NCBI GenBank assembly: GCA_026391835.1
Contig: JAPLDF010000068.1
Span: forward strand, 252,101 to 313,660
Source of the DNA: Bacteroidota bacterium
GTDB lineage: Bacteria; Bacteroidota; Bacteroidia; Bacteroidales; FEN-979
DNA: 61,560 nucleotides
Reading direction: 5' to 3'
Position 1 is the stretch's first letter. Every line of letters begins with the position of its first letter. The notes under the pieces were generated by a model. It made no database searches. It saw nothing but the letters and a program-made list of their open reading frames with translations, and had not been told where the DNA came from. Below are positions 1-61,560 of the stretch, in pieces. The translations under genes and the position numbers were made by a program.

Positions 1-1517
1 TTTTTTACCGTAACCATAATGGTATCCATGGATTCACAATGCCAGTTATTTACAGTACGCACCCAGTAGGTGCCCGAAGTATCAACAGGGATGGTCCGGG
101 TGGTGGCCCCGTTTGACCAGTAATAGTGGCTGTTGCCGGCACCGGCATCCAGTTTGGTATTTTTTCCCTCGCAAACAACCAGGTCGGGACCCAGTGAAAG
201 CACCGGTTTGGGCATCACCACAATATTTTTGCATTTTGACGACTGCGAAGCTGAACCATCGTCAACCGTAAGCAAAATGTTGTAATTCCCGGGATCGGCA
301 TAGGTGAAGGGAGGAGGGTCGGGCCCGGTATAGAACGGCAATGAAGCGCCCGAACATGAAGGGAAAAACATCCGTGTGATCGAAGAACTGCCATAGTTTG
401 CAACAAACGCATAGAGTGTCCCTCCCTGCCTGACAAACTCCGAAATGCCATAAGGCTTATTCAATATCCCGTTGTTCTGGATATGATAACCGGTTATAGA
501 TCCTCTCAACCCCAGCTTGAACTCCAGGTGGATGATGCACAAATCGGCCTCCTTGACACAATTGGTCACATACCCGTTGAGTCCGTCGCAGTCGTTGATG
601 AGGGTCAGTCCTGCATTCAGGTTGAGCCCGTTGATGTTGTTGAAATCGGCCCAACTAATCACGGGATTCATAAGGGATGTTCCAAAATCCATCCGCGTCA
701 GGGTACTGTTGCCAATGTTGCACACAAAAGCAGACCAGGCGCCGGCTTCACTTGCGAGGATGATGCTGGCAGGTGAGTTCAGGGGGAATACCGTCCCGGT
801 AAGGGCGGCCACGGCAGGATTGTTGCCCAGGCTTGTCCCGAAATCAAGTCGGAAAACCTTGTTCGCGGCGAGGTCTGTAACAAATCCGACCCAATTCGTC
901 CCCTGCTTGTTAAATGCCAATCCCGATGCAAGGGTGACATTTGGCATGCTGAAAACCTTTGATACCGGGGTATTGTTCGGGGAGTTGCCAAAATTCAGGA
1001 TCACCAGTTTATTCCCGTCAGCCACGAAACCATACCAGGTGCCATTGTCTTTTTTTACCTGGATGCCCCTTACCTGGTCGCTGAGCACGTTAAAATTGCC
1101 AAGGTCTGTGATCCCGGTTGGAAAAGATGTCAGTGAGGTCCCGAAAAAACATCTCACAACCTTTGCATTGCCTGTGCTGGTTGTAAACGTATAATATTCA
1201 AGGCTATCCTTCACAAGGGTGATAAAACGCGGTGAATTCAAAAGCTGGTTGGGGTTGCTCATGTTGAAACCATCCGGTTCATACGATGCATTTCCGCTGC
1301 AGAAACTCCATTGATACGTACTTGCAGAAGGAGGCTGTACATTTGTGATAATCACCGGCTGGTCTTCACAGATCGTATCAGGCATTGAAAAACCGGCATC
1401 CTGTGCAACACCCGCCTGTGAAAATGCAAGAACCAACAGGAAAGATAACCAGCTTCTTTGCAAAAGGCTACACTGTTGCGGACCTCCAAAAAAACCGGGT
1501 ATTTTCATCAGGGTCAT
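1..1517 (-). CDS. Large exported surface protein with propeller-like and PKD/Ig-like repeats (3' end outside window)
   Basis: The reading frame is open from an ATG at 1517 to the window edge, about 505 codons, so the C-terminus is missing. A second in-frame ATG at 1508 is an equally good start. The N-terminus has a hydrophobic signal peptide ending near AGVAQD. Residues about 80-390 contain repeats of about 50 residues marked by FGTSL, FGNSP, FGTSL and FGTSL, each preceded by a segment like WYGFVADG or WSAFVCNIG. This pattern suggests blades of a beta-propeller. A PKD-like segment (YADPGNYNILLTVDDG) and an Ig-like segment (YYWSNGATT ... GTYWVRTVNN) follow. Proteins of this build in Bacteroidota usually end in a T9SS signal, which would lie outside the window. 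It is 63 nt downstream of another T9SS-type gene on the same strand, probably one operon. Ligand and function are unknown. Confidence 0.75.
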   Translation of the reverse strand, partial: MTLMKIPGFFGGPQQCSLLQRSWLSFLLVLAFSQAGVAQDAGFSMPDTICEDQPVIITNVQPPSASTYQWSFCSGNASYEPDGFNMSNPNQLLNSPRFITLVKDSLEYYTFTTSTGNAKVVRCFFGTSLTSFPTGITDLGNFNVLSDQVRGIQVKKDNGTWYGFVADGNKLVILNFGNSPNNTPVSKVFSMPNVTLASGLAFNKQGTNWVGFVTDLAANKVFRLDFGTSLGNNPAVAALTGTVFPLNSPASIILASEAGAWSAFVCNIGNSTLTRMDFGTSLMNPVISWADFNNINGLNLNAGLTLINDCDGLNGYVTNCVKEADLCIIHLEFKLGLRGSITGYHIQNNGILNKPYGISEFVRQGGTLYAFVANYGSSSITRMFFPSCSGASLPFYTGPDPPPFTYADPGNYNILLTVDDGSASQSSKCKNIVVMPKPVLSLGPDLVVCEGKNTKLDAGAGNSHYYWSNGATTRTIPVDTSGTYWVRTVNNWHCESMDTIMVTVK

Positions 1518-1580
1518 CGTTATTTTAATGTATATCCTAAAATCATCTTGCCTGCTTATGACTTCATCCGGAATGGTTTA

Positions 1581-2798
1581 TCATCGGACAAGGGTAACAA
1601 TTCCCTTGTTGCTGGTCTTTGTCTTTTTATCATCTTCATAAAAAATAACCCACACATAATCACCCTCCGGGCAAACGTCCCCCTTCATTTTACCATCCCA
1701 GCCTTCAAGAATATCTTTTGTGGAAAACACCGCCTGTCCCCACCTGTTGAATATCTGCAGGTTGAATTGCGTAATATTCTCAGGCGGGAGCCCCAGGATG
1801 AGGAACTTGTCGTTGAGCCCGTCGTCGTTGGGTGTAAATGCATTCGGAATAAAAGGGACCACGTAAACTGTCATCTCATCCGTGAATTGTTCTCCGCTGC
1901 ACAAGGTACAGGTAACCCGGTAAGTTGTCGTATGCAAAGGTGCTACCACCAGCGATTGCTGGTCAGAAAGGAACTCATCTCCCTGGTTCCAGCGGTAGGA
2001 AATTTTTTCTCCCGGGGTAATCGGTTCCATGAGGTAGGGAATCTGTGTCACTGCGTAGGTATCCAGGGAAGTCGGGACAAACCTCCATCCTTCCTTGGAG
2101 ACGCTGAAGGAGGTGGAATTCCTGTTCTTGTATGGAAGTGTGTCGCAGGCGAACCCTGTCTCGTTTTGAATTCCCATCGTGCACTTGTTGTCCCACTCGG
2201 TACACACCGGCTTGTTGAAAACATGGGTTTCGATAGTATCGCCCTCAATTAAAACGATCTGAAAGGAAACCGAAAGACCTGAAAGTTCGCCGCATTTGTA
2301 CATGGGGCACTGGCACCACATGACAACAAGTTTCCTGTGCGGAGCCTCCCCGACAGTTTGATAAAAAATATAGGGACTCCCGGCCTGGATGGGGTTGTAA
2401 TCCTCCATGGCCCCAAGGATGCAGTTCTTCGGGCTCTCATCCGCAGAACTCGGCAGGCGGATGTTGCGCTTGGTACCCCAGTATGGGTTGTGCGTAAAGC
2501 TGATCCAGCCATTGTCGCCGATTGAAAAACGGGTGTATTTCTTTCCATAAAAAGTAAAACTGAACCCGATCTCGAAAGGTCCTTCAACATGATTGTCGAA
2601 GGTAGTGATCCCGTTTGCCAGTATTCCAAAGTTGGCGGTCAGGTTCACAGGTACACCCGGATTGATGGTATCGTCCCTGCCGGCTGAAATCTGGGAAAAC
2701 ACTTCGCAGGGTATTTGCAGGATAAGAAAAAGCATTATAGTGACATGCGCCACGCACTTAGCGATGTGATTTTGCGTTTTGCATTTAAACATTTGCAT
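1581..2798 (-). CDS. Exported protein with type B T9SS (gliding-motility-type) C-terminal domain
   Basis: This 405-residue protein has a signal peptide (hydrophobic run ending near CEVFSQ). Residues about 45-240 form a beta-rich region with FSFTFYGKKYTRFSIGDNGWISF, which resembles the lectin- or nidogen-like start of many Bacteroidota adhesins. An Ig/PKD-like segment follows (PGEKISYRWNQGD ... TTYRVTCTLCSGEQ). The last 85 residues match the gliding-motility-associated C-terminal domain: IPNAFTPNDDGLNDKF, FNRWGQ, GWDGK, CPEGDYVW and a terminal TNKG-like IVTLVR. In this family that domain targets proteins through the type IX secretion system to the cell surface. The start is ATG 2798 or the in-frame ATG at 2792. 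It is the first gene of a probable two-gene minus-strand unit. The specific role is unknown. Confidence 0.85.
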   Translation of the reverse strand: MQMFKCKTQNHIAKCVAHVTIMLFLILQIPCEVFSQISAGRDDTINPGVPVNLTANFGILANGITTFDNHVEGPFEIGFSFTFYGKKYTRFSIGDNGWISFTHNPYWGTKRNIRLPSSADESPKNCILGAMEDYNPIQAGSPYIFYQTVGEAPHRKLVVMWCQCPMYKCGELSGLSVSFQIVLIEGDTIETHVFNKPVCTEWDNKCTMGIQNETGFACDTLPYKNRNSTSFSVSKEGWRFVPTSLDTYAVTQIPYLMEPITPGEKISYRWNQGDEFLSDQQSLVVAPLHTTTYRVTCTLCSGEQFTDEMTVYVVPFIPNAFTPNDDGLNDKFLILGLPPENITQFNLQIFNRWGQAVFSTKDILEGWDGKMKGDVCPEGDYVWVIFYEDDKKTKTSNKGIVTLVR

Positions 2799-2857
2799 TT
2801 TGATTTTTTACTTTTGCCTTTTCCAAGCAAATATCCAGATTTTATCTGAAATAATTT

Positions 2858-2865
2858 TACTTTTG
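2858..2865 (+). promoter_or_regulatory. Possible Bacteroidota -7 element upstream of glyA
   Basis: TACTTTTG matches the TAnnTTTG consensus of the Bacteroidota primary sigma factor. It lies about 60 nt before the glyA ATG. No clear TTTG is seen at the expected -33 distance, so the call is weak. Confidence 0.35.
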
Positions 2866-2925
2866 TTGTTCCGAAAGACCTTCATTTAATAAAACGATAT
2901 TTAATCTCCAAAATTTTACCCTGTT

Positions 2926-4206
2926 ATGAAAAAAGATAGTGCGATTTTCAAGGTCATTAAGGATGAATTGCATCGGCAAACCAGCGGACTGGAGCTGATC
3001 GCATCGGAAAACTTCGTCAGCGACCAGGTGTTAAAAGCCATGGGTTCCTGCCTTACCAACAAATATGCCGAGGGCTACCCCGGCAAACGTTATTATGGCG
3101 GTTGCCAGAATGTTGACATTTCGGAGCAGCTTGCCATTGACCGTGCAAAGGAGTTGTTCAACGCCGAATGGGTGAATGTTCAGCCCCATTCCGGTGCCCA
3201 GGCCAACATGGCTGTGTTGATGGCCGTCCTGAAACCGGGCGATACCTTTATGGGTCTTGACCTTTCGCACGGGGGCCACCTTTCGCACGGTTCACCGGTA
3301 AATTCTTCGGGAATCCTGTACAAAGCGGTTGCATACCAGGTTGAGCAGGAAACGGGGATGATCGATTACGACAAAATGGAAGAGAAGGCGCTCGCCCTTA
3401 AACCAAAACTGATCATTGCCGGCGCTTCAGCCTACTCCCGCGACTGGGATTACAAACGCATGCGCAGCATTGCAGATAAAATCGGCGCATTGCTGCTCGC
3501 CGACATCGCCCATCCTGCCGGCCTCATCGCCCGCGGATTGCTCAACGACCCCATGCCCCATTGCCACATTGTGACCACTACCACACACAAAACCCTGCGT
3601 GGCCCGCGTGGCGGCATGATCCTCATGGGCAAGGATTTTGAAAATCCGTGGAAACTCACAACCCCGAAAGGTGAGATCAAAATGATGTCGCAGCTGCTTG
3701 ATTCGGCGGTATTCCCCGGCATCCAGGGCGGGCCGCTCGAACATGTGATCGCCGCGAAGGCCGTTTCCTTTTTCGAGGCACTTTCGGATGAATATATGGA
3801 CTACATCATCCAGGTCAAGAAAAATGCAAACGCCATGGCAAAGGCATTCATGGATAAAGGATACCACGTCATCTCGGGGGGTACCGACAACCACCTGATG
3901 CTCATCGACCTGAGATCAAAATTCCCCAATATCACCGGGAAACAGGTTGAAAACACGCTCGTACGTGCCGACATCACTGTAAATAAGAACATGGTGCCGT
4001 TCGACAGCCGCTCCCCGTTCCAGACCTCGGGCCTGCGTGTGGGAACCCCTGCCATCACCACCCGCGGACTGAAAGAAAAACATATGGCGAAGATCGTCAC
4101 CCTGATTGATGATGTGATCAGCGACATCGAAAACGAGTCCAAAATCGTAATCGTAGGTAAGAAAGTTAACGAGATGATGGCGGAATTCCCGCTGTTCGCC
4201 TATTAG
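2926..4206 (+). CDS. glyA: Serine hydroxymethyltransferase
   Basis: This cytosolic PLP enzyme interconverts serine plus tetrahydrofolate with glycine plus 5,10-methylene-tetrahydrofolate, the main source of one-carbon units. Its 426 residues are typical of the family. Visible motifs are the N-terminal [11 protein letters not shown], the substrate-site [25 protein letters not shown], the PLP-lysine segment [14 protein letters not shown] (lysine at residue 222), and the C-terminal [15 protein letters not shown]. It heads a tight plus-strand run, with the SixA-type gene starting 14 nt after its stop, so the three genes are probably co-transcribed. The call is secure. Confidence 0.97.
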
Positions 4207-4220
4207 AAAAAATACAGACA

Positions 4221-4715
4221 ATGAAAACCCTATACCTGATGCGCCATGCCAAATCCTCCTGGGAAGAACCGGGCGTATCGGACTTCGACCGACCGCTGAT
4301 TCCCAAAGGCAGCAAGAAAACAAAACTGATCATAGACTTCCTGCTGAAAAGGGAGACTTCCATCGATCTGATGATTTCGAGCCCGGCGGTGCGGGCCTAC
4401 GAAACTGCCAAAATTGTGGCCGAAGGGTTAAACTACCCGGTGAGCAAGATCAAGACCGACCGGAAAATCTATGATGGCTATTACGACCGTATCCTCGACA
4501 TCATTTACGGAACATCCAACGACCTCAAATCCCTGATGATCTTCGGGCACAACCCGACCATCACCAACCTGGCCAACCTGTTCCTGCATCCCGGGATTGA
4601 GAACATGCCTACCTCCTGCGTGGTATGCCTTTCATTCAACACCGATAAGTGGGAAGAAATTCCATCAAAGGAGGCAATCCAGGAGTTCATTATTTTTCCA
4701 AAGATGTTGAAATAA
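4221..4715 (+). CDS. sixA: SixA-type phosphohistidine phosphatase
   Basis: This 164-residue protein belongs to the histidine phosphatase superfamily. The N-terminal LMRHAKSSW carries the catalytic RH pair (His9), followed by DFDRPLIPKG as in SixA proteins. ISSPAVRAYETAK supplies the second active-site arginine, and IFGHNPTITNL supplies the second catalytic histidine. SixA enzymes remove phosphate from phosphohistidine residues. The gene lies between glyA (14 nt) and ppk1 (1 nt), so it is almost certainly co-translated with polyphosphate kinase, an enzyme that works through a phosphohistidine. A direct functional link with PPK1 is an inference from this position only. Confidence 0.88.
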   Translation: MKTLYLMRHAKSSWEEPGVSDFDRPLIPKGSKKTKLIIDFLLKRETSIDLMISSPAVRAYETAKIVAEGLNYPVSKIKTDRKIYDGYYDRILDIIYGTSNDLKSLMIFGHNPTITNLANLFLHPGIENMPTSCVVCLSFNTDKWEEIPSKEAIQEFIIFPKMLK

Positions 4716-4716
4716 G

Positions 4717-6771
4717 ATGGCTGCCCGACAGAAAGTACCCATCCTGAACCGCGACCTTAACTGGCTCTATTTCAACGGCCGCGTGCTGCAGGAAGCTGCT
4801 GATGCGCGAAATCCGTTGCTGGAACGGCTTAAATTCCTCGGGATTTTCTCAAACAACCGAGATGAATTTTTCAGGGTACGGGTGGCCACACTCAACCGCA
4901 TGCTCAAGGTGGAACGGATCCACTACGACACCCCGGTGAATCCCAAAAAGGCGCTGAAGGAGATCGGCGACCTGGTCCAGACACAGGAACGTGAGTTCAT
5001 GCATGTGTATGAAAAGATCCTGAGTGACCTTGCCCTGCAGGAAATCTTTATCGTCAACGAAACACAACTGTCTGAATCACAGGGAAAATTTGTTCACAAA
5101 TATTTCAGGGAACAGGTCCGGGGCGGGTTATTCCCGATTATGATCAGCAGTTTGCGCGATATTTCATCGCTGCGCGACAAATCCATCTACCTTGCCGTTA
5201 TTGTCGGGCGCAAAGACAAAGCGCTCAAAGATGATTATGCCCTGATTGAATTGCCCACCAAAACCATCTCACGGTTCCTGATCCTGCCCTCCGACGGGAA
5301 CAAGCGTTACATCATCCTGCTCGATGACATCATCAGGTACTGCCTTTCCGAGATATTCTCCATTTTCGGCTACGACACTTTTTCGGCGTATACGGTAAAA
5401 ATTACCCGTGATGCCGAAATTGATATCGATACCGATGTTTCAAAGAGTTTTCTCGAAGTGATGACCGAAAGCCTGAAACAGCGAAAACGCGGAATCCCGG
5501 TGCGGTTTGTATATGACAAATCGATCCCGCCCGACTTGCTGAAGATCATCACCAGGCGCCTGGAGATCACCAAGGATGATCCCATCAGGGGTGGCGGCAG
5601 GTACCATAACTTCAAGGATTTCATGGGATTTCCCAACCTTGACCACCGCGAACTTGAGTACCAGCCCCTGGTGCCGCTGATGCACAAGGATCTGCCGGTC
5701 GACAGGAGCATCCTAACGTCGATCAGGGAGAAAGACATCATGCTTCATTATCCCTACCAGTCGTTCCAGTATATCATTGACCTGTTGCGTGAAGCCTCCA
5801 TCGATCCGAAGGTGCGGTCGATCAAGATGACGATTTACCGGGCAGCTAAAAATTCCAATGTCATCAACGCCCTCGTCAATGCGGCCAGGAATGGCAAATA
5901 TGTGACGGTATTCATGGAACTCCAGGCCAGGTTTGATGAAGAGGCCAACATTTACTGGACCGAACGGCTGCGCGAAGAGGGGGTAAAAGTCATTCACAGC
6001 ATCCCGGGATTCAAGGTTCACAGCAAACTGATCCTCATCCGGCGGAAAGAAAATACAAGCAATTTCTTTTTCGCATTTATCGGAACAGGGAATTTCAATG
6101 AAACCACGGCCAAGGTGTATTCCGACGTCAGCCTGCTCACGGCAAACCAAACGATCTGCAATGATGTCGTGAATGCCTTCCACCTGATCGAAGAGAGTTA
6201 CAGGCCCTTCAAGTTTAAAGCGCTCGTGGTGGCGCCCGTCAATATGCGCAATTTCTACATCAAGATGCTCCACAACGAGATGCACCATGCCGAAGCAGGC
6301 AGGGAGGCATGGGTGATCATCAAACTCAACAGCCTTGTCGACGGGGCCATGGTGAAGAAACTGTACAAAGCCAGCCAGGCCGGTGTCAAAATAAAGCTCA
6401 TCATCCGCGGGATCTGCACCCTTGTCCCGGGAATCCCCGGACTGAGCGAAAACATCGAAGCCATCAGCATCGTCGACAGGTTCCTGGAGCACGCCCGGGT
6501 ACTGGTGTTCTGCAATGGCGGCGACAACCAGTATTATATCACCTCCGCCGACTGGATGGTCCGTAACTTCGACAACCGTATTGAGGTGGCAACACCCATC
6601 TTCGATCCGGGTATCCGCGAACAACTCAGGAAAATGCTCGAAATCCAGTTGTCAGACAATGTAAAAGCCAGGGTGATCGGGCCGGGAGAGCAAAACACCT
6701 ACAAAAAAACCGGGGGACCTAAAATACAGTCACAGGTGGAAATCTATAACTACCTGAAAAAGCAGGTGTAG
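4717..6771 (+). CDS. ppk1: Polyphosphate kinase 1
   Basis: PPK1 reversibly transfers the terminal phosphate of ATP to inorganic polyphosphate. The 684-residue length is close to the E. coli enzyme. The order of domains fits: N-terminal helical domain with LNWLYFNGRVLQEA, head domain, then two phospholipase-D-like catalytic domains. By count, the two catalytic histidines fall at residues 435 (GFKVHSKLILI) and 592 (FLEHARVLVF), the same numbers as the known E. coli His435 and His592. RGICTLVPG and NFNETTAKVYSD are further family motifs. It is the last gene of the glyA-sixA-ppk1 run, separated from sixA by one base. Confidence 0.97.
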   Translation: MAARQKVPILNRDLNWLYFNGRVLQEAADARNPLLERLKFLGIFSNNRDEFFRVRVATLNRMLKVERIHYDTPVNPKKALKEIGDLVQTQEREFMHVYEKILSDLALQEIFIVNETQLSESQGKFVHKYFREQVRGGLFPIMISSLRDISSLRDKSIYLAVIVGRKDKALKDDYALIELPTKTISRFLILPSDGNKRYIILLDDIIRYCLSEIFSIFGYDTFSAYTVKITRDAEIDIDTDVSKSFLEVMTESLKQRKRGIPVRFVYDKSIPPDLLKIITRRLEITKDDPIRGGGRYHNFKDFMGFPNLDHRELEYQPLVPLMHKDLPVDRSILTSIREKDIMLHYPYQSFQYIIDLLREASIDPKVRSIKMTIYRAAKNSNVINALVNAARNGKYVTVFMELQARFDEEANIYWTERLREEGVKVIHSIPGFKVHSKLILIRRKENTSNFFFAFIGTGNFNETTAKVYSDVSLLTANQTICNDVVNAFHLIEESYRPFKFKALVVAPVNMRNFYIKMLHNEMHHAEAGREAWVIIKLNSLVDGAMVKKLYKASQAGVKIKLIIRGICTLVPGIPGLSENIEAISIVDRFLEHARVLVFCNGGDNQYYITSADWMVRNFDNRIEVATPIFDPGIREQLRKMLEIQLSDNVKARVIGPGEQNTYKKTGGPKIQSQVEIYNYLKKQV

Positions 6772-6823
6772 GAAACAGGCTGGCAATTTCCAGGCAGCCA
6801 GGCAGGAAAACATCAAAAAGCAC

Positions 6824-6858
6824 TAAAATCGTAAATCGTAAATCAAAAATCGTAAATA
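6824..6858. repeat. AT-rich heptamer array (TAAATCG type)
   Basis: Imperfect tandem copies of a 7-nt unit reading AAATCGT occupy the end of the ppk1-FtsB gap and stop 3 nt before the next ATG. The same unit recurs before the genes at 21280, 22095 and 56470 and within the gap at 14840. Confidence 0.85.
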
Positions 6859-6861
6859 TTA

Positions 6862-7176
6862 ATGTCTGTCCTGAGATTCATCTTCCGTATCCTGATCAAC
6901 AAATTCTTCCTGACAACGGTGGCATTTGTGGGATGGATGATATTTTTCGACAGCAACAATTTGCTGACGCGGAATCATTTGCAGGAAAAACTGGACCTTA
7001 TTAACCTTGAAAAAAAGTTCTACCTCCAGGAAATCAGGAAAGACTCGATCCTCACCAACCAGTTGATGACCGATACCACACAACTGGAGAAATTTGCCCG
7101 GGAGCGCTACCTGATGAAAAAGGAGAAAGAGGACCTTTTCCTGGTGATTGACACTACTGCGGATCAACATCCATAA
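6862..7176 (+). CDS. FtsB/DivIC-like septum formation initiator protein
   Basis: This 104-residue protein has one transmembrane segment (about residues 10-28, FFLTTVAFVGWMIFF) and a following coiled-coil-like stretch rich in Leu, Glu and Lys. It ends in a conserved region (LEKFARERYLMKKEKEDLFLV) typical of FtsB/DivIC. In that family the protein sits in the inner membrane with its coiled coil outside and helps assemble the cell-division complex. Its 3' end overlaps the 3' end of convergent priA by 23 nt. Which of the paralogous names applies cannot be decided by eye. Confidence 0.82.
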   Translation: MSVLRFIFRILINKFFLTTVAFVGWMIFFDSNNLLTRNHLQEKLDLINLEKKFYLQEIRKDSILTNQLMTDTTQLEKFARERYLMKKEKEDLFLVIDTTADQHP

Positions 7177-9655
7177 GTACTTTTACCGGCCTGAAGGCAG
7201 GGTTCTCCTGAAACTTCAGGATCTGTTCCACCATTTTAGCCTTCATGGCACCCGATGAAACCTCCCGCTCAATCTTGAACATGATGTGTTTGATGTAATA
7301 GTTCATGATCCTTGAAACCATTGGAAATTCGGGACCAAGGATGCGCTTTCCGAAAACCCTGCGCAGCAGTTTCGCCAGTTCCTCGGCTGCTTTATTGAGC
7401 AAATCGGGATCTTTGTGTTTCAATTTCAGGAGTACCAGCCGCGTGTAGGGCGGGTACTTGTATTTCTGCCGTTCGGCCAGTTGCTTTTTGAACATTGCCA
7501 GGTAATCGTTCTTCACAACATCCAGGATCACCGGGTGGTTAGGGTTATAGGTCTGGATGATCACCCGCCCCTGTTTGTATTTCCGCCCCGACCTGCCGCT
7601 GACCTGCGCCATAAGCTGGAAACTGCGTTCCGACGCCCTGAAATCAGGATAGCTCAGCATGTTGTCGGCATTGAGGATGCATACCAGGCTTACATTGTCA
7701 AAATCAAGCCCTTTGGTCACCATTTGCGTTCCCACCAGGATGTCAATTTTACGCGCTTCAAAATCACCGATGATCTGCTGAAGCGAATGTTTGCTGCGGG
7801 TCGTGTCGAGGTCCATCCGGGCGATGCGGGCTTTGGGAAAGATGAGCCCAAGCTCCTCCTCTACCTTTTCGGTGCCAAAACCCTTCATCTTTATGTTGAC
7901 CCCGTGACATTCGGGACAGATCTCGGGAATCCTTGACACATAGCCGCAATAGTGGCAACGCAGCTGGTTGGATTTCTTGTGGTAGACGAGCGTAACATCG
8001 CAGTTTTTGCAGGATGGCATCCAATGGCACATTTCACATTCCAGGCGCAGGGAAAACCCGCGCCGGTTCTGGAAAAGGATCGCCTGTTCCCCATGGCCGA
8101 GCGCCGTTTCAATCTGCGAAAGCAATACCGCCGAAAAATGACTCTTCATCAATCCCTGCCGCAATGCATCCCTGACATTTACGATCTGGATCTGCGGCAT
8201 CTCCATGTTTCCATAACGGTCAAACATTTCGGTGAGCCCGTATTTTCCCTGCAGGGCGTTGAAATAACTTTCAACAGAAGGTGTTGCCGATCCCAGCAGT
8301 GTTTTTGCACCATGGAGGAGGGCAAGATAGATGGCCGCATCGCGTCCGTTGTATCTCGGTGCAGGATCCATCTGCTTGAACGAGGGATCATGCTCCTCGT
8401 CGACAACCACAAGTCCCAGGTTTGAAAATGGCAAGAACAGGGCGGAACGTGCCCCGAGAATGATGTCATACTTCCGGCCGGAGGTATGCCCGGTATGGTT
8501 CTTATCAAGAACCGCATTCCATATTTCAACCCGCTCATGCATATTGAAGCGGGAATGGTACACGCCTACCCTGTCGCCGAAATATTTGCGCAACCTGCTG
8601 ATGATTTGCGTCGTCAGGGCAATCTCGGGCAACATGAACAACACCTGCTTTCCCTGGTCGATCACCTCGCGGATCAGTTTGATGTAGAGTTCGGTCTTTC
8701 CGCTGGACGTTACACCATGCAACAGCACGACATCTTTGGTTTCAAACAGTTTCCGGGTTTTTGACAGGGCTTCCTGCTGCCCCTCCGTAAGTTCGATCAG
8801 GTCGCTGTCAGACGCCTCTCCTGCCGGTTCAAACCGGCTTACAAGCCTGTGATACAGTTCGAATACCCCCTTTGTGATCAGGATCTCAAGCTGCGGGGAT
8901 GTTCCTTTTGATTGTTTCAGCAGTTCCATCCGTTTCACCTCAAGCAACCCGCCAAACCCATAACCCGAAAGCCGGATATAGGTCATGACAAGTTCAAGCT
9001 GCTTTTTCGCACGCTTCTCAAGCTGGTCAAAAAGCTGCTTTACAGCCTCTTCATCTTCGGCATAACCAGGCATCAACCTCACAAACACTTCACGTTTAGG
9101 CTTGTAAGGATCATTCAGCTCTTCTTCGGGCACAATGATCCCTTTTTCGATGAGGGTTTTGATGAGCGGGATGGTCTTCTGCTGGTCGAGAATTTTTGCA
9201 ACCTCCGAAATGGCAATACTTTTGCGGTGATGGAGCGCTTCAATGAGCAGGTACTCCTTTTCATTCAACCCTGAAAGATCGTCGGGAAGCACCGGGTTCA
9301 GTGCGATCTTCGATTCGCTTGCAAGTTTGAAGGCCGAGGGGAGCGCGGCATTCATCACCTCTCCGGGGTGGCACAGATAATAACCTGCCATCCAGTTCCA
9401 GAAGGTGTTTTGAACAGGAATTACAATGGGATTTTCATCAAGAACGGAAAGAATATACTTCGGAATGTGGGCAGCGGGGGGTATTTCATGCACCCGGATG
9501 ACCAGGGCCGTATAGATCTTCCTGGCCCCGAATTGCACCACCACCCGAATGCCCTCCTGAACCTGTTCATTCAGTTCAAACGGAACACGGTACGTGAAAG
9601 TTCCGCCCACCGGGAGCGGCAACAGTACATCAGCAAACAGGGTGATCCGTTCCAA
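7154..9655 (-). CDS. priA: Primosomal replication-restart helicase PriA
   Basis: This 833-residue protein is a superfamily 2 3'-5' DNA helicase that reloads the replisome at stalled forks. Motifs seen are the N-terminal DNA-binding region (PLPVGGTFTYRVP), Walker A HGVTSSGKTELY, the DEEH box VVVDEEHDPSFKQ, and helicase motifs GSATPSVES and VTKGLDF. Zinc-binding cysteines lie between the helicase lobes (CEMC, CKNC, CHYC, CPEC). The start is a TTG at 9655: no in-frame ATG or GTG is available before an upstream stop that overlaps the end of pfkA. The pfkA stop lies 19 nt upstream on the same strand, so the two are probably co-transcribed. Confidence 0.96.
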   Translation of the reverse strand: MERITLFADVLLPLPVGGTFTYRVPFELNEQVQEGIRVVVQFGARKIYTALVIRVHEIPPAAHIPKYILSVLDENPIVIPVQNTFWNWMAGYYLCHPGEVMNAALPSAFKLASESKIALNPVLPDDLSGLNEKEYLLIEALHHRKSIAISEVAKILDQQKTIPLIKTLIEKGIIVPEEELNDPYKPKREVFVRLMPGYAEDEEAVKQLFDQLEKRAKKQLELVMTYIRLSGYGFGGLLEVKRMELLKQSKGTSPQLEILITKGVFELYHRLVSRFEPAGEASDSDLIELTEGQQEALSKTRKLFETKDVVLLHGVTSSGKTELYIKLIREVIDQGKQVLFMLPEIALTTQIISRLRKYFGDRVGVYHSRFNMHERVEIWNAVLDKNHTGHTSGRKYDIILGARSALFLPFSNLGLVVVDEEHDPSFKQMDPAPRYNGRDAAIYLALLHGAKTLLGSATPSVESYFNALQGKYGLTEMFDRYGNMEMPQIQIVNVRDALRQGLMKSHFSAVLLSQIETALGHGEQAILFQNRRGFSLRLECEMCHWMPSCKNCDVTLVYHKKSNQLRCHYCGYVSRIPEICPECHGVNIKMKGFGTEKVEEELGLIFPKARIARMDLDTTRSKHSLQQIIGDFEARKIDILVGTQMVTKGLDFDNVSLVCILNADNMLSYPDFRASERSFQLMAQVSGRSGRKYKQGRVIIQTYNPNHPVILDVVKNDYLAMFKKQLAERQKYKYPPYTRLVLLKLKHKDPDLLNKAAEELAKLLRRVFGKRILGPEFPMVSRIMNYYIKHIMFKIEREVSSGAMKAKMVEQILKFQENPAFRPVKVLMDVDPQ

Positions 9656-9674
9656 GGAGAGCAGCGTTAAACCA

Positions 9675-10655
9675 TTATAATGCTAAAATGCGTGACATTT
9701 CCAGCAACTCCTTGTTAATGTCTTTGGTGTGTTTGATGGCCTTGTCGAAAGGGGTGAATACAACCTCCTTGTTCACGATGCCGGCCATCTCGCCGCGGTG
9801 TCCCTCCAGGAGGCCTCTCACTGCAACGAATCCCAGCGTGCTTGCCAGCACCCGGTCGTATGCGCTCGGGGAACCGCCACGCTGGATATGCCCTAGGATG
9901 GTGACGCGGGCATCCATTTCAGGAAGTTTTTCCTTTACCTTCCGGGCAACTTCATACGCGCCGCCCATGTCGTCACCTTCGGCAACAATAACGATGCCCG
10001 AAGTTTTACTTCGGCGCCAGTCGTGTTTCAGCAGGCGGGCCATGTTGTCGATATAGGTAGTGGTTTCGGGCACCAGGATGAATTCCGCCCCGCAGGCAAC
10101 ACCGCTGCGCAGTGCGATAAAACCTGCGTCACGCCCCATCACCTCGATAAAAAAGAGCCTTTCATGCGAATTTGCCGTATCACGTATCTTGTCGGCAGCC
10201 TCCACCACTGTGTTTACGGCTGTGTCATACCCGATGGTCGCATCGGTTCCGTAAAGGTCGTTGTCGATGGTGCCGGGCAGGCCGATGACGGGGAAATCAA
10301 ACTCCTTGTCGAAAATGGAAGCCCCGGTAAAGGTGCCGTTCCCGCCGATGGCCACCAGCGCATCGATGTTGTGCTCCCTGAGGTTGTTATACGCCTGCAA
10401 CCGCCCGTTGTACTCCATAAACCGCTTGCTTCGCGCGGTTTTCAGGATGGTGCCACCCCGCTGGATGATGTTCGACACGGAGTTGCTGTACATCTGCTCG
10501 ATCTGGTTGTCGATCATGCCTTCATAGCCGCGGTAGATGCCAAATACATCCTTCCCGCTGTAAATTGCTGTGCGCACCACCGCCCTGATGGCGGCATTCA
10601 TTCCCGGCGAATCGCCTCCGGAGGTCATGATACCGATTCTGGTTATTTGTGACAT
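9675..10655 (-). CDS. pfkA: 6-phosphofructokinase (PfkA family)
   Basis: The enzyme phosphorylates fructose 6-phosphate in glycolysis. Its 326 residues are the size of bacterial ATP-PFK. Motifs are GGDSPGMNAAIR at the N-terminus, GLPGTIDND with the catalytic Asp, MGRDAGF, and LGHIQRGGSPSAYDR. One position is unusual. The nucleotide-binding motif normally read as GGDGS/T is IGGNGTFTGA here (codon AAC at about 10339-10341), so the Mg-coordinating Asp (Asp103 in E. coli) is Asn. The glycine after it, which favours ATP over pyrophosphate, is kept. The gene sits between an octamer-repeat gap and priA, on the same strand. Confidence 0.94.
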   Translation of the reverse strand: MSQITRIGIMTSGGDSPGMNAAIRAVVRTAIYSGKDVFGIYRGYEGMIDNQIEQMYSNSVSNIIQRGGTILKTARSKRFMEYNGRLQAYNNLREHNIDALVAIGGNGTFTGASIFDKEFDFPVIGLPGTIDNDLYGTDATIGYDTAVNTVVEAADKIRDTANSHERLFFIEVMGRDAGFIALRSGVACGAEFILVPETTTYIDNMARLLKHDWRRSKTSGIVIVAEGDDMGGAYEVARKVKEKLPEMDARVTILGHIQRGGSPSAYDRVLASTLGFVAVRGLLEGHRGEMAGIVNKEVVFTPFDKAIKHTKDINKELLEMSRILAL

Positions 10656-10677
10656 GGGTTCTATTTTAACAATTTTG

Positions 10678-10765
10678 GGTTAACGGGTAAACGGGTAAAC
10701 GGGTAAACGAGTAAACAGGTGAACGGGTTAACCAGTTTACCTGTTCACCTGTTTACCAGTTTACC
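10678..10765. repeat. Octamer array forming a long inverted repeat
   Basis: Copies of GGGTAAAC and GGTGAAC run on one strand and then on the other. The left arm 10701-10724 and the right arm 10743-10765 are nearly complementary (about 21 of 23 positions), with an 18-nt centre. The element lies between the methyltransferase stop and the pfkA start. No T-run follows, so it is not a classic terminator. Its unit is like the array at 21898-22023. Confidence 0.8.
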
Positions 10766-10807
10766 ATTTAAAACGCAAAAGTACAAAATCCGAACTCGCA
10801 ATAAGCA

Positions 10808-11992
10808 TCAGGCTGGTTGAACTGCCGAGTCCTGGTACCCTTTCTTTCCGGCAAAGAGGTCAAACTTCAGGAACCGGCACTCCAGCGGCCCGTTGAACAC
10901 CGGTATCCGGCGGGAAGGGCGCAACCCGATGAATTTGATCGATTCAAGATCCGAGGAGATCAGCCAGGCGGTATAACCGGCATATTTTCTTTTGAGGGTA
11001 TCGCCGATCATTTTGTAAAACACAAGCGAATCCTCTATCTCCAGCCGTTCATCATACGGCGGGTTTGAGATGATGAAACCCTTTTCGAACGGGGGAAAGG
11101 TATCTTCAAATGTTTTCACCTCAAGGGTAATTTCATCATAAAGGCTGGTAAATCTCAGGTTTTCACGGGCCGATTCAATGGCGCGCTCTGCCCGGTCGGA
11201 ACCATGCATTTTCACAGTCATTTCAGTGATGAGTGCATTGGCATCGTTCTTGACCTTCTCCCATAACGTTGCATCAAAATCACGCCATTTCATAAATCCC
11301 CACTCCTCGCGGAAGAAACCGGCAGGCATATGCTTTGCCAGCATTGCCGCCTCGATCAGGATGGTTCCGGAGCCGCACATTGGATCGAAAAGAGGTGTAA
11401 CGGTATCCCATTCCGACAGTTTCACCAGTCCTGCAGCCAGCACTTCATTGATGGGTGCCGGGCCCGTGCTTTTGCGGTATCCGCGGCGGTGCATCGACTG
11501 TCCCGACGAGTCGAGCGCCACGGTGCATGAATCCTTGAAGAGATGCACGTTCACCTTGAGGTCGGGATTTTCCAGGTCAACGGAGGGCCTGGTTCCCAGC
11601 TTGTCGCGCAACCGGTCGACAATGGCATCCTTCGACCGCTGTGCCACGAACTGGGAATTTGTGAATACCGTGTAGGAAATCACGGCATCAATGGCCAGTG
11701 AGTGTTCGGCATCGAGGTAATCTTCCCAGGGAAATTCATAAATCTTTTCGTAAAGATCCTTTTGTTCGAGGATCTCGAAGTGAAACAGGGGTTTCAGTAT
11801 CCTCAGGGCGGTGCGGCAGGCGTAGTTGACCTTGTACATCATCTCCGCCCCGCCTGTAAACGAAACTGCACGGTTCAACTTCATGACGTCTGTCGCGCCC
11901 AGGGTTTCCAGTTCTGCCGCCAGCACATCTTCCAGTCCTGCAATTGTCTTGGCAATCAATGGAAACGTATTTTCACTTTTTAAAATGCTCAT
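10808..11992 (-). CDS. THUMP-domain RNA methyltransferase (RlmL/UPF0020 type)
   Basis: This is a 394-residue SAM-dependent methyltransferase. The N-terminal part has a THUMP RNA-binding domain (about residues 50-155). The catalytic part has the SAM motif FDPMCGSGTILIEAAML and the base-N-methyltransferase motif SNPPYDERL. In E. coli the related RlmL domain makes N2-methylguanosine in 23S rRNA, and a similar role is likely here. I chose the ATG at 11992 (MSILKSENTFPL). The longer frame to 12070 would overlap the divergent gene's promoter and adds 26 residues that look non-conserved. It is the first gene of the minus-strand run leading to pfkA and priA. Confidence 0.87.
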   Translation of the reverse strand: MSILKSENTFPLIAKTIAGLEDVLAAELETLGATDVMKLNRAVSFTGGAEMMYKVNYACRTALRILKPLFHFEILEQKDLYEKIYEFPWEDYLDAEHSLAIDAVISYTVFTNSQFVAQRSKDAIVDRLRDKLGTRPSVDLENPDLKVNVHLFKDSCTVALDSSGQSMHRRGYRKSTGPAPINEVLAAGLVKLSEWDTVTPLFDPMCGSGTILIEAAMLAKHMPAGFFREEWGFMKWRDFDATLWEKVKNDANALITEMTVKMHGSDRAERAIESARENLRFTSLYDEITLEVKTFEDTFPPFEKGFIISNPPYDERLEIEDSLVFYKMIGDTLKRKYAGYTAWLISSDLESIKFIGLRPSRRIPVFNGPLECRFLKFDLFAGKKGYQDSAVQPA

Positions 11993-12036
11993 GTTGTAAA
12001 GGTAATTTTTCGGAAAGTTACGAAATTTTAAATTCT

Positions 12037-12044
12037 TACCTTTG
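12037..12044 (+). promoter_or_regulatory. Possible -7 promoter element for the DUF5686 gene
   Basis: TACCTTTG matches TAnnTTTG exactly and lies 18 nt before the ATG at 12062, which would give a very short leader. No matching TTTG is seen about 20 nt upstream. Confidence 0.4.
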
Positions 12045-12061
12045 AAAAAAATCCGTTGCGT

Positions 12062-14575
12062 ATGCCCCACCGCCTTCTGCCAATCCTGCTGGCTTTTCTC
12101 CTGACGGCAGCAAACAGCTATTCACAGGATTCCTATCTCGTTACCGGGAGAGTGGTCGATTCGAGAACCAGGGAGTCGCTTGCCTTTGTCAACATCATCA
12201 TCAACAACAACAGCAGCAAGGGAGGAACCACCGACATCGACGGCAAATTCAGCCTGAAGTCGGCACAGCCCGTGCAAACCCTGCGCCTCAGCTATGTGGG
12301 ATATGAACCGCTGACCGTGGAACCCGGCAATCACACCAAGGGCCTCATCATCCAGCTTACGCAGAAGGAGATCGACCTGCGCGAAGTTGAAATCCTGCCG
12401 GGAATCAACCCTGCGCATCGCCTCATCCGCAATGTCATTGACAACCGGGACATCAATGATCCCGAAAAGGTCAAAACGTTTTCCTACACAGCCTATGACA
12501 AAACCGTTTTCACCGCCGATGCGGACACCTCGGTGAAAAACGATTTTTCAGGGCTGGTCGATACTTCTATGATGCCGAATCACAGGGGCGTGGCCGTTGA
12601 ATTCCAGGTGAAATCCGATACCGGCAAAGTCACTGCAGCCTCGATGGATTCTGCGAACAGTACCATCGAAAAGCTGATAAGCACCCAGTACCTGTTCCTG
12701 ATGGAAAATGTGACCAAACGAAAGTTCATGTCACCCGACAAAAACTTCAACAAGGTGGTTGCCACCAAGATGTCGGGCTTTAAAGACCCGATCCTTGTCT
12801 TCCTCTCCACCCAGATCCAGTCATTTTCATTTTACAAGCCCGTCATCGCGATCATGATGAAAGAGTATGTCAACCCGATCGGGAGCGGCAGTTTCAGCAA
12901 ATATTTCTTCAAAATCGAAGATACCACCTATGTGGGAAAAGACACCGTATTCATCGTTTCATTCAGGCCAAGGAAAGGCACCAATTTTGACGGGATGAAA
13001 GGCGTTATTTCCATCAGCAGCCACAACTGGGGCATCCAGAACGTTACTGCCGAACCCTACCCGAACACCGGCGGGTTTATGATCAGGATCCACCAGTTGT
13101 ATGAGCTGATCAACGGGGTGCAGTGGTTCCCGGTGCAGCTCAATACCGATGTGGCATTCAACAACATGCGTATCGGAAAATACAAGGCGATCGGGAGCGG
13201 GCGAAGCTATATCCGCGACATCGTGCTCAATCCCGAACTGGTTCGCCGTGAATTCAACCATCTTGATGTGGAAGTTGACAAGGATGCCACCACACGCAGC
13301 GAGACATTCTGGAACCAGTACCGCGTTGACAGCCTCAGCCGGAAAGACCGGCAGACCTACCGGGTGCTCGACAGCATCGGGAAGGCTGAAAATTTCGACA
13401 AGATGGCCAAAACCTTTCAAACCCTCATGACGGGGCGTATTCCATGGGGACCGATCGACATGGACATCAACCGCTTTTTCAACTACAACACCTACGAAGG
13501 ACTGGTAATTGGCGCAGGAATCCACACCAACGACCATCTTTCCGACTGGTTCAAAATCGGGGGATTTTATCAATATGCCTTTGGGGTATCCACTTCAAAA
13601 TACGGAGGAGATATGAGTTTCCTGGTAAGCAGGCGCCATGATGTCAAATTTCTCGCCTCCGGTTTTTACGACCTGGTTGAATCGGGTGGAGTAAGTTACC
13701 CGACGGATTATGAATCGATCCTGTCGGGGAACTTCAGGCAACTGATGCTGAAGAAACTGGACCGGACCCAGAGTTTCAACTTTTCAATGGGGTTCAGGGC
13801 GATGAAATATGTGTTGTTCAATGTGGGCATCTCCAACAACTTCAAGAAGACAACGACTTATGACCTGGCTACAATTGAAGGGAATGCCGTACAGGATCAG
13901 TTCAGGTTCACCACCATCACGGCCGGGTTTAAATGGGCCTACGGCGAGAAGTTCATCCAGACAGTGAAAAACAAGATCTCGCTGGGTACGAAATACCCGA
14001 TCGTCTGGTTCGAATACACCCGCGGGATTAAAAATTTCCTGGGGGGGGAATTTGATTACGACCGCATCGATTTAAAGATTCGCAAAACATTCAATATCAA
14101 ATACCTCGGGAAACTAACCATCCAGTTCAACGGCGGGTATGTCGACCAGCCGATCCCGGTATGCAACCTCTATTATGCACCCTCGAGTTACCGGGTATTT
14201 ACCTTGTTCGCGCCCAACAGTTTCGGCACGATGCGCAGCAACGAATTTCTTTCCAGCAAATATGCTGCGGTCTATTTTTACCACGACTTCGGCTACCTCC
14301 TTTTCAAGGGAAAAAAGTGGTTTCATCCTGAATTTGCCCTTTCGCAAAACATCGGGTTCGGATGGCTTGACCACCCTGAAAGATATAAATACAACACCAT
14401 AAATCCCAGGGAGATGAACCTCGGATTTTACGAATCCGGCCTCCTGATCAACAACCTCATCAACCTGAAAATTTATACCATCGGCATTGGCGGGTTCTAC
14501 CGCTGGGGACCCTACTCACTGGATAATTCCTGGGATAATGCAGCGCTGAAGGTATCGATGATTTTTCCGTTTTAG
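12062..14575 (+). CDS. DUF5686-type outer-membrane protein with carboxypeptidase-like regulatory domain
   Basis: This is an 837-residue exported protein. A signal peptide (LLPILLAFLLTAANSYSQ) is followed by a carboxypeptidase-regulatory-like beta-sandwich at residues about 25-105 (VTGRVVDSRTRESLAFVNI ... TDIDGKFSL ... LRLSYVGYEPL). That domain is also found at the N-terminus of SusC/TonB-type proteins. The remaining 700 residues contain no TonB plug motif but look beta-barrel-like, and the protein ends in phenylalanine (VSMIFPF) like many outer-membrane proteins. This layout fits the DUF5686 family of Bacteroidota, whose function is not established. ATG 12062 was preferred over an upstream TTG at 12056. 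It stands alone between a divergent promoter region and a repeat-filled gap. Confidence 0.82.
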   Translation: MPHRLLPILLAFLLTAANSYSQDSYLVTGRVVDSRTRESLAFVNIIINNNSSKGGTTDIDGKFSLKSAQPVQTLRLSYVGYEPLTVEPGNHTKGLIIQLTQKEIDLREVEILPGINPAHRLIRNVIDNRDINDPEKVKTFSYTAYDKTVFTADADTSVKNDFSGLVDTSMMPNHRGVAVEFQVKSDTGKVTAASMDSANSTIEKLISTQYLFLMENVTKRKFMSPDKNFNKVVATKMSGFKDPILVFLSTQIQSFSFYKPVIAIMMKEYVNPIGSGSFSKYFFKIEDTTYVGKDTVFIVSFRPRKGTNFDGMKGVISISSHNWGIQNVTAEPYPNTGGFMIRIHQLYELINGVQWFPVQLNTDVAFNNMRIGKYKAIGSGRSYIRDIVLNPELVRREFNHLDVEVDKDATTRSETFWNQYRVDSLSRKDRQTYRVLDSIGKAENFDKMAKTFQTLMTGRIPWGPIDMDINRFFNYNTYEGLVIGAGIHTNDHLSDWFKIGGFYQYAFGVSTSKYGGDMSFLVSRRHDVKFLASGFYDLVESGGVSYPTDYESILSGNFRQLMLKKLDRTQSFNFSMGFRAMKYVLFNVGISNNFKKTTTYDLATIEGNAVQDQFRFTTITAGFKWAYGEKFIQTVKNKISLGTKYPIVWFEYTRGIKNFLGGEFDYDRIDLKIRKTFNIKYLGKLTIQFNGGYVDQPIPVCNLYYAPSSYRVFTLFAPNSFGTMRSNEFLSSKYAAVYFYHDFGYLLFKGKKWFHPEFALSQNIGFGWLDHPERYKYNTINPREMNLGFYESGLLINNLINLKIYTIGIGGFYRWGPYSLDNSWDNAALKVSMIFPF

Positions 14576-14612
14576 ATGAAGAAGCATGAATGAAGATGTG
14601 GTCGATAATAAT

Positions 14613-14735
14613 GGGGCTAAAGCCCCGTATTCCACATGGCTTCCCCGAACCCCGGCCTGAAGGCCGGGGCAATTCATCCGGGCTGCCTGAAGGCCGGGGC
14701 AATTCATCCGAACTGCCCGAAGGCCGGGGCAAATT
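14613..14735. repeat. Palindromic GC-rich repeat cluster (REP-like, 30-nt period)
   Basis: The cluster opens with the perfect palindrome GGGGCTAAAGCCCC (14613-14626). A 9-bp stem CCCCGGCCT/AGGCCGGGG follows at 14650-14669. The unit containing GAAGGCCGGGGCAATTCATC then recurs three times with an exact 30-nt period (ctga/ccga at 14657, 14687 and 14717). It lies just after the DUF5686 stop and could fold into stable hairpins. Confidence 0.85.
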
Positions 14736-14860
14736 ATCTACAAACCAAATCAAGTTCCGCCTTAATTCAACTTATGACCGATACGTCTCCTGCAATTCAA
14801 ACAAATACAATCTTAATCACCGCCACTGTAAAGCTAAATTCATAAATCGTAAATCGCAAT

Positions 14861-14937
14861 TTGTCACTTGTCATTTGTCACTTGTCACTTGTCACTTGTC
14901 ATTTGTCACTTGTCCTTTGTCACTTGTCACCTGTCAT
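14861..14937. repeat. Heptamer tandem array (TTGTCAC), 11 units
   Basis: Eleven adjacent 7-nt units occur, most reading TTGTCAC and the rest TTGTCAT, TTGTCCT or CTGTCAT. The reverse complement of the same unit forms an array at 49167-49208, 34 kb away. Confidence 0.92.
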
Positions 14938-15010
14938 TTCCCCCTTGTCTCCCCCTAATTTAGACTGTCTCAAAATTACAATTCAGTATTCTAAGATTTG
15001 ATTATTTATT

Positions 15011-15018
15011 TACATTTG
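15011..15018 (+). promoter_or_regulatory. -7 promoter element for the respiratory cluster
   Basis: TACATTTG is an exact TAnnTTTG match, 29 nt before the ATG at 15048. A start around 15024 would give a short leader. The only alternative start codon of the downstream gene (GTG 15018) overlaps this element, which supports the ATG. The -33 region has no clear TTTG at the usual distance. Confidence 0.5.
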
Positions 15019-15047
15019 TGCATATAAAATTCCGACAACAATTTATT

Positions 15048-16019
15048 ATGGAAGATAGCAATAATGCGCATTCCCCGAATGAACCCGAGAACGGTAAAGG
15101 CTCCTCCCGCAGGAATTTCCTGAAGAACATCGGGCTGGCCGGCGTAGGCGTTGCCACCGGTGCAGCCGCACTATATTCGGGTCACATTTTCGAGGCCAAG
15201 AAGGAGGTCTCGGGCGACCAGAAAGTCCTGCTCACCCAGGACGGCAAACTGGTCCAGGTTGACTCACTGGAAATCAAGGCACTTGAAAAAACCGGGGAAG
15301 ATCTCCGCGAATCACAGAGCCGTGAAGGGATCCCCGGACGCCGTTGGGTGATGGTTACCGATTTATCGAAATGCCGCAACGCCCGCAAATGCATCAATGC
15401 CTGCCAGGACGCACATCAGCTGCGCCCTGAGCAATACCACATGAACACGCTTCAGATGCAGGATACGCCGGGAACGGCGCCGTACAACATGCCAAAAAAC
15501 TGCCAGCACTGCGACAACCCGCCTTGCGTGGCTGTCTGCCCGGTGGACGCCACCTACAAACGTCCGGATGGCATTGTGCTCATCGAAAATGACCGGTGCA
15601 TCGGCTGCCGCTTTTGCATGGCCGCCTGCCCCTATTCCGCCCGTATTTTCAACTGGATCGAACCCAAAGATGCCGCAATTCATGAAGGGCAGGAGTACAA
15701 CGCGGAACTGAACGTACCACAAAAAATGGGAACCATCTCCAAATGCCTGTTCAGCGCCGACCGCCTGCGCGAAGGGAAATTGCCATACTGCGTTGAAGCT
15801 TGTCCCAACGGGGTTTACTATTTTGGTGATGAAAACGAGGATGCGGTCACGAATGGCACGACAAAGGAAACCGTAAGGCTGAGCAAACTGCTTCGCGACA
15901 ACGGGGGCTACCAGCTGATGCCCGAACTTGGAACCAAACCACGGGTATATTACCTTCCGCCCAAGAACCGCCTTTTCCCCTTTGAAGAAGCCAAAGATGA
16001 AACACCCGAAAAAGTATGA
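15048..16019 (+). CDS. Tat-exported ferredoxin-like Fe-S subunit (HybA/NrfC/ActB-like)
   Basis: This 323-residue protein has a twin-arginine signal (SRRNFLK, Arg21-Arg22, then a hydrophobic stretch), so it should be exported folded. It has the four-site layout of HybA/NrfC/ActB-type electron-transfer subunits. Two sites look complete: CQHCDNPPCVAVCP and CIGCRFCMAACP. The first site has C109, C115 and C119, but Ala112 replaces the second cysteine of CxxCxxCxxxC. The last site has C233, C248 and C252, with Ser236 in place of the usual CxxC partner. These two sites may hold three-Cys clusters such as 3Fe-4S, or be altered. No molybdopterin domain is present. It overlaps the NrfD-like gene by ATGA, indicating translational coupling and one complex. 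Confidence 0.85.
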   Translation: MEDSNNAHSPNEPENGKGSSRRNFLKNIGLAGVGVATGAAALYSGHIFEAKKEVSGDQKVLLTQDGKLVQVDSLEIKALEKTGEDLRESQSREGIPGRRWVMVTDLSKCRNARKCINACQDAHQLRPEQYHMNTLQMQDTPGTAPYNMPKNCQHCDNPPCVAVCPVDATYKRPDGIVLIENDRCIGCRFCMAACPYSARIFNWIEPKDAAIHEGQEYNAELNVPQKMGTISKCLFSADRLREGKLPYCVEACPNGVYYFGDENEDAVTNGTTKETVRLSKLLRDNGGYQLMPELGTKPRVYYLPPKNRLFPFEEAKDETPEKV

Positions 16020-17347
16020 TGACCATGGATGACAACAAAATGACTTTCGAAAAAATCACCGGCGATCTTACCCATCATATCAGGATCAACAAGGGATTCC
16101 TGGCCTGGATGGGCTTTCTCACCGTTTCGCTGCTGGTTTGCCTGTATGCCTATTCCCTCCAGCTTCGCAACGGGTTGGGTGTTGCCGGCATCCGCGATTA
16201 TGTTACCTGGGGGATGTACCTGGCCAACTTTGTCTTCTTTGTTGCCGCCAGCCTCATCGGAATGCTCATCAGCGCCGTGCTCGGGCTAATCGGGATGAAA
16301 TGGCTCACGCCCATTACCCGTATCGCCGAAACCATCGCGGTGGCCTTCGCTGCAGTTGCAGGCCTGGTGATCGTATCCGACATGGGACGTCCTGAACGCC
16401 TTGCCTATGTCTTTATTTACGGGCGGCCCCAGTCACCCATCCTCTGGGATGTTACCGTGATCACCACCTATTTTGTCCTCAGCCTGCTGCTGCTCTTCCT
16501 GCCAATGATTGCCGACATGGCCATCATTCACCGGAAAGTGGCCACCCTGCCATCCTGGCTTAAGCCGGTTTACAAGGCATTGTCTCTCAACTTCACCGAT
16601 CACCCCGCACAGAACAAAATCATCAACCGGGCCATCCGCATCCTGCTCATTCTCCTGATCCCGGCTGCCTTATCCATTCATACCGTCACCTCCTGGCTAT
16701 TTGCCGTTACTTCACGGGCAGGCTGGGACAGCACGATTTTTGGTCCTTATTTCGTTTCCGGGGCTTTCGTGGCCGGTTCTGCCGCCGTCATCATCGCAAT
16801 GTTCTTCTTCCGCAGGAATTACAAGCTGGAGGATTATCTTACCGATATGCATTTCAATAACATGGGTAAAGTCCTTGCAACCGTTTCCCTGGTATACCTG
16901 TACTTCAATATCAACGAGTTCCTGGTTCCCGGGTACAAACTGAAACGTGCCGATGCGGTACACCTCCAGGAGCTTTTCGCCGGGAAAGATGCCCTGATGT
17001 TCTGGATCGTACAGATCGGCGGACTTATTCTGCCCATTCTCTTCCTGCTTTTCCGCCGGTTCCGGAAACCATTGCCAATCCTGCTTATTTCAATAGCCGT
17101 GCTGATTGCTGCATGGTTCAAAAGGTATCTCATCGTGATCCCTACCCAGGAACATCCATTCCTCCCAATCCAGCATGTGCCGCATAACTTTGTACATTAT
17201 TCACCCACACTGATCGAGACCTTGATTACCATTGCCCCGTTCATCCTTGTTCTCATCATCATCACGCTGATATCAAAGTTTTTTCCCGTTATCCCGCTGC
17301 ATGAAACTGCCAGGGAAAAAGGCATTGAACATATCAAATTTGATTAA
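16016..17347 (+). CDS. NrfD/ActC-like polytopic quinol-oxidising membrane subunit
   Basis: This 443-residue protein has about ten hydrophobic segments, as in the NrfD/HybB/PsrC/ActC family, whose members take electrons from (or give them to) the quinone pool. Family-like segments are DYVTWGMYLANFVFF, SDMGRPERLAYVF, SPILWDVTVI, and SIHTVTSWLFA ... GWDSTIFGPYFVSGAF. The last resembles ActC of alternative complex III. The start overlaps the stop of the Fe-S gene (ATGA), and cytochrome c follows 21 nt downstream. The three likely form one membrane complex moving electrons from menaquinol to a cytochrome c. Whether it pumps protons cannot be told from sequence. Confidence 0.85.
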   Translation: MMTMDDNKMTFEKITGDLTHHIRINKGFLAWMGFLTVSLLVCLYAYSLQLRNGLGVAGIRDYVTWGMYLANFVFFVAASLIGMLISAVLGLIGMKWLTPITRIAETIAVAFAAVAGLVIVSDMGRPERLAYVFIYGRPQSPILWDVTVITTYFVLSLLLLFLPMIADMAIIHRKVATLPSWLKPVYKALSLNFTDHPAQNKIINRAIRILLILLIPAALSIHTVTSWLFAVTSRAGWDSTIFGPYFVSGAFVAGSAAVIIAMFFFRRNYKLEDYLTDMHFNNMGKVLATVSLVYLYFNINEFLVPGYKLKRADAVHLQELFAGKDALMFWIVQIGGLILPILFLLFRRFRKPLPILLISIAVLIAAWFKRYLIVIPTQEHPFLPIQHVPHNFVHYSPTLIETLITIAPFILVLIIITLISKFFPVIPLHETAREKGIEHIKFD

Positions 17348-17368
17348 CCAAGAAATAATCAAGGAACT

Positions 17369-18268
17369 ATGCGTTTCAAAAACCTGCTTATAATTATTTT
17401 CATTTTTTCAATCGGGACAAGGATTTCAGCTCAAACCTGGGTGGTACCCGATGATCAGAAAGCCGTGGTGGCACCTTTCAAGTTCACGCCAGACATGCAG
17501 AAACAGGGAGAGCAGCTCTACCAGAAAAACTGCCAGTCATGCCACGGCATCCCCGGGAAAGACAACTGGGCAAAGCTTACCCCGCCTCCGGGCGATTTGT
17601 CAAAGGAAAAGGCCCAGAAACAAACCGACGGGGAAATGTTCTACCGCATTACCACCGGCAAGGTGCCAATGCCCGAATTCCGCAACATCCTTTCAGAAGA
17701 TGACCGCTGGTGGGTGATCGCATACCTTCGCAGCTACAACCCGAAATACGTTCAGCCAAACCCGGTTGCAAAAGCAGCATTTACAGGCAGAACCGTGGCT
17801 CTTGCCCTGAAATACAGCGACCCGATGAAGAAGATCGTTGTAACTGCAACCGAACAACTGAAAGATGGACGATCAGGGCTTGCGGCAGGGGTGGAAGTCA
17901 TGCTTTTTGTGAAACGCTATTTTGGCAGCATGCAGGTTGGAGATGTTAAAACAACAAATGCCAGGGGTGAAGCGGTTTTTGAATTTCCTGCCGACCTTCC
18001 CGGGAACAAAGACGGATACGTTGAAGTTTCAGCCAGGGTCAATGATCCCAAAGGCGTCATGAAAACCACTCCTGCAACTGCCAACCTGGGCATCGCCCTG
18101 CCCACCGACAAACCAAGCCTCACGGCATCCCGCGCGTGGTGGTCTACGAGGGGAAATGCACCGATCTGGATCCTGCTTACCTACACCCTTTCGGTGATCA
18201 TTGTGTGGGGATTTATCATTTATATTGTAATTTCGATTTTGAAGATCAGGAAGTTGAGCAGGGGATGA
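17369..18268 (+). CDS. Membrane-anchored monoheme cytochrome c with beta-sandwich domain
   Basis: This 299-residue exported protein has four parts. A signal peptide runs to about residue 22 (ISAQ). A class I cytochrome c domain carries the heme site CQSCH at residues 55-59, with a likely axial Met in GKVPMPEF. A domain of about 100 residues with Ig-like beta-strand character follows (FTGRTVALALKY ... RGEAVFEFPADLPG). A C-terminal membrane anchor spans about residues 265-290, ending in basic residues. AAGGAAC lies just before the ATG. Its position right after the Fe-S and NrfD genes suggests it accepts electrons from that complex and passes them to the cytochrome oxidase encoded downstream. 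The beta-sandwich between heme and anchor is unusual and may act as a spacer. Confidence 0.88.
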   Translation: MRFKNLLIIIFIFSIGTRISAQTWVVPDDQKAVVAPFKFTPDMQKQGEQLYQKNCQSCHGIPGKDNWAKLTPPPGDLSKEKAQKQTDGEMFYRITTGKVPMPEFRNILSEDDRWWVIAYLRSYNPKYVQPNPVAKAAFTGRTVALALKYSDPMKKIVVTATEQLKDGRSGLAAGVEVMLFVKRYFGSMQVGDVKTTNARGEAVFEFPADLPGNKDGYVEVSARVNDPKGVMKTTPATANLGIALPTDKPSLTASRAWWSTRGNAPIWILLTYTLSVIIVWGFIIYIVISILKIRKLSRG

Positions 18269-18332
18269 CATAAGAGAATGACGAATATGGGAATAGGGGA
18301 ATGAATGGTAGGGATTAACAAATAAAATATTG

Positions 18333-18707
18333 ATGAAACACCTGTCGACAATTGGAAGAATACTGTTCGCCCTGCCTTTTGGCATCATGGGGCTGAACCA
18401 TTTCTTCATGTACAATTATTATGTGGGGATCGTGAGTTCCTTTATCCCAGGAGGTGGTTTTACCGTGATCATTACGGGCCTGGCACTTCTTGCCGCCTGC
18501 ATCGCCATCATATCGAAAAAATTCATTCAGATTGCCTGCCTCCTTCTTGCCCTGCTGCTGCTGATTTTCATCTGCACCATCCATATCCCGGGGCTGTTTG
18601 TCGCAGCTACAGCTAACATGGCGTTGATCGAATTGCTGAAAGATACCGCATTGATGGGGGGATCACTTATGATCGCAGGAATCTATAAAGAAGAGAATGG
18701 AGACTAA
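18333..18707 (+). CDS. DoxX-like small membrane protein
   Basis: This 124-residue protein has four predicted transmembrane helices. The N-terminal segment IGRILFALPFGIMGLNHFF resembles DoxX-type proteins, which often sit near respiratory genes. The ATG at 18333 is used, although a TTG immediately upstream is in frame. Its end overlaps the SCO gene start by 11 nt. The role in this cluster is unknown. Confidence 0.7.
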   Translation: MKHLSTIGRILFALPFGIMGLNHFFMYNYYVGIVSSFIPGGGFTVIITGLALLAACIAIISKKFIQIACLLLALLLLIFICTIHIPGLFVAATANMALIELLKDTALMGGSLMIAGIYKEENGD

Positions 18708-19506
18708 TATGAAAAACACTAGATGGGGTTTTGGTATTGTCCTGGTGCTTTGTATGGGCTTACTTTCCTTTCAGGGATTGGCCCAGGTGGAAGGGCTGGA
18801 GGAGGAGGTTGGCATTGTGGAACACCTCGATACCATCATTCCGGCAAACCTGACATTTAACAATGAACAGGGGAAGCCTGTGCTGTTGCTGCCGCTCATC
18901 ACCAAACCGACAATCCTTTCCCTGGTCTATTATGATTGCCCGGGTATCTGCCCGCAACTGCTATCAGGAATTTCTGATGTCATCGAGAAATTAGGGCTCG
19001 AACTTGGCAAAGATTACCAGGTCATCACTGTTAGTTTCAACTATGATGATACTCCTGCCGCATCAGTTGATAAGAAAAAGAATTTTTTACGTGCACACAG
19101 CAAACTTCATCCCGAAAGCTGGGTTTACCTCACCGGCGACAGTGCCAACATTTATTCGCTTACGCATGCACTTGGTTATAATTTCACCCGGACAGGGAAT
19201 GATTTCATGCATCCGTCGTGCATCATGGTGCTGAGCCCTTCAGGAAAAGTTACGCGTTACCTTTATGGCACTTCATTCCTCCCGTTTGACGTAAAAATGG
19301 CCCTGGTTGAAGCACAGAAGGGCCAGTCGAGGCCTACCATCAACCGCGTGCTGGAATATTGTTTCACGTACGATCCCCAGGGAAGAAAATACACCCTGCA
19401 GGTAACGAAAATCTCGGCAACCATCATCATCTTCTTTGCGGTTGCATTGTTTATCATCCTCATTATCCGGTCATCCCGAAAAAAACAGAAAACACAAAAC
19501 ACATAA
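18697..19506 (+). CDS. SCO1/SenC copper chaperone
   Basis: This 269-residue protein has an N-terminal signal or anchor, a thioredoxin-like SCO domain and a C-terminal transmembrane helix (about residues 240-258). The copper-binding CPGIC motif and the distal histidine in DFMHPSC are present. SCO proteins deliver copper to the CuA site of cytochrome oxidase subunit II. CuA ligands are seen in the subunit II gene of this cluster. An in-frame ATG at 18709 (MKNTRW) is an alternative start that would avoid the overlap with the DoxX-like gene. Confidence 0.92.
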   Translation: METNMKNTRWGFGIVLVLCMGLLSFQGLAQVEGLEEEVGIVEHLDTIIPANLTFNNEQGKPVLLLPLITKPTILSLVYYDCPGICPQLLSGISDVIEKLGLELGKDYQVITVSFNYDDTPAASVDKKKNFLRAHSKLHPESWVYLTGDSANIYSLTHALGYNFTRTGNDFMHPSCIMVLSPSGKVTRYLYGTSFLPFDVKMALVEAQKGQSRPTINRVLEYCFTYDPQGRKYTLQVTKISATIIIFFAVALFIILIIRSSRKKQKTQNT

Positions 19507-19507
19507 T

Positions 19508-21118
19508 ATGACAGAAGCAAAGACTCATCACCCTGAGCCAAGTTACCTTGTTGATACAGGCAAGTATAAAGGCCTGATGGCCTGGCTTACCTCAACCGAC
19601 CACAAACGGATCGGGTTGATGTACATGTATGCCATGATGATATTCTTCAGCGTCGGGGGACTCCTTGGCATTTTGATGCGCATCGAATTGTTCTACCCGG
19701 GCCAGCAAATTTACGGGCCCCAGGTATACAACGGTTTGTTCACCATACACGGCATCATCATGATCTTCACCGTTGTCATTCCCGGATTGGCAGCGGTTTT
19801 CGGGAATTTTTCGATGCCTATCATGATTGGCGCCAAAGATGTTGCGTTTCCAAGGTTAAACCTGTTTTCGTTCTACCTGTACGTACTTGGTGCTGCCATT
19901 GCCCTTTCGTCACAATTCATGGGCAACGGGCCGCCCGATACCGGCTGGACGTTCTACGCCCCTTACAGCATTCAAACCCATACCAATGTAGTGGCAGCCG
20001 TGTTTGGTGCTTTTGTGCTCGGCTTCTCCTCCATCCTTACCGGCCTGAACTTTATCGTCACGATGCACCGCATGCGTGCGCCGGGCATGACCTTTTTCAA
20101 AATGCCGCTCTTTCCATGGTCGCTCTACGCGACAGCATGGATCCAGGTTCTCGCCACACCCATCGTAGGGATTACCCTTCTGATGGTCATTGCTGAACGC
20201 TGGCTGCGCATTGGCTTCTTCGATCCTTCCCTTGGTGGTGATCCGGTATTGTACCAGCATCTCTTCTGGATATATTCACATCCTGCCGTTTATATCATGA
20301 TTTTACCCGCCATGGGCGTCATTACCGAAATCATTCCCACTTTTGCCCAAAAGAGGATCTTCGGGTATAAAGCCATCGCAATTTCCAGCCTTGCCATAGC
20401 ACTGGTTGGATATTTCGTCTGGGCGCATCATATGTATACATCCGGGATGAGCACTACCGCACGCTGGGTGTTTTCACTTCTTACGTTTCTGGTGGCTGTT
20501 CCCAGTGCCATCAAGGTTTTCAACTGGGTTGCAACCATGTACAAAGGTTCAATTTCGATGAGGCCACCCTTCCTGTTCGCACTCGGGTTTATATTCCTCT
20601 TCATGATCGGTGGCATGACCGGCCTTTCGCTCGGAGCGCTGGCTACAAATGTTCACGTTCATGATACGGCTTATGTGGTCGCTCACTTCCATTACATTGT
20701 TTTCGGGGGGGTCGGGTTTGCTTTCTTCGCAGCGATTTATTACTGGTACCCAAAGATGTATGGCCGGATGTACAACTTTAAAATGGCCAACTGGTCGTTC
20801 GTATTCCTGTTCACAGGCTTCAACCTGCTTTATTTTCCCCAATTCATCATCGGGATCATGGGCATGCCCCGCAGGTATTTTGATTACCTTCCCCAGTTTA
20901 CGCTTGGGCAGCAACTCTCGTTCTTCGGTGCAATATTGCTGGCCATCGGATTTATCATCATGCTGATCACCCTCTTCAGTAAAAAAGGTGCAAAAGCCCC
21001 CGATAACCCATGGGGAGGCAGAACCTTTGAGTGGCGCATCCCATCGCCTCCACCCCTTGAAAATTTTGAAGTGATGCCGGAAATGGGAGAGAATGAAGAG
21101 CCTTATGACTATAAGTAG
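19508..21118 (+). CDS. coxA: Cytochrome c oxidase subunit I (A2-type heme-copper oxidase)
   Basis: This 536-residue catalytic subunit has about 12 transmembrane helices. Heme and CuB ligands are visible: TIHGIIMIF, the CuB/Tyr helix YSHPAVY (residues 256-262), the HHMYTSG pair, and HDTAYVVAHFHYIVFGG. The glutamate of the common HPEVY form is absent and the preceding residues are Tyr-Ser. This YSHPxVY signature defines the A2 subfamily, where Tyr and Ser take part in proton uptake in place of Glu. ATG 19508 (MTEAKTHHPE) is chosen because the longer frame runs back into the SCO gene. It reduces O2 with electrons from subunit II. Confidence 0.95.
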   Translation: MTEAKTHHPEPSYLVDTGKYKGLMAWLTSTDHKRIGLMYMYAMMIFFSVGGLLGILMRIELFYPGQQIYGPQVYNGLFTIHGIIMIFTVVIPGLAAVFGNFSMPIMIGAKDVAFPRLNLFSFYLYVLGAAIALSSQFMGNGPPDTGWTFYAPYSIQTHTNVVAAVFGAFVLGFSSILTGLNFIVTMHRMRAPGMTFFKMPLFPWSLYATAWIQVLATPIVGITLLMVIAERWLRIGFFDPSLGGDPVLYQHLFWIYSHPAVYIMILPAMGVITEIIPTFAQKRIFGYKAIAISSLAIALVGYFVWAHHMYTSGMSTTARWVFSLLTFLVAVPSAIKVFNWVATMYKGSISMRPPFLFALGFIFLFMIGGMTGLSLGALATNVHVHDTAYVVAHFHYIVFGGVGFAFFAAIYYWYPKMYGRMYNFKMANWSFVFLFTGFNLLYFPQFIIGIMGMPRRYFDYLPQFTLGQQLSFFGAILLAIGFIIMLITLFSKKGAKAPDNPWGGRTFEWRIPSPPPLENFEVMPEMGENEEPYDYK

Positions 21119-21219
21119 CGGACAGGCGGACAGGCGGACGGACGGGCGGACGGGAGGACAGGCGGACGGGCGGACAGGCGGACAGGCGGACAGGCGGACG
21201 GGCGGACGGGCGAACGGAG
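21119..21219. repeat. GC-rich octamer array (GGACAGGC/GGACGGGC)
   Basis: About 12 imperfect copies of an 8-nt unit alternate between GGACAGGC and GGACGGGC. The array begins at the stop codon of subunit I and fills most of the gap to subunit III. A shorter array of the same unit lies at 22380-22450. Confidence 0.92.
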
Positions 21220-21233
21220 GCTAGATGTAAGAT

Positions 21234-21272
21234 TAAATCGTAAATCGTAAATCGTAAATCGTAAATCATAAA
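21234..21272. repeat. AT-rich heptamer array (TAAATCG), about 5 units
   Basis: Near-perfect heptamers TAAATCG lie directly after the octamer array and end 7 nt before the subunit III ATG, so they would form part of its leader. Confidence 0.9.
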
Positions 21273-21279
21273 TTGAAAC

Positions 21280-21873
21280 ATGGAACATCGCGACGACATT
21301 GGTGCAAAATTGGGGATGTGGGTATTTATTTTTACAGAAATACTGCTGTTTGGCGGGTTATTTCTGGTTTATGCGATCATGCGCAGCGCATACTCCACCG
21401 AATTCCACCAGGCGGCCCATCACCTGAATGCATTTATCGGCAGCATCAACACAGTCGTGCTTCTGTTAAGCAGCGCAACTGTCGCCATGTCGATAACTGC
21501 CGTGCAAAAGGGCAATAACAAACTGGCAGTAATCCTGCTCTTCATCACACTTCTTTGCGCAGCAGTGTTTATGGTCAATAAATATTTTGAATGGGGACAT
21601 AAAATTCACATCGGCCTTTATCCGGGATCCGACCTGATGCTTACACTGAGCCACGGACAGGTGATGTTTTTCAGTCTCTACTTCTTCATGACCGGGTTGC
21701 ACATGTTCCACCTCGTGGTAGGGGGCATAATCCTCACCATCGTGATGCTCAAGGTTCAGCGGGGGACAATCAATGCAGGCCACTATGTCCTTCTCGAAAA
21801 TGGGGGACTTTACTGGCATCTCGTCGACCTGATCTGGATATTTTTGTTTCCGTTGTTGTATTTGATTACATAG
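21280..21873 (+). CDS. coxC: Cytochrome c oxidase subunit III
   Basis: This 197-residue protein has five hydrophobic helices, the short form seen in caa3-type oxidases. Family segments are GMWVFIFTEILLFGGLF at the N-terminus, FEWGHKIH, FFMTGLHMFHLVVG, and the C-terminal YWHLVDLIWIFLFPLLYL. It stabilises the catalytic core. Repeat arrays border it on both sides. Confidence 0.94.
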   Translation: MEHRDDIGAKLGMWVFIFTEILLFGGLFLVYAIMRSAYSTEFHQAAHHLNAFIGSINTVVLLLSSATVAMSITAVQKGNNKLAVILLFITLLCAAVFMVNKYFEWGHKIHIGLYPGSDLMLTLSHGQVMFFSLYFFMTGLHMFHLVVGGIILTIVMLKVQRGTINAGHYVLLENGGLYWHLVDLIWIFLFPLLYLIT

Positions 21874-21897
21874 GGGGACGAGGGGACAGGGTAATAT

Positions 21898-22023
21898 GGT
21901 GAACTGGTAAACTGGTGAACTGGTAAACTGGTGAACTGGTAAACTGGTAAACTGGTAAACTGGTAAACAGGTAAACTGGTAAACAGGTAAACTGGTAAAC
22001 AGGTAAACTGGTAAACTGGTAAA
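21898..22023. repeat. Octamer array (GGTAAACT/GGTGAACT), about 16 units
   Basis: An 8-nt unit reading GGTAAACT, GGTGAACT or GGTAAACA is repeated without interruption over 126 nt between subunits III and IV. The core GGTAAAC is shared with the inverted array at 10678-10765. Confidence 0.93.
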
Positions 22024-22040
22024 GCGTTTAGTTGAGGGCA

Positions 22041-22087
22041 AAATCGTAAATCGTAAATCGTAAATCGTAATTCGTAAATCGTAAATA
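22041..22087. repeat. AT-rich heptamer array (AAATCGT), about 6 units
   Basis: The array follows the octamer array closely and ends 7 nt before the subunit IV ATG. One unit is changed to AATTCGT. Confidence 0.9.
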
Positions 22088-22094
22088 TCATCCT

Positions 22095-22379
22095 ATGGAA
22101 ACCGAAACCGTTCATATAACCCCATACCGTGCACATGCATGGGTTCTCATCACATTGCTGGCCCTCACATTTCTGACCATTACCGTGACATGGATCGATC
22201 TTTCGGCGCTTACAGTCCTGGTTGCCATGCTGATCGCTTCGGTAAAAGCTTACATCGTGCTCACCTATTTCATGCACCTGAAATTCGAATCTTCGCTGTT
22301 TCGGGTATTTGTAATCATGGTGCTGGCTATTTATGTACTGGTCATTTTGTTTACACTGTCGGATTATTTGTTCAGGTAG
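22095..22379 (+). CDS. Cytochrome c oxidase subunit IV (prokaryotic type)
   Basis: This 94-residue protein has three transmembrane helices. The conserved pattern is an N-terminal helix, a second helix with VAMLIASVKAYIVLTYFMHLKFE, and a third ending in FTLSDYLFR. The KAY...YFMHLK segment is typical of the small subunit IV of caa3-type and related oxidases. It is placed between subunits III and II. Confidence 0.9.
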   Translation: METETVHITPYRAHAWVLITLLALTFLTITVTWIDLSALTVLVAMLIASVKAYIVLTYFMHLKFESSLFRVFVIMVLAIYVLVILFTLSDYLFR

Positions 22380-22450
22380 ACAGGCGGACGGGCGGACGGG
22401 CGGACGGGCGGACAAGCGGACAAGCGGACGGGCGGACAGGTGGACGGGGA
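22380..22450. repeat. GC-rich octamer array (GGACGGGC)
   Basis: About eight copies of the 8-nt unit GGACGGGC, with GGACAAGC and GGACAGGT variants, begin right at the subunit IV stop codon. It is the same family as the array at 21119. Confidence 0.9.
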
Positions 22451-22474
22451 AACTGATGATTGGCGTAAATATTT

Positions 22475-22503
22475 GTAATTCATAATTCGTAATTCATAAT
22501 TCA
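22475..22503. repeat. AT-rich short array (AATTCAT/AATTCGT)
   Basis: Four 7- to 8-nt units reading TAATTCAT or TAATTCGT end 5 nt before the subunit II ATG. It occupies the same place as the AAATCGT arrays of the two previous gaps. Confidence 0.75.
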
Positions 22504-22508
22504 CTAAT

Positions 22509-23414
22509 ATGGGTGCTTCAAATTTTACTGAAGGTGTTGATCTGGCCTTTAAGGTTATTTTCGGAATAAGTTTGTTTTTCCTGGTTGGAATTACAACAGT
22601 GATGCTCTATTTTGTTGTCCGTTATTCCCGGAAAAGACATCCGCATGCCGTGCAGATTAAGGACAACAACGTATTGGAAATCACCTGGATCACCATACCA
22701 CTGATTCTTGTGCTGCTCATGTTTTATTACGGATACGTGGCATTCAGCCCCGAACGCAATGTTCCAAAAGATGCCATTCAAATAACGGTAATCGGTAAAA
22801 TGTGGGTTTGGACCTTTGAATATGAGGGTGGAAAACAGTCCCCGGTTCTTGTCGTTCCAATCAACAAAGCGGTTAAACTGAATCTCCATTCCGATGATGT
22901 AATCCACAGCCTGTACATCCCTGCCTTCCGGATCAAGGAAGATGTGGTTCCCGGAAAAAAGAACTACATGTGGTTCATTGCCCAGCAGTTGGGCGAATAC
23001 GACGTTTTATGCACAGTTTATTGCGGTTTGCGCCATTCCTATATGGAAACCAAAACAAGGGTAGTGTCTGAAGCGGACTATGCGGCCTGGCTGAAAGCGC
23101 TGCCGGAAAAATCAAATGAACCAGAAGGACTTGTAATCCTGAAGAAAAATGCCTGTACCGGATGCCATTCCATAGACGGAACCAAAATTGTAAGCGCATC
23201 TTTTAAAGGTCTGTACGGCAAAACTGAAAAGGTCATGACCAATGGCACAGAAAGATCTGTCACCGTAGATGATGCATATATAAAATCATCCGTTTACAGT
23301 CCTGACCAGGATGTGGTAGTCGGTTACCAGAAAGGTATCATGAAAACCTACCAGGGCATCGTGAAGGATGATGAAATGATAAAGATTATCGACTACCTCA
23401 AGAGTATCAAGTAA
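22509..23414 (+). CDS. coxB: Cytochrome c oxidase subunit II fused to cytochrome c (caa3 type)
   Basis: This 301-residue protein has two N-terminal transmembrane helices, a cupredoxin domain and a C-terminal cytochrome c domain. CuA ligands are present: DDVIHSLYIPAF (His), and CTVYCGLRHSYM with two Cys, His and Met. W-rich MWVWTFEY is the usual electron-entry patch. The heme c motif CTGCH spans residues 216-220. The fused heme makes this a caa3-type oxidase, so electrons can enter from a membrane-bound or soluble cytochrome c. Its place after subunits I, III and IV is not the common order with subunit II first. Confidence 0.95.
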   Translation: MGASNFTEGVDLAFKVIFGISLFFLVGITTVMLYFVVRYSRKRHPHAVQIKDNNVLEITWITIPLILVLLMFYYGYVAFSPERNVPKDAIQITVIGKMWVWTFEYEGGKQSPVLVVPINKAVKLNLHSDDVIHSLYIPAFRIKEDVVPGKKNYMWFIAQQLGEYDVLCTVYCGLRHSYMETKTRVVSEADYAAWLKALPEKSNEPEGLVILKKNACTGCHSIDGTKIVSASFKGLYGKTEKVMTNGTERSVTVDDAYIKSSVYSPDQDVVVGYQKGIMKTYQGIVKDDEMIKIIDYLKSIK

Positions 23415-23429
23415 AAAGCCATTTCACCT

Positions 23430-24296
23430 TTGCAAACTTCCGGTTTCCGTATAATTCTTAGTTTAACCAGGTTCCCTGTTTCGCTGGCAGTAGCCTTTAC
23501 TGCCTTTACAGCCATGGTTATCAGCCCCGTGCATCTCACCCTTGCATCACTTATTCCGGTTGCCGGGATATTCATGCTGGCTTCAGGCGCATCGGCATTC
23601 AACCAATACCAGGAATGGCCATTTGACGAAAAGATGGAACGCACGCGGAAGCGGCCTGTCCCTTCGCGACGGATCAGTACTGCCGAAGCCTTGAGAATCT
23701 CCATGATCTTTATCGTCGGGGGTATGCTGATCCTGCTCTATTATGCGCCACCGGTTTGTTTTATACTCGGGTTTGCCAACCTGATCTGGTACAACGGTGT
23801 CTATACCTACCTGAAACGAAAAACTGCCTTTGCCGTTGTTCCCGGGGCACTTACCGGGGCCATTCCCATCTTTATGGGCTGGACTGCTGGAGGAGGTTCC
23901 CTGCTTGCCCCTGAGGCTCTCTTCCTGGCCTTTTTCCTGTTCCTGTGGCAGATGCCCCATTTCTGGCTGCTGACACTGAAATATGGGCATGAATACCGTA
24001 ATGCGGGTTTCCCCGTGCTGACCGATTTTTTCAATGTATCCCAGATCAAAACAATCATCATGTGCTGGATGATCGCGTCTTCGGGTGCCTCTTTCATGCT
24101 GGTTTACTTTAAAATCCTTCACTACCCGTTTCTGGGGTACGCAGTTGTCGGGCTAAATATCGTGTTGCTGCTGATCATGGCATACCAGTTATTCATGGCG
24201 GCTGTCATGCGGTACCGCCTGATTTTTATTGCGGCTAACCTGTTTATGTTGATTGTAATGCTTGCCTTGATTTCCGACAGGTTTATCAAACCATGA
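23430..24296 (+). CDS. ctaB: Protoheme IX farnesyltransferase (heme O synthase)
   Basis: This 288-residue UbiA-family membrane enzyme adds a farnesyl group to heme B, the first step toward the heme A used by aa3-type oxidases. The first prenyl-diphosphate motif is NQYQEWPFDEKMERTRKRPV, where Glu stands at the place of the usual first Asp. Also seen are YTYLKRKT, GALTGAIPIFMGW and YGHEYRNAGFPVLT. The frame opens just after the subunit II stop; TTG at 23430 is the only conventional start codon before well-conserved sequence. A heme A synthase (ctaA) gene is not in the window. Confidence 0.93.
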   Translation: MQTSGFRIILSLTRFPVSLAVAFTAFTAMVISPVHLTLASLIPVAGIFMLASGASAFNQYQEWPFDEKMERTRKRPVPSRRISTAEALRISMIFIVGGMLILLYYAPPVCFILGFANLIWYNGVYTYLKRKTAFAVVPGALTGAIPIFMGWTAGGGSLLAPEALFLAFFLFLWQMPHFWLLTLKYGHEYRNAGFPVLTDFFNVSQIKTIIMCWMIASSGASFMLVYFKILHYPFLGYAVVGLNIVLLLIMAYQLFMAAVMRYRLIFIAANLFMLIVMLALISDRFIKP

Positions 24297-24344
24297 CAAT
24301 TGTATGTTTTATTCAGATTGCATCGTCCATAAAACTCATTGCAC

Positions 24345-27300
24345 ATGTTGGAATTAGAATCACTTCTGGAAGAATGGAAAAGCAATGTCCATTCAGGTAC
24401 AAAGAGCCGCCAGGCTGCCCTCTCTCTTCTTGCGGAAGCAGAAAAGGCATTCACAATGAACCAGGAGAAACTGGTACCTGAACCGCTGTGGCTTGTTTTT
24501 TTGGACATTACCAAAAACGTTGATTTTCTCCAGGCCCTGGAGACGGATGCCGCCCGGAAAAGATGGACCGAAGTGGTCTTCTGCATCATACAGCATACCA
24601 ACTACGGTCTCCGCGACATGATGGAACAACGTGTTTTGCAAAACCCGAACCATGTGCTCTTTAAAGACATGTCGACAGCGGTGGCAATTGACTGGACCTA
24701 CGAACAGATCTTCCGGCATCTTCGGGAAATTGCCAGCGTGTTTTATAAAATTGTCCAGGATGCTCCCAGGGTAGCATTTTACACTGAAAACTGCCTCGAA
24801 GGGGCGTGCACCGACCTGGCCTGCCTGATGTTCGGCATTTTTGATACGCCGCTCAGCCCGCATTTTAAAACAGATGTACTGCTGCACATATTTAATGAAT
24901 TACATATCAACATTGCGTTGGCCGACACGGAGGAGCGGCTGCTGGTCCTTCAGAAAATACGTGAAAAAACTGAAATAAAGTTCTCCATATTATCATTGCA
25001 GCCGGTTACCCCAAAAACGCGTGAAATCCCATACCTGGTCGAGGAGTGCAAAAAAATATCCCGCTGGGATATGGATGCGATTCTTGGGGACCTCCCCGGC
25101 AAATCCAACAACCAGGTCGCAACAACCATGTTCACCTCGGGAAGTACCGGCCTGCCCAAGGGGGTGTCGTTCTCCATTTACAATATAGTATCAAAACGGT
25201 TTGCCAGGGGCGCAGCCCTGCCGGATGTCGGCGAGGTGGTTTTCCTTTGCTACCTGCCCCTTTTTCATACTTTTGGACGATACCTGGAAATGACCGGCGC
25301 AATTTTCTGGAACGGCACCTATATTTTCGCGGGAAACACCTCGTCGGAGACCTTGCTCTCCCTCTTCCCCAAAACAAACCCTTCCGGTTTTATCAGCATC
25401 CCGCTGCGCTGGCAGGAACTCTTTGAAAAATGCCAGGAGAAGGTCAGCAATGTCGAAAGTCCGGAACTCCGGGAGCAGGCTGTGCGCGATGTGGTCGGTT
25501 CCAGGTTGCACTGGGGCCTGTCGGCAGCCGGTTATCTCGATCCTGAAGTATTCCGCTTTTTCAACCATTATGGCATCCATCTAAACAGCGGTTTTGGTAT
25601 GACGGAGGCTACCGGGGGGATTACCATGACACCACCCGGGAAATACAAGGATTTCACCGTCGGAATCCCTTTACCCGGCGTCAGGACAAGACTTGCAGGT
25701 GGATCCGAACTCCAGCTCAGCGGTCATTATATCGGCCGCTACCTCGAAGATGCAGGACCTGGCGACATCATCCCGTATCCCCTATCGGATGAAAAAGATA
25801 TTTGGCTGTCAACGGGCGACGTCTTCAAGATTTCAAAGGATGGTTATTACCAGATCATTGACAGGGTAAAGGACATTTACAAAAATAACCGTGGCCAGAC
25901 GGTGGCGCCCCAGGTAATTGAAAAGAAGTTTTACAAAGTCCCGGGGATTAAAAATGTCTTCCTCGTTGGCGACAACCGTCCCTACAATGTATTGCTCATC
26001 GTTCCTGATAAAGACGATCCCATTTTCAACTCGCTGCATGGAGACAACATGACCGAGTATTATCACCAGATCGTCATGGCAGCCAACAACGAGGTGGCCC
26101 CGTACGAAAGAGTGATTAATTTCACCCTGCTCGACAGGGATTTCAGCACTGAAAATGGCGAACTTACCCCCAAAGGCTCTTTTAACAGGAAAGCCATTGA
26201 GACAAACTTCAGGGAGGCTGTTGAATTATTATATCAAAGTACTGTTGTCCGGATCAATGCCGGAGATTTTACAATTTCCATCCCCAAATGGTTCTTCCGC
26301 GACCTCGGCATTCTTGAGACTGACATCCTGTTCGACCGCCATCGTTTGATAAACCGGCGCGACGGTTCCAAACTTTTTATCAGGAAGGTTCAGGGAAAGT
26401 GGTTTCAGATCGGCCACCTGAAATACCATATTGAATCAGCCAACATCGACATGGGACTGATAACGCGGCAACCCAAAATCTGGACAGGAAATCCTGCGAT
26501 GATTGCGTTCTGCCCGGTTAAAGAGGGTTGGGATACGTCCATGAAAGACTTCGCGGCCAGCATATACCTTCCCGGATTTAAACAATTCGATGAAAAAAAC
26601 TTCCCGGTAATAAAATCCATCCGCGACCAACACCTGATTGAGGTAAACTACCTGATTTTCAGTGCATATTTCCGGGGACTGGAGGAAGCCTACAAGGCTA
26701 CGGATGAACTTGGCAGGATCCTCATCCAGGCAGAGCCACGTTTAGCCATGGTAATCAGGCACCGGATTGAGGCACTTGCCTATCATCCGGATGAGGAGAT
26801 CCGCTGCCTCGCCTACCGGCTAATCCTGCTAAAGGCACCAAATCCTGAAGACATCCAGAATATGCCTTCGTTCATTGAATCGGGGCGCTCCTTTCTCAAT
26901 GAAAATTCAATTCGTGAGATAGCATCCAGCAACTTCGGAAAACACCGGCTGGACGCCCTTAAACAACGACTTTACTGGTACAGGACGCATCTGAAATGGC
27001 CGGCATCAAAAAAACACCGGCAGGCATTCACGGATGTCCTTGGAATGCTTTACAATTTCGCAGTGCTTCACCTGGAATATTATGTGCCGGTACGTGCTGA
27101 ACTGTCGCGGTGGATTCTGCACAAAGAAGACGGTTATCTCTCTAAAATTGCTGAAAACTATTTCTATTCGCTGGCTGCTGTTTTTGAAAAGGAAGTCGAA
27201 AGCAAATCAAACCGTGATGCACTTTCGGACTGGAAATCAAAGCTTGTTTTTGAACACGGGATTTCGGACCAGGAAAAAAAGCGTGTCACAAAAATCTTCC

Positions 27301-28934
27301 ACTCCACAACCTTCCTCAAGGAAAGCATTATCCTGACGTTTAATGAGCGTGACTTTATGCTGGACGATGTGCCGGAAAAGGGGATATGGATCCTGCGGCT
27401 GCTCGCATTCAAGGAGTTCAAGCATTACCGGCTTTCCATCAATACCAACCAGGGTAAACATTTTGATCTGCACATGGTGTTGAGCGAAAACCCTGATTTC
27501 AGGCCCCGGCCGGAAACATTTTATTGGCTGGCATCGCTGGCAGGGTTCCCTTACGGACCTGCCGTCGCCCCTATTCTTGGCAGCAGCAGGCCAAACCTTG
27601 GCGTACTTACAACACAATATATTGGCGGGCTCACAGCCTGGGATAAGATCCGTGAATTGTCAGAGATTCACCGTTCTTCAGGCTTTATCAGGAGAAATGA
27701 ATGGAAAAAGCTGTTCATCAAGTCGTTTGCGGTTATTTTCAAAGCCTGGCATCATAGTGGTTACCAGATTGTTCCCGGGGCAATTTCACCTGCAAACGTG
27801 GCAATTCCGGAGATGGACTTTCGCGAAAGTGCGGTGATTTTATCCCTTGCGGGCTGGTCGCAATACAAAAATACGTTGTCTCTCATTGAACCCATGCTGC
27901 AGGACTATTACTGCAAAACCGCTTCCATCTACCCGTGGTGCCGCAACCAGCTTGAAATAGCCTGGATTTTTGACGCCTGCATTGAAGCGCTCGGAAAACA
28001 GGAGGCTATTAAGTTCCTGGAAAAACTGAGGCATGACCTGGGCTCAAAAACACTGACCTGCTTCGATTCGACAGGGATGCAGTCGCACCTCGGCGACTAT
28101 CTTAATGTTTCAATAAAACAATATTATCTGCCGGTGGCATTGTTCAGCGCCATCGACCAGTATCTCGACTGGTATAAAATGAACCCGCTTACCACCTCTG
28201 CAGCAAAAGAACAAACCTGCATTGAATTGATGGAACTTTACCGGTTACAGCAGGAGGCAGAACTTGTCCGTTATTTCCTGTACCGTCATACCTATTTTTC
28301 TGATGCCCCCGGGGAGATCAGGGATGCATTTGACAAACTGATTGCCCGCATGATGACACAGCCCGAGGGGCTGGCAATCCAGTTGATTGAACTTTCAGAT
28401 CTCCAGTCAGGAATAAACGAAGCTGAAGATAAAAATGTTTTCAGCAGGATGGTTTTCCCCCGCCTGCAGGGAGAACAGGGCTTTGACTTTATGAAAGTAG
28501 GTGAGAGCCTGCAGGAACATCTGGTGGTACGCTTCGCTTTCGAGGATAACTCGGGCCGGAAGTACATCCTCAGGGAACCGGTTGCCGCGCGTGAGATAGG
28601 ACAATTATATCAGCTCTTTTTTCGTGAAAATTACCCGAAAGAAATTACAGATAAAGACCACCAGTTTGTCCTGACCGATGAAAACGAGAAGATCGTAGGA
28701 GGAATAACGTTCAGGTATATTGAAGACCATAATATCCTGCTCGACGGACTTGTTGTCACCTCTTCGCTGCAGGGGAAAGGCATTGCATCATGTATGATCG
28801 AGAATTTCTTCGCAAGTATGGCGGCCAGGGGCATTGAAGTTATAAAGGCCCATTTCCTTTTTGGGAACTACTATCTTAAACATTTCTTCGAAGTTGACAA
28901 GAAATGGGGTGCCCTGATCAAGAAGTTAAAATAG
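24345..28934 (+). CDS. Giant fusion: AMP-forming ligase, unknown middle region, GNAT acetyltransferase
   Basis: This is a 1529-residue protein without signal peptide or membrane segment, so probably cytosolic. Residues about 90-620 form an adenylate-forming (ANL) ligase like long-chain acyl-CoA synthetases: P-loop TSGSTGLPKG (264-273), GFGMTEATGG (417-425), STGD (489-492) and the hinge-like DRVKDIYKNNRGQTVAP. Residues about 1395-1528 look like a GNAT acetyltransferase, with the acetyl-CoA loop SSLQGKGIASCMIE (QGKGIA at 1476-1481) after VGGITFRY. The roughly 750 residues between match nothing I recognise. Segments TTQYIGGLTAWDKIRE and GYQIVPGAISPANVAI (from 1139) faintly recall the hinge and catalytic loop of kinase-like folds, but the usual Asp is missing. 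ATG 24345 is preferred over TTG 24339. It lies 48 nt after ctaB and 33 nt before icd. Substrate unknown. Confidence 0.85.
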   Translation: MLELESLLEEWKSNVHSGTKSRQAALSLLAEAEKAFTMNQEKLVPEPLWLVFLDITKNVDFLQALETDAARKRWTEVVFCIIQHTNYGLRDMMEQRVLQNPNHVLFKDMSTAVAIDWTYEQIFRHLREIASVFYKIVQDAPRVAFYTENCLEGACTDLACLMFGIFDTPLSPHFKTDVLLHIFNELHINIALADTEERLLVLQKIREKTEIKFSILSLQPVTPKTREIPYLVEECKKISRWDMDAILGDLPGKSNNQVATTMFTSGSTGLPKGVSFSIYNIVSKRFARGAALPDVGEVVFLCYLPLFHTFGRYLEMTGAIFWNGTYIFAGNTSSETLLSLFPKTNPSGFISIPLRWQELFEKCQEKVSNVESPELREQAVRDVVGSRLHWGLSAAGYLDPEVFRFFNHYGIHLNSGFGMTEATGGITMTPPGKYKDFTVGIPLPGVRTRLAGGSELQLSGHYIGRYLEDAGPGDIIPYPLSDEKDIWLSTGDVFKISKDGYYQIIDRVKDIYKNNRGQTVAPQVIEKKFYKVPGIKNVFLVGDNRPYNVLLIVPDKDDPIFNSLHGDNMTEYYHQIVMAANNEVAPYERVINFTLLDRDFSTENGELTPKGSFNRKAIETNFREAVELLYQSTVVRINAGDFTISIPKWFFRDLGILETDILFDRHRLINRRDGSKLFIRKVQGKWFQIGHLKYHIESANIDMGLITRQPKIWTGNPAMIAFCPVKEGWDTSMKDFAASIYLPGFKQFDEKNFPVIKSIRDQHLIEVNYLIFSAYFRGLEEAYKATDELGRILIQAEPRLAMVIRHRIEALAYHPDEEIRCLAYRLILLKAPNPEDIQNMPSFIESGRSFLNENSIREIASSNFGKHRLDALKQRLYWYRTHLKWPASKKHRQAFTDVLGMLYNFAVLHLEYYVPVRAELSRWILHKEDGYLSKIAENYFYSLAAVFEKEVESKSNRDALSDWKSKLVFEHGISDQEKKRVTKIFHSTTFLKESIILTFNERDFMLDDVPEKGIWILRLLAFKEFKHYRLSINTNQGKHFDLHMVLSENPDFRPRPETFYWLASLAGFPYGPAVAPILGSSRPNLGVLTTQYIGGLTAWDKIRELSEIHRSSGFIRRNEWKKLFIKSFAVIFKAWHHSGYQIVPGAISPANVAIPEMDFRESAVILSLAGWSQYKNTLSLIEPMLQDYYCKTASIYPWCRNQLEIAWIFDACIEALGKQEAIKFLEKLRHDLGSKTLTCFDSTGMQSHLGDYLNVSIKQYYLPVALFSAIDQYLDWYKMNPLTTSAAKEQTCIELMELYRLQQEAELVRYFLYRHTYFSDAPGEIRDAFDKLIARMMTQPEGLAIQLIELSDLQSGINEAEDKNVFSRMVFPRLQGEQGFDFMKVGESLQEHLVVRFAFEDNSGRKYILREPVAAREIGQLYQLFFRENYPKEITDKDHQFVLTDENEKIVGGITFRYIEDHNILLDGLVVTSSLQGKGIASCMIENFFASMAARGIEVIKAHFLFGNYYLKHFFEVDKKWGALIKKLK

Positions 28935-28967
28935 TTGTAATATTGCAAAAAATTAAACTTTGTTGTT

Positions 28968-30233
28968 ATGAATGGAGAAAAAATAACCCTTATAAACGGG
29001 AAACTCACGGTTCCCGACAATCCGGTCATCCCTTTTATTGAAGGTGACGGAATTGGCCCTGATATCTGGCGTGCCAGCGTTCGTGTACTTGATGCAGCAG
29101 TTGAAAAAGCGTATGCCGGCAAGCGGAAAATTGCCTGGAGGGAAGTCCTGGCAGGAGAAAAAGCATTTAAACAAACCGGCGAATGGCTGCCCCAGGAAAC
29201 CCTGGATGTGATTCGTGAGTACCTGGTTGCCATCAAAGGCCCTCTTACCACCCCTGTCGGTGGCGGTATCCGCTCAATCAATGTGGCTTTGCGCCAGATT
29301 CTTGATCTCTACACCTGCCTCCGGCCGGTACGATATTTCACGGGTGTCCCGTCGCCCGTTAAACGCCCTGAAACCACCGACATGGTGATTTTCCGCGAAA
29401 ATACCGAAGATATCTATGCAGGAATAGAATGGATGCAGGGCACTCCCGAAGTCGAAAAAGTGGTCAGGTTCCTGATCGATGAGATGGGGGTGAATAAAAT
29501 TCGTTTTCCCGAAACCTCCTCCATCGGCATTAAACCTGTTTCGAAAGAGGGAACCGAGCGCCTGGTGAGAGCCGCGATACTTTATGCCATCACCCACAAA
29601 AAGCCATCCGTTACCCTGGTACACAAAGGGAACATCATGAAATTCACCGAAGGCCAGTTCAAACAATGGGGATATGAACTTGCCGAAAGGGAATTCGGGG
29701 ATAAGGTATTCACCTGGATGACCTACGACAGGATCAAAGCCAAAGATGGCGACAGCGCTGCCGAAACCGCACAAACGGCTGCAGTTTCATCCGGAAAAAT
29801 TATTATCAAAGATGTAATTGCCGATGCATTCCTGCAGCAAATCCTTACACGTCCGGCAGAATATTCCGTCATAGCAACGCTAAACCTGAATGGCGACTAT
29901 ATCTCCGACGCCCTTGCAGCCATTGTGGGCGGGATCGGCATCGCACCCGGGGCAAACATCAACTATGTAACCGGACATGCCGTATTTGAAGCAACACATG
30001 GCACTGCACCCAAATATGCAGGCAAAGACCAGGTAAACCCCGGGTCGGTCATCCTTTCAGGTGCGATGATGTTTGAATATATGGGATGGATTGAGGCTGC
30101 TGAAATGATCGTAAAAGGCCTTGAAGGCGCCATCAGCAAAAAACGGGTGACCTACGACTTTGAACGGTTGATGGAAGGAGCCACAAAACTTAAATGTTCT
30201 GAATTCGGCACCGAAATTATTGCCAATATGTAA
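28968..30233 (+). CDS. icd: Isocitrate dehydrogenase, NADP-dependent
   Basis: This 421-residue TCA-cycle enzyme oxidises isocitrate to 2-oxoglutarate. Motifs are [11 protein letters not shown] at the N-terminus, [13 protein letters not shown] (Ser103, the place of the regulatory serine Ser113 of E. coli), [28 protein letters not shown], and the cofactor segment [18 protein letters not shown]. That last segment closely follows the NADP-specific E. coli enzyme. Transcription very probably ends at the hairpin 60 nt downstream. Being beside a respiratory cluster fits an aerobic TCA cycle, but co-transcription with the upstream fusion gene is only suggested by the 33-nt spacing. Confidence 0.97.
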
Positions 30234-30256
30234 TCTTCCCCGTTTGGGAAAATGGG

Positions 30257-30283
30257 CAGGGACGCATTTATAATGCATCCCTG
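30257..30283. other. Small hairpin downstream of icd
   Basis: CAGGGACGCAT (30257-30267) pairs with ATGCATCCCTG (30273-30283) with one mismatch and a 5-nt loop. No T-run follows directly. It sits just before the strong terminator and may help it. Confidence 0.6.
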
Positions 30284-30291
30284 TTATCAAC

Positions 30292-30335
30292 AAAAAAAAA
30301 TTGGGACACATTCATTATGTGTCCCAATTTTTTTT
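30292..30335. terminator. Two-way intrinsic terminator between icd and the PorP/SprF gene
   Basis: A perfect 11-bp stem TTGGGACACAT/ATGTGTCCCAA (30301-30311 with 30317-30327) and a 5-nt loop are flanked by nine A on the left and eight T on the right. It therefore works in either direction. It separates convergent icd from the minus-strand gene, whose TAA stop lies inside the T-run. Confidence 0.93.
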
Positions 30336-31440
30336 AATAGAACGTCGGACATTCCATGGGGCCTCCCCCACTTCCCCGCCGGCCGCTGCCGCCGGGAACA
30401 AAGCCTCCGCCCCCGCCACCACCGAAGATCGACAATTTGTCAAACTCAAGGATCAACGATATCTCATGTGCCCCGCCGGTGCCCTGGAGGGCCCCGGAGA
30501 TCTGGAGGTCGTAACTGTACATGAACTTGAGGTTCATGTCTTCGTAAAAATTGTACTTGTACCCGGCTACCAGCGCAATCGCACTGTTGACCACACCCGT
30601 CATGGTTGACTTGAACCAGCCGCCTACATAAATATTGTATTTCAACAGGTTAAGCCCGACCTGCAAGGAATTCAGGCCGCCCTGGTTCTGGTAGATCCCG
30701 CCGATGTTCACCTTTAAGGGATCGTCACTGCTGCGCGACATCATCGAGGAACCACCGGGACCGGTGGCGATGATCACGTCGAACTGGCCAACCCATTTGC
30801 GCGGGTAAGGTGATGAACCTGTGGAGAGAAAACTTACATCCGGTTTGAAAATATGATCAACTGCAAGGCCGATATTCCCGCTCACATTCCCGCCCGGGTT
30901 GATGAACTGCAAAACACCGCCTACCCCAAAATCTGGTACCACGCGTTTGTTCGCATCCGGCGAAGCCACCATCGAAGGATAGATGTTGCCATACTTCGGA
31001 TCAAGGTTGTTGGAATACACCAGGTCGTCCCAGTTGATCCTGCGCTGCATGATACCCGCCTTGATACCGATCTGGCTGACCATGAAACTTGTGATGGGGA
31101 TCCGTACGCCGATCGTCAGGGCTGCGCCGAAGTTGTTGATCAGGCCCACGCCAGGGGTATCCTGGTTGATCATGATCCCGATGCCACCTGCCCCCGGAAG
31201 ACTCCTGTCGCCAAGGTCTGCTGAAAAAAAGTAGGACTTGAACGAAATCGGCAGGCTCGGCCACTGGTTGCGATAGAGAAACCTCGCCCTTACACCCGTG
31301 TTGATGCCCGTGAAGGCCGGGTTGTAGTACATCGGTGTGCTGAAATACTGCGAATAGTTCATGTCCTGGCTGTGCGCATGCGGAACAATCCCAAGCAAAC
31401 TCAGAATCACAAGAATCGGATATAGGTATCGGTTTTTCAT
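30334..31440 (-). CDS. PorP/SprF-family type IX secretion outer-membrane protein
   Basis: This 368-residue exported beta-barrel-like protein has a signal peptide ending at HAHSQ. The family hallmark follows at once: DMNYSQYFSTPMYYNPAFTG, then RFLYRNQWPSLP. This is the N-terminus of PorP/SprF proteins. In characterised Flavobacterium systems such proteins are encoded next to, and needed for surface attachment of, very large type B T9SS cargo. That arrangement is seen here, with the 2988-residue PKD protein 18 nt upstream. The C-terminal tail is glycine-rich (FGGGGGGGFVPGG) and unusual for a barrel end. The stop codon overlaps the two-way terminator. Confidence 0.93.
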   Translation of the reverse strand: MKNRYLYPILVILSLLGIVPHAHSQDMNYSQYFSTPMYYNPAFTGINTGVRARFLYRNQWPSLPISFKSYFFSADLGDRSLPGAGGIGIMINQDTPGVGLINNFGAALTIGVRIPITSFMVSQIGIKAGIMQRRINWDDLVYSNNLDPKYGNIYPSMVASPDANKRVVPDFGVGGVLQFINPGGNVSGNIGLAVDHIFKPDVSFLSTGSSPYPRKWVGQFDVIIATGPGGSSMMSRSSDDPLKVNIGGIYQNQGGLNSLQVGLNLLKYNIYVGGWFKSTMTGVVNSAIALVAGYKYNFYEDMNLKFMYSYDLQISGALQGTGGAHEISLILEFDKLSIFGGGGGGGFVPGGSGRRGSGGGPMECPTFY

Positions 31441-31458
31441 CGAGAATGTTGTTAGCGG

Positions 31459-34400
31459 TTATCGGATTAATGTTACACTGCCCATGGTCTTGCTGGAGGT
31501 TCCAACACCAATGTCTGATCCCTCCCACTGCGAATCATCCACAAACAAAGCACTGATCTTCCACATATAGTTACCCTGGGGCATGAGTACTCCTTCAAAG
31601 GTACCATCCCAGCCTTCGGCGGGCATGCCCTTGTCGTCGAGTTTGGTTGATTCCCACATCAAATGCCCCCAGATATCAAACACGGTGACATGATACTGTT
31701 TCAGGTTAACCCCGATAGGCTTGAATAACCTTACACCCAGGTTTGTACTTGATGGCGAGAAAGCATTTGGAACATATAATCCTTTGAACAGCAATTCATA
31801 TGTGTAGAATGTCGTGTCGGTACAATTGAACTGGTTCATGGTGATGAGCTGGATGGTATAGGTGTCGTCGTCGGTAAAGAGCGCTACAGGACTCTGTTCA
31901 TTCGAATATTTACCGTTCCCGAAATTCCAGAAGTAACTCAGGCTGTCGCCGGAGGTGAGGTTGTTCATCTTCACCTGCCCCTGCTTGCCGTTGTAATTGT
32001 TTTCAACGGTGAATGAACTTATCGGGGTCACGTTGACTTTAACTGTCGAGTCAACCGTATCGATACAGCCATAATGGTCTTTGACGATCATCCTGATATC
32101 GTATAACCCTGTTTTCGGGTAGCGGTAACTTGGGTTCATAAGCACGGAAGTGTCCCTGAAGGAAGTCAGATCCCCGAACGACCAGCGCCATTTCCACAGC
32201 GTGGTATCCGATTTAACCGACTTGTCGGTAAAGAACGTAGGATCGCCTTCGCAGGCAGCTGTGTTGTCGTAATGCGCTGCAGGCAGTCCATAGATGCGGG
32301 TCGCCTTGGTTAAGGAGTCTTTACAGCCGTATTTGTTCATCACCACAAGTTTTACGTTGTAGATACCGGCGGTATCGTAAGTGAAGACCGGGTTTTTAAG
32401 GTTTGATGTATCCTTGACAGCTGCACCGAAATCCCAATGCCATCTTGCTATGCCCAGTCCGTATGTTTTGGAAGTATCCCTGAACAACGAGATCTGGTTC
32501 AAACATGTCGGAGGATTGGAGAAGAAGGTATTTGGTGTCGGACGAACGATGACCTTGCTCACCATATCGTCGGTGACGGGAATTCCGTTGACCGTGGTCT
32601 GAATTTCCAGGTTCACGTTATAGCTTCCGCTGTCGGCGTAGGTATGCATGATTGGAGAATTATGCACCGTGTAGATTGTATCGGTTCCGTCTCCCCAGGT
32701 CCAGTGCCATTGCTGGATAAGTGGCGGCGGGGCGATAGGTATCGAATTGTCGGTGAAAGAGACCTTATACCTTGCACACAACGTATCATTGAAGGTGAAT
32801 CCGGCCATGATGCACGGGAACCGCTGTACACTGCGCGTGATGCTGTCCTTACAGCCAAAACTGCTTTCCATAATCAGCTTGACCGTATAAATACCGGGAG
32901 CACCATACACATGATAAGGGTTCTGAAGGATAGAGGTATTGGTGGGACTGCCAACATCGCCAAAATCCCAGCTCCAGCTTTGGATGGTCCCGCTGCCGGT
33001 GATCAGGGTGGAATCGCTGAAATTAATGGTATCGCTGCACAGTTTGCCAACATAACCGAACAATGGTTTTGGCGCCTGGTAAACCGTTACATCATGGTAT
33101 ACGCTGTCGACACAATTATCGGTATTGTAAGCCTTCATTTTCACAACGAATGTTCCCGGGTGTGAAAACACATGGGTGGGCTTTAACAACAATGAAGTGT
33201 TGTTCGGCATGGAACCCGGATCTCCGAAATTCCAGGATACATTGTACAGCTGATCGCCGGGAGTTACATTGATTGTATCAAAAGCTGTTGCAAAACCTTC
33301 ACATTCATTGGTGCTTGTAAACGAGAAGGTGAATCCCGGTTTTACAAAAACATTCATGATGGTGTCATCCTTGCATCCATATGTGTCGGTCACGCTGAGC
33401 GTTACGGGATAGGTCATATTGGTTGCAGGGAAAACATAGGATGGATTCGGGATATTCGAATTGGCCCCGGGCAAAAAAGTCCATAAACGGTCGGCGATCG
33501 ACGAGGCTGTTGCTGTTGAGATATCCTGGAAATCAACCTTGCCTGCCGGGCAATAGTAAGCAGAGGAGGTAAAGTCGGCAAACGGTATTTTCCGTGCAAT
33601 AACGACCATTGTAACCGAATCGCTGCAACCCAGGAAGGTGGTTACGACGAGTTTCACATTGTAGTTGCCTGCTGTAGGAAACGCCCACTTCGGGTTCTTA
33701 TCGGTTGAGGTACAAGTCGGACAGCCGAAATTCCACAGCCACGATCGTATCTGGCTGCCTGGTGCAAGCGACAGGTCGGTGAATTGCGTTGAATCACCCA
33801 CACAGGCCGGCGTATATTGGAACATGGCTGTTGGCTTGGGATTCACGATAACCTGCATGGTTGTATCATGCACACACTGGTTTGAAGTGGTAACCTGGAG
33901 GTTCACAAAATAGGTTCCCTGGTTGTCAAACTTGTGCGTGGGATTCTTCAATGTGGAAGTATTGTATATTCCGCTGCCGGGATCACCAAAGTCCCATTGC
34001 CAGGCCAGGATTGATCCTGTGCCAATGGTAGAGAGGTCGGTAAACTGCGTCGGGCTCGACATACAGGCGGTATCAGCCGAAAACAATGCAAACGGGGCGT
34101 CGTTGATATTGAGGACCTTGAAAGTGGTATCCTTGCACCCGTTGATATTGGTCACGATCAGGCGTACCGTGTCATTGGCGTTGCCGACGGAGAATTCATG
34201 AACAGGGTTGGGCAGGGCAGAGATGTTTTGCGCCCCGGATCCCGGATCACCAAAGTTCCATGACCAGCCGCTCACTGCGGCACCGCCGCCACCCTGCGAG
34301 ATATCTGTAAACTGCATCTGCATCTTCGCGCATCGCACCGCGGGATAGGTAAAGTCGGCCATTGGTTTTTCCTTGACCACCACAGGGTTGATCTTTTCCG

Positions 34401-37400
34401 ATTTGCAACTGTCGGATGTGGTGATTTCCAGCCTCACATTGTAGGTTCCGCCGTTGGCAAAGGTGTGCCAGATGGTCGGCGTGCTCCTGGTCTGCACCGG
34501 GGTGAGGTCATCAAAATTCCACCTGTATGTTACGATGTACCCGTGGAAAGCCGAGGAACTCATGGCATTGAACTGAACGGAGTCTCCCGCGCAGGTTGCC
34601 CCGGTGGTGGTAAAGGCCGCAAAGGGCTTGCCATAGACTTCAACAGCCCTGGTGGTATCTTTAAAACATCCAAGGTCGGTCGTAACGGTAAGCGTAACCT
34701 GGAAGGTCCCGGAGGTGGCATACGTATGGGTAACGGGTGGTGTAGGGTTGGTAAGGATGGTCATGTCGCCAAAATCCCACACCGACGTAGTAATCACACC
34801 GGCATTGGGGACAGAGGTATTCACAAAGGTCATTTCGCCACCCTGGCACTGTGGGTCAAACGTAAAATCTGCACGTGGCTTGGCATTGATGGTAACAGTT
34901 TTCGTATCGGCACTGGCAGAAATACACCCGCTGGCATTTGTCACAAACAAAGTTACTATTTTTGGCCCGGTGGTCACGTAGGTATGCACAGGGTTTGCAA
35001 CGTTGGCGGTTCCGCCGTCACCGAAGTTCCAGGCATAGGATTGTATCGGGCTTCCGCCGTTGGGCGAAGAGGTACCTGAACTGAACTGGATCGTCTGGTT
35101 AACACAGTTGGTCGGATCTACTGTAATATGAGCAACAGGTGATGGAACGCTGTTTACGTCATGGGTCACCCAGCTGAAACATCCGGCTGCAGAGGTAACG
35201 GTCAGCTTGACCGTGTGCACCGGCAGATTGTCGGCAAACGTATGGGTGACAACGGTTGGTACGGTTGCGGGAGTAAAGATATCCTGCTGGGTATCACCAT
35301 ACTCCCATTTCCACTCTACGATGGTTCCAGGGAACCCTGCAGGCATGAACGAATCGTTATAGTACGAAACATCCGAACCGATACAGTTGACCTGTGAAAA
35401 ATGGAACAGGGAAATGGGATTTGGCTCCACAAAGACACGCTGGGTGACAGAAGAGGTGCATCCGCTGTTGTTGATGATGGTAAGTGTCACATCATAATAC
35501 CCAAAGTTGCTGTAAGGATGATTCGCTATCTGTCCGATTCCGGTCTGGGTATCGCCAAAATCCCAGGAATAAGAAGCTATGTCACTTACCCCCTGTGTGT
35601 TGGAAGCGCTGGCATCGAACACGGTGGGTTGTCCCTGGCACACCTGGCTAACGGTAAACAGCGCGGTAGGCGCGGAACCGATTGTGATGTTTTTGGTGGT
35701 CGTGGTGGTGCAGTTATCCACATTGCTCACGATAAGGGTCACCGTATAGGGACCGGCAGTGGTAAAGGTGTGGCCGGGGTTCTGGGCGAAAGAAAAATTA
35801 CTTGTTCCCGAGGCCAGGTCACCAAAATCCCACGACCAGCTTGTTATCTGGCTTCCCCCGTTTTGAGCCGAATGATCGGTAAATTGTACCGACATATCCT
35901 GGCAAAGTGTGGTTGAATATAAGAAATCAGCAAAAGGTGAATATTGGATCTGGATGGGGACTGTCCGTGTTTCGGTACAGCCATCGGAGGTGATCACCTT
36001 GAGGGTAACATCGTAAGAACCGCCGGTTGCATAGGTATGCGTTGTTGTTGGACTCGGTGTTGGCGGATCATCAGGGCCATCACCAAAATTCCAGATGCGT
36101 GTCGCAATATACCCGTGCAGGGTTTGCGAATAATCAGTGAAAGTCACCACATTGCCGGCACAAACAGGCGCTGTGCTGCTGAAAGTAACAGTCGGTTTGG
36201 CGAAAACTTCCACCTGCTGGGTGATTGAATGCGTGCAACCTGCAGGAGTTGTAACGGTGAGGGTAACGGCATGTGTACCCGAAGTAAAGAAGAAATGGGT
36301 CGGGTTTGGACCAAAATCAGTAAGCCCGTCATCATATTGCCAGAACCAGGTCTGGATACCCCCTGCCGGGGTTGACAGGTCGGCAAAGACCGTCCCCGAA
36401 CTCAGGCAGGAAGAAGAAGCTGTAAACGCGGCAACCGGTTTGGGCTGGATGATGATCTGGATCACCTTGGGCACCGAAACGCAACCGTTTACATCAGTTA
36501 CGGTCAGGGTAACATCAAATGGCCCGAACGTGGTGAAATCGTGGGTAGGATTCAGCTGGGTTGACGTATTGTTTGCAATTGAGCCGGGGTCCCCGAAATT
36601 CCAGAGACGGCTGGAGATGGCAATTCCTCCGACCGTGGTGGAGTTGTCAAAGAAACTGATGGTCTGCTGTTCGCACTCATAGCCGGTATGGCTGAAATTG
36701 GCCGTGGGTTTTGCAAAATGGGTGATAATCTGCTGAAGCGCAGAAATACAGCCATCAGAGGTGGTAATCGTCAGGGTCACCTGGTGTGACGTCTGGTTGT
36801 CATTGTAAAGATGAACGACCAGTGGGCCACTGCCCGTGGTGAGGTCTCCGAAGTCCCACGACCAGCTTGTGATCGATGCGGTGGAACCAAGGGTGGTGGG
36901 AATATATGCGTCGCTGTAAAAGGTTATCGACGAATTCTCGCAGGATGCAGTTGTAAAGTGGAACAGTGCTACTGCTTTGGGATTGACCATCACCTGCTGG
37001 GTCAACGAATGTGAACAACCATTGGAATTGGTTACCGTAAGGGTTACCGGGTGAAGCCCTGCCACGGGGAAAATATAGCTCGGCGAGGGTGAAGGCGATG
37101 TGATACCTCCCCCAAAATCCCACAGATAAGTCATCGTTCCCGGGGCATTGACCACGGAAAGATCGGTAAATACCGTCGGATCGCCTTCGCAAACCGTAGT
37201 GAAAGAGAAAAGGGCATCAGGCAGTTTGTTGACAGTTACATCCTTTTCAAAGATCGTACTTACGCAGTTGTTCGATGTTTTGACAACCAGGGTGACCCGG
37301 TATGTTCCGTCAAGCGCATAAGTGTGTGTCGGGTTTTCGGTAAAAGCTGTATTGTTGGGAGGGTTGTCTCCGAAATTCCAGGACCATTCGATGATCGGGC

Positions 37401-40400
37401 CTCCGCCATTGGGATCCGACAGGCTCTGGAACTGTACCGGCTGTCCGGCACACTGGTTTGTCCCCAGCAACGTGGTAAAACTGGCAACAGGTGCAGGCAG
37501 CAGGTTGACATTGATGACGATCTCATTCACACAGCCATAGGTGTTGGTGACTGTCAGGTGAACCGGCCATGAATAGGTGCCCAGTACAACCGGGAACCTG
37601 TGCTGTACATTCGGGTTGCCGCCGAAAAGGATGGTCTCGGGATCTGGTGTGGTACCATCGCCCCAAGTCCATACCCAGGATGTGATATGATCGCCTGCCG
37701 GGCCTCCGGGTACCGACTGGTCGGTAAAAGAAACCAGGTCGCCTTCGCAGGTCGGGCTGGAATAGGTAAATCCGGCCGTGGGAGACGGAACCACATTGAT
37801 ATCTTTGGACAGGGAGTTGGTACATCCGTGGATGTCGGTAACCGTAAGGGTGGTCGTATGGATCCCTGTCGCTGATGCCAGGTAGGCATGTGTGGTGCTG
37901 ATGGGATCATGAGAAACCGGCAGTCCGTCACCGAAATCCCAGGTCCAGTTGGCGATCGTAAGCGGATCCATGCCAGTTGACTGGAACGTAACGATCTGTC
38001 CGGCACAGGCTACTGTGGGGATCGTGTAACCGATTGGGATCGGGGGGTTGATCGTCACAGGAAGGGTTTTAACAGGGCTTTCGCAATCCTGCAGGTTCTC
38101 TTTTACCCTGAGGGTTACATTGTACACAGCTTTGCCGCCATTTGCCAGCATGGTAAAGGTATGTGACGGGTTCATCACCGTGGAAGTATTGTTGGGTGCC
38201 GAAAGCGGGTCGTCAAAATCCCAGGCCCACTGGTAGATCGTTCCCGGAGGGGTTGAGTTTGAGTAGGAGCCATCGGTAAAATAAACGGTCTCACCGCTGC
38301 AGGCCTCGCCCTGGTGCATGTGCAGGGGATCGCTGAACCAGGTAAAGGTAGCCGTCGGAGCTTCGAAAATGTTCACCAATACAGAGAAAGTTACTTCCAG
38401 CGGGGTACCCAGGTTCAACACCCTGGTAACCGTGTAAGGGCCCGGAGCTGCATAGGTATGGGTCGGGTTGCCGGGTACCGCAGGCGGAACAAGATGCAGG
38501 ATCGCCGATCCATCGCCGAAATCCCAGTCTTCGGTAGAGATCAGGCCGCCCGGGGGGCAGGGAATGAACTGAACAATGGCGTCCTGGCACTGAATGGGTG
38601 GGTTTGCGGTGAAGCAGGCGGCGGGGGGGGAACCGAGCACCAGGTCATGTGTAATGATGCTGGAACAGCCGGTCAGCATATCGATGGCGGTGCACTTTGC
38701 CGTGTAGGCGCCGGGCCCGGGATACGTATGGGTGATGGGTGATCCGAAACCGTTGGTTCCGTCGCCGAATTCCCACAGCACATTGTTGTTGACATTTTGC
38801 GCTGGATCAATCTGTGCGGTAAAAATCTGTTGATACATCGTAACTCCCTGTATCATGCTGAATTCGATGAATGGGTGGGGCGAAATTACGAGAGCGTTGG
38901 TGGCGGTAAGCGCTTTCGTATTGGCACAACCAGCCTGGTTTGTTACTGTAAGCGATACAAGGTAACTGCCTGGTCCTGTAAAAAGATGCGTCGGATTGGC
39001 ATCAATGGAGGTAGGATTTGGCGAAGTAGGATCATTGAAATCCCATAAATACGATGCAATGGGAGTACCTGTTAAGGGTGAACTTAAACTTGAGTTGAAT
39101 TGAACCGCATCACCGGTACAGGTGACTATAGGATAAGTAAAATCAGCCTTGGGGGATGGCTGGGCCAGAATCGGAACGGCAATGGTGGTATTATCGCAGC
39201 CGTTGGAATTCAGAACTTTAAGTGTTACATTGTGCTGGACCAGGTCGGTAAACACGTGCGTTACTGTTGCCGGCGGCGGGATTCCCGGAGGTATAGTGCT
39301 GTAGTGTGTTGAGGGAGTGCCGTCGTCCCAGTTCCACCACCAGTCGGTAATGGTACCGATACTTGGCAGCGAGTTATCCGTAAAAGGAGCAGGCTCGTTT
39401 ACACAGGTTTGTGCAAAGGAAAATGCAGCCACCGGGATGGTATTGGGAACATCGATGGTAATGGATTTGCTGACCGTACAGTTAATCGTATTGACCAGGG
39501 TTACCGTAACAGTTCGTGTTGCAGGTGATGTGTAGGTATGTGTGGTGGTCAGCTGGGGAATTGTCCCCGGAATAAGCGGGTAATGCTGGGTGGTTCCATC
39601 GCCAAAATCCCAGTCCACGTAAAGAAATGTCTCGCTTGTGGGCATCAGGGTCGGGAGGCTTCCCACAGCGCTGAATGAAAATGGCTGGTTCAGGCAATTT
39701 GGAGTGGCTGGTATGTCGAGGACCACTACCGGTTTGTATTTATCAGGATCAACATAAACGAAATCGGTGATCTCATCTTCCCAGGTGCGTGTGGCGATTA
39801 ACTTTGTGACTTTATGGTTAACTTCATAAGTAACTCCGGGTGTGGCCGGGAAATTAATTTTAACGGAATTGGGACCGACAGGAGTGATATTCGTTGTGAG
39901 CCAGGGACCCTGCGGGCTGTAAACACGATATTTCCATTCATAGTTGATCGAAGGGTCTTCGGGAGGATATTTTCCATCGCCTGTTGCAGTAAAGTTCACT
40001 TCATTATAATAACAACCATGGGCGGCATCAAATTCATAATAAAAATACGCGGCAAGCATCGGTTTCACAAGCACGGCTAGCGGGGGAGTTACAGCAACCG
40101 CAGCGCAGCCGTTTCCTGTAATTCCTTCACTGAGTTCAATCTGATAATCACCGGGAGTGAACCAAACCTGGTCGAGTTCGCCTGTGAAATTGGTTGTAAC
40201 CACGGGTATTCCCACGGGAAGCCCTCCCTGAAGTTCAGTAACCTTCCATGTGTAGTAATGACCTGTTACCAAAGGGGAGAAATATTTGACCGGGGTTGCA
40301 CTTGCACCTACCACATCAGGACCCGTAATAATGGGATGGGTATCCGGACATTGGGCAATTGCCCCTATCCCTGATGAAAGGAAGAGTACCGCGAGAAAAA

Positions 40401-40425
40401 TAAGGCGTATAAATCGATGGAACAT
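31459..40425 (-). CDS. Giant PKD-repeat surface protein with type B T9SS signal
   Basis: This 2988-residue exported protein has a signal peptide ending near GAIAQ. By eye I count about 30 PKD-like units, each about 90 residues and marked by a core such as SWSWDFGD, YLWDFND or WNFGDPGS, followed by a Y/F-x-x-x-G-x-Y/H-x-V-x-L-x-V strand. PKD domains are beta-sandwiches that act as stiff spacers or adhesive modules. The C-terminus has the gliding-motility-type sorting domain: YVPNAFSPSS, VTVFDIWGHLMWES, GWDGTFEG, MPQGNYMWKI and terminal GSVTLIR. The protein resembles SprB-like adhesins in organisation. The ATG is at 40425. It is co-oriented with, and 18 nt upstream of, the PorP/SprF gene, probably its dedicated partner. 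The ligand is unknown. Confidence 0.94.
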   Translation of the reverse strand: MFHRFIRLIFLAVLFLSSGIGAIAQCPDTHPIITGPDVVGASATPVKYFSPLVTGHYYTWKVTELQGGLPVGIPVVTTNFTGELDQVWFTPGDYQIELSEGITGNGCAAVAVTPPLAVLVKPMLAAYFYYEFDAAHGCYYNEVNFTATGDGKYPPEDPSINYEWKYRVYSPQGPWLTTNITPVGPNSVKINFPATPGVTYEVNHKVTKLIATRTWEDEITDFVYVDPDKYKPVVVLDIPATPNCLNQPFSFSAVGSLPTLMPTSETFLYVDWDFGDGTTQHYPLIPGTIPQLTTTHTYTSPATRTVTVTLVNTINCTVSKSITIDVPNTIPVAAFSFAQTCVNEPAPFTDNSLPSIGTITDWWWNWDDGTPSTHYSTIPPGIPPPATVTHVFTDLVQHNVTLKVLNSNGCDNTTIAVPILAQPSPKADFTYPIVTCTGDAVQFNSSLSSPLTGTPIASYLWDFNDPTSPNPTSIDANPTHLFTGPGSYLVSLTVTNQAGCANTKALTATNALVISPHPFIEFSMIQGVTMYQQIFTAQIDPAQNVNNNVLWEFGDGTNGFGSPITHTYPGPGAYTAKCTAIDMLTGCSSIITHDLVLGSPPAACFTANPPIQCQDAIVQFIPCPPGGLISTEDWDFGDGSAILHLVPPAVPGNPTHTYAAPGPYTVTRVLNLGTPLEVTFSVLVNIFEAPTATFTWFSDPLHMHQGEACSGETVYFTDGSYSNSTPPGTIYQWAWDFDDPLSAPNNTSTVMNPSHTFTMLANGGKAVYNVTLRVKENLQDCESPVKTLPVTINPPIPIGYTIPTVACAGQIVTFQSTGMDPLTIANWTWDFGDGLPVSHDPISTTHAYLASATGIHTTTLTVTDIHGCTNSLSKDINVVPSPTAGFTYSSPTCEGDLVSFTDQSVPGGPAGDHITSWVWTWGDGTTPDPETILFGGNPNVQHRFPVVLGTYSWPVHLTVTNTYGCVNEIVINVNLLPAPVASFTTLLGTNQCAGQPVQFQSLSDPNGGGPIIEWSWNFGDNPPNNTAFTENPTHTYALDGTYRVTLVVKTSNNCVSTIFEKDVTVNKLPDALFSFTTVCEGDPTVFTDLSVVNAPGTMTYLWDFGGGITSPSPSPSYIFPVAGLHPVTLTVTNSNGCSHSLTQQVMVNPKAVALFHFTTASCENSSITFYSDAYIPTTLGSTASITSWSWDFGDLTTGSGPLVVHLYNDNQTSHQVTLTITTSDGCISALQQIITHFAKPTANFSHTGYECEQQTISFFDNSTTVGGIAISSRLWNFGDPGSIANNTSTQLNPTHDFTTFGPFDVTLTVTDVNGCVSVPKVIQIIIQPKPVAAFTASSSCLSSGTVFADLSTPAGGIQTWFWQYDDGLTDFGPNPTHFFFTSGTHAVTLTVTTPAGCTHSITQQVEVFAKPTVTFSSTAPVCAGNVVTFTDYSQTLHGYIATRIWNFGDGPDDPPTPSPTTTHTYATGGSYDVTLKVITSDGCTETRTVPIQIQYSPFADFLYSTTLCQDMSVQFTDHSAQNGGSQITSWSWDFGDLASGTSNFSFAQNPGHTFTTAGPYTVTLIVSNVDNCTTTTTKNITIGSAPTALFTVSQVCQGQPTVFDASASNTQGVSDIASYSWDFGDTQTGIGQIANHPYSNFGYYDVTLTIINNSGCTSSVTQRVFVEPNPISLFHFSQVNCIGSDVSYYNDSFMPAGFPGTIVEWKWEYGDTQQDIFTPATVPTVVTHTFADNLPVHTVKLTVTSAAGCFSWVTHDVNSVPSPVAHITVDPTNCVNQTIQFSSGTSSPNGGSPIQSYAWNFGDGGTANVANPVHTYVTTGPKIVTLFVTNASGCISASADTKTVTINAKPRADFTFDPQCQGGEMTFVNTSVPNAGVITTSVWDFGDMTILTNPTPPVTHTYATSGTFQVTLTVTTDLGCFKDTTRAVEVYGKPFAAFTTTGATCAGDSVQFNAMSSSAFHGYIVTYRWNFDDLTPVQTRSTPTIWHTFANGGTYNVRLEITTSDSCKSEKINPVVVKEKPMADFTYPAVRCAKMQMQFTDISQGGGGAAVSGWSWNFGDPGSGAQNISALPNPVHEFSVGNANDTVRLIVTNINGCKDTTFKVLNINDAPFALFSADTACMSSPTQFTDLSTIGTGSILAWQWDFGDPGSGIYNTSTLKNPTHKFDNQGTYFVNLQVTTSNQCVHDTTMQVIVNPKPTAMFQYTPACVGDSTQFTDLSLAPGSQIRSWLWNFGCPTCTSTDKNPKWAFPTAGNYNVKLVVTTFLGCSDSVTMVVIARKIPFADFTSSAYYCPAGKVDFQDISTATASSIADRLWTFLPGANSNIPNPSYVFPATNMTYPVTLSVTDTYGCKDDTIMNVFVKPGFTFSFTSTNECEGFATAFDTINVTPGDQLYNVSWNFGDPGSMPNNTSLLLKPTHVFSHPGTFVVKMKAYNTDNCVDSVYHDVTVYQAPKPLFGYVGKLCSDTINFSDSTLITGSGTIQSWSWDFGDVGSPTNTSILQNPYHVYGAPGIYTVKLIMESSFGCKDSITRSVQRFPCIMAGFTFNDTLCARYKVSFTDNSIPIAPPPLIQQWHWTWGDGTDTIYTVHNSPIMHTYADSGSYNVNLEIQTTVNGIPVTDDMVSKVIVRPTPNTFFSNPPTCLNQISLFRDTSKTYGLGIARWHWDFGAAVKDTSNLKNPVFTYDTAGIYNVKLVVMNKYGCKDSLTKATRIYGLPAAHYDNTAACEGDPTFFTDKSVKSDTTLWKWRWSFGDLTSFRDTSVLMNPSYRYPKTGLYDIRMIVKDHYGCIDTVDSTVKVNVTPISSFTVENNYNGKQGQVKMNNLTSGDSLSYFWNFGNGKYSNEQSPVALFTDDDTYTIQLITMNQFNCTDTTFYTYELLFKGLYVPNAFSPSSTNLGVRLFKPIGVNLKQYHVTVFDIWGHLMWESTKLDDKGMPAEGWDGTFEGVLMPQGNYMWKISALFVDDSQWEGSDIGVGTSSKTMGSVTLIR

Positions 40426-40869
40426 GTGTATAGAATTTGTAGATGATTACGCTCTGTTATGTTATACTTAAATATACGACAAAAGTTTCACTCAAAAGGT
40501 TGCCTGTCATAAAGAAATCCCGGTGATAATAAAATATCAGAGAATCTCTGAATCAACAAAGTTAATACAATATTGGCAAATTCCAACATTCGGAGACAAC
40601 CATAACACTTTTTATTTTGTCATGTTATGTAGTAGTGCACTGCCGGTGATCGTCTTTGTGGTTCTTTGCCAGGTAACTATTTAAACATCAAGCTCCGGGA
40701 ACAAAAACAATCGAAAGTGCAAACCCTTGTTATTCTGACATTTATCCGAGTCAACCTACCTGGAAACTACTTTTCGGTACAGGGCCGGGCTGGCTGCTGA
40801 AAAAAAAATGACATTGCGTGTTGATATTGAATTAAACCTTGTAATTTTGCAATTAACAATCCGGATCCC
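40426..40869. other. 444-nt divergent intergenic region
   Basis: This AT-rich region lies between the divergently transcribed giant gene and the small lipoprotein gene. It holds a good plus-strand promoter near its right end. For the minus strand only a loose TATATTTA (complement near 40480) is seen. A fragment reading GTCTTTGTGGTTCTTTG near 40650 resembles the sequence at 60840-60875. No gene or RNA was recognised. Confidence 0.6.
40821..40849 (+). promoter_or_regulatory. Bacteroidota-type promoter for the small lipoprotein gene
   Basis: TAATTTTG at 40842-40849 matches TAnnTTTG exactly. A TTGA-type -33 element begins at 40821 with an 18-nt spacer. The ATG at 40870 is 20 nt downstream. Confidence 0.6.
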
Positions 40870-41187
40870 ATGAAAAAATCAGTTCTTGCCATTTCCGTCA
40901 TTTTATTCGCCGCACTGCTGGCGATGTCTGCCTGCTCCAAAAAAACGACTGCCGATCCATGTTCAGGGACCGGGATATTGAACATTTCAAATAAACTCGA
41001 CTCCACCCTGTCTGTTAAGATATTGGAAACAAATAACATCACAAGTATTAAAAAAGATTTTACCCTCCCCTTTTCATTGCCTGGCAACCAACCTTACACG
41101 ATCTCTATCGACGGTCCTCAATATCATAAAGATACAACAATTATGATACTGTTCTGCGACAACAAGATGTTTGTCGTACAAAAGTAG
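40870..41187 (+). CDS. Small lipoprotein of unknown function
   Basis: This 105-residue protein has an N-terminal signal with the lipobox LAMSAC (Cys22), so it is probably a lipid-anchored envelope protein. The mature part has no recognised domain. It reads as beta-rich (ILNISNKLDSTLSVKILE, PYTISIDGPQYHKD) with a Cys pair (Cys34 region and FCDN) that might form a disulfide. It is transcribed from its own promoter and ends 4 nt from the stop of the convergent gene. Confidence 0.7.
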   Translation: MKKSVLAISVILFAALLAMSACSKKTTADPCSGTGILNISNKLDSTLSVKILETNNITSIKKDFTLPFSLPGNQPYTISIDGPQYHKDTTIMILFCDNKMFVVQK

Positions 41188-41191
41188 CGGG

Positions 41192-42760
41192 CTATTTTTC
41201 AAACCGCAGTTTACTGAAATAGAAAACCAGTCTCTTGTTATTCGCTTCAAGTGCTATGTTTTTAATATCTTGGTAACCATAGCTCAGGAAGTAATTTCCA
41301 TACCAGTGAAGCAGGGTTCCTTTTGTTTCAGCGAGCAGTTTATCATCGGGATTTAGCAACTCAATTCCTGAAAAATCAAGTTTTTCTACGACAGTGCTGT
41401 CCCGGATGATCTTTGAGCCGATCTTTCCGTCACTTACATAACATAACACAAGGTCATTGCCTGAAGGATACATGACTACCTTAGGCGTCAGGTCGAATGA
41501 CACCAGGTTCCTCATCTCAATATAATTATCCCACAACAGTTTACCCTCAGGATCAAACCCAGCCACAACCGTATTATAAAACCGGTACCCGTCAAACACG
41601 GAATAACTGTTGGTATAAGGGCGTCCGTAGAAGTCAAAATCGGTAAAGCTCTCCGTATGATACTGCGGTGAAAAAAATTCAGCTGTCAAGATGCATTGAT
41701 TATCCTTTACAATGATTTCATGCATCAATACGGAATAATCCAGCGAGTATTCAGAAAGGGATTTCTTTTTCTTCAGCGCCTTCTTTTTCAGGTTCATGAT
41801 ATCATTTTCACCGACAATAGAGCTGGCATGGTGCAGTTCAAGGAAGTTGTAAAAACTGATCGACTTTTGGGTTGTTCCGCGTACCGGGCTCGCAAAAAAA
41901 CCAGTTGACTCGTCAACAGTCCTGTTTTTCTGGGCTGAGCCTGAAAAGCCCTGTCCATAACTGCCCAGGATCATTTCAGCACCTGGGAACCCAGCCACCT
42001 TCACCTGGGTCAGGGTGCGCTCACTTGCCTGTGTTCCTACCAGGACCTCGCGCATGATGGTGCCATTCGTATCATACCGGACCAGGTAATACTCCGTATT
42101 TTTTTTGGTTACCTGCCTGCCAACAATGGCTGATAATGTAACTGAGGCCGTATCTGGTTTCATCCACAGAACTGCTATCTGATTGCCATTCCCAAGTGAA
42201 AATTCTTTGTTGATACCTTTTTTCAGCCGGATATTCACTATTTTTCCGGCCTGCCCCCTCACATTAACACCAAGCCAGGCAAGGCCCTTCTCAACACCAA
42301 AGGCATCCACAACCGCCCCGGGTTCAATTGTCCCGGTATTCAGGACCATGGTCCCGTTTTGCTGAACAATTCGCAGTATCTCAAAATAATTCTCCGGATT
42401 CTTCGATTTTCCGGCATGTCCGAACAGCAGTGCCGAAGTATCCTTCCAGTTTTGATAAAACCGGTAATCCTGGTCGCCGAAAAGTGGCACACTTTTCACC
42501 CATACCTGTTGCAGGTTTGTGTCATAACAGGTAAAATACCATTTCACACGGGCATCCTCCGTAGTTTCCTGGCTTCTGAAAAACATGATAAGTCCGTTTG
42601 TGCCGCATGGGATGATCCGGTAGGTCTCATTTACCGACCGGGCAGGAATTTCAATTCGCAGGGGCTTATCGGGATAACTGTTGTCAGCAGGTTTTTGGGA
42701 TATTGCCGTTATTCCGGGAAAACCGGCCAGGATGAATAGGAGAATTGTGAGTCGCCACAT
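41192..42760 (-). CDS. Exported protein of unknown function, possibly propeller-like
   Basis: This 522-residue protein has an N-terminal signal peptide (LTILLFILAGFPGITAISQ). The mature part is rich in short beta-strand segments with repeated aromatic pairs (WYFTCYDTNLQQVWVKSV, YYLVRYDTNGTIMREV, TVVAGFDPEGKLLWDNY). These resemble WD/PQQ-like propeller blades in which a reading and its formatted value alternate. A lysine-rich run (NLKKKALKKKKSLSE) lies near residue 330. No T9SS signal or lipobox is present. I do not recognise the family. It ends 4 nt from the convergent lipoprotein gene, with a terminator-separated T9SS gene upstream. Confidence 0.65.
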   Translation of the reverse strand: MWRLTILLFILAGFPGITAISQKPADNSYPDKPLRIEIPARSVNETYRIIPCGTNGLIMFFRSQETTEDARVKWYFTCYDTNLQQVWVKSVPLFGDQDYRFYQNWKDTSALLFGHAGKSKNPENYFEILRIVQQNGTMVLNTGTIEPGAVVDAFGVEKGLAWLGVNVRGQAGKIVNIRLKKGINKEFSLGNGNQIAVLWMKPDTASVTLSAIVGRQVTKKNTEYYLVRYDTNGTIMREVLVGTQASERTLTQVKVAGFPGAEMILGSYGQGFSGSAQKNRTVDESTGFFASPVRGTTQKSISFYNFLELHHASSIVGENDIMNLKKKALKKKKSLSEYSLDYSVLMHEIIVKDNQCILTAEFFSPQYHTESFTDFDFYGRPYTNSYSVFDGYRFYNTVVAGFDPEGKLLWDNYIEMRNLVSFDLTPKVVMYPSGNDLVLCYVSDGKIGSKIIRDSTVVEKLDFSGIELLNPDDKLLAETKGTLLHWYGNYFLSYGYQDIKNIALEANNKRLVFYFSKLRFEK

Positions 42761-42790
42761 GAAAAAGATGCTTCTGAGTCACAAAAGTAG

Positions 42791-42823
42791 AAAAAAAAAG
42801 GTCGCCTTGTTTGAGGCGACCTT
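42791..42823 (-). terminator. Intrinsic terminator of the type A T9SS gene
   Basis: The stem AAGGTCGCCT/AGGCGACCTT (42798-42807 with 42814-42823) has a 6-nt loop. On the minus strand it is followed by a run of about nine T (42791-42799). It lies 20 nt after the stop at 42843. Confidence 0.88.
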
Positions 42824-42842
42824 CCTTTGATGGAATAAAATA

Positions 42843-44453
42843 TTACCGGATGATCAGTTTCCTCACCTGTGTTGTTTTCGCAGTGGGGTTATATACCTGA
42901 ACAAAATAAATGCCGGGGGTAAGTGAATTAAGATTCAGTGAAAGGTTCATCTGATCAGTCGAGGTTTCCATAACAGGAGAGCCGATCACCGAAGTAACCC
43001 TGATCTCTTTTGTTCCCTCGTTGCTGAACCTCAGCGAACATTTTTCTGAAGCCGGGTTCGGATTCACGGTAAAACTTCCTTCATTGGCGGTTTTTTCACC
43101 CATGCCAATGATCTTGTCTCCGGTAATCACGATATCGTCAAGCTCCCACGTTGAGGCTGCTGTTGCATCTGAAGTATATTTAAACCCGATGTAAACATGG
43201 GTACCATTTGTTCCGCTGACATCTATCGTACCTGATGGTGTCCACACATAGTTGCCTGCCGACCAGGTAGCAGTTAACGGGGTCCAGGTAAAGTCGCCGG
43301 GATTGGTTGCGCCGTCATAATCATTTGAGATCAATGCTTCCAAAGGTGCACCGGTATATTTGTATGCTGACTGGAATGTCAGGGCTTCTGTGAGATAGAT
43401 GTCAAAATTCATCGCCGGGGTGATGAGCCAGTCTTCATTTACATTTGATTGTCCGGCATATCCGCTCATTTTTGCACAAGGACTTCCATTGATACCATGA
43501 ATTGAGTCGGTTACCCATACTTCAGCACCTGTCACATTTTTCAGGATCCAGTTTCCAAAAGTCCTGTTGGTAAAATGGATGCTGTCGATGATAACGGTGT
43601 TCGCAGTGGTGGCTGTTGCGCCTGGGGCGGTTCCATCGGTTTTATAATCAATCAGCGTACCTGAGTTGGTATATGGGAAGATTTTAAAATAATACTGTTT
43701 GGCCGGTGGCAAATTTCCAAATGCTGCAGATTGAGTTCCCTGCAGGATGTTGAGTGCACCATGTCCGTCTGCCAAAACTGCATCATCAGGTACCGGGGTT
43801 CCATCGACCGGGGCCACGATGTTATTCTGGTCGCTGGCGAGTATGATGTATGCAACAGGTAATTGCGCACCCACTGCATCCGTCCATGCAAGGTTGATGG
43901 TAAACGGTGAATTAGCCGCGGTGAAATTGGTCGGATAATTGGTTGGCTCCGGGGCAGCTCCGCCGGTGTAAGAGGTCCAGATCACATTGTCGATGGTAAC
44001 CTGTCCTGAATTGGAACTGTCGGCCTGTTTGAACATAAGTGTAAAATCGCCAGGAGTGTTCACAAGAACTGGTCCTGAATTGTTTAAAGCACCCTGAACG
44101 GTACTGGTAACATTCTTTACAAGGAGGCCATTGACAAAGAGGTTAAGGTTTACGGCAGTTGTAAAAGGCTGTTTGTACTCAAAACTGATCGTTCCACAAC
44201 CGTTGTGAAGGGTTCCGGAGATGATCTTCGACGTTATCGGCCTCTTTTTCCCGAAAGTAGGTGAAGGGGCAACGATCACTGAATCGCCACGGCATTGGGT
44301 ATATGTCCAGGTTGAGCCGTCCATTCCCGGAAAGGTGCCATCATGATAGGCATTTGCGGTCTCCGGGTAATGGGTGAAATCTTCATTTCCCTGCCCGATT
44401 GCAAAGAGACCCGCCGTCAGAAAGACGACAATAAATAGTAATTGTTTTTTCAT
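42843..44453 (-). CDS. Exported protein with type A T9SS sorting domain
   Basis: This 536-residue protein has a signal peptide ending near LFAIGQ. Two beta-sandwich segments follow that look like choice-of-anchor or concanavalin-like jelly rolls (CGTISFEYKQPF ... VTIDNVIWTSY, and CAKMSGYAGQSNVNEDWLITPAMNF ... STWELDDIVITGD). Between them is an Ig/Fn3-like region (INLAWTDAVGAQLPVAYIILAS). The C-terminal 75 residues are a type A T9SS signal: FTVNPNPASEKCSLRF, LNLNSLTPGIYFVQVYN and KLIIR. Such cargo is exported to the surface and usually processed on arrival. It is followed by a terminator and preceded, 23 nt away, by another T9SS gene. The function is unknown. Confidence 0.87.
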   Translation of the reverse strand: MKKQLLFIVVFLTAGLFAIGQGNEDFTHYPETANAYHDGTFPGMDGSTWTYTQCRGDSVIVAPSPTFGKKRPITSKIISGTLHNGCGTISFEYKQPFTTAVNLNLFVNGLLVKNVTSTVQGALNNSGPVLVNTPGDFTLMFKQADSSNSGQVTIDNVIWTSYTGGAAPEPTNYPTNFTAANSPFTINLAWTDAVGAQLPVAYIILASDQNNIVAPVDGTPVPDDAVLADGHGALNILQGTQSAAFGNLPPAKQYYFKIFPYTNSGTLIDYKTDGTAPGATATTANTVIIDSIHFTNRTFGNWILKNVTGAEVWVTDSIHGINGSPCAKMSGYAGQSNVNEDWLITPAMNFDIYLTEALTFQSAYKYTGAPLEALISNDYDGATNPGDFTWTPLTATWSAGNYVWTPSGTIDVSGTNGTHVYIGFKYTSDATAASTWELDDIVITGDKIIGMGEKTANEGSFTVNPNPASEKCSLRFSNEGTKEIRVTSVIGSPVMETSTDQMNLSLNLNSLTPGIYFVQVYNPTAKTTQVRKLIIR

Positions 44454-44476
44454 AGATGTCTGTATTTATTTGATGG

Positions 44477-46987
44477 TTATTGAATAATTAATTTCTGCGT
44501 GTGTGTTTGCCCGGTATTTAGATCAGTTACCTTAATAAAATAGAGTCCTTTTACAATTTCCGGGTGGTTAAAAATAACCTCCTTTGACTGAGATACCCTG
44601 CTGTCAAAAAGGGTACCGGCTCCCGTCAGCAATTTGATTTCACGTGAAGAAATGCTTTGGAACAAAATTGAAAATCTGCCATTGTATACAGGATTCGGGA
44701 CAACTGAAAATCCCGTTTTCAGCGAAATGTCGGAAATTCCTGCCGGTCCGACCTGGATGAATCCCGGTTTGTATTTTTTTCTTTGCCCTGCATTGTTGGA
44801 AACGGTGAGTGTGACATCATAAGCTCCCATCACATTGTATTGTATCGGGGGGGGTGCCTGGCCACTGAATGTTTCGGGTACTCCCCGTTCAAATTCCCAG
44901 GACCAGCTGGTGACATCACCGGTAGATGCGTCAGTAAACACAACCGTCTGGCCAATATTTATTGTTGAGTCGCTCACTGTAAAATTGGCGACCGGCAGGT
45001 TTGAACACCCTGCCAGCGGGGAGGCGAAAAGGGAATCACCGGTGGGTGTTTTCCCCTTATATTCAACAGCATGACGCCAGTTTGCAGGCAGGAGGTTGTT
45101 GGAGCCCGGATCGCACAGTTCGAGGGAAGGTCCTTTCCCATTGGCCATGGTATCCCAGGGCATTGTCGGCAGGTATGAAACGGAGTCAACCACAAAACCA
45201 AACAGGTCTTTCAGGACGATGGGCTCGCCGCCATTGCTCAGGGCAGATCCCGCATTCCATTGCAAAGCGGTAACACCATATGTGCTTGCGAGAAGGGAGG
45301 CACTTTTCCCTACCATCACATATGCATGGGAGTTAAGTGTCATCGCAGGGAAGGTATATTCAATTCCCTTGCTGAAATAGAAGTTTGCCAGGTCGAGCGG
45401 ATCAGGGCCATTGTTGTACAATTCAATGAATTCAAGCGAGTCGGTGCCACCGAGGGGCGACCGGTAGTTGATCTCGGTCATGACGACCGGAGCATTTGTA
45501 GGCCCGATCACATGAATGTAGGCTGCCTTGCAGGTTGTTTGTTGTCCCCATTGGTTGCTGGCAGTGAGACAGACAGTATAGTTGCCGGCAAAGCTGTAAG
45601 TGATGCCCGTCGGGTTTTGTGCAGAGGAGGTGCTTGGAGTTCCCCCGTTGAATGACCAGCTCCAGGTATCGGGGCAGAATTTTGTCGAATCAAAGAAATT
45701 GATGCTCTCTCCTACCGTAAGGTTCACCTTGCTTGCCGCGAAATCAGGTAAGGGTGCGATCACCTCGCAAAGTGTGCTGAAGGTAACATCTGCGCCATAA
45801 TTTGTACCGGAAGTATTGGTGGCATATGCACGAAGGTGGTAGGTGGTACTCGGGAGCAGGCCGGTCATGTTGCTGTTGAAGGGTCCCAGTGTGCCCGGTT
45901 CAACCGAGTGCGAGCCGGTTACAGCCGGGTTGGCGCTTGTGCCCCAGCATAGTCCGCGGGCTGAAATTGCCGTTCCCCCCGTATTGGTAACATTCCCTCC
46001 GCCTGTTGCTGTATTGAAGGAGATGTTGCTGACAACAGGATTGGTAGTAACAGCAGGCAATCCAGGTCCAGCAGGAGTAAGAGGGGTGTCGGTATTGGTG
46101 AGGATGACCACATCCCTGCGCAGGGCAGCAGTGGTATTGGCCCCGCTTCCCCAGGTGCCGTTGGCACTGGTGTTGAAGGCAAAAACAGTATTGTCAGGGT
46201 TGCGCGATTCTACCCGGCGCACCCCGTTGGGATTGTTTGCCCCGATCGGGATCACGGCAGTATAATCCCCGGCAACGGCCGTTCCGGCCTGCATATAAAC
46301 ATCGTTGACAAGCGTGGGCAGTTCTGTATTGGCCGCCTGGGTTGGAATCGTCGGGAGGATCATATAGGAAAACAAAGGATCGCCGGTGCCGGCAACATTG
46401 TCATACAGGAGCAAATATTTCCCGTTCGAAGCTGCAAGCGAGCTTCCCTTTACAAAACAGCCGTCATCGGTTGTTGCCGTTGTCCGTTCGGTAACGGCAA
46501 TATCAAGGGTTGTCAGGATTTTCGTTCCGATAAAAAGCGGTGACCCCGGCATAAGACCTCCTGAAACGACCCACCCGATACGAACGGTGTGCTGCTGCCC
46601 TGCATCAAACCGGCTTGCATTCCCGGTTGGCTGATAAAAAATCCATATGGGTCCGCTGCTGCCGGTTGCATCAGTAGTGAAATAATTTAACAGGCTTGTC
46701 GTACCGGTGAAAAGTGTTCCGTTCCAGTAGTTTCCGGCCCCGTATGTGGTGGTTGCGTCGGAAACCAGCCCCAACCCCGGTTTAAGGTCATAAGCCGTAC
46801 TTGCTGCCAGCCCGTCAATTTTAATGCACACGGCGAACGCGGTTCTGGCATTGTTGGCTGAAGGAGCCGTTTTGCTTCCAAAGTACTTCGGAATAACCAA
46901 TTCCGTAACAGTCTGACTGAATCCTCCCGTAACAAAAAGAGACATCACCAGGAGGGTTATACCCAAAAATGCAAATCGATACTTCAT
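44477..46987 (-). CDS. Exported protein with PKD, lamin-tail-like and type A T9SS domains
   Basis: This 836-residue protein starts at ATG 46987 (MKYRFAFLG); the longer frame would need a TTG at 47011. After the signal peptide (ending GGFSQ) comes an unassigned region of about 270 residues. An Fn3-like segment (SARGLCWGTSANPAVTGSH ... STTYHLRAYATNTSG) and a PKD domain (TWSWSFNGGTPS) follow. Next is a lamin-tail-like domain (VMTEINYRSPLGGTDSLEFIELYN ... GEPIVLKDLFG), then a second PKD domain (SWSWEFERGVPE). It ends in a type A T9SS signal: FSVVPNPVYNGRFSI, GLYFIKVTD and QKLIIQ. It lies 23 nt upstream of the next T9SS gene, probably the same transcript, and downstream of the dnaK terminator. Confidence 0.88.
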   Translation of the reverse strand: MKYRFAFLGITLLVMSLFVTGGFSQTVTELVIPKYFGSKTAPSANNARTAFAVCIKIDGLAASTAYDLKPGLGLVSDATTTYGAGNYWNGTLFTGTTSLLNYFTTDATGSSGPIWIFYQPTGNASRFDAGQQHTVRIGWVVSGGLMPGSPLFIGTKILTTLDIAVTERTTATTDDGCFVKGSSLAASNGKYLLLYDNVAGTGDPLFSYMILPTIPTQAANTELPTLVNDVYMQAGTAVAGDYTAVIPIGANNPNGVRRVESRNPDNTVFAFNTSANGTWGSGANTTAALRRDVVILTNTDTPLTPAGPGLPAVTTNPVVSNISFNTATGGGNVTNTGGTAISARGLCWGTSANPAVTGSHSVEPGTLGPFNSNMTGLLPSTTYHLRAYATNTSGTNYGADVTFSTLCEVIAPLPDFAASKVNLTVGESINFFDSTKFCPDTWSWSFNGGTPSTSSAQNPTGITYSFAGNYTVCLTASNQWGQQTTCKAAYIHVIGPTNAPVVMTEINYRSPLGGTDSLEFIELYNNGPDPLDLANFYFSKGIEYTFPAMTLNSHAYVMVGKSASLLASTYGVTALQWNAGSALSNGGEPIVLKDLFGFVVDSVSYLPTMPWDTMANGKGPSLELCDPGSNNLLPANWRHAVEYKGKTPTGDSLFASPLAGCSNLPVANFTVSDSTINIGQTVVFTDASTGDVTSWSWEFERGVPETFSGQAPPPIQYNVMGAYDVTLTVSNNAGQRKKYKPGFIQVGPAGISDISLKTGFSVVPNPVYNGRFSILFQSISSREIKLLTGAGTLFDSRVSQSKEVIFNHPEIVKGLYFIKVTDLNTGQTHTQKLIIQ

Positions 46988-47078
46988 AGTTTTGACCTTT
47001 AAAAAACGCAAAGGAAAGAATGTACAAAATTGCTAATAATTTTTGATTTTTTGTAAGTATTTTATCAACAAAATACAA

Positions 47079-47105
47079 GGGCTGATCCCGGTGAAGGATC
47101 AGCCC
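47079..47105 (-). terminator. Probable dnaK terminator
   Basis: GGGCTGATCC (47079-47088) pairs perfectly with GGATCAGCCC (47096-47105) around a 7-nt loop. On the minus strand a T-rich tract (TTGTATTTTGTT) follows. It lies 25 nt after the dnaK stop. Confidence 0.82.
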
Positions 47106-47130
47106 CTGAACAATCAATTGAAATGACGGT

Positions 47131-49050
47131 TTATTTATCTTTTACTTCTTCAAAGTCAACATCGGTCACTTCATCATTTCCTGAACCTTTCGGGTTCTGC
47201 TGACTCTGCCCGGCATCGTTGGGCTGACCTGGTTGCGGCTCGCTTTGCGAAGCATTTTTATACATCTCCTCGCTGGCGGTCTGCCATATTGCGTTCAGGT
47301 TGGCCATTGCCGCATCCATGGCAGCAAAGTCACGGTTTTTGTGTGCATTTTTCAGTTCTTCAACTGCTTTCTCAATGGATGCCTTTTTATCAGCAGGAAG
47401 TTTTTCGCCGAACTCTTTCAACTGTTTTTCGGTCTGGAACACAAGGCTGTCGGCCTGGTTCAGTTTATCAACCTCCTCCTTTGTTTTTTTGTCAGCATCG
47501 GCATTGACCTGCGCTTCTTCACGCATGCGGCGGATGTCGTCATCCGACAGGCCTGAGGATGCTTCAATCCTGATCTGCTGCGACTTGCCGGTGGCTTTAT
47601 CCTTGGCGGTAACATGCAGGATCCCATTTGCATCAATATCGAAGATCACTTCAATCTGTGGAATTCCGCGCTGTGCAGGCGGGATGCCATCAAGATGGAA
47701 CCTGCCGAGACTCTTATTCTGGTTGGTCATCGGCCGTTCGCCCTGGAGAATATGGATTTCTACCGAAGTCTGACCATCGGCAGCCGTCGAAAAGACCTCT
47801 GATTTCCGGGTAGGAATGGTTGTATTTGATTCGATGAGCCGTGTCATAACACTGCCAAGTGTTTCAATACCAAGCGACAATGGGGTTACGTCGAGCAACA
47901 GTACATCTTTTACTTCCCCGGTGAGCACGCCACCCTGGATTGCTGCGCCAATGGCAACAACTTCATCCGGGTTCACGCCTTTGGAAGGTTCTTTTCCGAA
48001 GAAATCACGAACAAGTTTTTGTACGGCAGGAATACGGGTTGAGCCTCCCACGAGGATCACCTCATCAACTTCAGATGCCTTCAAACCTGCATCCTGCAAT
48101 GCTTTCTGGCATGGAGGAATGGTTGATTGCATCAGGCTGTCGATCAATTGTTCAAACTTGGCACGGGTCAGCTTTTTCACAAGATGCTTGGGTACACCAT
48201 CTACCGGCATGATGTACGGCAGGTTGATTTCGGTTTCGTTGGAACTTGAAAGTTCGATTTTCGCCTTTTCGGCAGCTTCCTTTAAACGCTGCAGTGCCAT
48301 CGGATCCTTCCGAAGGTCGAGTCCTTCATCCTTCTGGAATTCATCGGCAAGCCAGTCAATGACCATGTGGTCGAAATCGTCTCCCCCGAGGTGGGTATTT
48401 CCGTTTGTTGATTTAACCTCAAAAACGCCTTCACCCAGTTCGAGAATGGAAATATCAAAAGTTCCGCCGCCGAGATCGAACACGGCAACTTTAATGTCCT
48501 TGTGTTTTTTATCGAGGCCATAGGCAAGTGCTGCCGCTGTTGGCTCGTTGATGATACGTTTTACTGTAAGTCCTGCAATCTCGCCTGCTTCCTTGGTAGC
48601 CTGGCGCTGTGAATCACTGAAATAAGCAGGAACGGTGATGACCGCTTCCTTCACTTCCTGGCCAAGATAATCTTCGGCAGTTTTCTTCATTTTTTGAAGA
48701 ACCATCGCACTGATTTCCTGCGGGGTGTATAATTTACCGGAAATATCAACACGGGGTGTGTTGTTTTCCCCTTTTGCTACCATATACGGTACACGCTTAA
48801 TCTCCTTTTGAACCTGGTCCCAGGTTTCTCCCATAAAGCGCTTGATGGAAAAAACTGTGTTCCTGGGATTCGTGATTGCCTGCCGCTTGGCCGGGTCTCC
48901 TACTTTGCGTTCACCGTTGTCGGTAAAACCGACAACAGACGGAGTCGTTCGTCTCCCTTCGCTGTTTGGAATTACAACGGGTTCGTTCCCTTCCATTACA
49001 GCCACGCAGGAGTTGGTGGTTCCAAGATCAATACCAATAATTTTTGCCAT
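47131..49050 (-). CDS. dnaK: Chaperone DnaK (Hsp70)
   Basis: This 639-residue chaperone is complete. The ATPase domain begins [15 protein letters not shown] and contains [28 protein letters not shown] and [11 protein letters not shown]. The substrate-binding domain has [16 protein letters not shown], and the lid and acidic tail end in [13 protein letters not shown]. DnaK binds exposed hydrophobic segments of client proteins with DnaJ and GrpE, which are not in the window. An AAGGAG ribosome-binding site precedes the ATG, and a hairpin terminator follows the stop. It therefore looks like a single-gene transcript. Confidence 0.98.
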
Positions 49051-49058
49051 TTTAAAAT

Positions 49059-49064
49059 CTCCTT
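49059..49064 (-). promoter_or_regulatory. Strong Shine-Dalgarno site before dnaK
   Basis: AAGGAG lies 8 nt before the dnaK ATG. Most other starts in this window lack such a purine-rich site, in line with weak Shine-Dalgarno use in Bacteroidota. Confidence 0.75.
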
Positions 49065-49166
49065 ATAAATGATCAATAGTTACTTCAGAATTTAGTCCTG
49101 AATAGTCAATCATTGTACCAAAATAGATTTGGTGTCAGGAGGGTGACAAAAAGACAGGAAGGTCAG

Positions 49167-49208
49167 GTGACAAGTGACAAGTGACAAGTGACAAATGACA
49201 AGTGACAA
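49167..49208. repeat. Heptamer tandem array (GTGACAA), about 6 units
   Basis: About six 7-nt units AGTGACA, with one AATGACA variant, lie upstream of dnaK and downstream of the lipoprotein gene. They are the reverse complement of the TTGTCAC array at 14861-14937. Confidence 0.9.
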
Positions 49209-49235
49209 AATTGTTAAGCGGGGAGAAGAGGGCTA

Positions 49236-50264
49236 TCAGAAGCCCAGGTTTTTTGTATGGGCGTTTATCCTGAGGGAGTCAATGGTAATCTGGCTGACAT
49301 CCATGGAGTCGGATTCCGAAGGGAAACGAGGCTTCATAAACCGGGAAGAAAACAGTCCGATGCCATTGTTGATGTTGGTAAAGGCAGGCTTTTCCTGGAC
49401 AAGCGACAGTGACGGCTCGGTAACCTCCATATAGGTGTTGAGATCATCAGCTGCAACGGTAAAGAAGAAGATACATTTATAGGCAACACGGGTAACGAGG
49501 GAGTCTGGTTTTATTTTTGAACCAACTACCGTATAAAAAGCATTGGCCGGATAATAGAGGTCGAAGAGCTGGCTATTGGCAACGATTACCGGCTTGACAT
49601 CGTTGAAAAGCATCCAGTCGATATATTTCGTCGAGCGCACGGTAAGGTTCGACTTCAGTGTTTCTCTGTAAATAAACCTGATAACCAGCTGGTAACGTTT
49701 CCCATTGCTGTTTTTAACGGATTTCCATCTTACATTAAAGGATTGCCCGGGGGGAAAACTGGCATTGCCATTCGGGCGTAGCAACTCAAAATCGCGTACC
49801 AGGCCTGTTTGCGCCGTGACCTCTTTCCCGGTTTTTCTGTTTTTGATAAATAATTTATAGACACAACTGTCACTTAACTTTCCCAGGGTACGGGCGAAAT
49901 ACATCAGCTGGTCGGGATAATAAAAAATTGAATCCCCGGCTTCTTTATTATGTATGGTGACCGTGTCGCATGGGTATGATTTCCTGAAAGTAGTATCGGC
50001 TCCGGTCAGCAGGTATTCATCCATCCTCACCTCGAGTTTGTCGGGATAGATGCTGGAATCGGGCACTTTTGCAAATTGCAGTGCATTGCCTTCACCTAGA
50101 AACGCTTTGGTAATCTTAATATACGTGATGGTGTCTGATTGGTCGAGAAGGCCATAAACCACGGTCACATCTTTCCAGTCGGCATTGACTTTCAAATCCT
50201 TATTGCACGAAAACAGGACAGGCAGGAGAAGTAAAAAGAGTGGCATGAATCGTAAATAGCGCAT
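49236..50264 (-). CDS. DUF4249-like lipoprotein
   Basis: This 342-residue protein has a signal peptide with lipobox VLFSC (Cys20) in the MRYLRFMPLFLLLLPVLFSC start. The ATG at 50264 is used because the longer frame needs a TTG at 50273. The early segment VTVVYGLLDQSDTITYIKITKAFLGEGNA is typical of DUF4249-like Bacteroidota lipoproteins, which often accompany outer-membrane receptors. It is beta-rich throughout. No receptor gene is adjacent here, so the partner is unknown. It has a promoter that overlaps the one driving panB in the other direction. Confidence 0.72.
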   Translation of the reverse strand: MRYLRFMPLFLLLLPVLFSCNKDLKVNADWKDVTVVYGLLDQSDTITYIKITKAFLGEGNALQFAKVPDSSIYPDKLEVRMDEYLLTGADTTFRKSYPCDTVTIHNKEAGDSIFYYPDQLMYFARTLGKLSDSCVYKLFIKNRKTGKEVTAQTGLVRDFELLRPNGNASFPPGQSFNVRWKSVKNSNGKRYQLVIRFIYRETLKSNLTVRSTKYIDWMLFNDVKPVIVANSQLFDLYYPANAFYTVVGSKIKPDSLVTRVAYKCIFFFTVAADDLNTYMEVTEPSLSLVQEKPAFTNINNGIGLFSSRFMKPRFPSESDSMDVSQITIDSLRINAHTKNLGF

Positions 50265-50282
50265 GCAGATCAAATTTTGGTA

Positions 50283-50324
50283 TTTGGCAAAAGTACATAA
50301 AAATATCGTAATTTTGCTTTCAAA
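50283..50324. promoter_or_regulatory. Overlapping divergent promoters (panB and lipoprotein gene)
   Basis: Plus strand: TTTG at 50283-50286 and TAATTTTG at 50309-50316 with a 22-nt spacer, 16 nt before the panB ATG. Minus strand: TACTTTTG on the complement of 50288-50295, with a TTTG on the complement of 50321-50324. Both -7 elements match TAnnTTTG exactly. Confidence 0.6.
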
Positions 50325-50332
50325 TTGATATT

Positions 50333-51157
50333 ATGTCGACAGCCATATCTTTCAGGAATGTGACCAAGGTCACCACCCATATCCTTCAGGAAATGAAACT
50401 AAAGGGTGAAAAAATCGCCATGCTTACGGCATACGATTATTCGTTTGCAAAGATCCTCGACAGCACCGGTATTGACGTAATCCTGGTAGGCGATTCAGCT
50501 TCAAATGTCATGGCAGGACACTCTTCAACCCTGCCGATCACCCTGAATGAGATGATTTATCATGGGGTATCGGTGGTAAGAGCCGTAAAACGGGCGCTGG
50601 TGGTTGTTGACCTGCCTTTCGGAACCTACCAGGGAAATTCGAAGGAAGCGCTGAATTCTGCCATTCGGATCATGAAAGAAGCAGGGGCCGACGCAGTAAA
50701 ACTGGAGGGCGGAAAAGAGATCATCGAATCTGTCGACCGCATCCTGTCTGCTGGCATCCCGGTAATGGGGCACCTCGGGCTTACGCCGCAATCCATTCAT
50801 AAATTCGGAACTTATGTGGTCCGGGCCACAAGTGAAGAAGAAGCGTCCAAGTTACTTGACGATGCCCATCTTCTGGAAAAATCGGGATGCTTTGCCATTG
50901 TTCTCGAAAAAATCCCCGCCATGCTGGGTGCCAAAGTGACACAGGCGGTAAGGATTCCGATTATCGGAATCGGTGCCGGGAAGGATGTCGACGGGCAGGT
51001 CCTGGTTTTACACGATATGCTGGGCATCACAATGGATTTTTCGCCCCGTTTCCTGCGCAGGTATGCCAACTTGTCTGAAGAGGTGCGCGGAGCGGTCAAT
51101 ACTTACATCCAGGATGTGAAAACGCTTGATTTCCCCAATGAAAAAGAACAGTACTGA
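50333..51157 (+). CDS. panB: 3-methyl-2-oxobutanoate hydroxymethyltransferase
   Basis: PanB transfers a hydroxymethyl group from methylene-tetrahydrofolate to 2-oxoisovalerate, the first committed step of pantothenate (coenzyme A) synthesis. Its 274 residues are the normal size. Motifs are [57 protein letters not shown] and [15 protein letters not shown]. These include the metal-binding Asp (GDS) and the catalytic glutamate region. Its end overlaps the next gene by 20 nt. No other pan genes are in the window. Confidence 0.97.
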
Positions 51158-51854
51158 TCAGGACATCTTATTCGAAGACAACCACCTGATCATCCTGAAC
51201 AAGAAACCTTCCGATATCGTTCAGGGAGATAAAACCGGGGATGAGCCACTGAGTGAGATTCTTAAAAGCTACATCAAAGACAAATACAACAAGCCGGGTG
51301 AAGTGTTCCTCGGGGTTGTGCACCGGCTCGACCGCCCGGTAAGCGGTGCCCTGATTTTTGCCAGGACATCAAAGGCCCTGACACGCCTCAACATCATGCT
51401 CCGCGATGGCCTTATCCATAAGACCTATTGGGCTGTTGTGAAAAACAGCCCTCCCCAGACGGAGGACCACCTGGTGCAGTATCTCACAAGGAATCCTGAA
51501 AAAAACAAATCATTCGTGCATGATAGCCCTGTAACCGGTTCCCGGAAAGCCGAATTGATGTACAAGCTGATCGATAAAAGTGACGGATATTACCTGCTGG
51601 AAGTGAACCTGTTAACCGGCCGCCACCACCAGATCAGGGCGCAACTGGCATCCATGGGCTGCCCCGTAAAGGGTGACCTGAAATATGGATACCCCAGATC
51701 GAACCAGGGCGGCTTCATCCATTTGCATGCCCGTTCAATTGAGTTTCTCCACCCGGTAAAAAAGGAAATGCTGAAGGTTACTGCCCCTCCGCCCCATGAT
51801 CAGCTCTGGGATTTTTTTACAAGGAACCGTCTGCCTGATACCATTTCACGATGA
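51138..51854 (+). CDS. RluA-family pseudouridine synthase
   Basis: This 238-residue protein has the RluA catalytic motif [19 protein letters not shown], with Asp as the nucleophile, and [16 protein letters not shown] and [12 protein letters not shown] further on. The family converts uridine to pseudouridine in rRNA or tRNA. It lacks the N-terminal S4 domain of RluC/RluD, like RluA or TruC proteins. The ATG at 51138 overlaps the panB end; the longer frame starts with TTG. The stop overlaps the next start (ATGA), so the genes are translationally coupled. The target base cannot be assigned by eye. Confidence 0.92.
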
Positions 51855-52645
51855 GCAGGATCAGTTCATCACCGGATACAACCCTTACAATGCAGAGTAT
51901 TGCATTTCCAAAGCAGGTCTTTGTGAAAACGATATTCCAGTCACACCAGCTGCAACCTTCCGACTTCCAGGTCAACCAGGTCAGGAACAACCAGCCCGAC
52001 TGGGTATTGGCCATTCTTGTGGTTTGTGTCATCCTTCTTGCATGGGTGCAGGTTTTTTATCATAAAAGACTTCAGCAGATCTTCCGTGCACCTTTTTCCA
52101 GGCGCTTCATCAACCAGCTCACCCGCGACGGCAACCTCTTTATGGAGCGTATCGCTGTTGCCCTGGGTATCGTGTACATTCTTGCCTTTTCACTGTTCCT
52201 GTATGAATTCAACGAGCAAGTACTCAAACTTTCATTCCACGGAATAACGGGGATCCCGCTCTATTGGCTGATCACCCTGCTAAACATCGGTGTCCTGGCT
52301 GCCAAACTGGCCCTGGTGCAATTCCTCGGAATCATCTTCAAAACAAAAGAAACCACCCACAATTATCTTCTCAACCTCCTCATTTTCGCCTTGCTTTCCG
52401 GGCCTCTGCTGCTCGCCACCTTAATCTTTATTGTCTACCTGAAATCAGTCCTCCTGCTATATATCTGCCTTGCTGTTTTCAGCCTTATGCTTGTCCTCAG
52501 GTTCATCCGCGGATTCTTTATCGGAATGGCATTGACGAAGTTTTCATATTTATTTTTATTTGTGTATCTTTGCAGTCTCGAAATTTTACCCCTGCTGGTA
52601 CTCATAAAAATCCTGCTTAATCATACACAAACCACAGGCACGTAA
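51851..52645 (+). CDS. DUF4271-type membrane protein
   Basis: This 264-residue protein has a soluble N-terminal stretch of about 50 residues and then six or seven transmembrane segments from residue 50 (WVLAILVVCVILLAWVQVF) to the end. The pattern and its place just before hemD fit DUF4271, a family described from Bacteroidota with no known function. It starts inside the stop of the pseudouridine synthase (ATGA overlap). The gap to hemD is 36 nt. Confidence 0.75.
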   Translation: MSRISSSPDTTLTMQSIAFPKQVFVKTIFQSHQLQPSDFQVNQVRNNQPDWVLAILVVCVILLAWVQVFYHKRLQQIFRAPFSRRFINQLTRDGNLFMERIAVALGIVYILAFSLFLYEFNEQVLKLSFHGITGIPLYWLITLLNIGVLAAKLALVQFLGIIFKTKETTHNYLLNLLIFALLSGPLLLATLIFIVYLKSVLLLYICLAVFSLMLVLRFIRGFFIGMALTKFSYLFLFVYLCSLEILPLLVLIKILLNHTQTTGT

Positions 52646-52681
52646 GTATTTCGAGTGTGTGAACACTAATACAGTACGACC

Positions 52682-53434
52682 TTGAAAATAAAGAATATCC
52701 TCGTTTCCCAGCCTCAGCCTATCGATTTTGAGAAATCACCATATGGTGAGATAGCAAGAAAATTCAATGTCAACATTACATTTCGCAAATTTTTTAAAAT
52801 TGACGGGATCCCTGCAAAAGATTTCCGGAAAGACAAGGTTAACATCCTGGATTACACGGCGGTTATCTTTACCTCACGCAATGCGGTAGACCATTATTTC
52901 AGGATGTGCAAGGAGATGCGGGTTGAAGTACCCGAGACCATGAAATATTTCAGCATTTCAGAATCTACGGCATATTATCTTCAAAAATATGTACAGTTCA
53001 GAAAGCGAAAAATTTTCCACAGCAAAGAGAATTACGCAAACCTGATCGAACTGATCAAAAAACATAAAACCGAAAAATTCCTTCTCCCATGCTCGGATAT
53101 CCACAAGCAGGAGATTCCAAAAATGCTGGAGGAAAACAAGATCCAGTATAAAAAAGCCATCATTTACCGCACCCTGGCCAGCGATCTTTCTGACATCGAT
53201 ATCAAAAACTATGATTTGCTGGTTTTTTTCAGTCCCTCCGGGATCAAATCCCTGGTGAAGAATTTTCCTGAGTTTGTCCAGGGGGAAACAGCCATCGGCG
53301 CCTTTGGGCCAACAACCCATAAAGCTGTTACCGATGCCGGACTCATCCTCAACTTCGAAGCCCCCACGCAGGCGGCCCCCTCAATGACCACGGCCATTGA
53401 CCTGTTTCTGCAAAATGAAGCTAAAAAGAAGTAA
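52682..53434 (+). CDS. hemD: Uroporphyrinogen-III synthase
   Basis: This 250-residue protein has the two-lobed layout of HemD. Recognisable pieces are ILVSQPQP at the N-terminus, VIFTSRNAVDHYF, LLPCSDI, a YRT motif, LLVFFSPSGIKSLVKNFP, and AIGAFGPTTHKAVTDAGL at the C-terminus. HemD closes and rearranges hydroxymethylbilane to uroporphyrinogen III in heme synthesis. Conservation in this family is low, so the call rests on these motifs and on the usual Bacteroidota neighbours. The start is TTG 52682; no ATG lies before the conserved LVSQP. Confidence 0.87.
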   Translation: MKIKNILVSQPQPIDFEKSPYGEIARKFNVNITFRKFFKIDGIPAKDFRKDKVNILDYTAVIFTSRNAVDHYFRMCKEMRVEVPETMKYFSISESTAYYLQKYVQFRKRKIFHSKENYANLIELIKKHKTEKFLLPCSDIHKQEIPKMLEENKIQYKKAIIYRTLASDLSDIDIKNYDLLVFFSPSGIKSLVKNFPEFVQGETAIGAFGPTTHKAVTDAGLILNFEAPTQAAPSMTTAIDLFLQNEAKKK

Positions 53435-53494
53435 TCACCTTTTTTTTGGATACTCCTACACTTGAGAAACTGTTCAGGGATTTCACTGTAAATC

Positions 53495-53887
53495 ATGAAA
53501 CAAACCTTTTCCAAAGAAGAACGGCTATGCAGCCACCGGCTGATTGGCATCTTGTTTTCAAAAGGGCATACATTTCACCAGAAACCATTTCGCGTGACAT
53601 GGAAACATGAATCCCTTGATTTCCCAACCCCGGTGCAGGTTCTCATGAGCGTACCAAAATATAATTTCCGTAAAGCAGTCCACCGGAACCTGATTCGCCG
53701 CCGCATGAAGGAAGCTTACCGGCTGAATAAGCAACTTTTATATGACAGTTTCACCGGTACCGGAACCCAGATGATCTGTGCCATCACATACACCGGCAAA
53801 GAAATAGTGGATTACGACCTCATTGATGCAAAAATAATTTTACTTTTACAGCGTTTAATTGAAGAGAATGAAAAAGTTACTGGGTAG
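53495..53887 (+). CDS. rnpA: Ribonuclease P protein component
   Basis: This 130-residue basic protein has the RnpA signature [21 protein letters not shown] and the N-terminal [16 protein letters not shown]. It is the protein subunit of RNase P, which matures the 5' ends of tRNAs. It overlaps yidD by 20 nt, a conserved pairing in bacteria. Confidence 0.95.
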
Positions 53888-54089
53888 GTTTTTCATTTTA
53901 CTGATACGGTTTTACCAGGGAGCAATCTCGCCATACCTGATGCCATCATGCCGCTTTTCACCCAGTTGTTCAGCATATGGCATAGATGCCATTGTTAAAT
54001 ACGGGCCCTTCCGGGGAGGATGGATGGCATTGAAACGCATAGGAAGGTGCAACCCGTGGGGAGGAAGCGGGTATGACCCGGTGCCGTGA
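53868..54089 (+). CDS. yidD: Membrane protein insertion efficiency factor YidD
   Basis: This 73-residue protein has the YidD pattern: an N-terminal amphipathic or membrane stretch, then [28 protein letters not shown], and the terminal [17 protein letters not shown]. The ATG at 53868 is preferred over TTG 53859. YidD helps YidC-dependent insertion of inner-membrane proteins. Its overlap with rnpA implies coupled translation. Confidence 0.95.
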
Positions 54090-54094
54090 GTAAA

Positions 54095-54175
54095 GGGTGA
54101 CAGGGTAACAGGGTGACAGAGTAACAGGGTGACAGGGTAACAGGGTGACAGGGTAAAAGGGTGAGAAGGTAACAG
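54095..54175. repeat. Octamer array (GGGTGACA/GGGTAACA), about 10 units
   Basis: Eight-nt units alternating GGGTGACA and GGGTAACA, with a few variants, fill the gap between yidD and the S41 protease gene. Confidence 0.92.
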
Positions 54176-54204
54176 GATATTGTGAAATTGAAACAAACAA
54201 CAGG

Positions 54205-55926
54205 ATGAAACGAATTGCAGGATATATTTTATTGATTTTTAGCCTGGTATCGCTCCACTTTGGGGTATTGGCACAGGCACCAAACCAGCAGGGGTTTGAG
54301 ATCATGAAGAACCTTGACATCTATTCCAACCTGATCAAGGAGTTGAACCAGGACTACGTGGATGAGATAAACCCGGGGGAATTGACCCAGACCGGGATCG
54401 AAGCCATGCTCGAATCGCTGGATCCCTATACAAACTTCATCCCCGAATCGCAGGTTGAGGACTACAAGTTCATTACCACCGGTCAATATGGCGGAATCGG
54501 CTCTCTGATCCACCAACAGGGTGATTACATTGTCATCTCAGAACCATACCAGGGCTCTCCTTCCGACAAATCAGGACTCAAAGCCGGGGATAAAATCCTT
54601 GAAGTCAACGGGAAACAGGCAAAGGGTAAATCGTATGAAGACGTCAGTTCCATTTTGAAAGGACAGGCAGGGACCACCGTAAACCTGCTGATACAGCGTG
54701 ATGGAGAAGGCAAACCCTTTGAAAAGACGATCACACGCGAAAACATCAAAATCGACAACATTCCTTACGCCGGCATCGTTGGCAGGAATATCGGCTACAT
54801 CAAACTCACCGGGTTCACCCAGAATGCGGCCAAAGAGTTGAAACAGGCTTTCCTGAAACTCAAAGACGGCAATGAGCTCAAAGGCATGATCATTGATTTG
54901 CGCGGCAATGGCGGCGGGCTGTTGAATGAAGCCGTTGACATTGCCAATATTTTCGTGGAACGCGGGCAGGAGATTGTCAGCACAAAAGGGAAAATGGCAG
55001 ACAAGAACCGTTCGCATGCGACCATGAATCCCCCGGTGGATCTAAGCATCCCGGTGGTGGTGCTTGTTGACCGGTCGAGCGCCTCAGCAAGTGAAATCCT
55101 GGCAGGTTCGCTCCAGGATCTTGACCGTGCAGTTGTGCTTGGACAGCGCACATTCGGGAAAGGACTCGTACAGAACGTGGTTCCGCTTTCGTACAATGCA
55201 CAGATGAAAATTACGGTCGCAAAATATTATATCCCCAGCGGAAGGTGCATCCAGGCCATCGATTACGAACACAAAAAGAAAGATGGTTCTTTCGGAAAGA
55301 TCCCCGATTCCCTGATCAGGGCCTTCAAAACAAAGAACGGGCGTACTGTTTATGACGGGGGCGGCATCAATCCTGATGTGATCACGAAAGCCAGGCAATA
55401 CAGCAATCTTGCACTGGCGCTTTACGGTAAATATTTCGTGTTTGATTACGCCACAAAATTTGTCCGCGAACATCCTTCCATCTCTCCTGCCGATACCTTT
55501 GAAATCAGCGATTCAATTTTTAACAGCTTCATTGACTACATCCATGGAAAGGATTACTCATACAAGACCAAAAGCGAACGTGCACTTGAGGATCTGAAAA
55601 ACATCGCGTTGAAAGAGAACTATTTTGATGCCATCAAAGAGGAATACGATCACCTTAAAACCAGGATGGAAAAGGACAAGCAGGAAGATCTGAAAAAATA
55701 CGGCGACCAGATAAAAGATCTTCTTAAAATGGAAATCGTCACAAGGTATTATTATCAGAAAGGGAAAATAGTTGCAGCCCTGAAACATGATCCGGAACTT
55801 GTCGATGCCATTGCAACCATCAATGACACTGAAAAGTATACCGGCATCCTTTCAGGAAAATTTGTGCAGCCAAAACCGGAAATCCCGGTCAAGGCAGAGG
55901 ATGACGATGAAAACCCGGTTGAATAA
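54205..55926 (+). CDS. S41 C-terminal processing protease with PDZ domain
   Basis: This 573-residue exported protease has a signal peptide (ending GVLAQAP), a PDZ domain (about residues 85-170, IVISEPYQGSPSDKSGLKAGDKIL) and an S41 catalytic domain. The Ser-Lys dyad is visible as Ser294 in SSASASE and Lys319 in FGKGLVQ. Their 25-residue spacing equals that of the classic Prc/CtpA enzymes. A helical C-terminal region rich in Lys and Glu follows. Such enzymes trim or degrade periplasmic proteins, and in Bacteroidota they often end the rnpA-yidD cluster. The substrate is unknown. Confidence 0.94.
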   Translation: MKRIAGYILLIFSLVSLHFGVLAQAPNQQGFEIMKNLDIYSNLIKELNQDYVDEINPGELTQTGIEAMLESLDPYTNFIPESQVEDYKFITTGQYGGIGSLIHQQGDYIVISEPYQGSPSDKSGLKAGDKILEVNGKQAKGKSYEDVSSILKGQAGTTVNLLIQRDGEGKPFEKTITRENIKIDNIPYAGIVGRNIGYIKLTGFTQNAAKELKQAFLKLKDGNELKGMIIDLRGNGGGLLNEAVDIANIFVERGQEIVSTKGKMADKNRSHATMNPPVDLSIPVVVLVDRSSASASEILAGSLQDLDRAVVLGQRTFGKGLVQNVVPLSYNAQMKITVAKYYIPSGRCIQAIDYEHKKKDGSFGKIPDSLIRAFKTKNGRTVYDGGGINPDVITKARQYSNLALALYGKYFVFDYATKFVREHPSISPADTFEISDSIFNSFIDYIHGKDYSYKTKSERALEDLKNIALKENYFDAIKEEYDHLKTRMEKDKQEDLKKYGDQIKDLLKMEIVTRYYYQKGKIVAALKHDPELVDAIATINDTEKYTGILSGKFVQPKPEIPVKAEDDDENPVE

Positions 55927-55936
55927 AACCCACTCT

Positions 55937-56425
55937 ATGAAACAAATCACGCACTCTTTCGAATACCAGATTTACGATTCATTCCTTGAATTACCAGCAA
56001 CAGACCGGGAATTACTCGAAAAAGCCAAGGAAGCCATTGCAGGGTCCTACGCCCCATATTCCCATTACCATGTGGGGGCAGCGGTAAAACTCGCAAACGG
56101 GCATGTGGTCATTGGAAGCAACCAGGAAAACATGTCATTCCCGGCAGGGCTCTGTGCCGAACGGGTAGCTGTATTTGCGGCAACATCAAATTTTCCGGAT
56201 ATCCCGGTCGCAGCCATCGCAATCAGTGCAGTTTCAGATGATTTCGAAGTTTCGGAGCCGGTACCCCCATGTGGCATGTGCCGCCAGGCCATTGTTGAAT
56301 ACGAGATGAAATTCAACAACAAAATACGCCTCATCCTGGGTGGCCAGACAGGCAAAGTGTATGTTTTTCAAGGAATGGGAACCTTGCTGCCCCTTGCATT
56401 TCATGAAAAAGGACTCGCAAAATAG
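55937..56425 (+). CDS. cdd: Cytidine deaminase
   Basis: This 162-residue zinc enzyme deaminates cytidine and deoxycytidine to the uridine forms for pyrimidine salvage. Motifs are YSHYHVGAAVKLANG, GSNQENMSFPAGLCAERVAVFAA (zinc Cys and catalytic Glu), and PPCGMCRQAIVE (two zinc Cys). ATG 55937 is chosen because the longer frame only reads through the end of the protease gene. It follows the protease by 10 nt. Confidence 0.95.
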   Translation: MKQITHSFEYQIYDSFLELPATDRELLEKAKEAIAGSYAPYSHYHVGAAVKLANGHVVIGSNQENMSFPAGLCAERVAVFAATSNFPDIPVAAIAISAVSDDFEVSEPVPPCGMCRQAIVEYEMKFNNKIRLILGGQTGKVYVFQGMGTLLPLAFHEKGLAK

Positions 56426-56428
56426 CTA

Positions 56429-56462
56429 AAAAATCGTAAATCGTAAATCATAAATCGTAAAT
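56429..56462. repeat. AT-rich heptamer array (AAATCGT)
   Basis: Four to five units of AAATCGT, one changed to AAATCAT, fill the gap between cdd and the ChaN-like gene and end 7 nt before its ATG. Confidence 0.9.
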
Positions 56463-56469
56463 ATTCCCC

Positions 56470-57366
56470 ATGAAACCTTCCCTTACCTTCCTCCTTGTTC
56501 TTTTACTGATTCCATTTCTGGCTTTAAAAAGCGACAAGCAGGCCTATAAGATTTTCAATATCAAGGGGCATACGGTGGATTATGACGACCTGCTGAAAGC
56601 CGCAAAAAATTCGGATATCATTTTCTTTGGCGAACTGCACAAGAACCCTATCGCCCATTGGCTGGAACTTGAACTGACCAAGGACCTTTTTGCTGAAAAA
56701 GGTGTCAAACTGGTACTTGGCGCTGAAATGTTTGAAGTGGATAATCAATTGCTCATCAATGAGTACCTCTCGAAGATGATTCGCAAAAAGGATTTCGAAG
56801 CCGAAGCCAAGCTCTGGCCAAATTATAAAACCGACTATGCCCCCATCGTGGATTTTGCCAGGGATAAAGGGATCAGGGTGATTGCAACCAACATTCCGCG
56901 GCGTTTTGCAGCGCTGGTTAACAGCAAAGGATTTGAAGGACTCGACAGCATCAATGCAATGGAGCGTGGAATGATTGCCCCGCTTCCGATAAAATACCCC
57001 GACACGCTTGATTGCTATGCAAGCATCGTTAAAAATGTCGGAGACGGCATGCCGGCCCACCTGACGGCCAACCTTGGAAAGGCCCAGGCCATCAAAGATG
57101 CCACTATGGCTCATTTCATTACAAAAAACGGCGCTTTTGACGGGAAGACCATCCTCCACTTCAATGGTTCATACCACAGCGACAATCACCAGAGTATCGT
57201 GTGGTACATCAACCAGGCGATCCGCAAAACCAGTTTTGAGTTGAAAGTTCTTACCATCACCTGCCTGGAGCAGGAGAATATTGATACCATCTCAAAACAG
57301 GATGCTGCAAAAGCCGATTTCATCATCATCATTCCGGCTTCCATGCCCGGGGGTGAGAGCAAATAA
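56470..57366 (+). CDS. ChaN-like protein (heme-uptake/Tiki superfamily)
   Basis: This 298-residue exported protein has an N-terminal signal (LTFLLVLLLIPFLALKS) without a clear lipobox. The domain opens with IIFFGELHKNPIAHWLELELTKDLF, the family signature with Glu and His that recur near the C-terminus (ILHFNGSYHSDNHQSIVWY). Other family segments are VLGAEMFEVDNQ and RVIATNIPRRFAALV. ChaN-type proteins bind heme pairs in some bacteria and are tied to iron supply; the superfamily also includes proteases. The role here is open. It is convergent with gtrA. Confidence 0.85.
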   Translation: MKPSLTFLLVLLLIPFLALKSDKQAYKIFNIKGHTVDYDDLLKAAKNSDIIFFGELHKNPIAHWLELELTKDLFAEKGVKLVLGAEMFEVDNQLLINEYLSKMIRKKDFEAEAKLWPNYKTDYAPIVDFARDKGIRVIATNIPRRFAALVNSKGFEGLDSINAMERGMIAPLPIKYPDTLDCYASIVKNVGDGMPAHLTANLGKAQAIKDATMAHFITKNGAFDGKTILHFNGSYHSDNHQSIVWYINQAIRKTSFELKVLTITCLEQENIDTISKQDAAKADFIIIIPASMPGGESK

Positions 57367-57414
57367 CTTCGTCCGGAATTTCAATGGCGTGAAGAACACA
57401 AAACCTGAACTGTA

Positions 57415-57816
57415 TCAGGCGAACGTGTAATAGGCGTTTATCAGGAAATTCCACAAGGTGACCAGCAGGGTGGCGACCAGTTTCGACACATAGAAATTCA
57501 CTTTAAATTTCCCGGTCATGGCCCAAATGATCAGCAGGTTGATGACCAGGCCAATCAGTGCAATAAAGAAAAACCGGGTGAATTCCTGCATGATGTTCGG
57601 ATTGGTGCTGTGAAATGTCCACATCCGGTTCATGAAGTAGTTGGTTGTTGCCGCCAGGGCAAAACCACAGGTATTGGCCACGTACTTCTGTATTTTCAGG
57701 ATCTCCTTGCAGACAAACGTAGTGCCGAAATCGACAAACACACCCGAAAACCCGACAAGGCAGAACTTTATGAATTTCAGCAGGAAAGCTTCGGTAAAAA
57801 AGGACTGGAGGAGCAT
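57415..57816 (-). CDS. GtrA-family membrane protein
   Basis: This 133-residue protein has four transmembrane segments and the GtrA pattern: FIKFCLVGFSGVFVDFGTTF, CGFALAATTNYFMNRMWTF, IALIGLVINLLIIW and the terminal LVTLWNFLINAYYTF. GtrA proteins take part in moving or modifying lipid-linked sugars for cell-surface glycans. No glycosyltransferase is adjacent. It lies 36 nt after the M28 peptidase gene on the same strand. Confidence 0.9.
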   Translation of the reverse strand: MLLQSFFTEAFLLKFIKFCLVGFSGVFVDFGTTFVCKEILKIQKYVANTCGFALAATTNYFMNRMWTFHSTNPNIMQEFTRFFFIALIGLVINLLIIWAMTGKFKVNFYVSKLVATLLVTLWNFLINAYYTFA

Positions 57817-57852
57817 TGGAGGAATTACGAATTACAAATTAAAAATGACGGA

Positions 57853-59631
57853 TTATAGTTGGATGACCAGGACTTCGTTTTTGCCGGCGCGTATGATTTC
57901 GACATTTACGGTCATGCCGTGTTTTAGTTTTTGCAGGCGCGACATATATTCGTAGATATTACCGACTGTCATGCCATTGATGCCCGTAATGATGTCGCCT
58001 TTTTTCATGCCGCCTTTATCGGCGGGGCCGTCTTTGGTAACCCCGTCGATGCGCAAACCTTTCTTTTCGGTTCCGGCAAAATCGGGCATGATGCCAAGGG
58101 TCACTTTAAGTTTGCGGCCTGAGCGCCCGGCCTGTTCCTTTTTCCCGGACTCTTTAAATGTGAGTGCTTTCGGAAGGTTATCCACTGCCAGGATGATGTT
58201 CGCGGCAAAATCACCTATCTCCTTTTCGGCATCAAAATCGAGTTTCTCCGTATCATCGAACGGTGTATGATAATCGGTATGCACCCCCGTGTTGAAATAG
58301 AAGACCGGAATGTTGGATGAATAAAATGAGGCATGATCAGAAGGACCATATCCGTCAGGAGCATGCACCACGGCGAAAGGCAGTTTTGTTTCGAGGGGTT
58401 TCAGCAGGGAATCGGCTTCGGCTGAAGTCCCGGTGCCACTTACTGAAATAGAGTTTTTCTCTTTATCGAAACGGCCTACCATGTCAAAATTGAACATGGC
58501 TGTTATCTTTTTCAACTCCACGGGGGGATGGTCTACAAAATACTTGGATCCAAGCAGTCCGATCTCCTCGGAGCTGAAGGCGACGAAAATGATGCTGCGC
58601 CTTGTTGTTCCCTTTTCAGGTGCCAGCCTTTTTGCAAGCGCCATCACCATGGCAGTACCCGAAGCATTGTCATCAGCCCCGTTGTGAACTGCATTTGTGT
58701 CGGGCATGCGTGACCCCGACCCGGTTCCGCCGAAACCCAGGTGATCGTAGTGCCCGCCGATTACCAGGAATTCATTTTTCAACACCGGATCTGTGCCTTC
58801 AAGGCAGGCAATGACATTGGCCGTCTTTTCCCGTTTCTGAACAACATCCGCGGTTCCGTTCAGGGTTTCACCTGTCTCGAAACTGTTCGGCGCCTTTGAG
58901 GCAATAATGGCCCTGTCGATGCTGTCGATGGAAATGCCGTTTTTTTTCAGGATCCTGGTGGCCAGTTCGCGGGTGATGTTCAGGATGGGAATACCGGCAG
59001 TGACTTCATTGTTTTCAACAACCAGCGGCATCAGCTTATCTTCTTTTTCAACGCCCTTCGGGGTGACCAGCAGGACGCCTGCAGCTCCTTTATCCTTGGC
59101 AGTGAGAACCTTGCTCCGGATATCGCTGTACGGGATAAATTTACTGTCGGAATTATCCAGGTCGGGATCAGACCGGAGAACAATCACCCACTTGCCCTTC
59201 ACATCAACTCCCTTGTAGTCGCTCCATTTCAGGCTGTCGATATCGATGTCGAACCCGTACCCGGCAAACACCACCGGGCTGTTCACCGTCGCGCTGCTTG
59301 AAAAAGAAAGTGGTATATAATCCTTCCTGATGGAGGCTTCAGAACCATTGAATGAGAGGCTGTTCCGCTCGCCCAGCTGCACATCGGTGACAATCTCGAA
59401 CCACTGAAAGCCATTCTCACCCATCGGTTTCAGCCCGGCAGCTTTAAAGTGGTCAAGGATATAGGAGGCCGCCACATTGATCTCTGCGGTGCCCGGCTTC
59501 CTCCCCTTGAGGGAGTCGGAAGCAAGGAAACTGACATATTCGTTCAGTTCCTTCGCGGTGATCCTGCCCTTTTGGGCGAAAACCAGGGTGGAAACCAGGA
59601 GTAATGTGAGAAATACGGCTGTTTTTTTCAT
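57853..59631 (-). CDS. M28-family metallopeptidase with PA-like insert and C-terminal PDZ
   Basis: This 592-residue exported peptidase has a signal peptide (ending LVFAQ). A protease-associated-like insert lies at about residues 110-230 (VVFAGYGFDIDIDSLKWSDYKG). Zinc ligands of the M28 aminopeptidase fold are seen: His294 in IGGHYDHLGFGG, Asp in NGADDNASG, the Glu pair in SSEEIGLLGSK, Asp in FNFDMVGR, and a late His in TDYHTPFDD. The C-terminal 90 residues are a PDZ domain (GLRIDGVTKDGPADKGGMKKGDIITGI). The family cleaves N-terminal amino acids from peptides. The PDZ may bind substrate tails. It lies 48 nt downstream of mnmA, probably the same transcript. Confidence 0.92.
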   Translation of the reverse strand: MKKTAVFLTLLLVSTLVFAQKGRITAKELNEYVSFLASDSLKGRKPGTAEINVAASYILDHFKAAGLKPMGENGFQWFEIVTDVQLGERNSLSFNGSEASIRKDYIPLSFSSSATVNSPVVFAGYGFDIDIDSLKWSDYKGVDVKGKWVIVLRSDPDLDNSDSKFIPYSDIRSKVLTAKDKGAAGVLLVTPKGVEKEDKLMPLVVENNEVTAGIPILNITRELATRILKKNGISIDSIDRAIIASKAPNSFETGETLNGTADVVQKREKTANVIACLEGTDPVLKNEFLVIGGHYDHLGFGGTGSGSRMPDTNAVHNGADDNASGTAMVMALAKRLAPEKGTTRRSIIFVAFSSEEIGLLGSKYFVDHPPVELKKITAMFNFDMVGRFDKEKNSISVSGTGTSAEADSLLKPLETKLPFAVVHAPDGYGPSDHASFYSSNIPVFYFNTGVHTDYHTPFDDTEKLDFDAEKEIGDFAANIILAVDNLPKALTFKESGKKEQAGRSGRKLKVTLGIMPDFAGTEKKGLRIDGVTKDGPADKGGMKKGDIITGINGMTVGNIYEYMSRLQKLKHGMTVNVEIIRAGKNEVLVIQL

Positions 59632-59679
59632 GGTAATGGGAATATTGAATATTGATCAACGAATTTTGAAATCTGAAGG

Positions 59680-60762
59680 TTATTCTGCTAGTGCTTTAAT
59701 GATACCTCCTCCGAGGACCACATCCTCTTCGTAAAAAACGGCAGACTGCCCGGGGGTTATGGCATCATTCGGGTGGAAGAAAGTAACTTTCACGTCGCCG
59801 TTTCCGACAGGTTCAATATGAGCATCACGCTCTGTTTGAGCCGAACGGATCTTGGCTGTACAGTCCATGGATTGTGTCAATCCCGGCAGGGCCACCCAGT
59901 TCAGGTCTGAAACAATGAACGAAGCATTGTAGGTCTCTTCACGAACACCCACGATGATCGTATTCGCCTCTTTATTCAGCCCGATCACATAAAGCGGTTC
60001 CGAAAAGGCTATTCCCAGTCCCTTGCGCTGGCCGATTGTATAATTCCAGATTCCCAGGTGATGCCCAAGAACCTTGCCACTTGAGTCGACAATATCCCCC
60101 GGCTGGTCTTCCACCTCGAGCAGATCCTTGTAATCGCCGCTGTAAAAATCCTGGCTCTCCTCAAGGTCTTCAATGGTAATGCCCACCTTTCGCGCCAGCT
60201 CCTTGATCTCCGGCTTGTTGAACCTTCCGATCGGCAACATGGCCTGTGAAAGCTGATCCTGCGATAACCTGTGAATAAAGTAGGTCTGGTCCTTTTTAAG
60301 GTCAGCAGCCTTTTTCAACACATACCGCTGGTATTTTTCACTGAATTCGACACTTGCATAATGCCCGGTTGCGAAGAAATCGAAGTCGATGCCGCTTTTC
60401 CGGGCCATGGCCGGCAACATGCCGAATTTGATCAGCTGGTTGCACTGGATACAGGGATTGGGGGTACGGCCGGCAAGATATTCCGATTTAAAATAATCAA
60501 GAACGGCCTGTTTATACTCGGCGGAACAATTGAACACGTGATACGGAATATCAAGTTTTTTAGCGACTTCACGGGCTCCGTGGATCTCTTCCTCCTCATC
60601 GGAGCCATAACAGGCATGTTTGCCTGTCGATTTATATTGACCTTCCCAGATCGCCATGGTAACGCCGATCACTTCGTAGCCCTGCTCCTTGAGCAGGTAT
60701 GCTGCCACCGAAGAATCAACGCCCCCGCTTAAACCCACGATTACGGTTGATTTTTTTATCAC
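59680..60762 (-). CDS. mnmA: tRNA-uridine 2-sulfurtransferase MnmA, variant without the usual second catalytic Cys
   Basis: This 360-residue enzyme adds sulfur at C2 of the wobble uridine (U34) in tRNAs for Lys, Glu and Gln. The ATP-pyrophosphatase loop GLSGGVDSSVAAYLL, GRTPNPCIQCNQLIKFG, FATGHYAS, LKKDQTYFIHRLSQDQL and IGQRKGLGIA are clear. The Cys equivalent to E. coli Cys102 is present in CIQCN, where an additional Cys makes a CxxC pair. The region where E. coli has STGICFIGE (Cys199) reads EESQDFYSGDY, with no cysteine. The sulfur chemistry may thus differ, or this may be a paralogous subtype. The start codon is GTG at 60762. Confidence 0.9.
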   Translation of the reverse strand: MIKKSTVIVGLSGGVDSSVAAYLLKEQGYEVIGVTMAIWEGQYKSTGKHACYGSDEEEEIHGAREVAKKLDIPYHVFNCSAEYKQAVLDYFKSEYLAGRTPNPCIQCNQLIKFGMLPAMARKSGIDFDFFATGHYASVEFSEKYQRYVLKKAADLKKDQTYFIHRLSQDQLSQAMLPIGRFNKPEIKELARKVGITIEDLEESQDFYSGDYKDLLEVEDQPGDIVDSSGKVLGHHLGIWNYTIGQRKGLGIAFSEPLYVIGLNKEANTIIVGVREETYNASFIVSDLNWVALPGLTQSMDCTAKIRSAQTERDAHIEPVGNGDVKVTFFHPNDAITPGQSAVFYEEDVVLGGGIIKALAE

Positions 60763-60899
60763 AATAAATATAACTTATTAGAAAATATATCTGTCACAAA
60801 GCCACTAAAACCTGAATGTCAACATCATATTGACAAGAGATTCTTTGTGAACTCTTTGTGTCCTTGAGCCTTTATGGCTTTCGATTGCAAAGGTAGAAA

Positions 60900-61560
60900 T
60901 TATTTGGTTTCGGGTACTTTAAACCGTTCGCCGGTATTCCCGATCATCTTCCGCTCCCACTCTTTGCCATACCCGGGCTGCGATGGCTTCCCGGGCACTC
61001 CTTTTCCGTTCCCGTTGTCGAGCAATTGAAATCCATCGGTTTGCTTTACGTTGCCATCAATGTATTTCATAAACAGGTACTGGTAAAACTTATTCCATCT
61101 GGCTACCAGGATGTTTCCGGTGTAACCGGAATAATCGGTGATATAATCGCAGCCGGCGGACGGATTTTCCTGGTAAAGAACGGCTGCTTTGCTGTCGACG
61201 ATCTCTGTTTCCCTGATGAGGCGCTTTTCAAGTTCTGCCTGGTATCTTTCTATCTCGGGATGGATGAGGTCATAGCGTGTGTAGGCCCAGTTGTTCACCT
61301 GGCTGAAGGTCCAGTAGGCGGAATTATCCGACCAGGAGATCATCGATCCGTTGCCACGGGCATAACTTCCGGGAATTTCCCTGATTCCGCAATACATCGG
61401 CGCATACACGCAGCCATCGGCATCATCCACGCCAAACCAGTAGATGCCGCCGAGCGGATCGGGCAGCCAGTTTCTCGATTGCGCCACAAAACTGTAACCG
61501 GTCTGCTGTGTGGCAATGGCACGTTCGTTCAGGTACATGACACTGTCGACCGTAAATTCC
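60900..61560 (-). CDS. C69-family dipeptidase, C-terminal part (5' end outside window)
   Basis: The frame is open to the right window edge, so the start lies outside; an internal Met at 61538 is unlikely to be the true start. The visible 219 residues show segments typical of the C69 dipeptidase family: SFVAQSRNWLPDPLGGIYWFGVDDADGC, PMYCGIREIPGSYARGNGSM, and WSDNSAYWTFSQVNNWAYTRYDLIHPEIE. They continue into the C-terminal helical part (YLFMKYIDGNV). The N-terminal nucleophile cysteine would be outside the window. The family hydrolyses dipeptides. The gap to mnmA (137 nt) holds a low-complexity stretch with repeated CTTTGTG. Confidence 0.88.
   Translation of the reverse strand, partial: EFTVDSVMYLNERAIATQQTGYSFVAQSRNWLPDPLGGIYWFGVDDADGCVYAPMYCGIREIPGSYARGNGSMISWSDNSAYWTFSQVNNWAYTRYDLIHPEIERYQAELEKRLIRETEIVDSKAAVLYQENPSAGCDYITDYSGYTGNILVARWNKFYQYLFMKYIDGNVKQTDGFQLLDNGNGKGVPGKPSQPGYGKEWERKMIGNTGERFKVPETK

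Follow-up and report, generated by a model that had tools for sequence, protein, structure and literature searches.

Bacterial GNAT protein acetyltransferases are described in five layouts, some of which sense acetyl-CoA, cAMP, NADP or amino acids, in the relevant passages of PMC8556138 and PMC11254643. The closest of the described systems, the Pat/PatZ enzymes of types I and II, consist of a large acyl-CoA-synthetase-related domain fused to a GNAT domain, and the synthetase domain of Pat is given as NDP-forming and inactive in the corresponding passage of PMC8556138. The locus analysed here lies in a window of 61,560 nucleotides from a Bacteroidota bacterium (assembly GCA_026391835.1, contig JAPLDF010000068.1), in which nucleotides 24345-28934 of the + strand form a single open frame of 1,529 residues, starting with the ATG at 24345 (an in-frame TTG lies 6 bp upstream of this ATG) and ending with the stop codon that closes at 28934. 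The initial annotation had read this frame as an uninterrupted fusion of an adenylate-forming ligase to a GNAT acetyltransferase, distinct from the Pat type. The frame does hold the ligase motifs (T264-G273, G418-G425 and S489-D492) together with that of the GNAT domain (Q1476-A1481), and the distinction from Pat stands: in contrast to the inactive NDP-forming domain of Pat, the models that the ligase matches are AMP-forming, none of them NDP-forming, and its putative catalytic residues are conserved. The fusion further differs from Pat in adding a beta domain, a solenoid and a putative pseudokinase, to a total of about 1,530 aa, and it fits none of the five published types as these are set apart by their descriptions in the passages cited. 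Its parts, in order along the gene, are listed below.

24345..28934, + strand: whole gene, 1,529 aa; a single open frame, with orthologues similar in length
24345..24623, + strand: N-terminal extension, residues 1-93; without Pfam match, and variable, gapped and poorly conserved in alignment A1
24624..25706, + strand: AMP-forming ligase core, residues 94-454, PF00501 (Pfam E 3.3e-45); K272 and E421 kept
25890..26240, + strand: ligase C-terminal subdomain, residues 516-632, PF23562 (AMP-binding_C_3; Pfam E 6.3e-11)
26172-26174, + strand: K610, candidate catalytic lysine, present in 118/118 aligned rows
26244..26567, + strand: small beta-rich domain, residues ~634-741 (structure model residues 10-117); without Pfam match
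26628..27341, + strand: helical solenoid, residues ~762-999 (structure model residues 138-375)
27357..28106, + strand: kinase-fold domain read as a pseudokinase, residues ~1005-1254, from the models and Foldseek, with lost catalytic residues
27768-27806, + strand: counterpart of the catalytic loop in the kinase-fold domain, by sequence register
28134..28454, + strand: second helical stretch, residues ~1264-1370 (structure model residues 640-746)
28479..28925, + strand: GNAT acetyltransferase domain, residues ~1379-1527, PF00583; GCN5 is its best solved relative by profile
28770-28787, + strand: acyl-CoA loop QGKGIA in the GNAT domain, from the window protein sequence

Domains of the fusion protein

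In the Pfam scan of the window protein, AMP-binding covers residues 94-454, AMP-binding_C_3 residues 516-632 and Acetyltransf_1 residues 1432-1515 (E 8.7e-8), while three weaker GNAT models begin as early as residue 1427. Pfam found no ligase family in the C-terminal 900 residues, and residues ~633-1426 matched zero Pfam families at E up to 1; placement of the middle of this protein in a known Pfam family was therefore rejected. Stray weak matches occur in a few members, such as TetR_C_10 in 6/46. As to membrane anchoring, the window protein has no transmembrane-like stretch, its peak 19-residue hydropathy being 1.43.

The ligase half possesses the core fold of the AMP-forming adenylating enzyme superfamily, with its P-loop TSGSTGxPKG and the conserved residues of motifs A5, A7 and A8. 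In an alignment of 118 rows (97 from the main and 21 from a distant subfamily, a few of them duplicates), no row aligned there departs from K272, E421, D492 or R507, apart from a gap at K272 in a single row, and K610 in the A10 region of the C-terminal subdomain is invariant (118/118). The latter is a candidate catalytic lysine by its position, a role which we assign to it by presumed analogy with luciferase. Since these five residues are kept, the ligase looks active. The best 25 of 87 NCBIfam models matched are adenylating-enzyme models, all far below their cut-offs, and the best solved relatives are carboxylic-acid-reductase-type and other acyl ligases, namely 6oz1 (oxidoreductase), 5msp (thioester reductase domain-containing protein) and 5mso (carboxylic acid reductase). 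The protein has PF00501 and AMP-binding_C_3 in common with AMP-forming acyl-CoA synthetases (long-chain fatty-acid--CoA ligases and the A domain of carboxylic acid reductases), but differs from these in that Pfam finds neither a carrier nor a reductase domain in the fusion. Carrier-based transfer of the NRPS kind was rejected, there being zero carrier domains in the Pfam scans of the window protein and of 46 members, and an earlier suggestion that the middle region relays an acyl group or amino acid is not supported by any result.

At the other end of the chain, the window protein has the GNAT fold together with the Q/RxxGxG/A acyl-CoA loop that define the superfamily; PF00583 scores above its cut-off in this protein and is found in 45/46 members at E up to 1. 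The loop, QGKGIA in the window, varies in part of the main subfamily, its first residue (1476) being Q or R in 61/97 main and 21/21 distant rows. Tetrahymena GCN5 is the best solved relative by profile (7.5e-8). The window's domain resembles GCN5-type GNATs in this top match and in its loop, and differs from them in being bacterial and fused to a ligase; the similarity to GCN5 does not fix its substrate.

Some 750 residues between the two ends had been called unassignable, with a guess that they might include a degenerate kinase fold. The first of these statements holds as far as Pfam families in the window protein go, but the structure prediction that the initial annotation had proposed yielded a confident AlphaFold2 model (residues 625-1529, from 46 sequences; pLDDT 87.9, pTM 0.80), which resolves a predicted beta domain, helical solenoid and kinase-like region, followed by a helical stretch and the GNAT domain. 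A Foldseek search with this long model returned VPS34 PI3-kinases first (E 2.1e-5, ~600 columns, rmsd ~16 A) and, lower in the list, GCN5-type GNATs and PRPK/Bud32, E. coli PatZ at rank 14 (168 aligned columns) and, at rank 22, the M. smegmatis cAMP-binding acyltransferase. A separate model of region 1000-1364 (pLDDT 89.9, pTM 0.88) gave 130 PDB matches at E up to 0.001, and the best 50 of these 130 are all kinase-like. They include CDC7, PRPK/Bud32, EphA3 and the pseudokinases CASK and JAK2 JH2, as well as macrolide and corramycin phosphotransferases. The predicted fold is thus that of protein kinases, at 9-14% identity among the matches listed; for Bud32 the TM score is 0.58 by target length and 0.41 by query length. 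The solenoid-then-kinase order resembles that of VPS34 with its helical domain, but the superposition is poor at ~16 A and we make no VPS34 family claim for that reason. PI3-kinases of class III are defined by their lipid-kinase catalytic loop and DFG. Membership in that class was rejected, as the DFG-Asp is absent, catalytic residues are missing and the superposition is poor; VPS34 is also absent from the best 50 of the 130 matches of the isolated region.

With the VAIK, HRD and DFG positions assigned by sequence register, not by residue-level superposition, the DFG-Asp position is occupied by Ser or Thr in 118/118 rows, the presumed third strand (columns 1041-1046) has a lysine in one row of 118, and the Asp of the HRD-like position is present in 0/97 main and 9/21 distant rows (9/118 in total). 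The catalytic-loop Asn, N1151, is kept in 97/97 main and 18/21 distant rows (115/118), and R1029 in 114/118. In this register the domain lacks the combination of VAIK lysine, HRD Asp and DFG Asp that marks an active protein kinase. Given the replacement of the DFG-Asp in every row and the want of a conserved strand-3 lysine, we read the domain as a pseudokinase, seemingly dead. The guess of a degenerate kinase is thereby backed by the structure model, by the best 50 of the 130 PDB matches and by the DFG position.

Integrity and distribution of the fusion

A full-length orthologue in one stop-free frame was found in 29 of the 61 genomes searched (the window's own and relatives). All 61 tally as matches: beyond the 29, two (G017 and G036) have the orthologue in pieces, and the remaining 30 match through the ligase part only, in other acyl-CoA-ligase-like frames. 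Among the 18 other genomes of the genus, two (G003 and G010) show no orthologue in this search. Queried with the middle region, 10/149 genomes of the order and 22/395 of the phylum match (the window's own included in both counts), one of the latter marginally (G248, a 149-aa frame), as do 11/149 genomes in the phylum of G621, reached via an Acidobacteria-labelled MAG; with a kinase-region profile, 15/149 genomes match in the class of G122. The frames around these matches measure 1,515 to 1,792 aa, except for G248, G799 (a 543-aa frame) and G513 (two frames, of 1,175 and 1,071 aa).

Alignment A1, run against named genomes, led to 387 confirmed relatives, the best 80 of which were kept. A stop-to-stop frame of >1,400 aa is present in 75 of these 80; of the five shorter ones, three (L077, L134 and L143) reach contig ends and two (L101 and L107) are split. 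Kept relatives are labelled Bacteroidales/Bacteroidetes, Chlorobiota, Ignavibacteria, Kapabacteria, Zixibacteriota, Acidobacteria/Thermoanaerobaculia, Calditrichaeota, Gemmatimonadetes and Deltaproteobacteria, although MAG labels can be wrong, one copy 67% identical being labelled Alphaproteobacteria. The distribution is patchy, and the distant subfamily shares 25-28% identity with the window protein.

Against two orthologues 82-84% identical, dN is 0.04-0.12 and dS 1.4 or more (one dS was not computable), with the GNAT domain as the most constrained part in this comparison of two close orthologues; these estimates show strong purifying selection on the fusion. The full-length one-frame orthologues and the purifying selection argue against a chance or frameshift joining of separate genes, and a frameshift or assembly join was ruled out by the one-frame layout in 29/61 genomes and in 75 of the best 80 named relatives. 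The search for homologues sharing the three-part layout, which the initial annotation had recommended, thus found many. The ~1,530-residue fusion is real, conserved and widely shared, its domains keeping one order in distantly related bacteria, with labels that span several phyla. No description of it was recognised in the open-access PMC literature, judging by titles and abstract openings, and as far as that literature goes the ligase-pseudokinase-GNAT fusion is apparently undescribed.

Gene neighbourhoods and the TCA cycle

In the window itself, the fusion gene is flanked closely on both sides.

23430..24296, + strand: ctaB (heme O synthase-like; TIGR01473 E 2.6e-53, below the curated cut-off), 48 bp upstream of the fusion gene
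28968..30233, + strand: NADP isocitrate dehydrogenase, 33 bp downstream of the fusion gene

The ctaB-like gene in turn sits after cytochrome oxidase subunit genes. The citrate synthase of this genome is on another contig, C16, where it adjoins an aconitase-like frame; this pair (L187, G000:C16:1-20000) keeps what appear by eye to be the usual neighbours of the family, though not the fusion gene, which is placed with isocitrate dehydrogenase behind the oxidase cluster instead. The same ctaB may, judged by length only, be represented in two closely related loci (L069 and L077) by a frame of 288 aa immediately ahead of the fusion. Between the cytochrome oxidase genes, at window positions 21118-21212, 21234-21273, 21897-22086 and 22379-22508, there are short arrays of tandem units of 7 and 8 bp (GCGGACAG, TGGTAAAC, GACGGGCG, TAAATCG and others), which yield repetitive frames without likely meaning. 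On the far side of isocitrate dehydrogenase, 31459-40425 (- strand) encodes a 2,988-aa repetitive, secreted-looking protein with PKD-like repeats and a gliding-type C-terminus (by eye). Behind it, at 30334-31440, comes a PorP/SprF-like frame (by eye); 25/100 loci show large repeat proteins that cluster together.

Comparing the gene neighbours of homologues, as the initial annotation had advised, proved informative. Citrate synthase lies within 3 kb of the fusion gene in 16 of 45 carrier genomes, which are not independent cases; the carriers were chosen by us in two sets (15/27 and 1/18 with citrate synthase within 3 kb) and cover all 20 good carriers of the phylum search (395 genomes), with only five genomes of the window's own family. 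Located genome-wide in these carriers, in most of which it has one copy, citrate synthase is not within 3 kb in the other 29, among them G683 and G742 (Acidobacteria-group), which have it at ~22 kb and ~32 kb. Random placement of one gene in 4 Mb would be expected to bring it within 3 kb of the fusion in well under 1% of genomes. A further 49 genomes with listed citrate synthase positions (42 have one) were left out of the count, these positions not being tied to loci. The gene is present at 117 of the 119 loci examined, with no fewer than four duplicates among them. Of these 117, 39 have the citrate synthase cluster, 34 that of isocitrate dehydrogenase and 32 that of aconitase, and 64 lack all three, many of the contigs being short.

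When named loci are added, citrate synthase stands beside the fusion in three branches of the tree (by FastTree topology alone) and in three orientations, and two citrate synthase subfamilies are represented among the six copies scanned. At most loci of the window's branch, with gene identities taken from the members scanned, the fusion and aconitase point away from each other; citrate synthase usually lies behind aconitase on the opposite strand (PRK14032 type in L072), and isocitrate dehydrogenase follows the fusion. In a Bacteroidales group drawn from the named loci, citrate synthase is either upstream on the same strand (L099 and L104) or convergent downstream (L108 and L114), and is of the PRK09569 type in L099 and L108. 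In the distant subfamily, Bacteroidota have it upstream on the same strand, and L171 (Acidobacteria-group) has it convergent with a 1-bp gap. Aconitase was seen in the window's branch only, and isocitrate dehydrogenase only in that branch, L049 and L129. Loci labelled Zixibacteria/Zixibacteriota, Calditrichaeota, Gemmatimonadetes and Deltaproteobacteria have none of the three TCA clusters in their available flanks. No universal neighbour was found, the 20 neighbours scanned outside the TCA branches being mixed, and there is no association with sirtuin deacylases, as these are no commoner with the fusion (28/30 carriers) than without it (31/34 non-carriers, 30 over the curated cut-off). Overall, the neighbourhoods in several lineages point to the TCA cycle, a link that the initial annotation had not raised.

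Other arrangements also recur. At ten distant-subfamily loci (L052, L053, L056, L057, L059 and L181-L185), citrate synthase and the fusion are preceded by an FAD oxidoreductase-like gene and a pair of squalene/phytoene-synthase-like genes (HpnC/D/E-like by eye). In L064, a stand-alone GNAT gene (7171-7647, + strand) lies 52 bp upstream of the fusion on the same strand, and in L109 the matching position is taken by a similarly sized frame.

Readings of the function

The reading that we prefer, at a probability of roughly 0.4, is that of a Pat-like protein acyltransferase that has its own AMP-forming ligase, is gated by a pseudokinase and is linked to the TCA cycle. Its domain order follows the logic of Pat, with an acyl-CoA-related module and a GNAT. 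The ligase would activate a carboxylic acid to acyl-AMP or acyl-CoA, and the chain would thereby make or sense its own acyl donor; the solenoid and pseudokinase may constitute a switch that binds a ligand or partner, and the GNAT domain would acylate a lysine in a partner protein. Going by gene neighbourhood, the likeliest partners would be citrate synthase, aconitase and isocitrate dehydrogenase, the first TCA-cycle enzymes. Acetylation alters the activity of E. coli citrate synthase, as stated in the pertinent passage of PMC11254643. In its fullest form, the proposal would add a sixth type to the bacterial protein acyltransferases, with an active AMP-forming ligase that supplies the acyl donor, a pseudokinase-solenoid sensor and direct acylation of citrate synthase or isocitrate dehydrogenase; it is unlikely to hold in every part.

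Lipid-type genes also recur beside the fusion in some branches, which counts against a Pat-like protein acyltransferase. They would suit an N-acyl small-molecule or aminolipid synthase, a rather doubtful possibility, whose ligase half would make acyl-CoA, whose GNAT half would pass the acyl group to a free amine (an amino acid, a polyamine or a lipid head group) and whose middle would be a scaffold or regulator. Small amines commonly serve as GNAT substrates, a point for such a synthase and against protein acylation, and the matches of the ligase half to fatty-acid--CoA ligases and carboxylic acid reductases agree with it, as do the squalene/phytoene-synthase-like genes (by eye) upstream of citrate synthase at the ten distant-subfamily loci, an SDR and other unassigned genes in the window's branch, and an LpxC-FabA gene 132 bp downstream of the fusion in L051. 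Yet none of the lipid-type neighbours extends beyond a single branch, while citrate synthase recurs in three, and a synthase of this kind has no obvious need for a conserved pseudokinase. A self-limiting acyl-CoA synthetase is another idea, which would leave the citrate synthase and isocitrate dehydrogenase neighbourhood unexplained. Here the GNAT domain would acetylate K610, or the catalytic lysine of other cellular acyl-CoA ligases, and turn acyl-CoA synthesis off at high acetyl-CoA, much as Pat acts on Acs in trans. Pat is an established regulator of AMP-forming acyl-CoA synthetases, K610 is present in all 118 rows, and ligase, middle and GNAT stay together in the relatives compared; the LTPKGS/T context of K610, however, differs from what we take to be the context of known Pat targets, and we consider this explanation improbable.

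Pseudokinases with catalysis are known, and the kinase-fold domain might itself be an active, unusual enzyme, for example one that transfers AMP or phosphate, fed or regulated by the ligase and GNAT domains. The retention of N1151 (115/118) and R1029 (114/118) and the HRD-like Asp in 9/21 distant rows speak for it, but with Ser or Thr at the DFG-Asp position throughout, a lysine in only one row at columns 1041-1046 and the HRD-like Asp in 0/97 main rows, it is very unlikely.

If the Pat-like reading is true in its fullest form, bacteria of several phyla would govern entry into the TCA cycle by a dedicated switch, and the pseudokinase would gain a new place in bacterial metabolism. The layout lets one ask directly whether TCA entry is controlled by acylation from a dedicated bacterial enzyme, and the fusion may regulate central metabolism in a new way.
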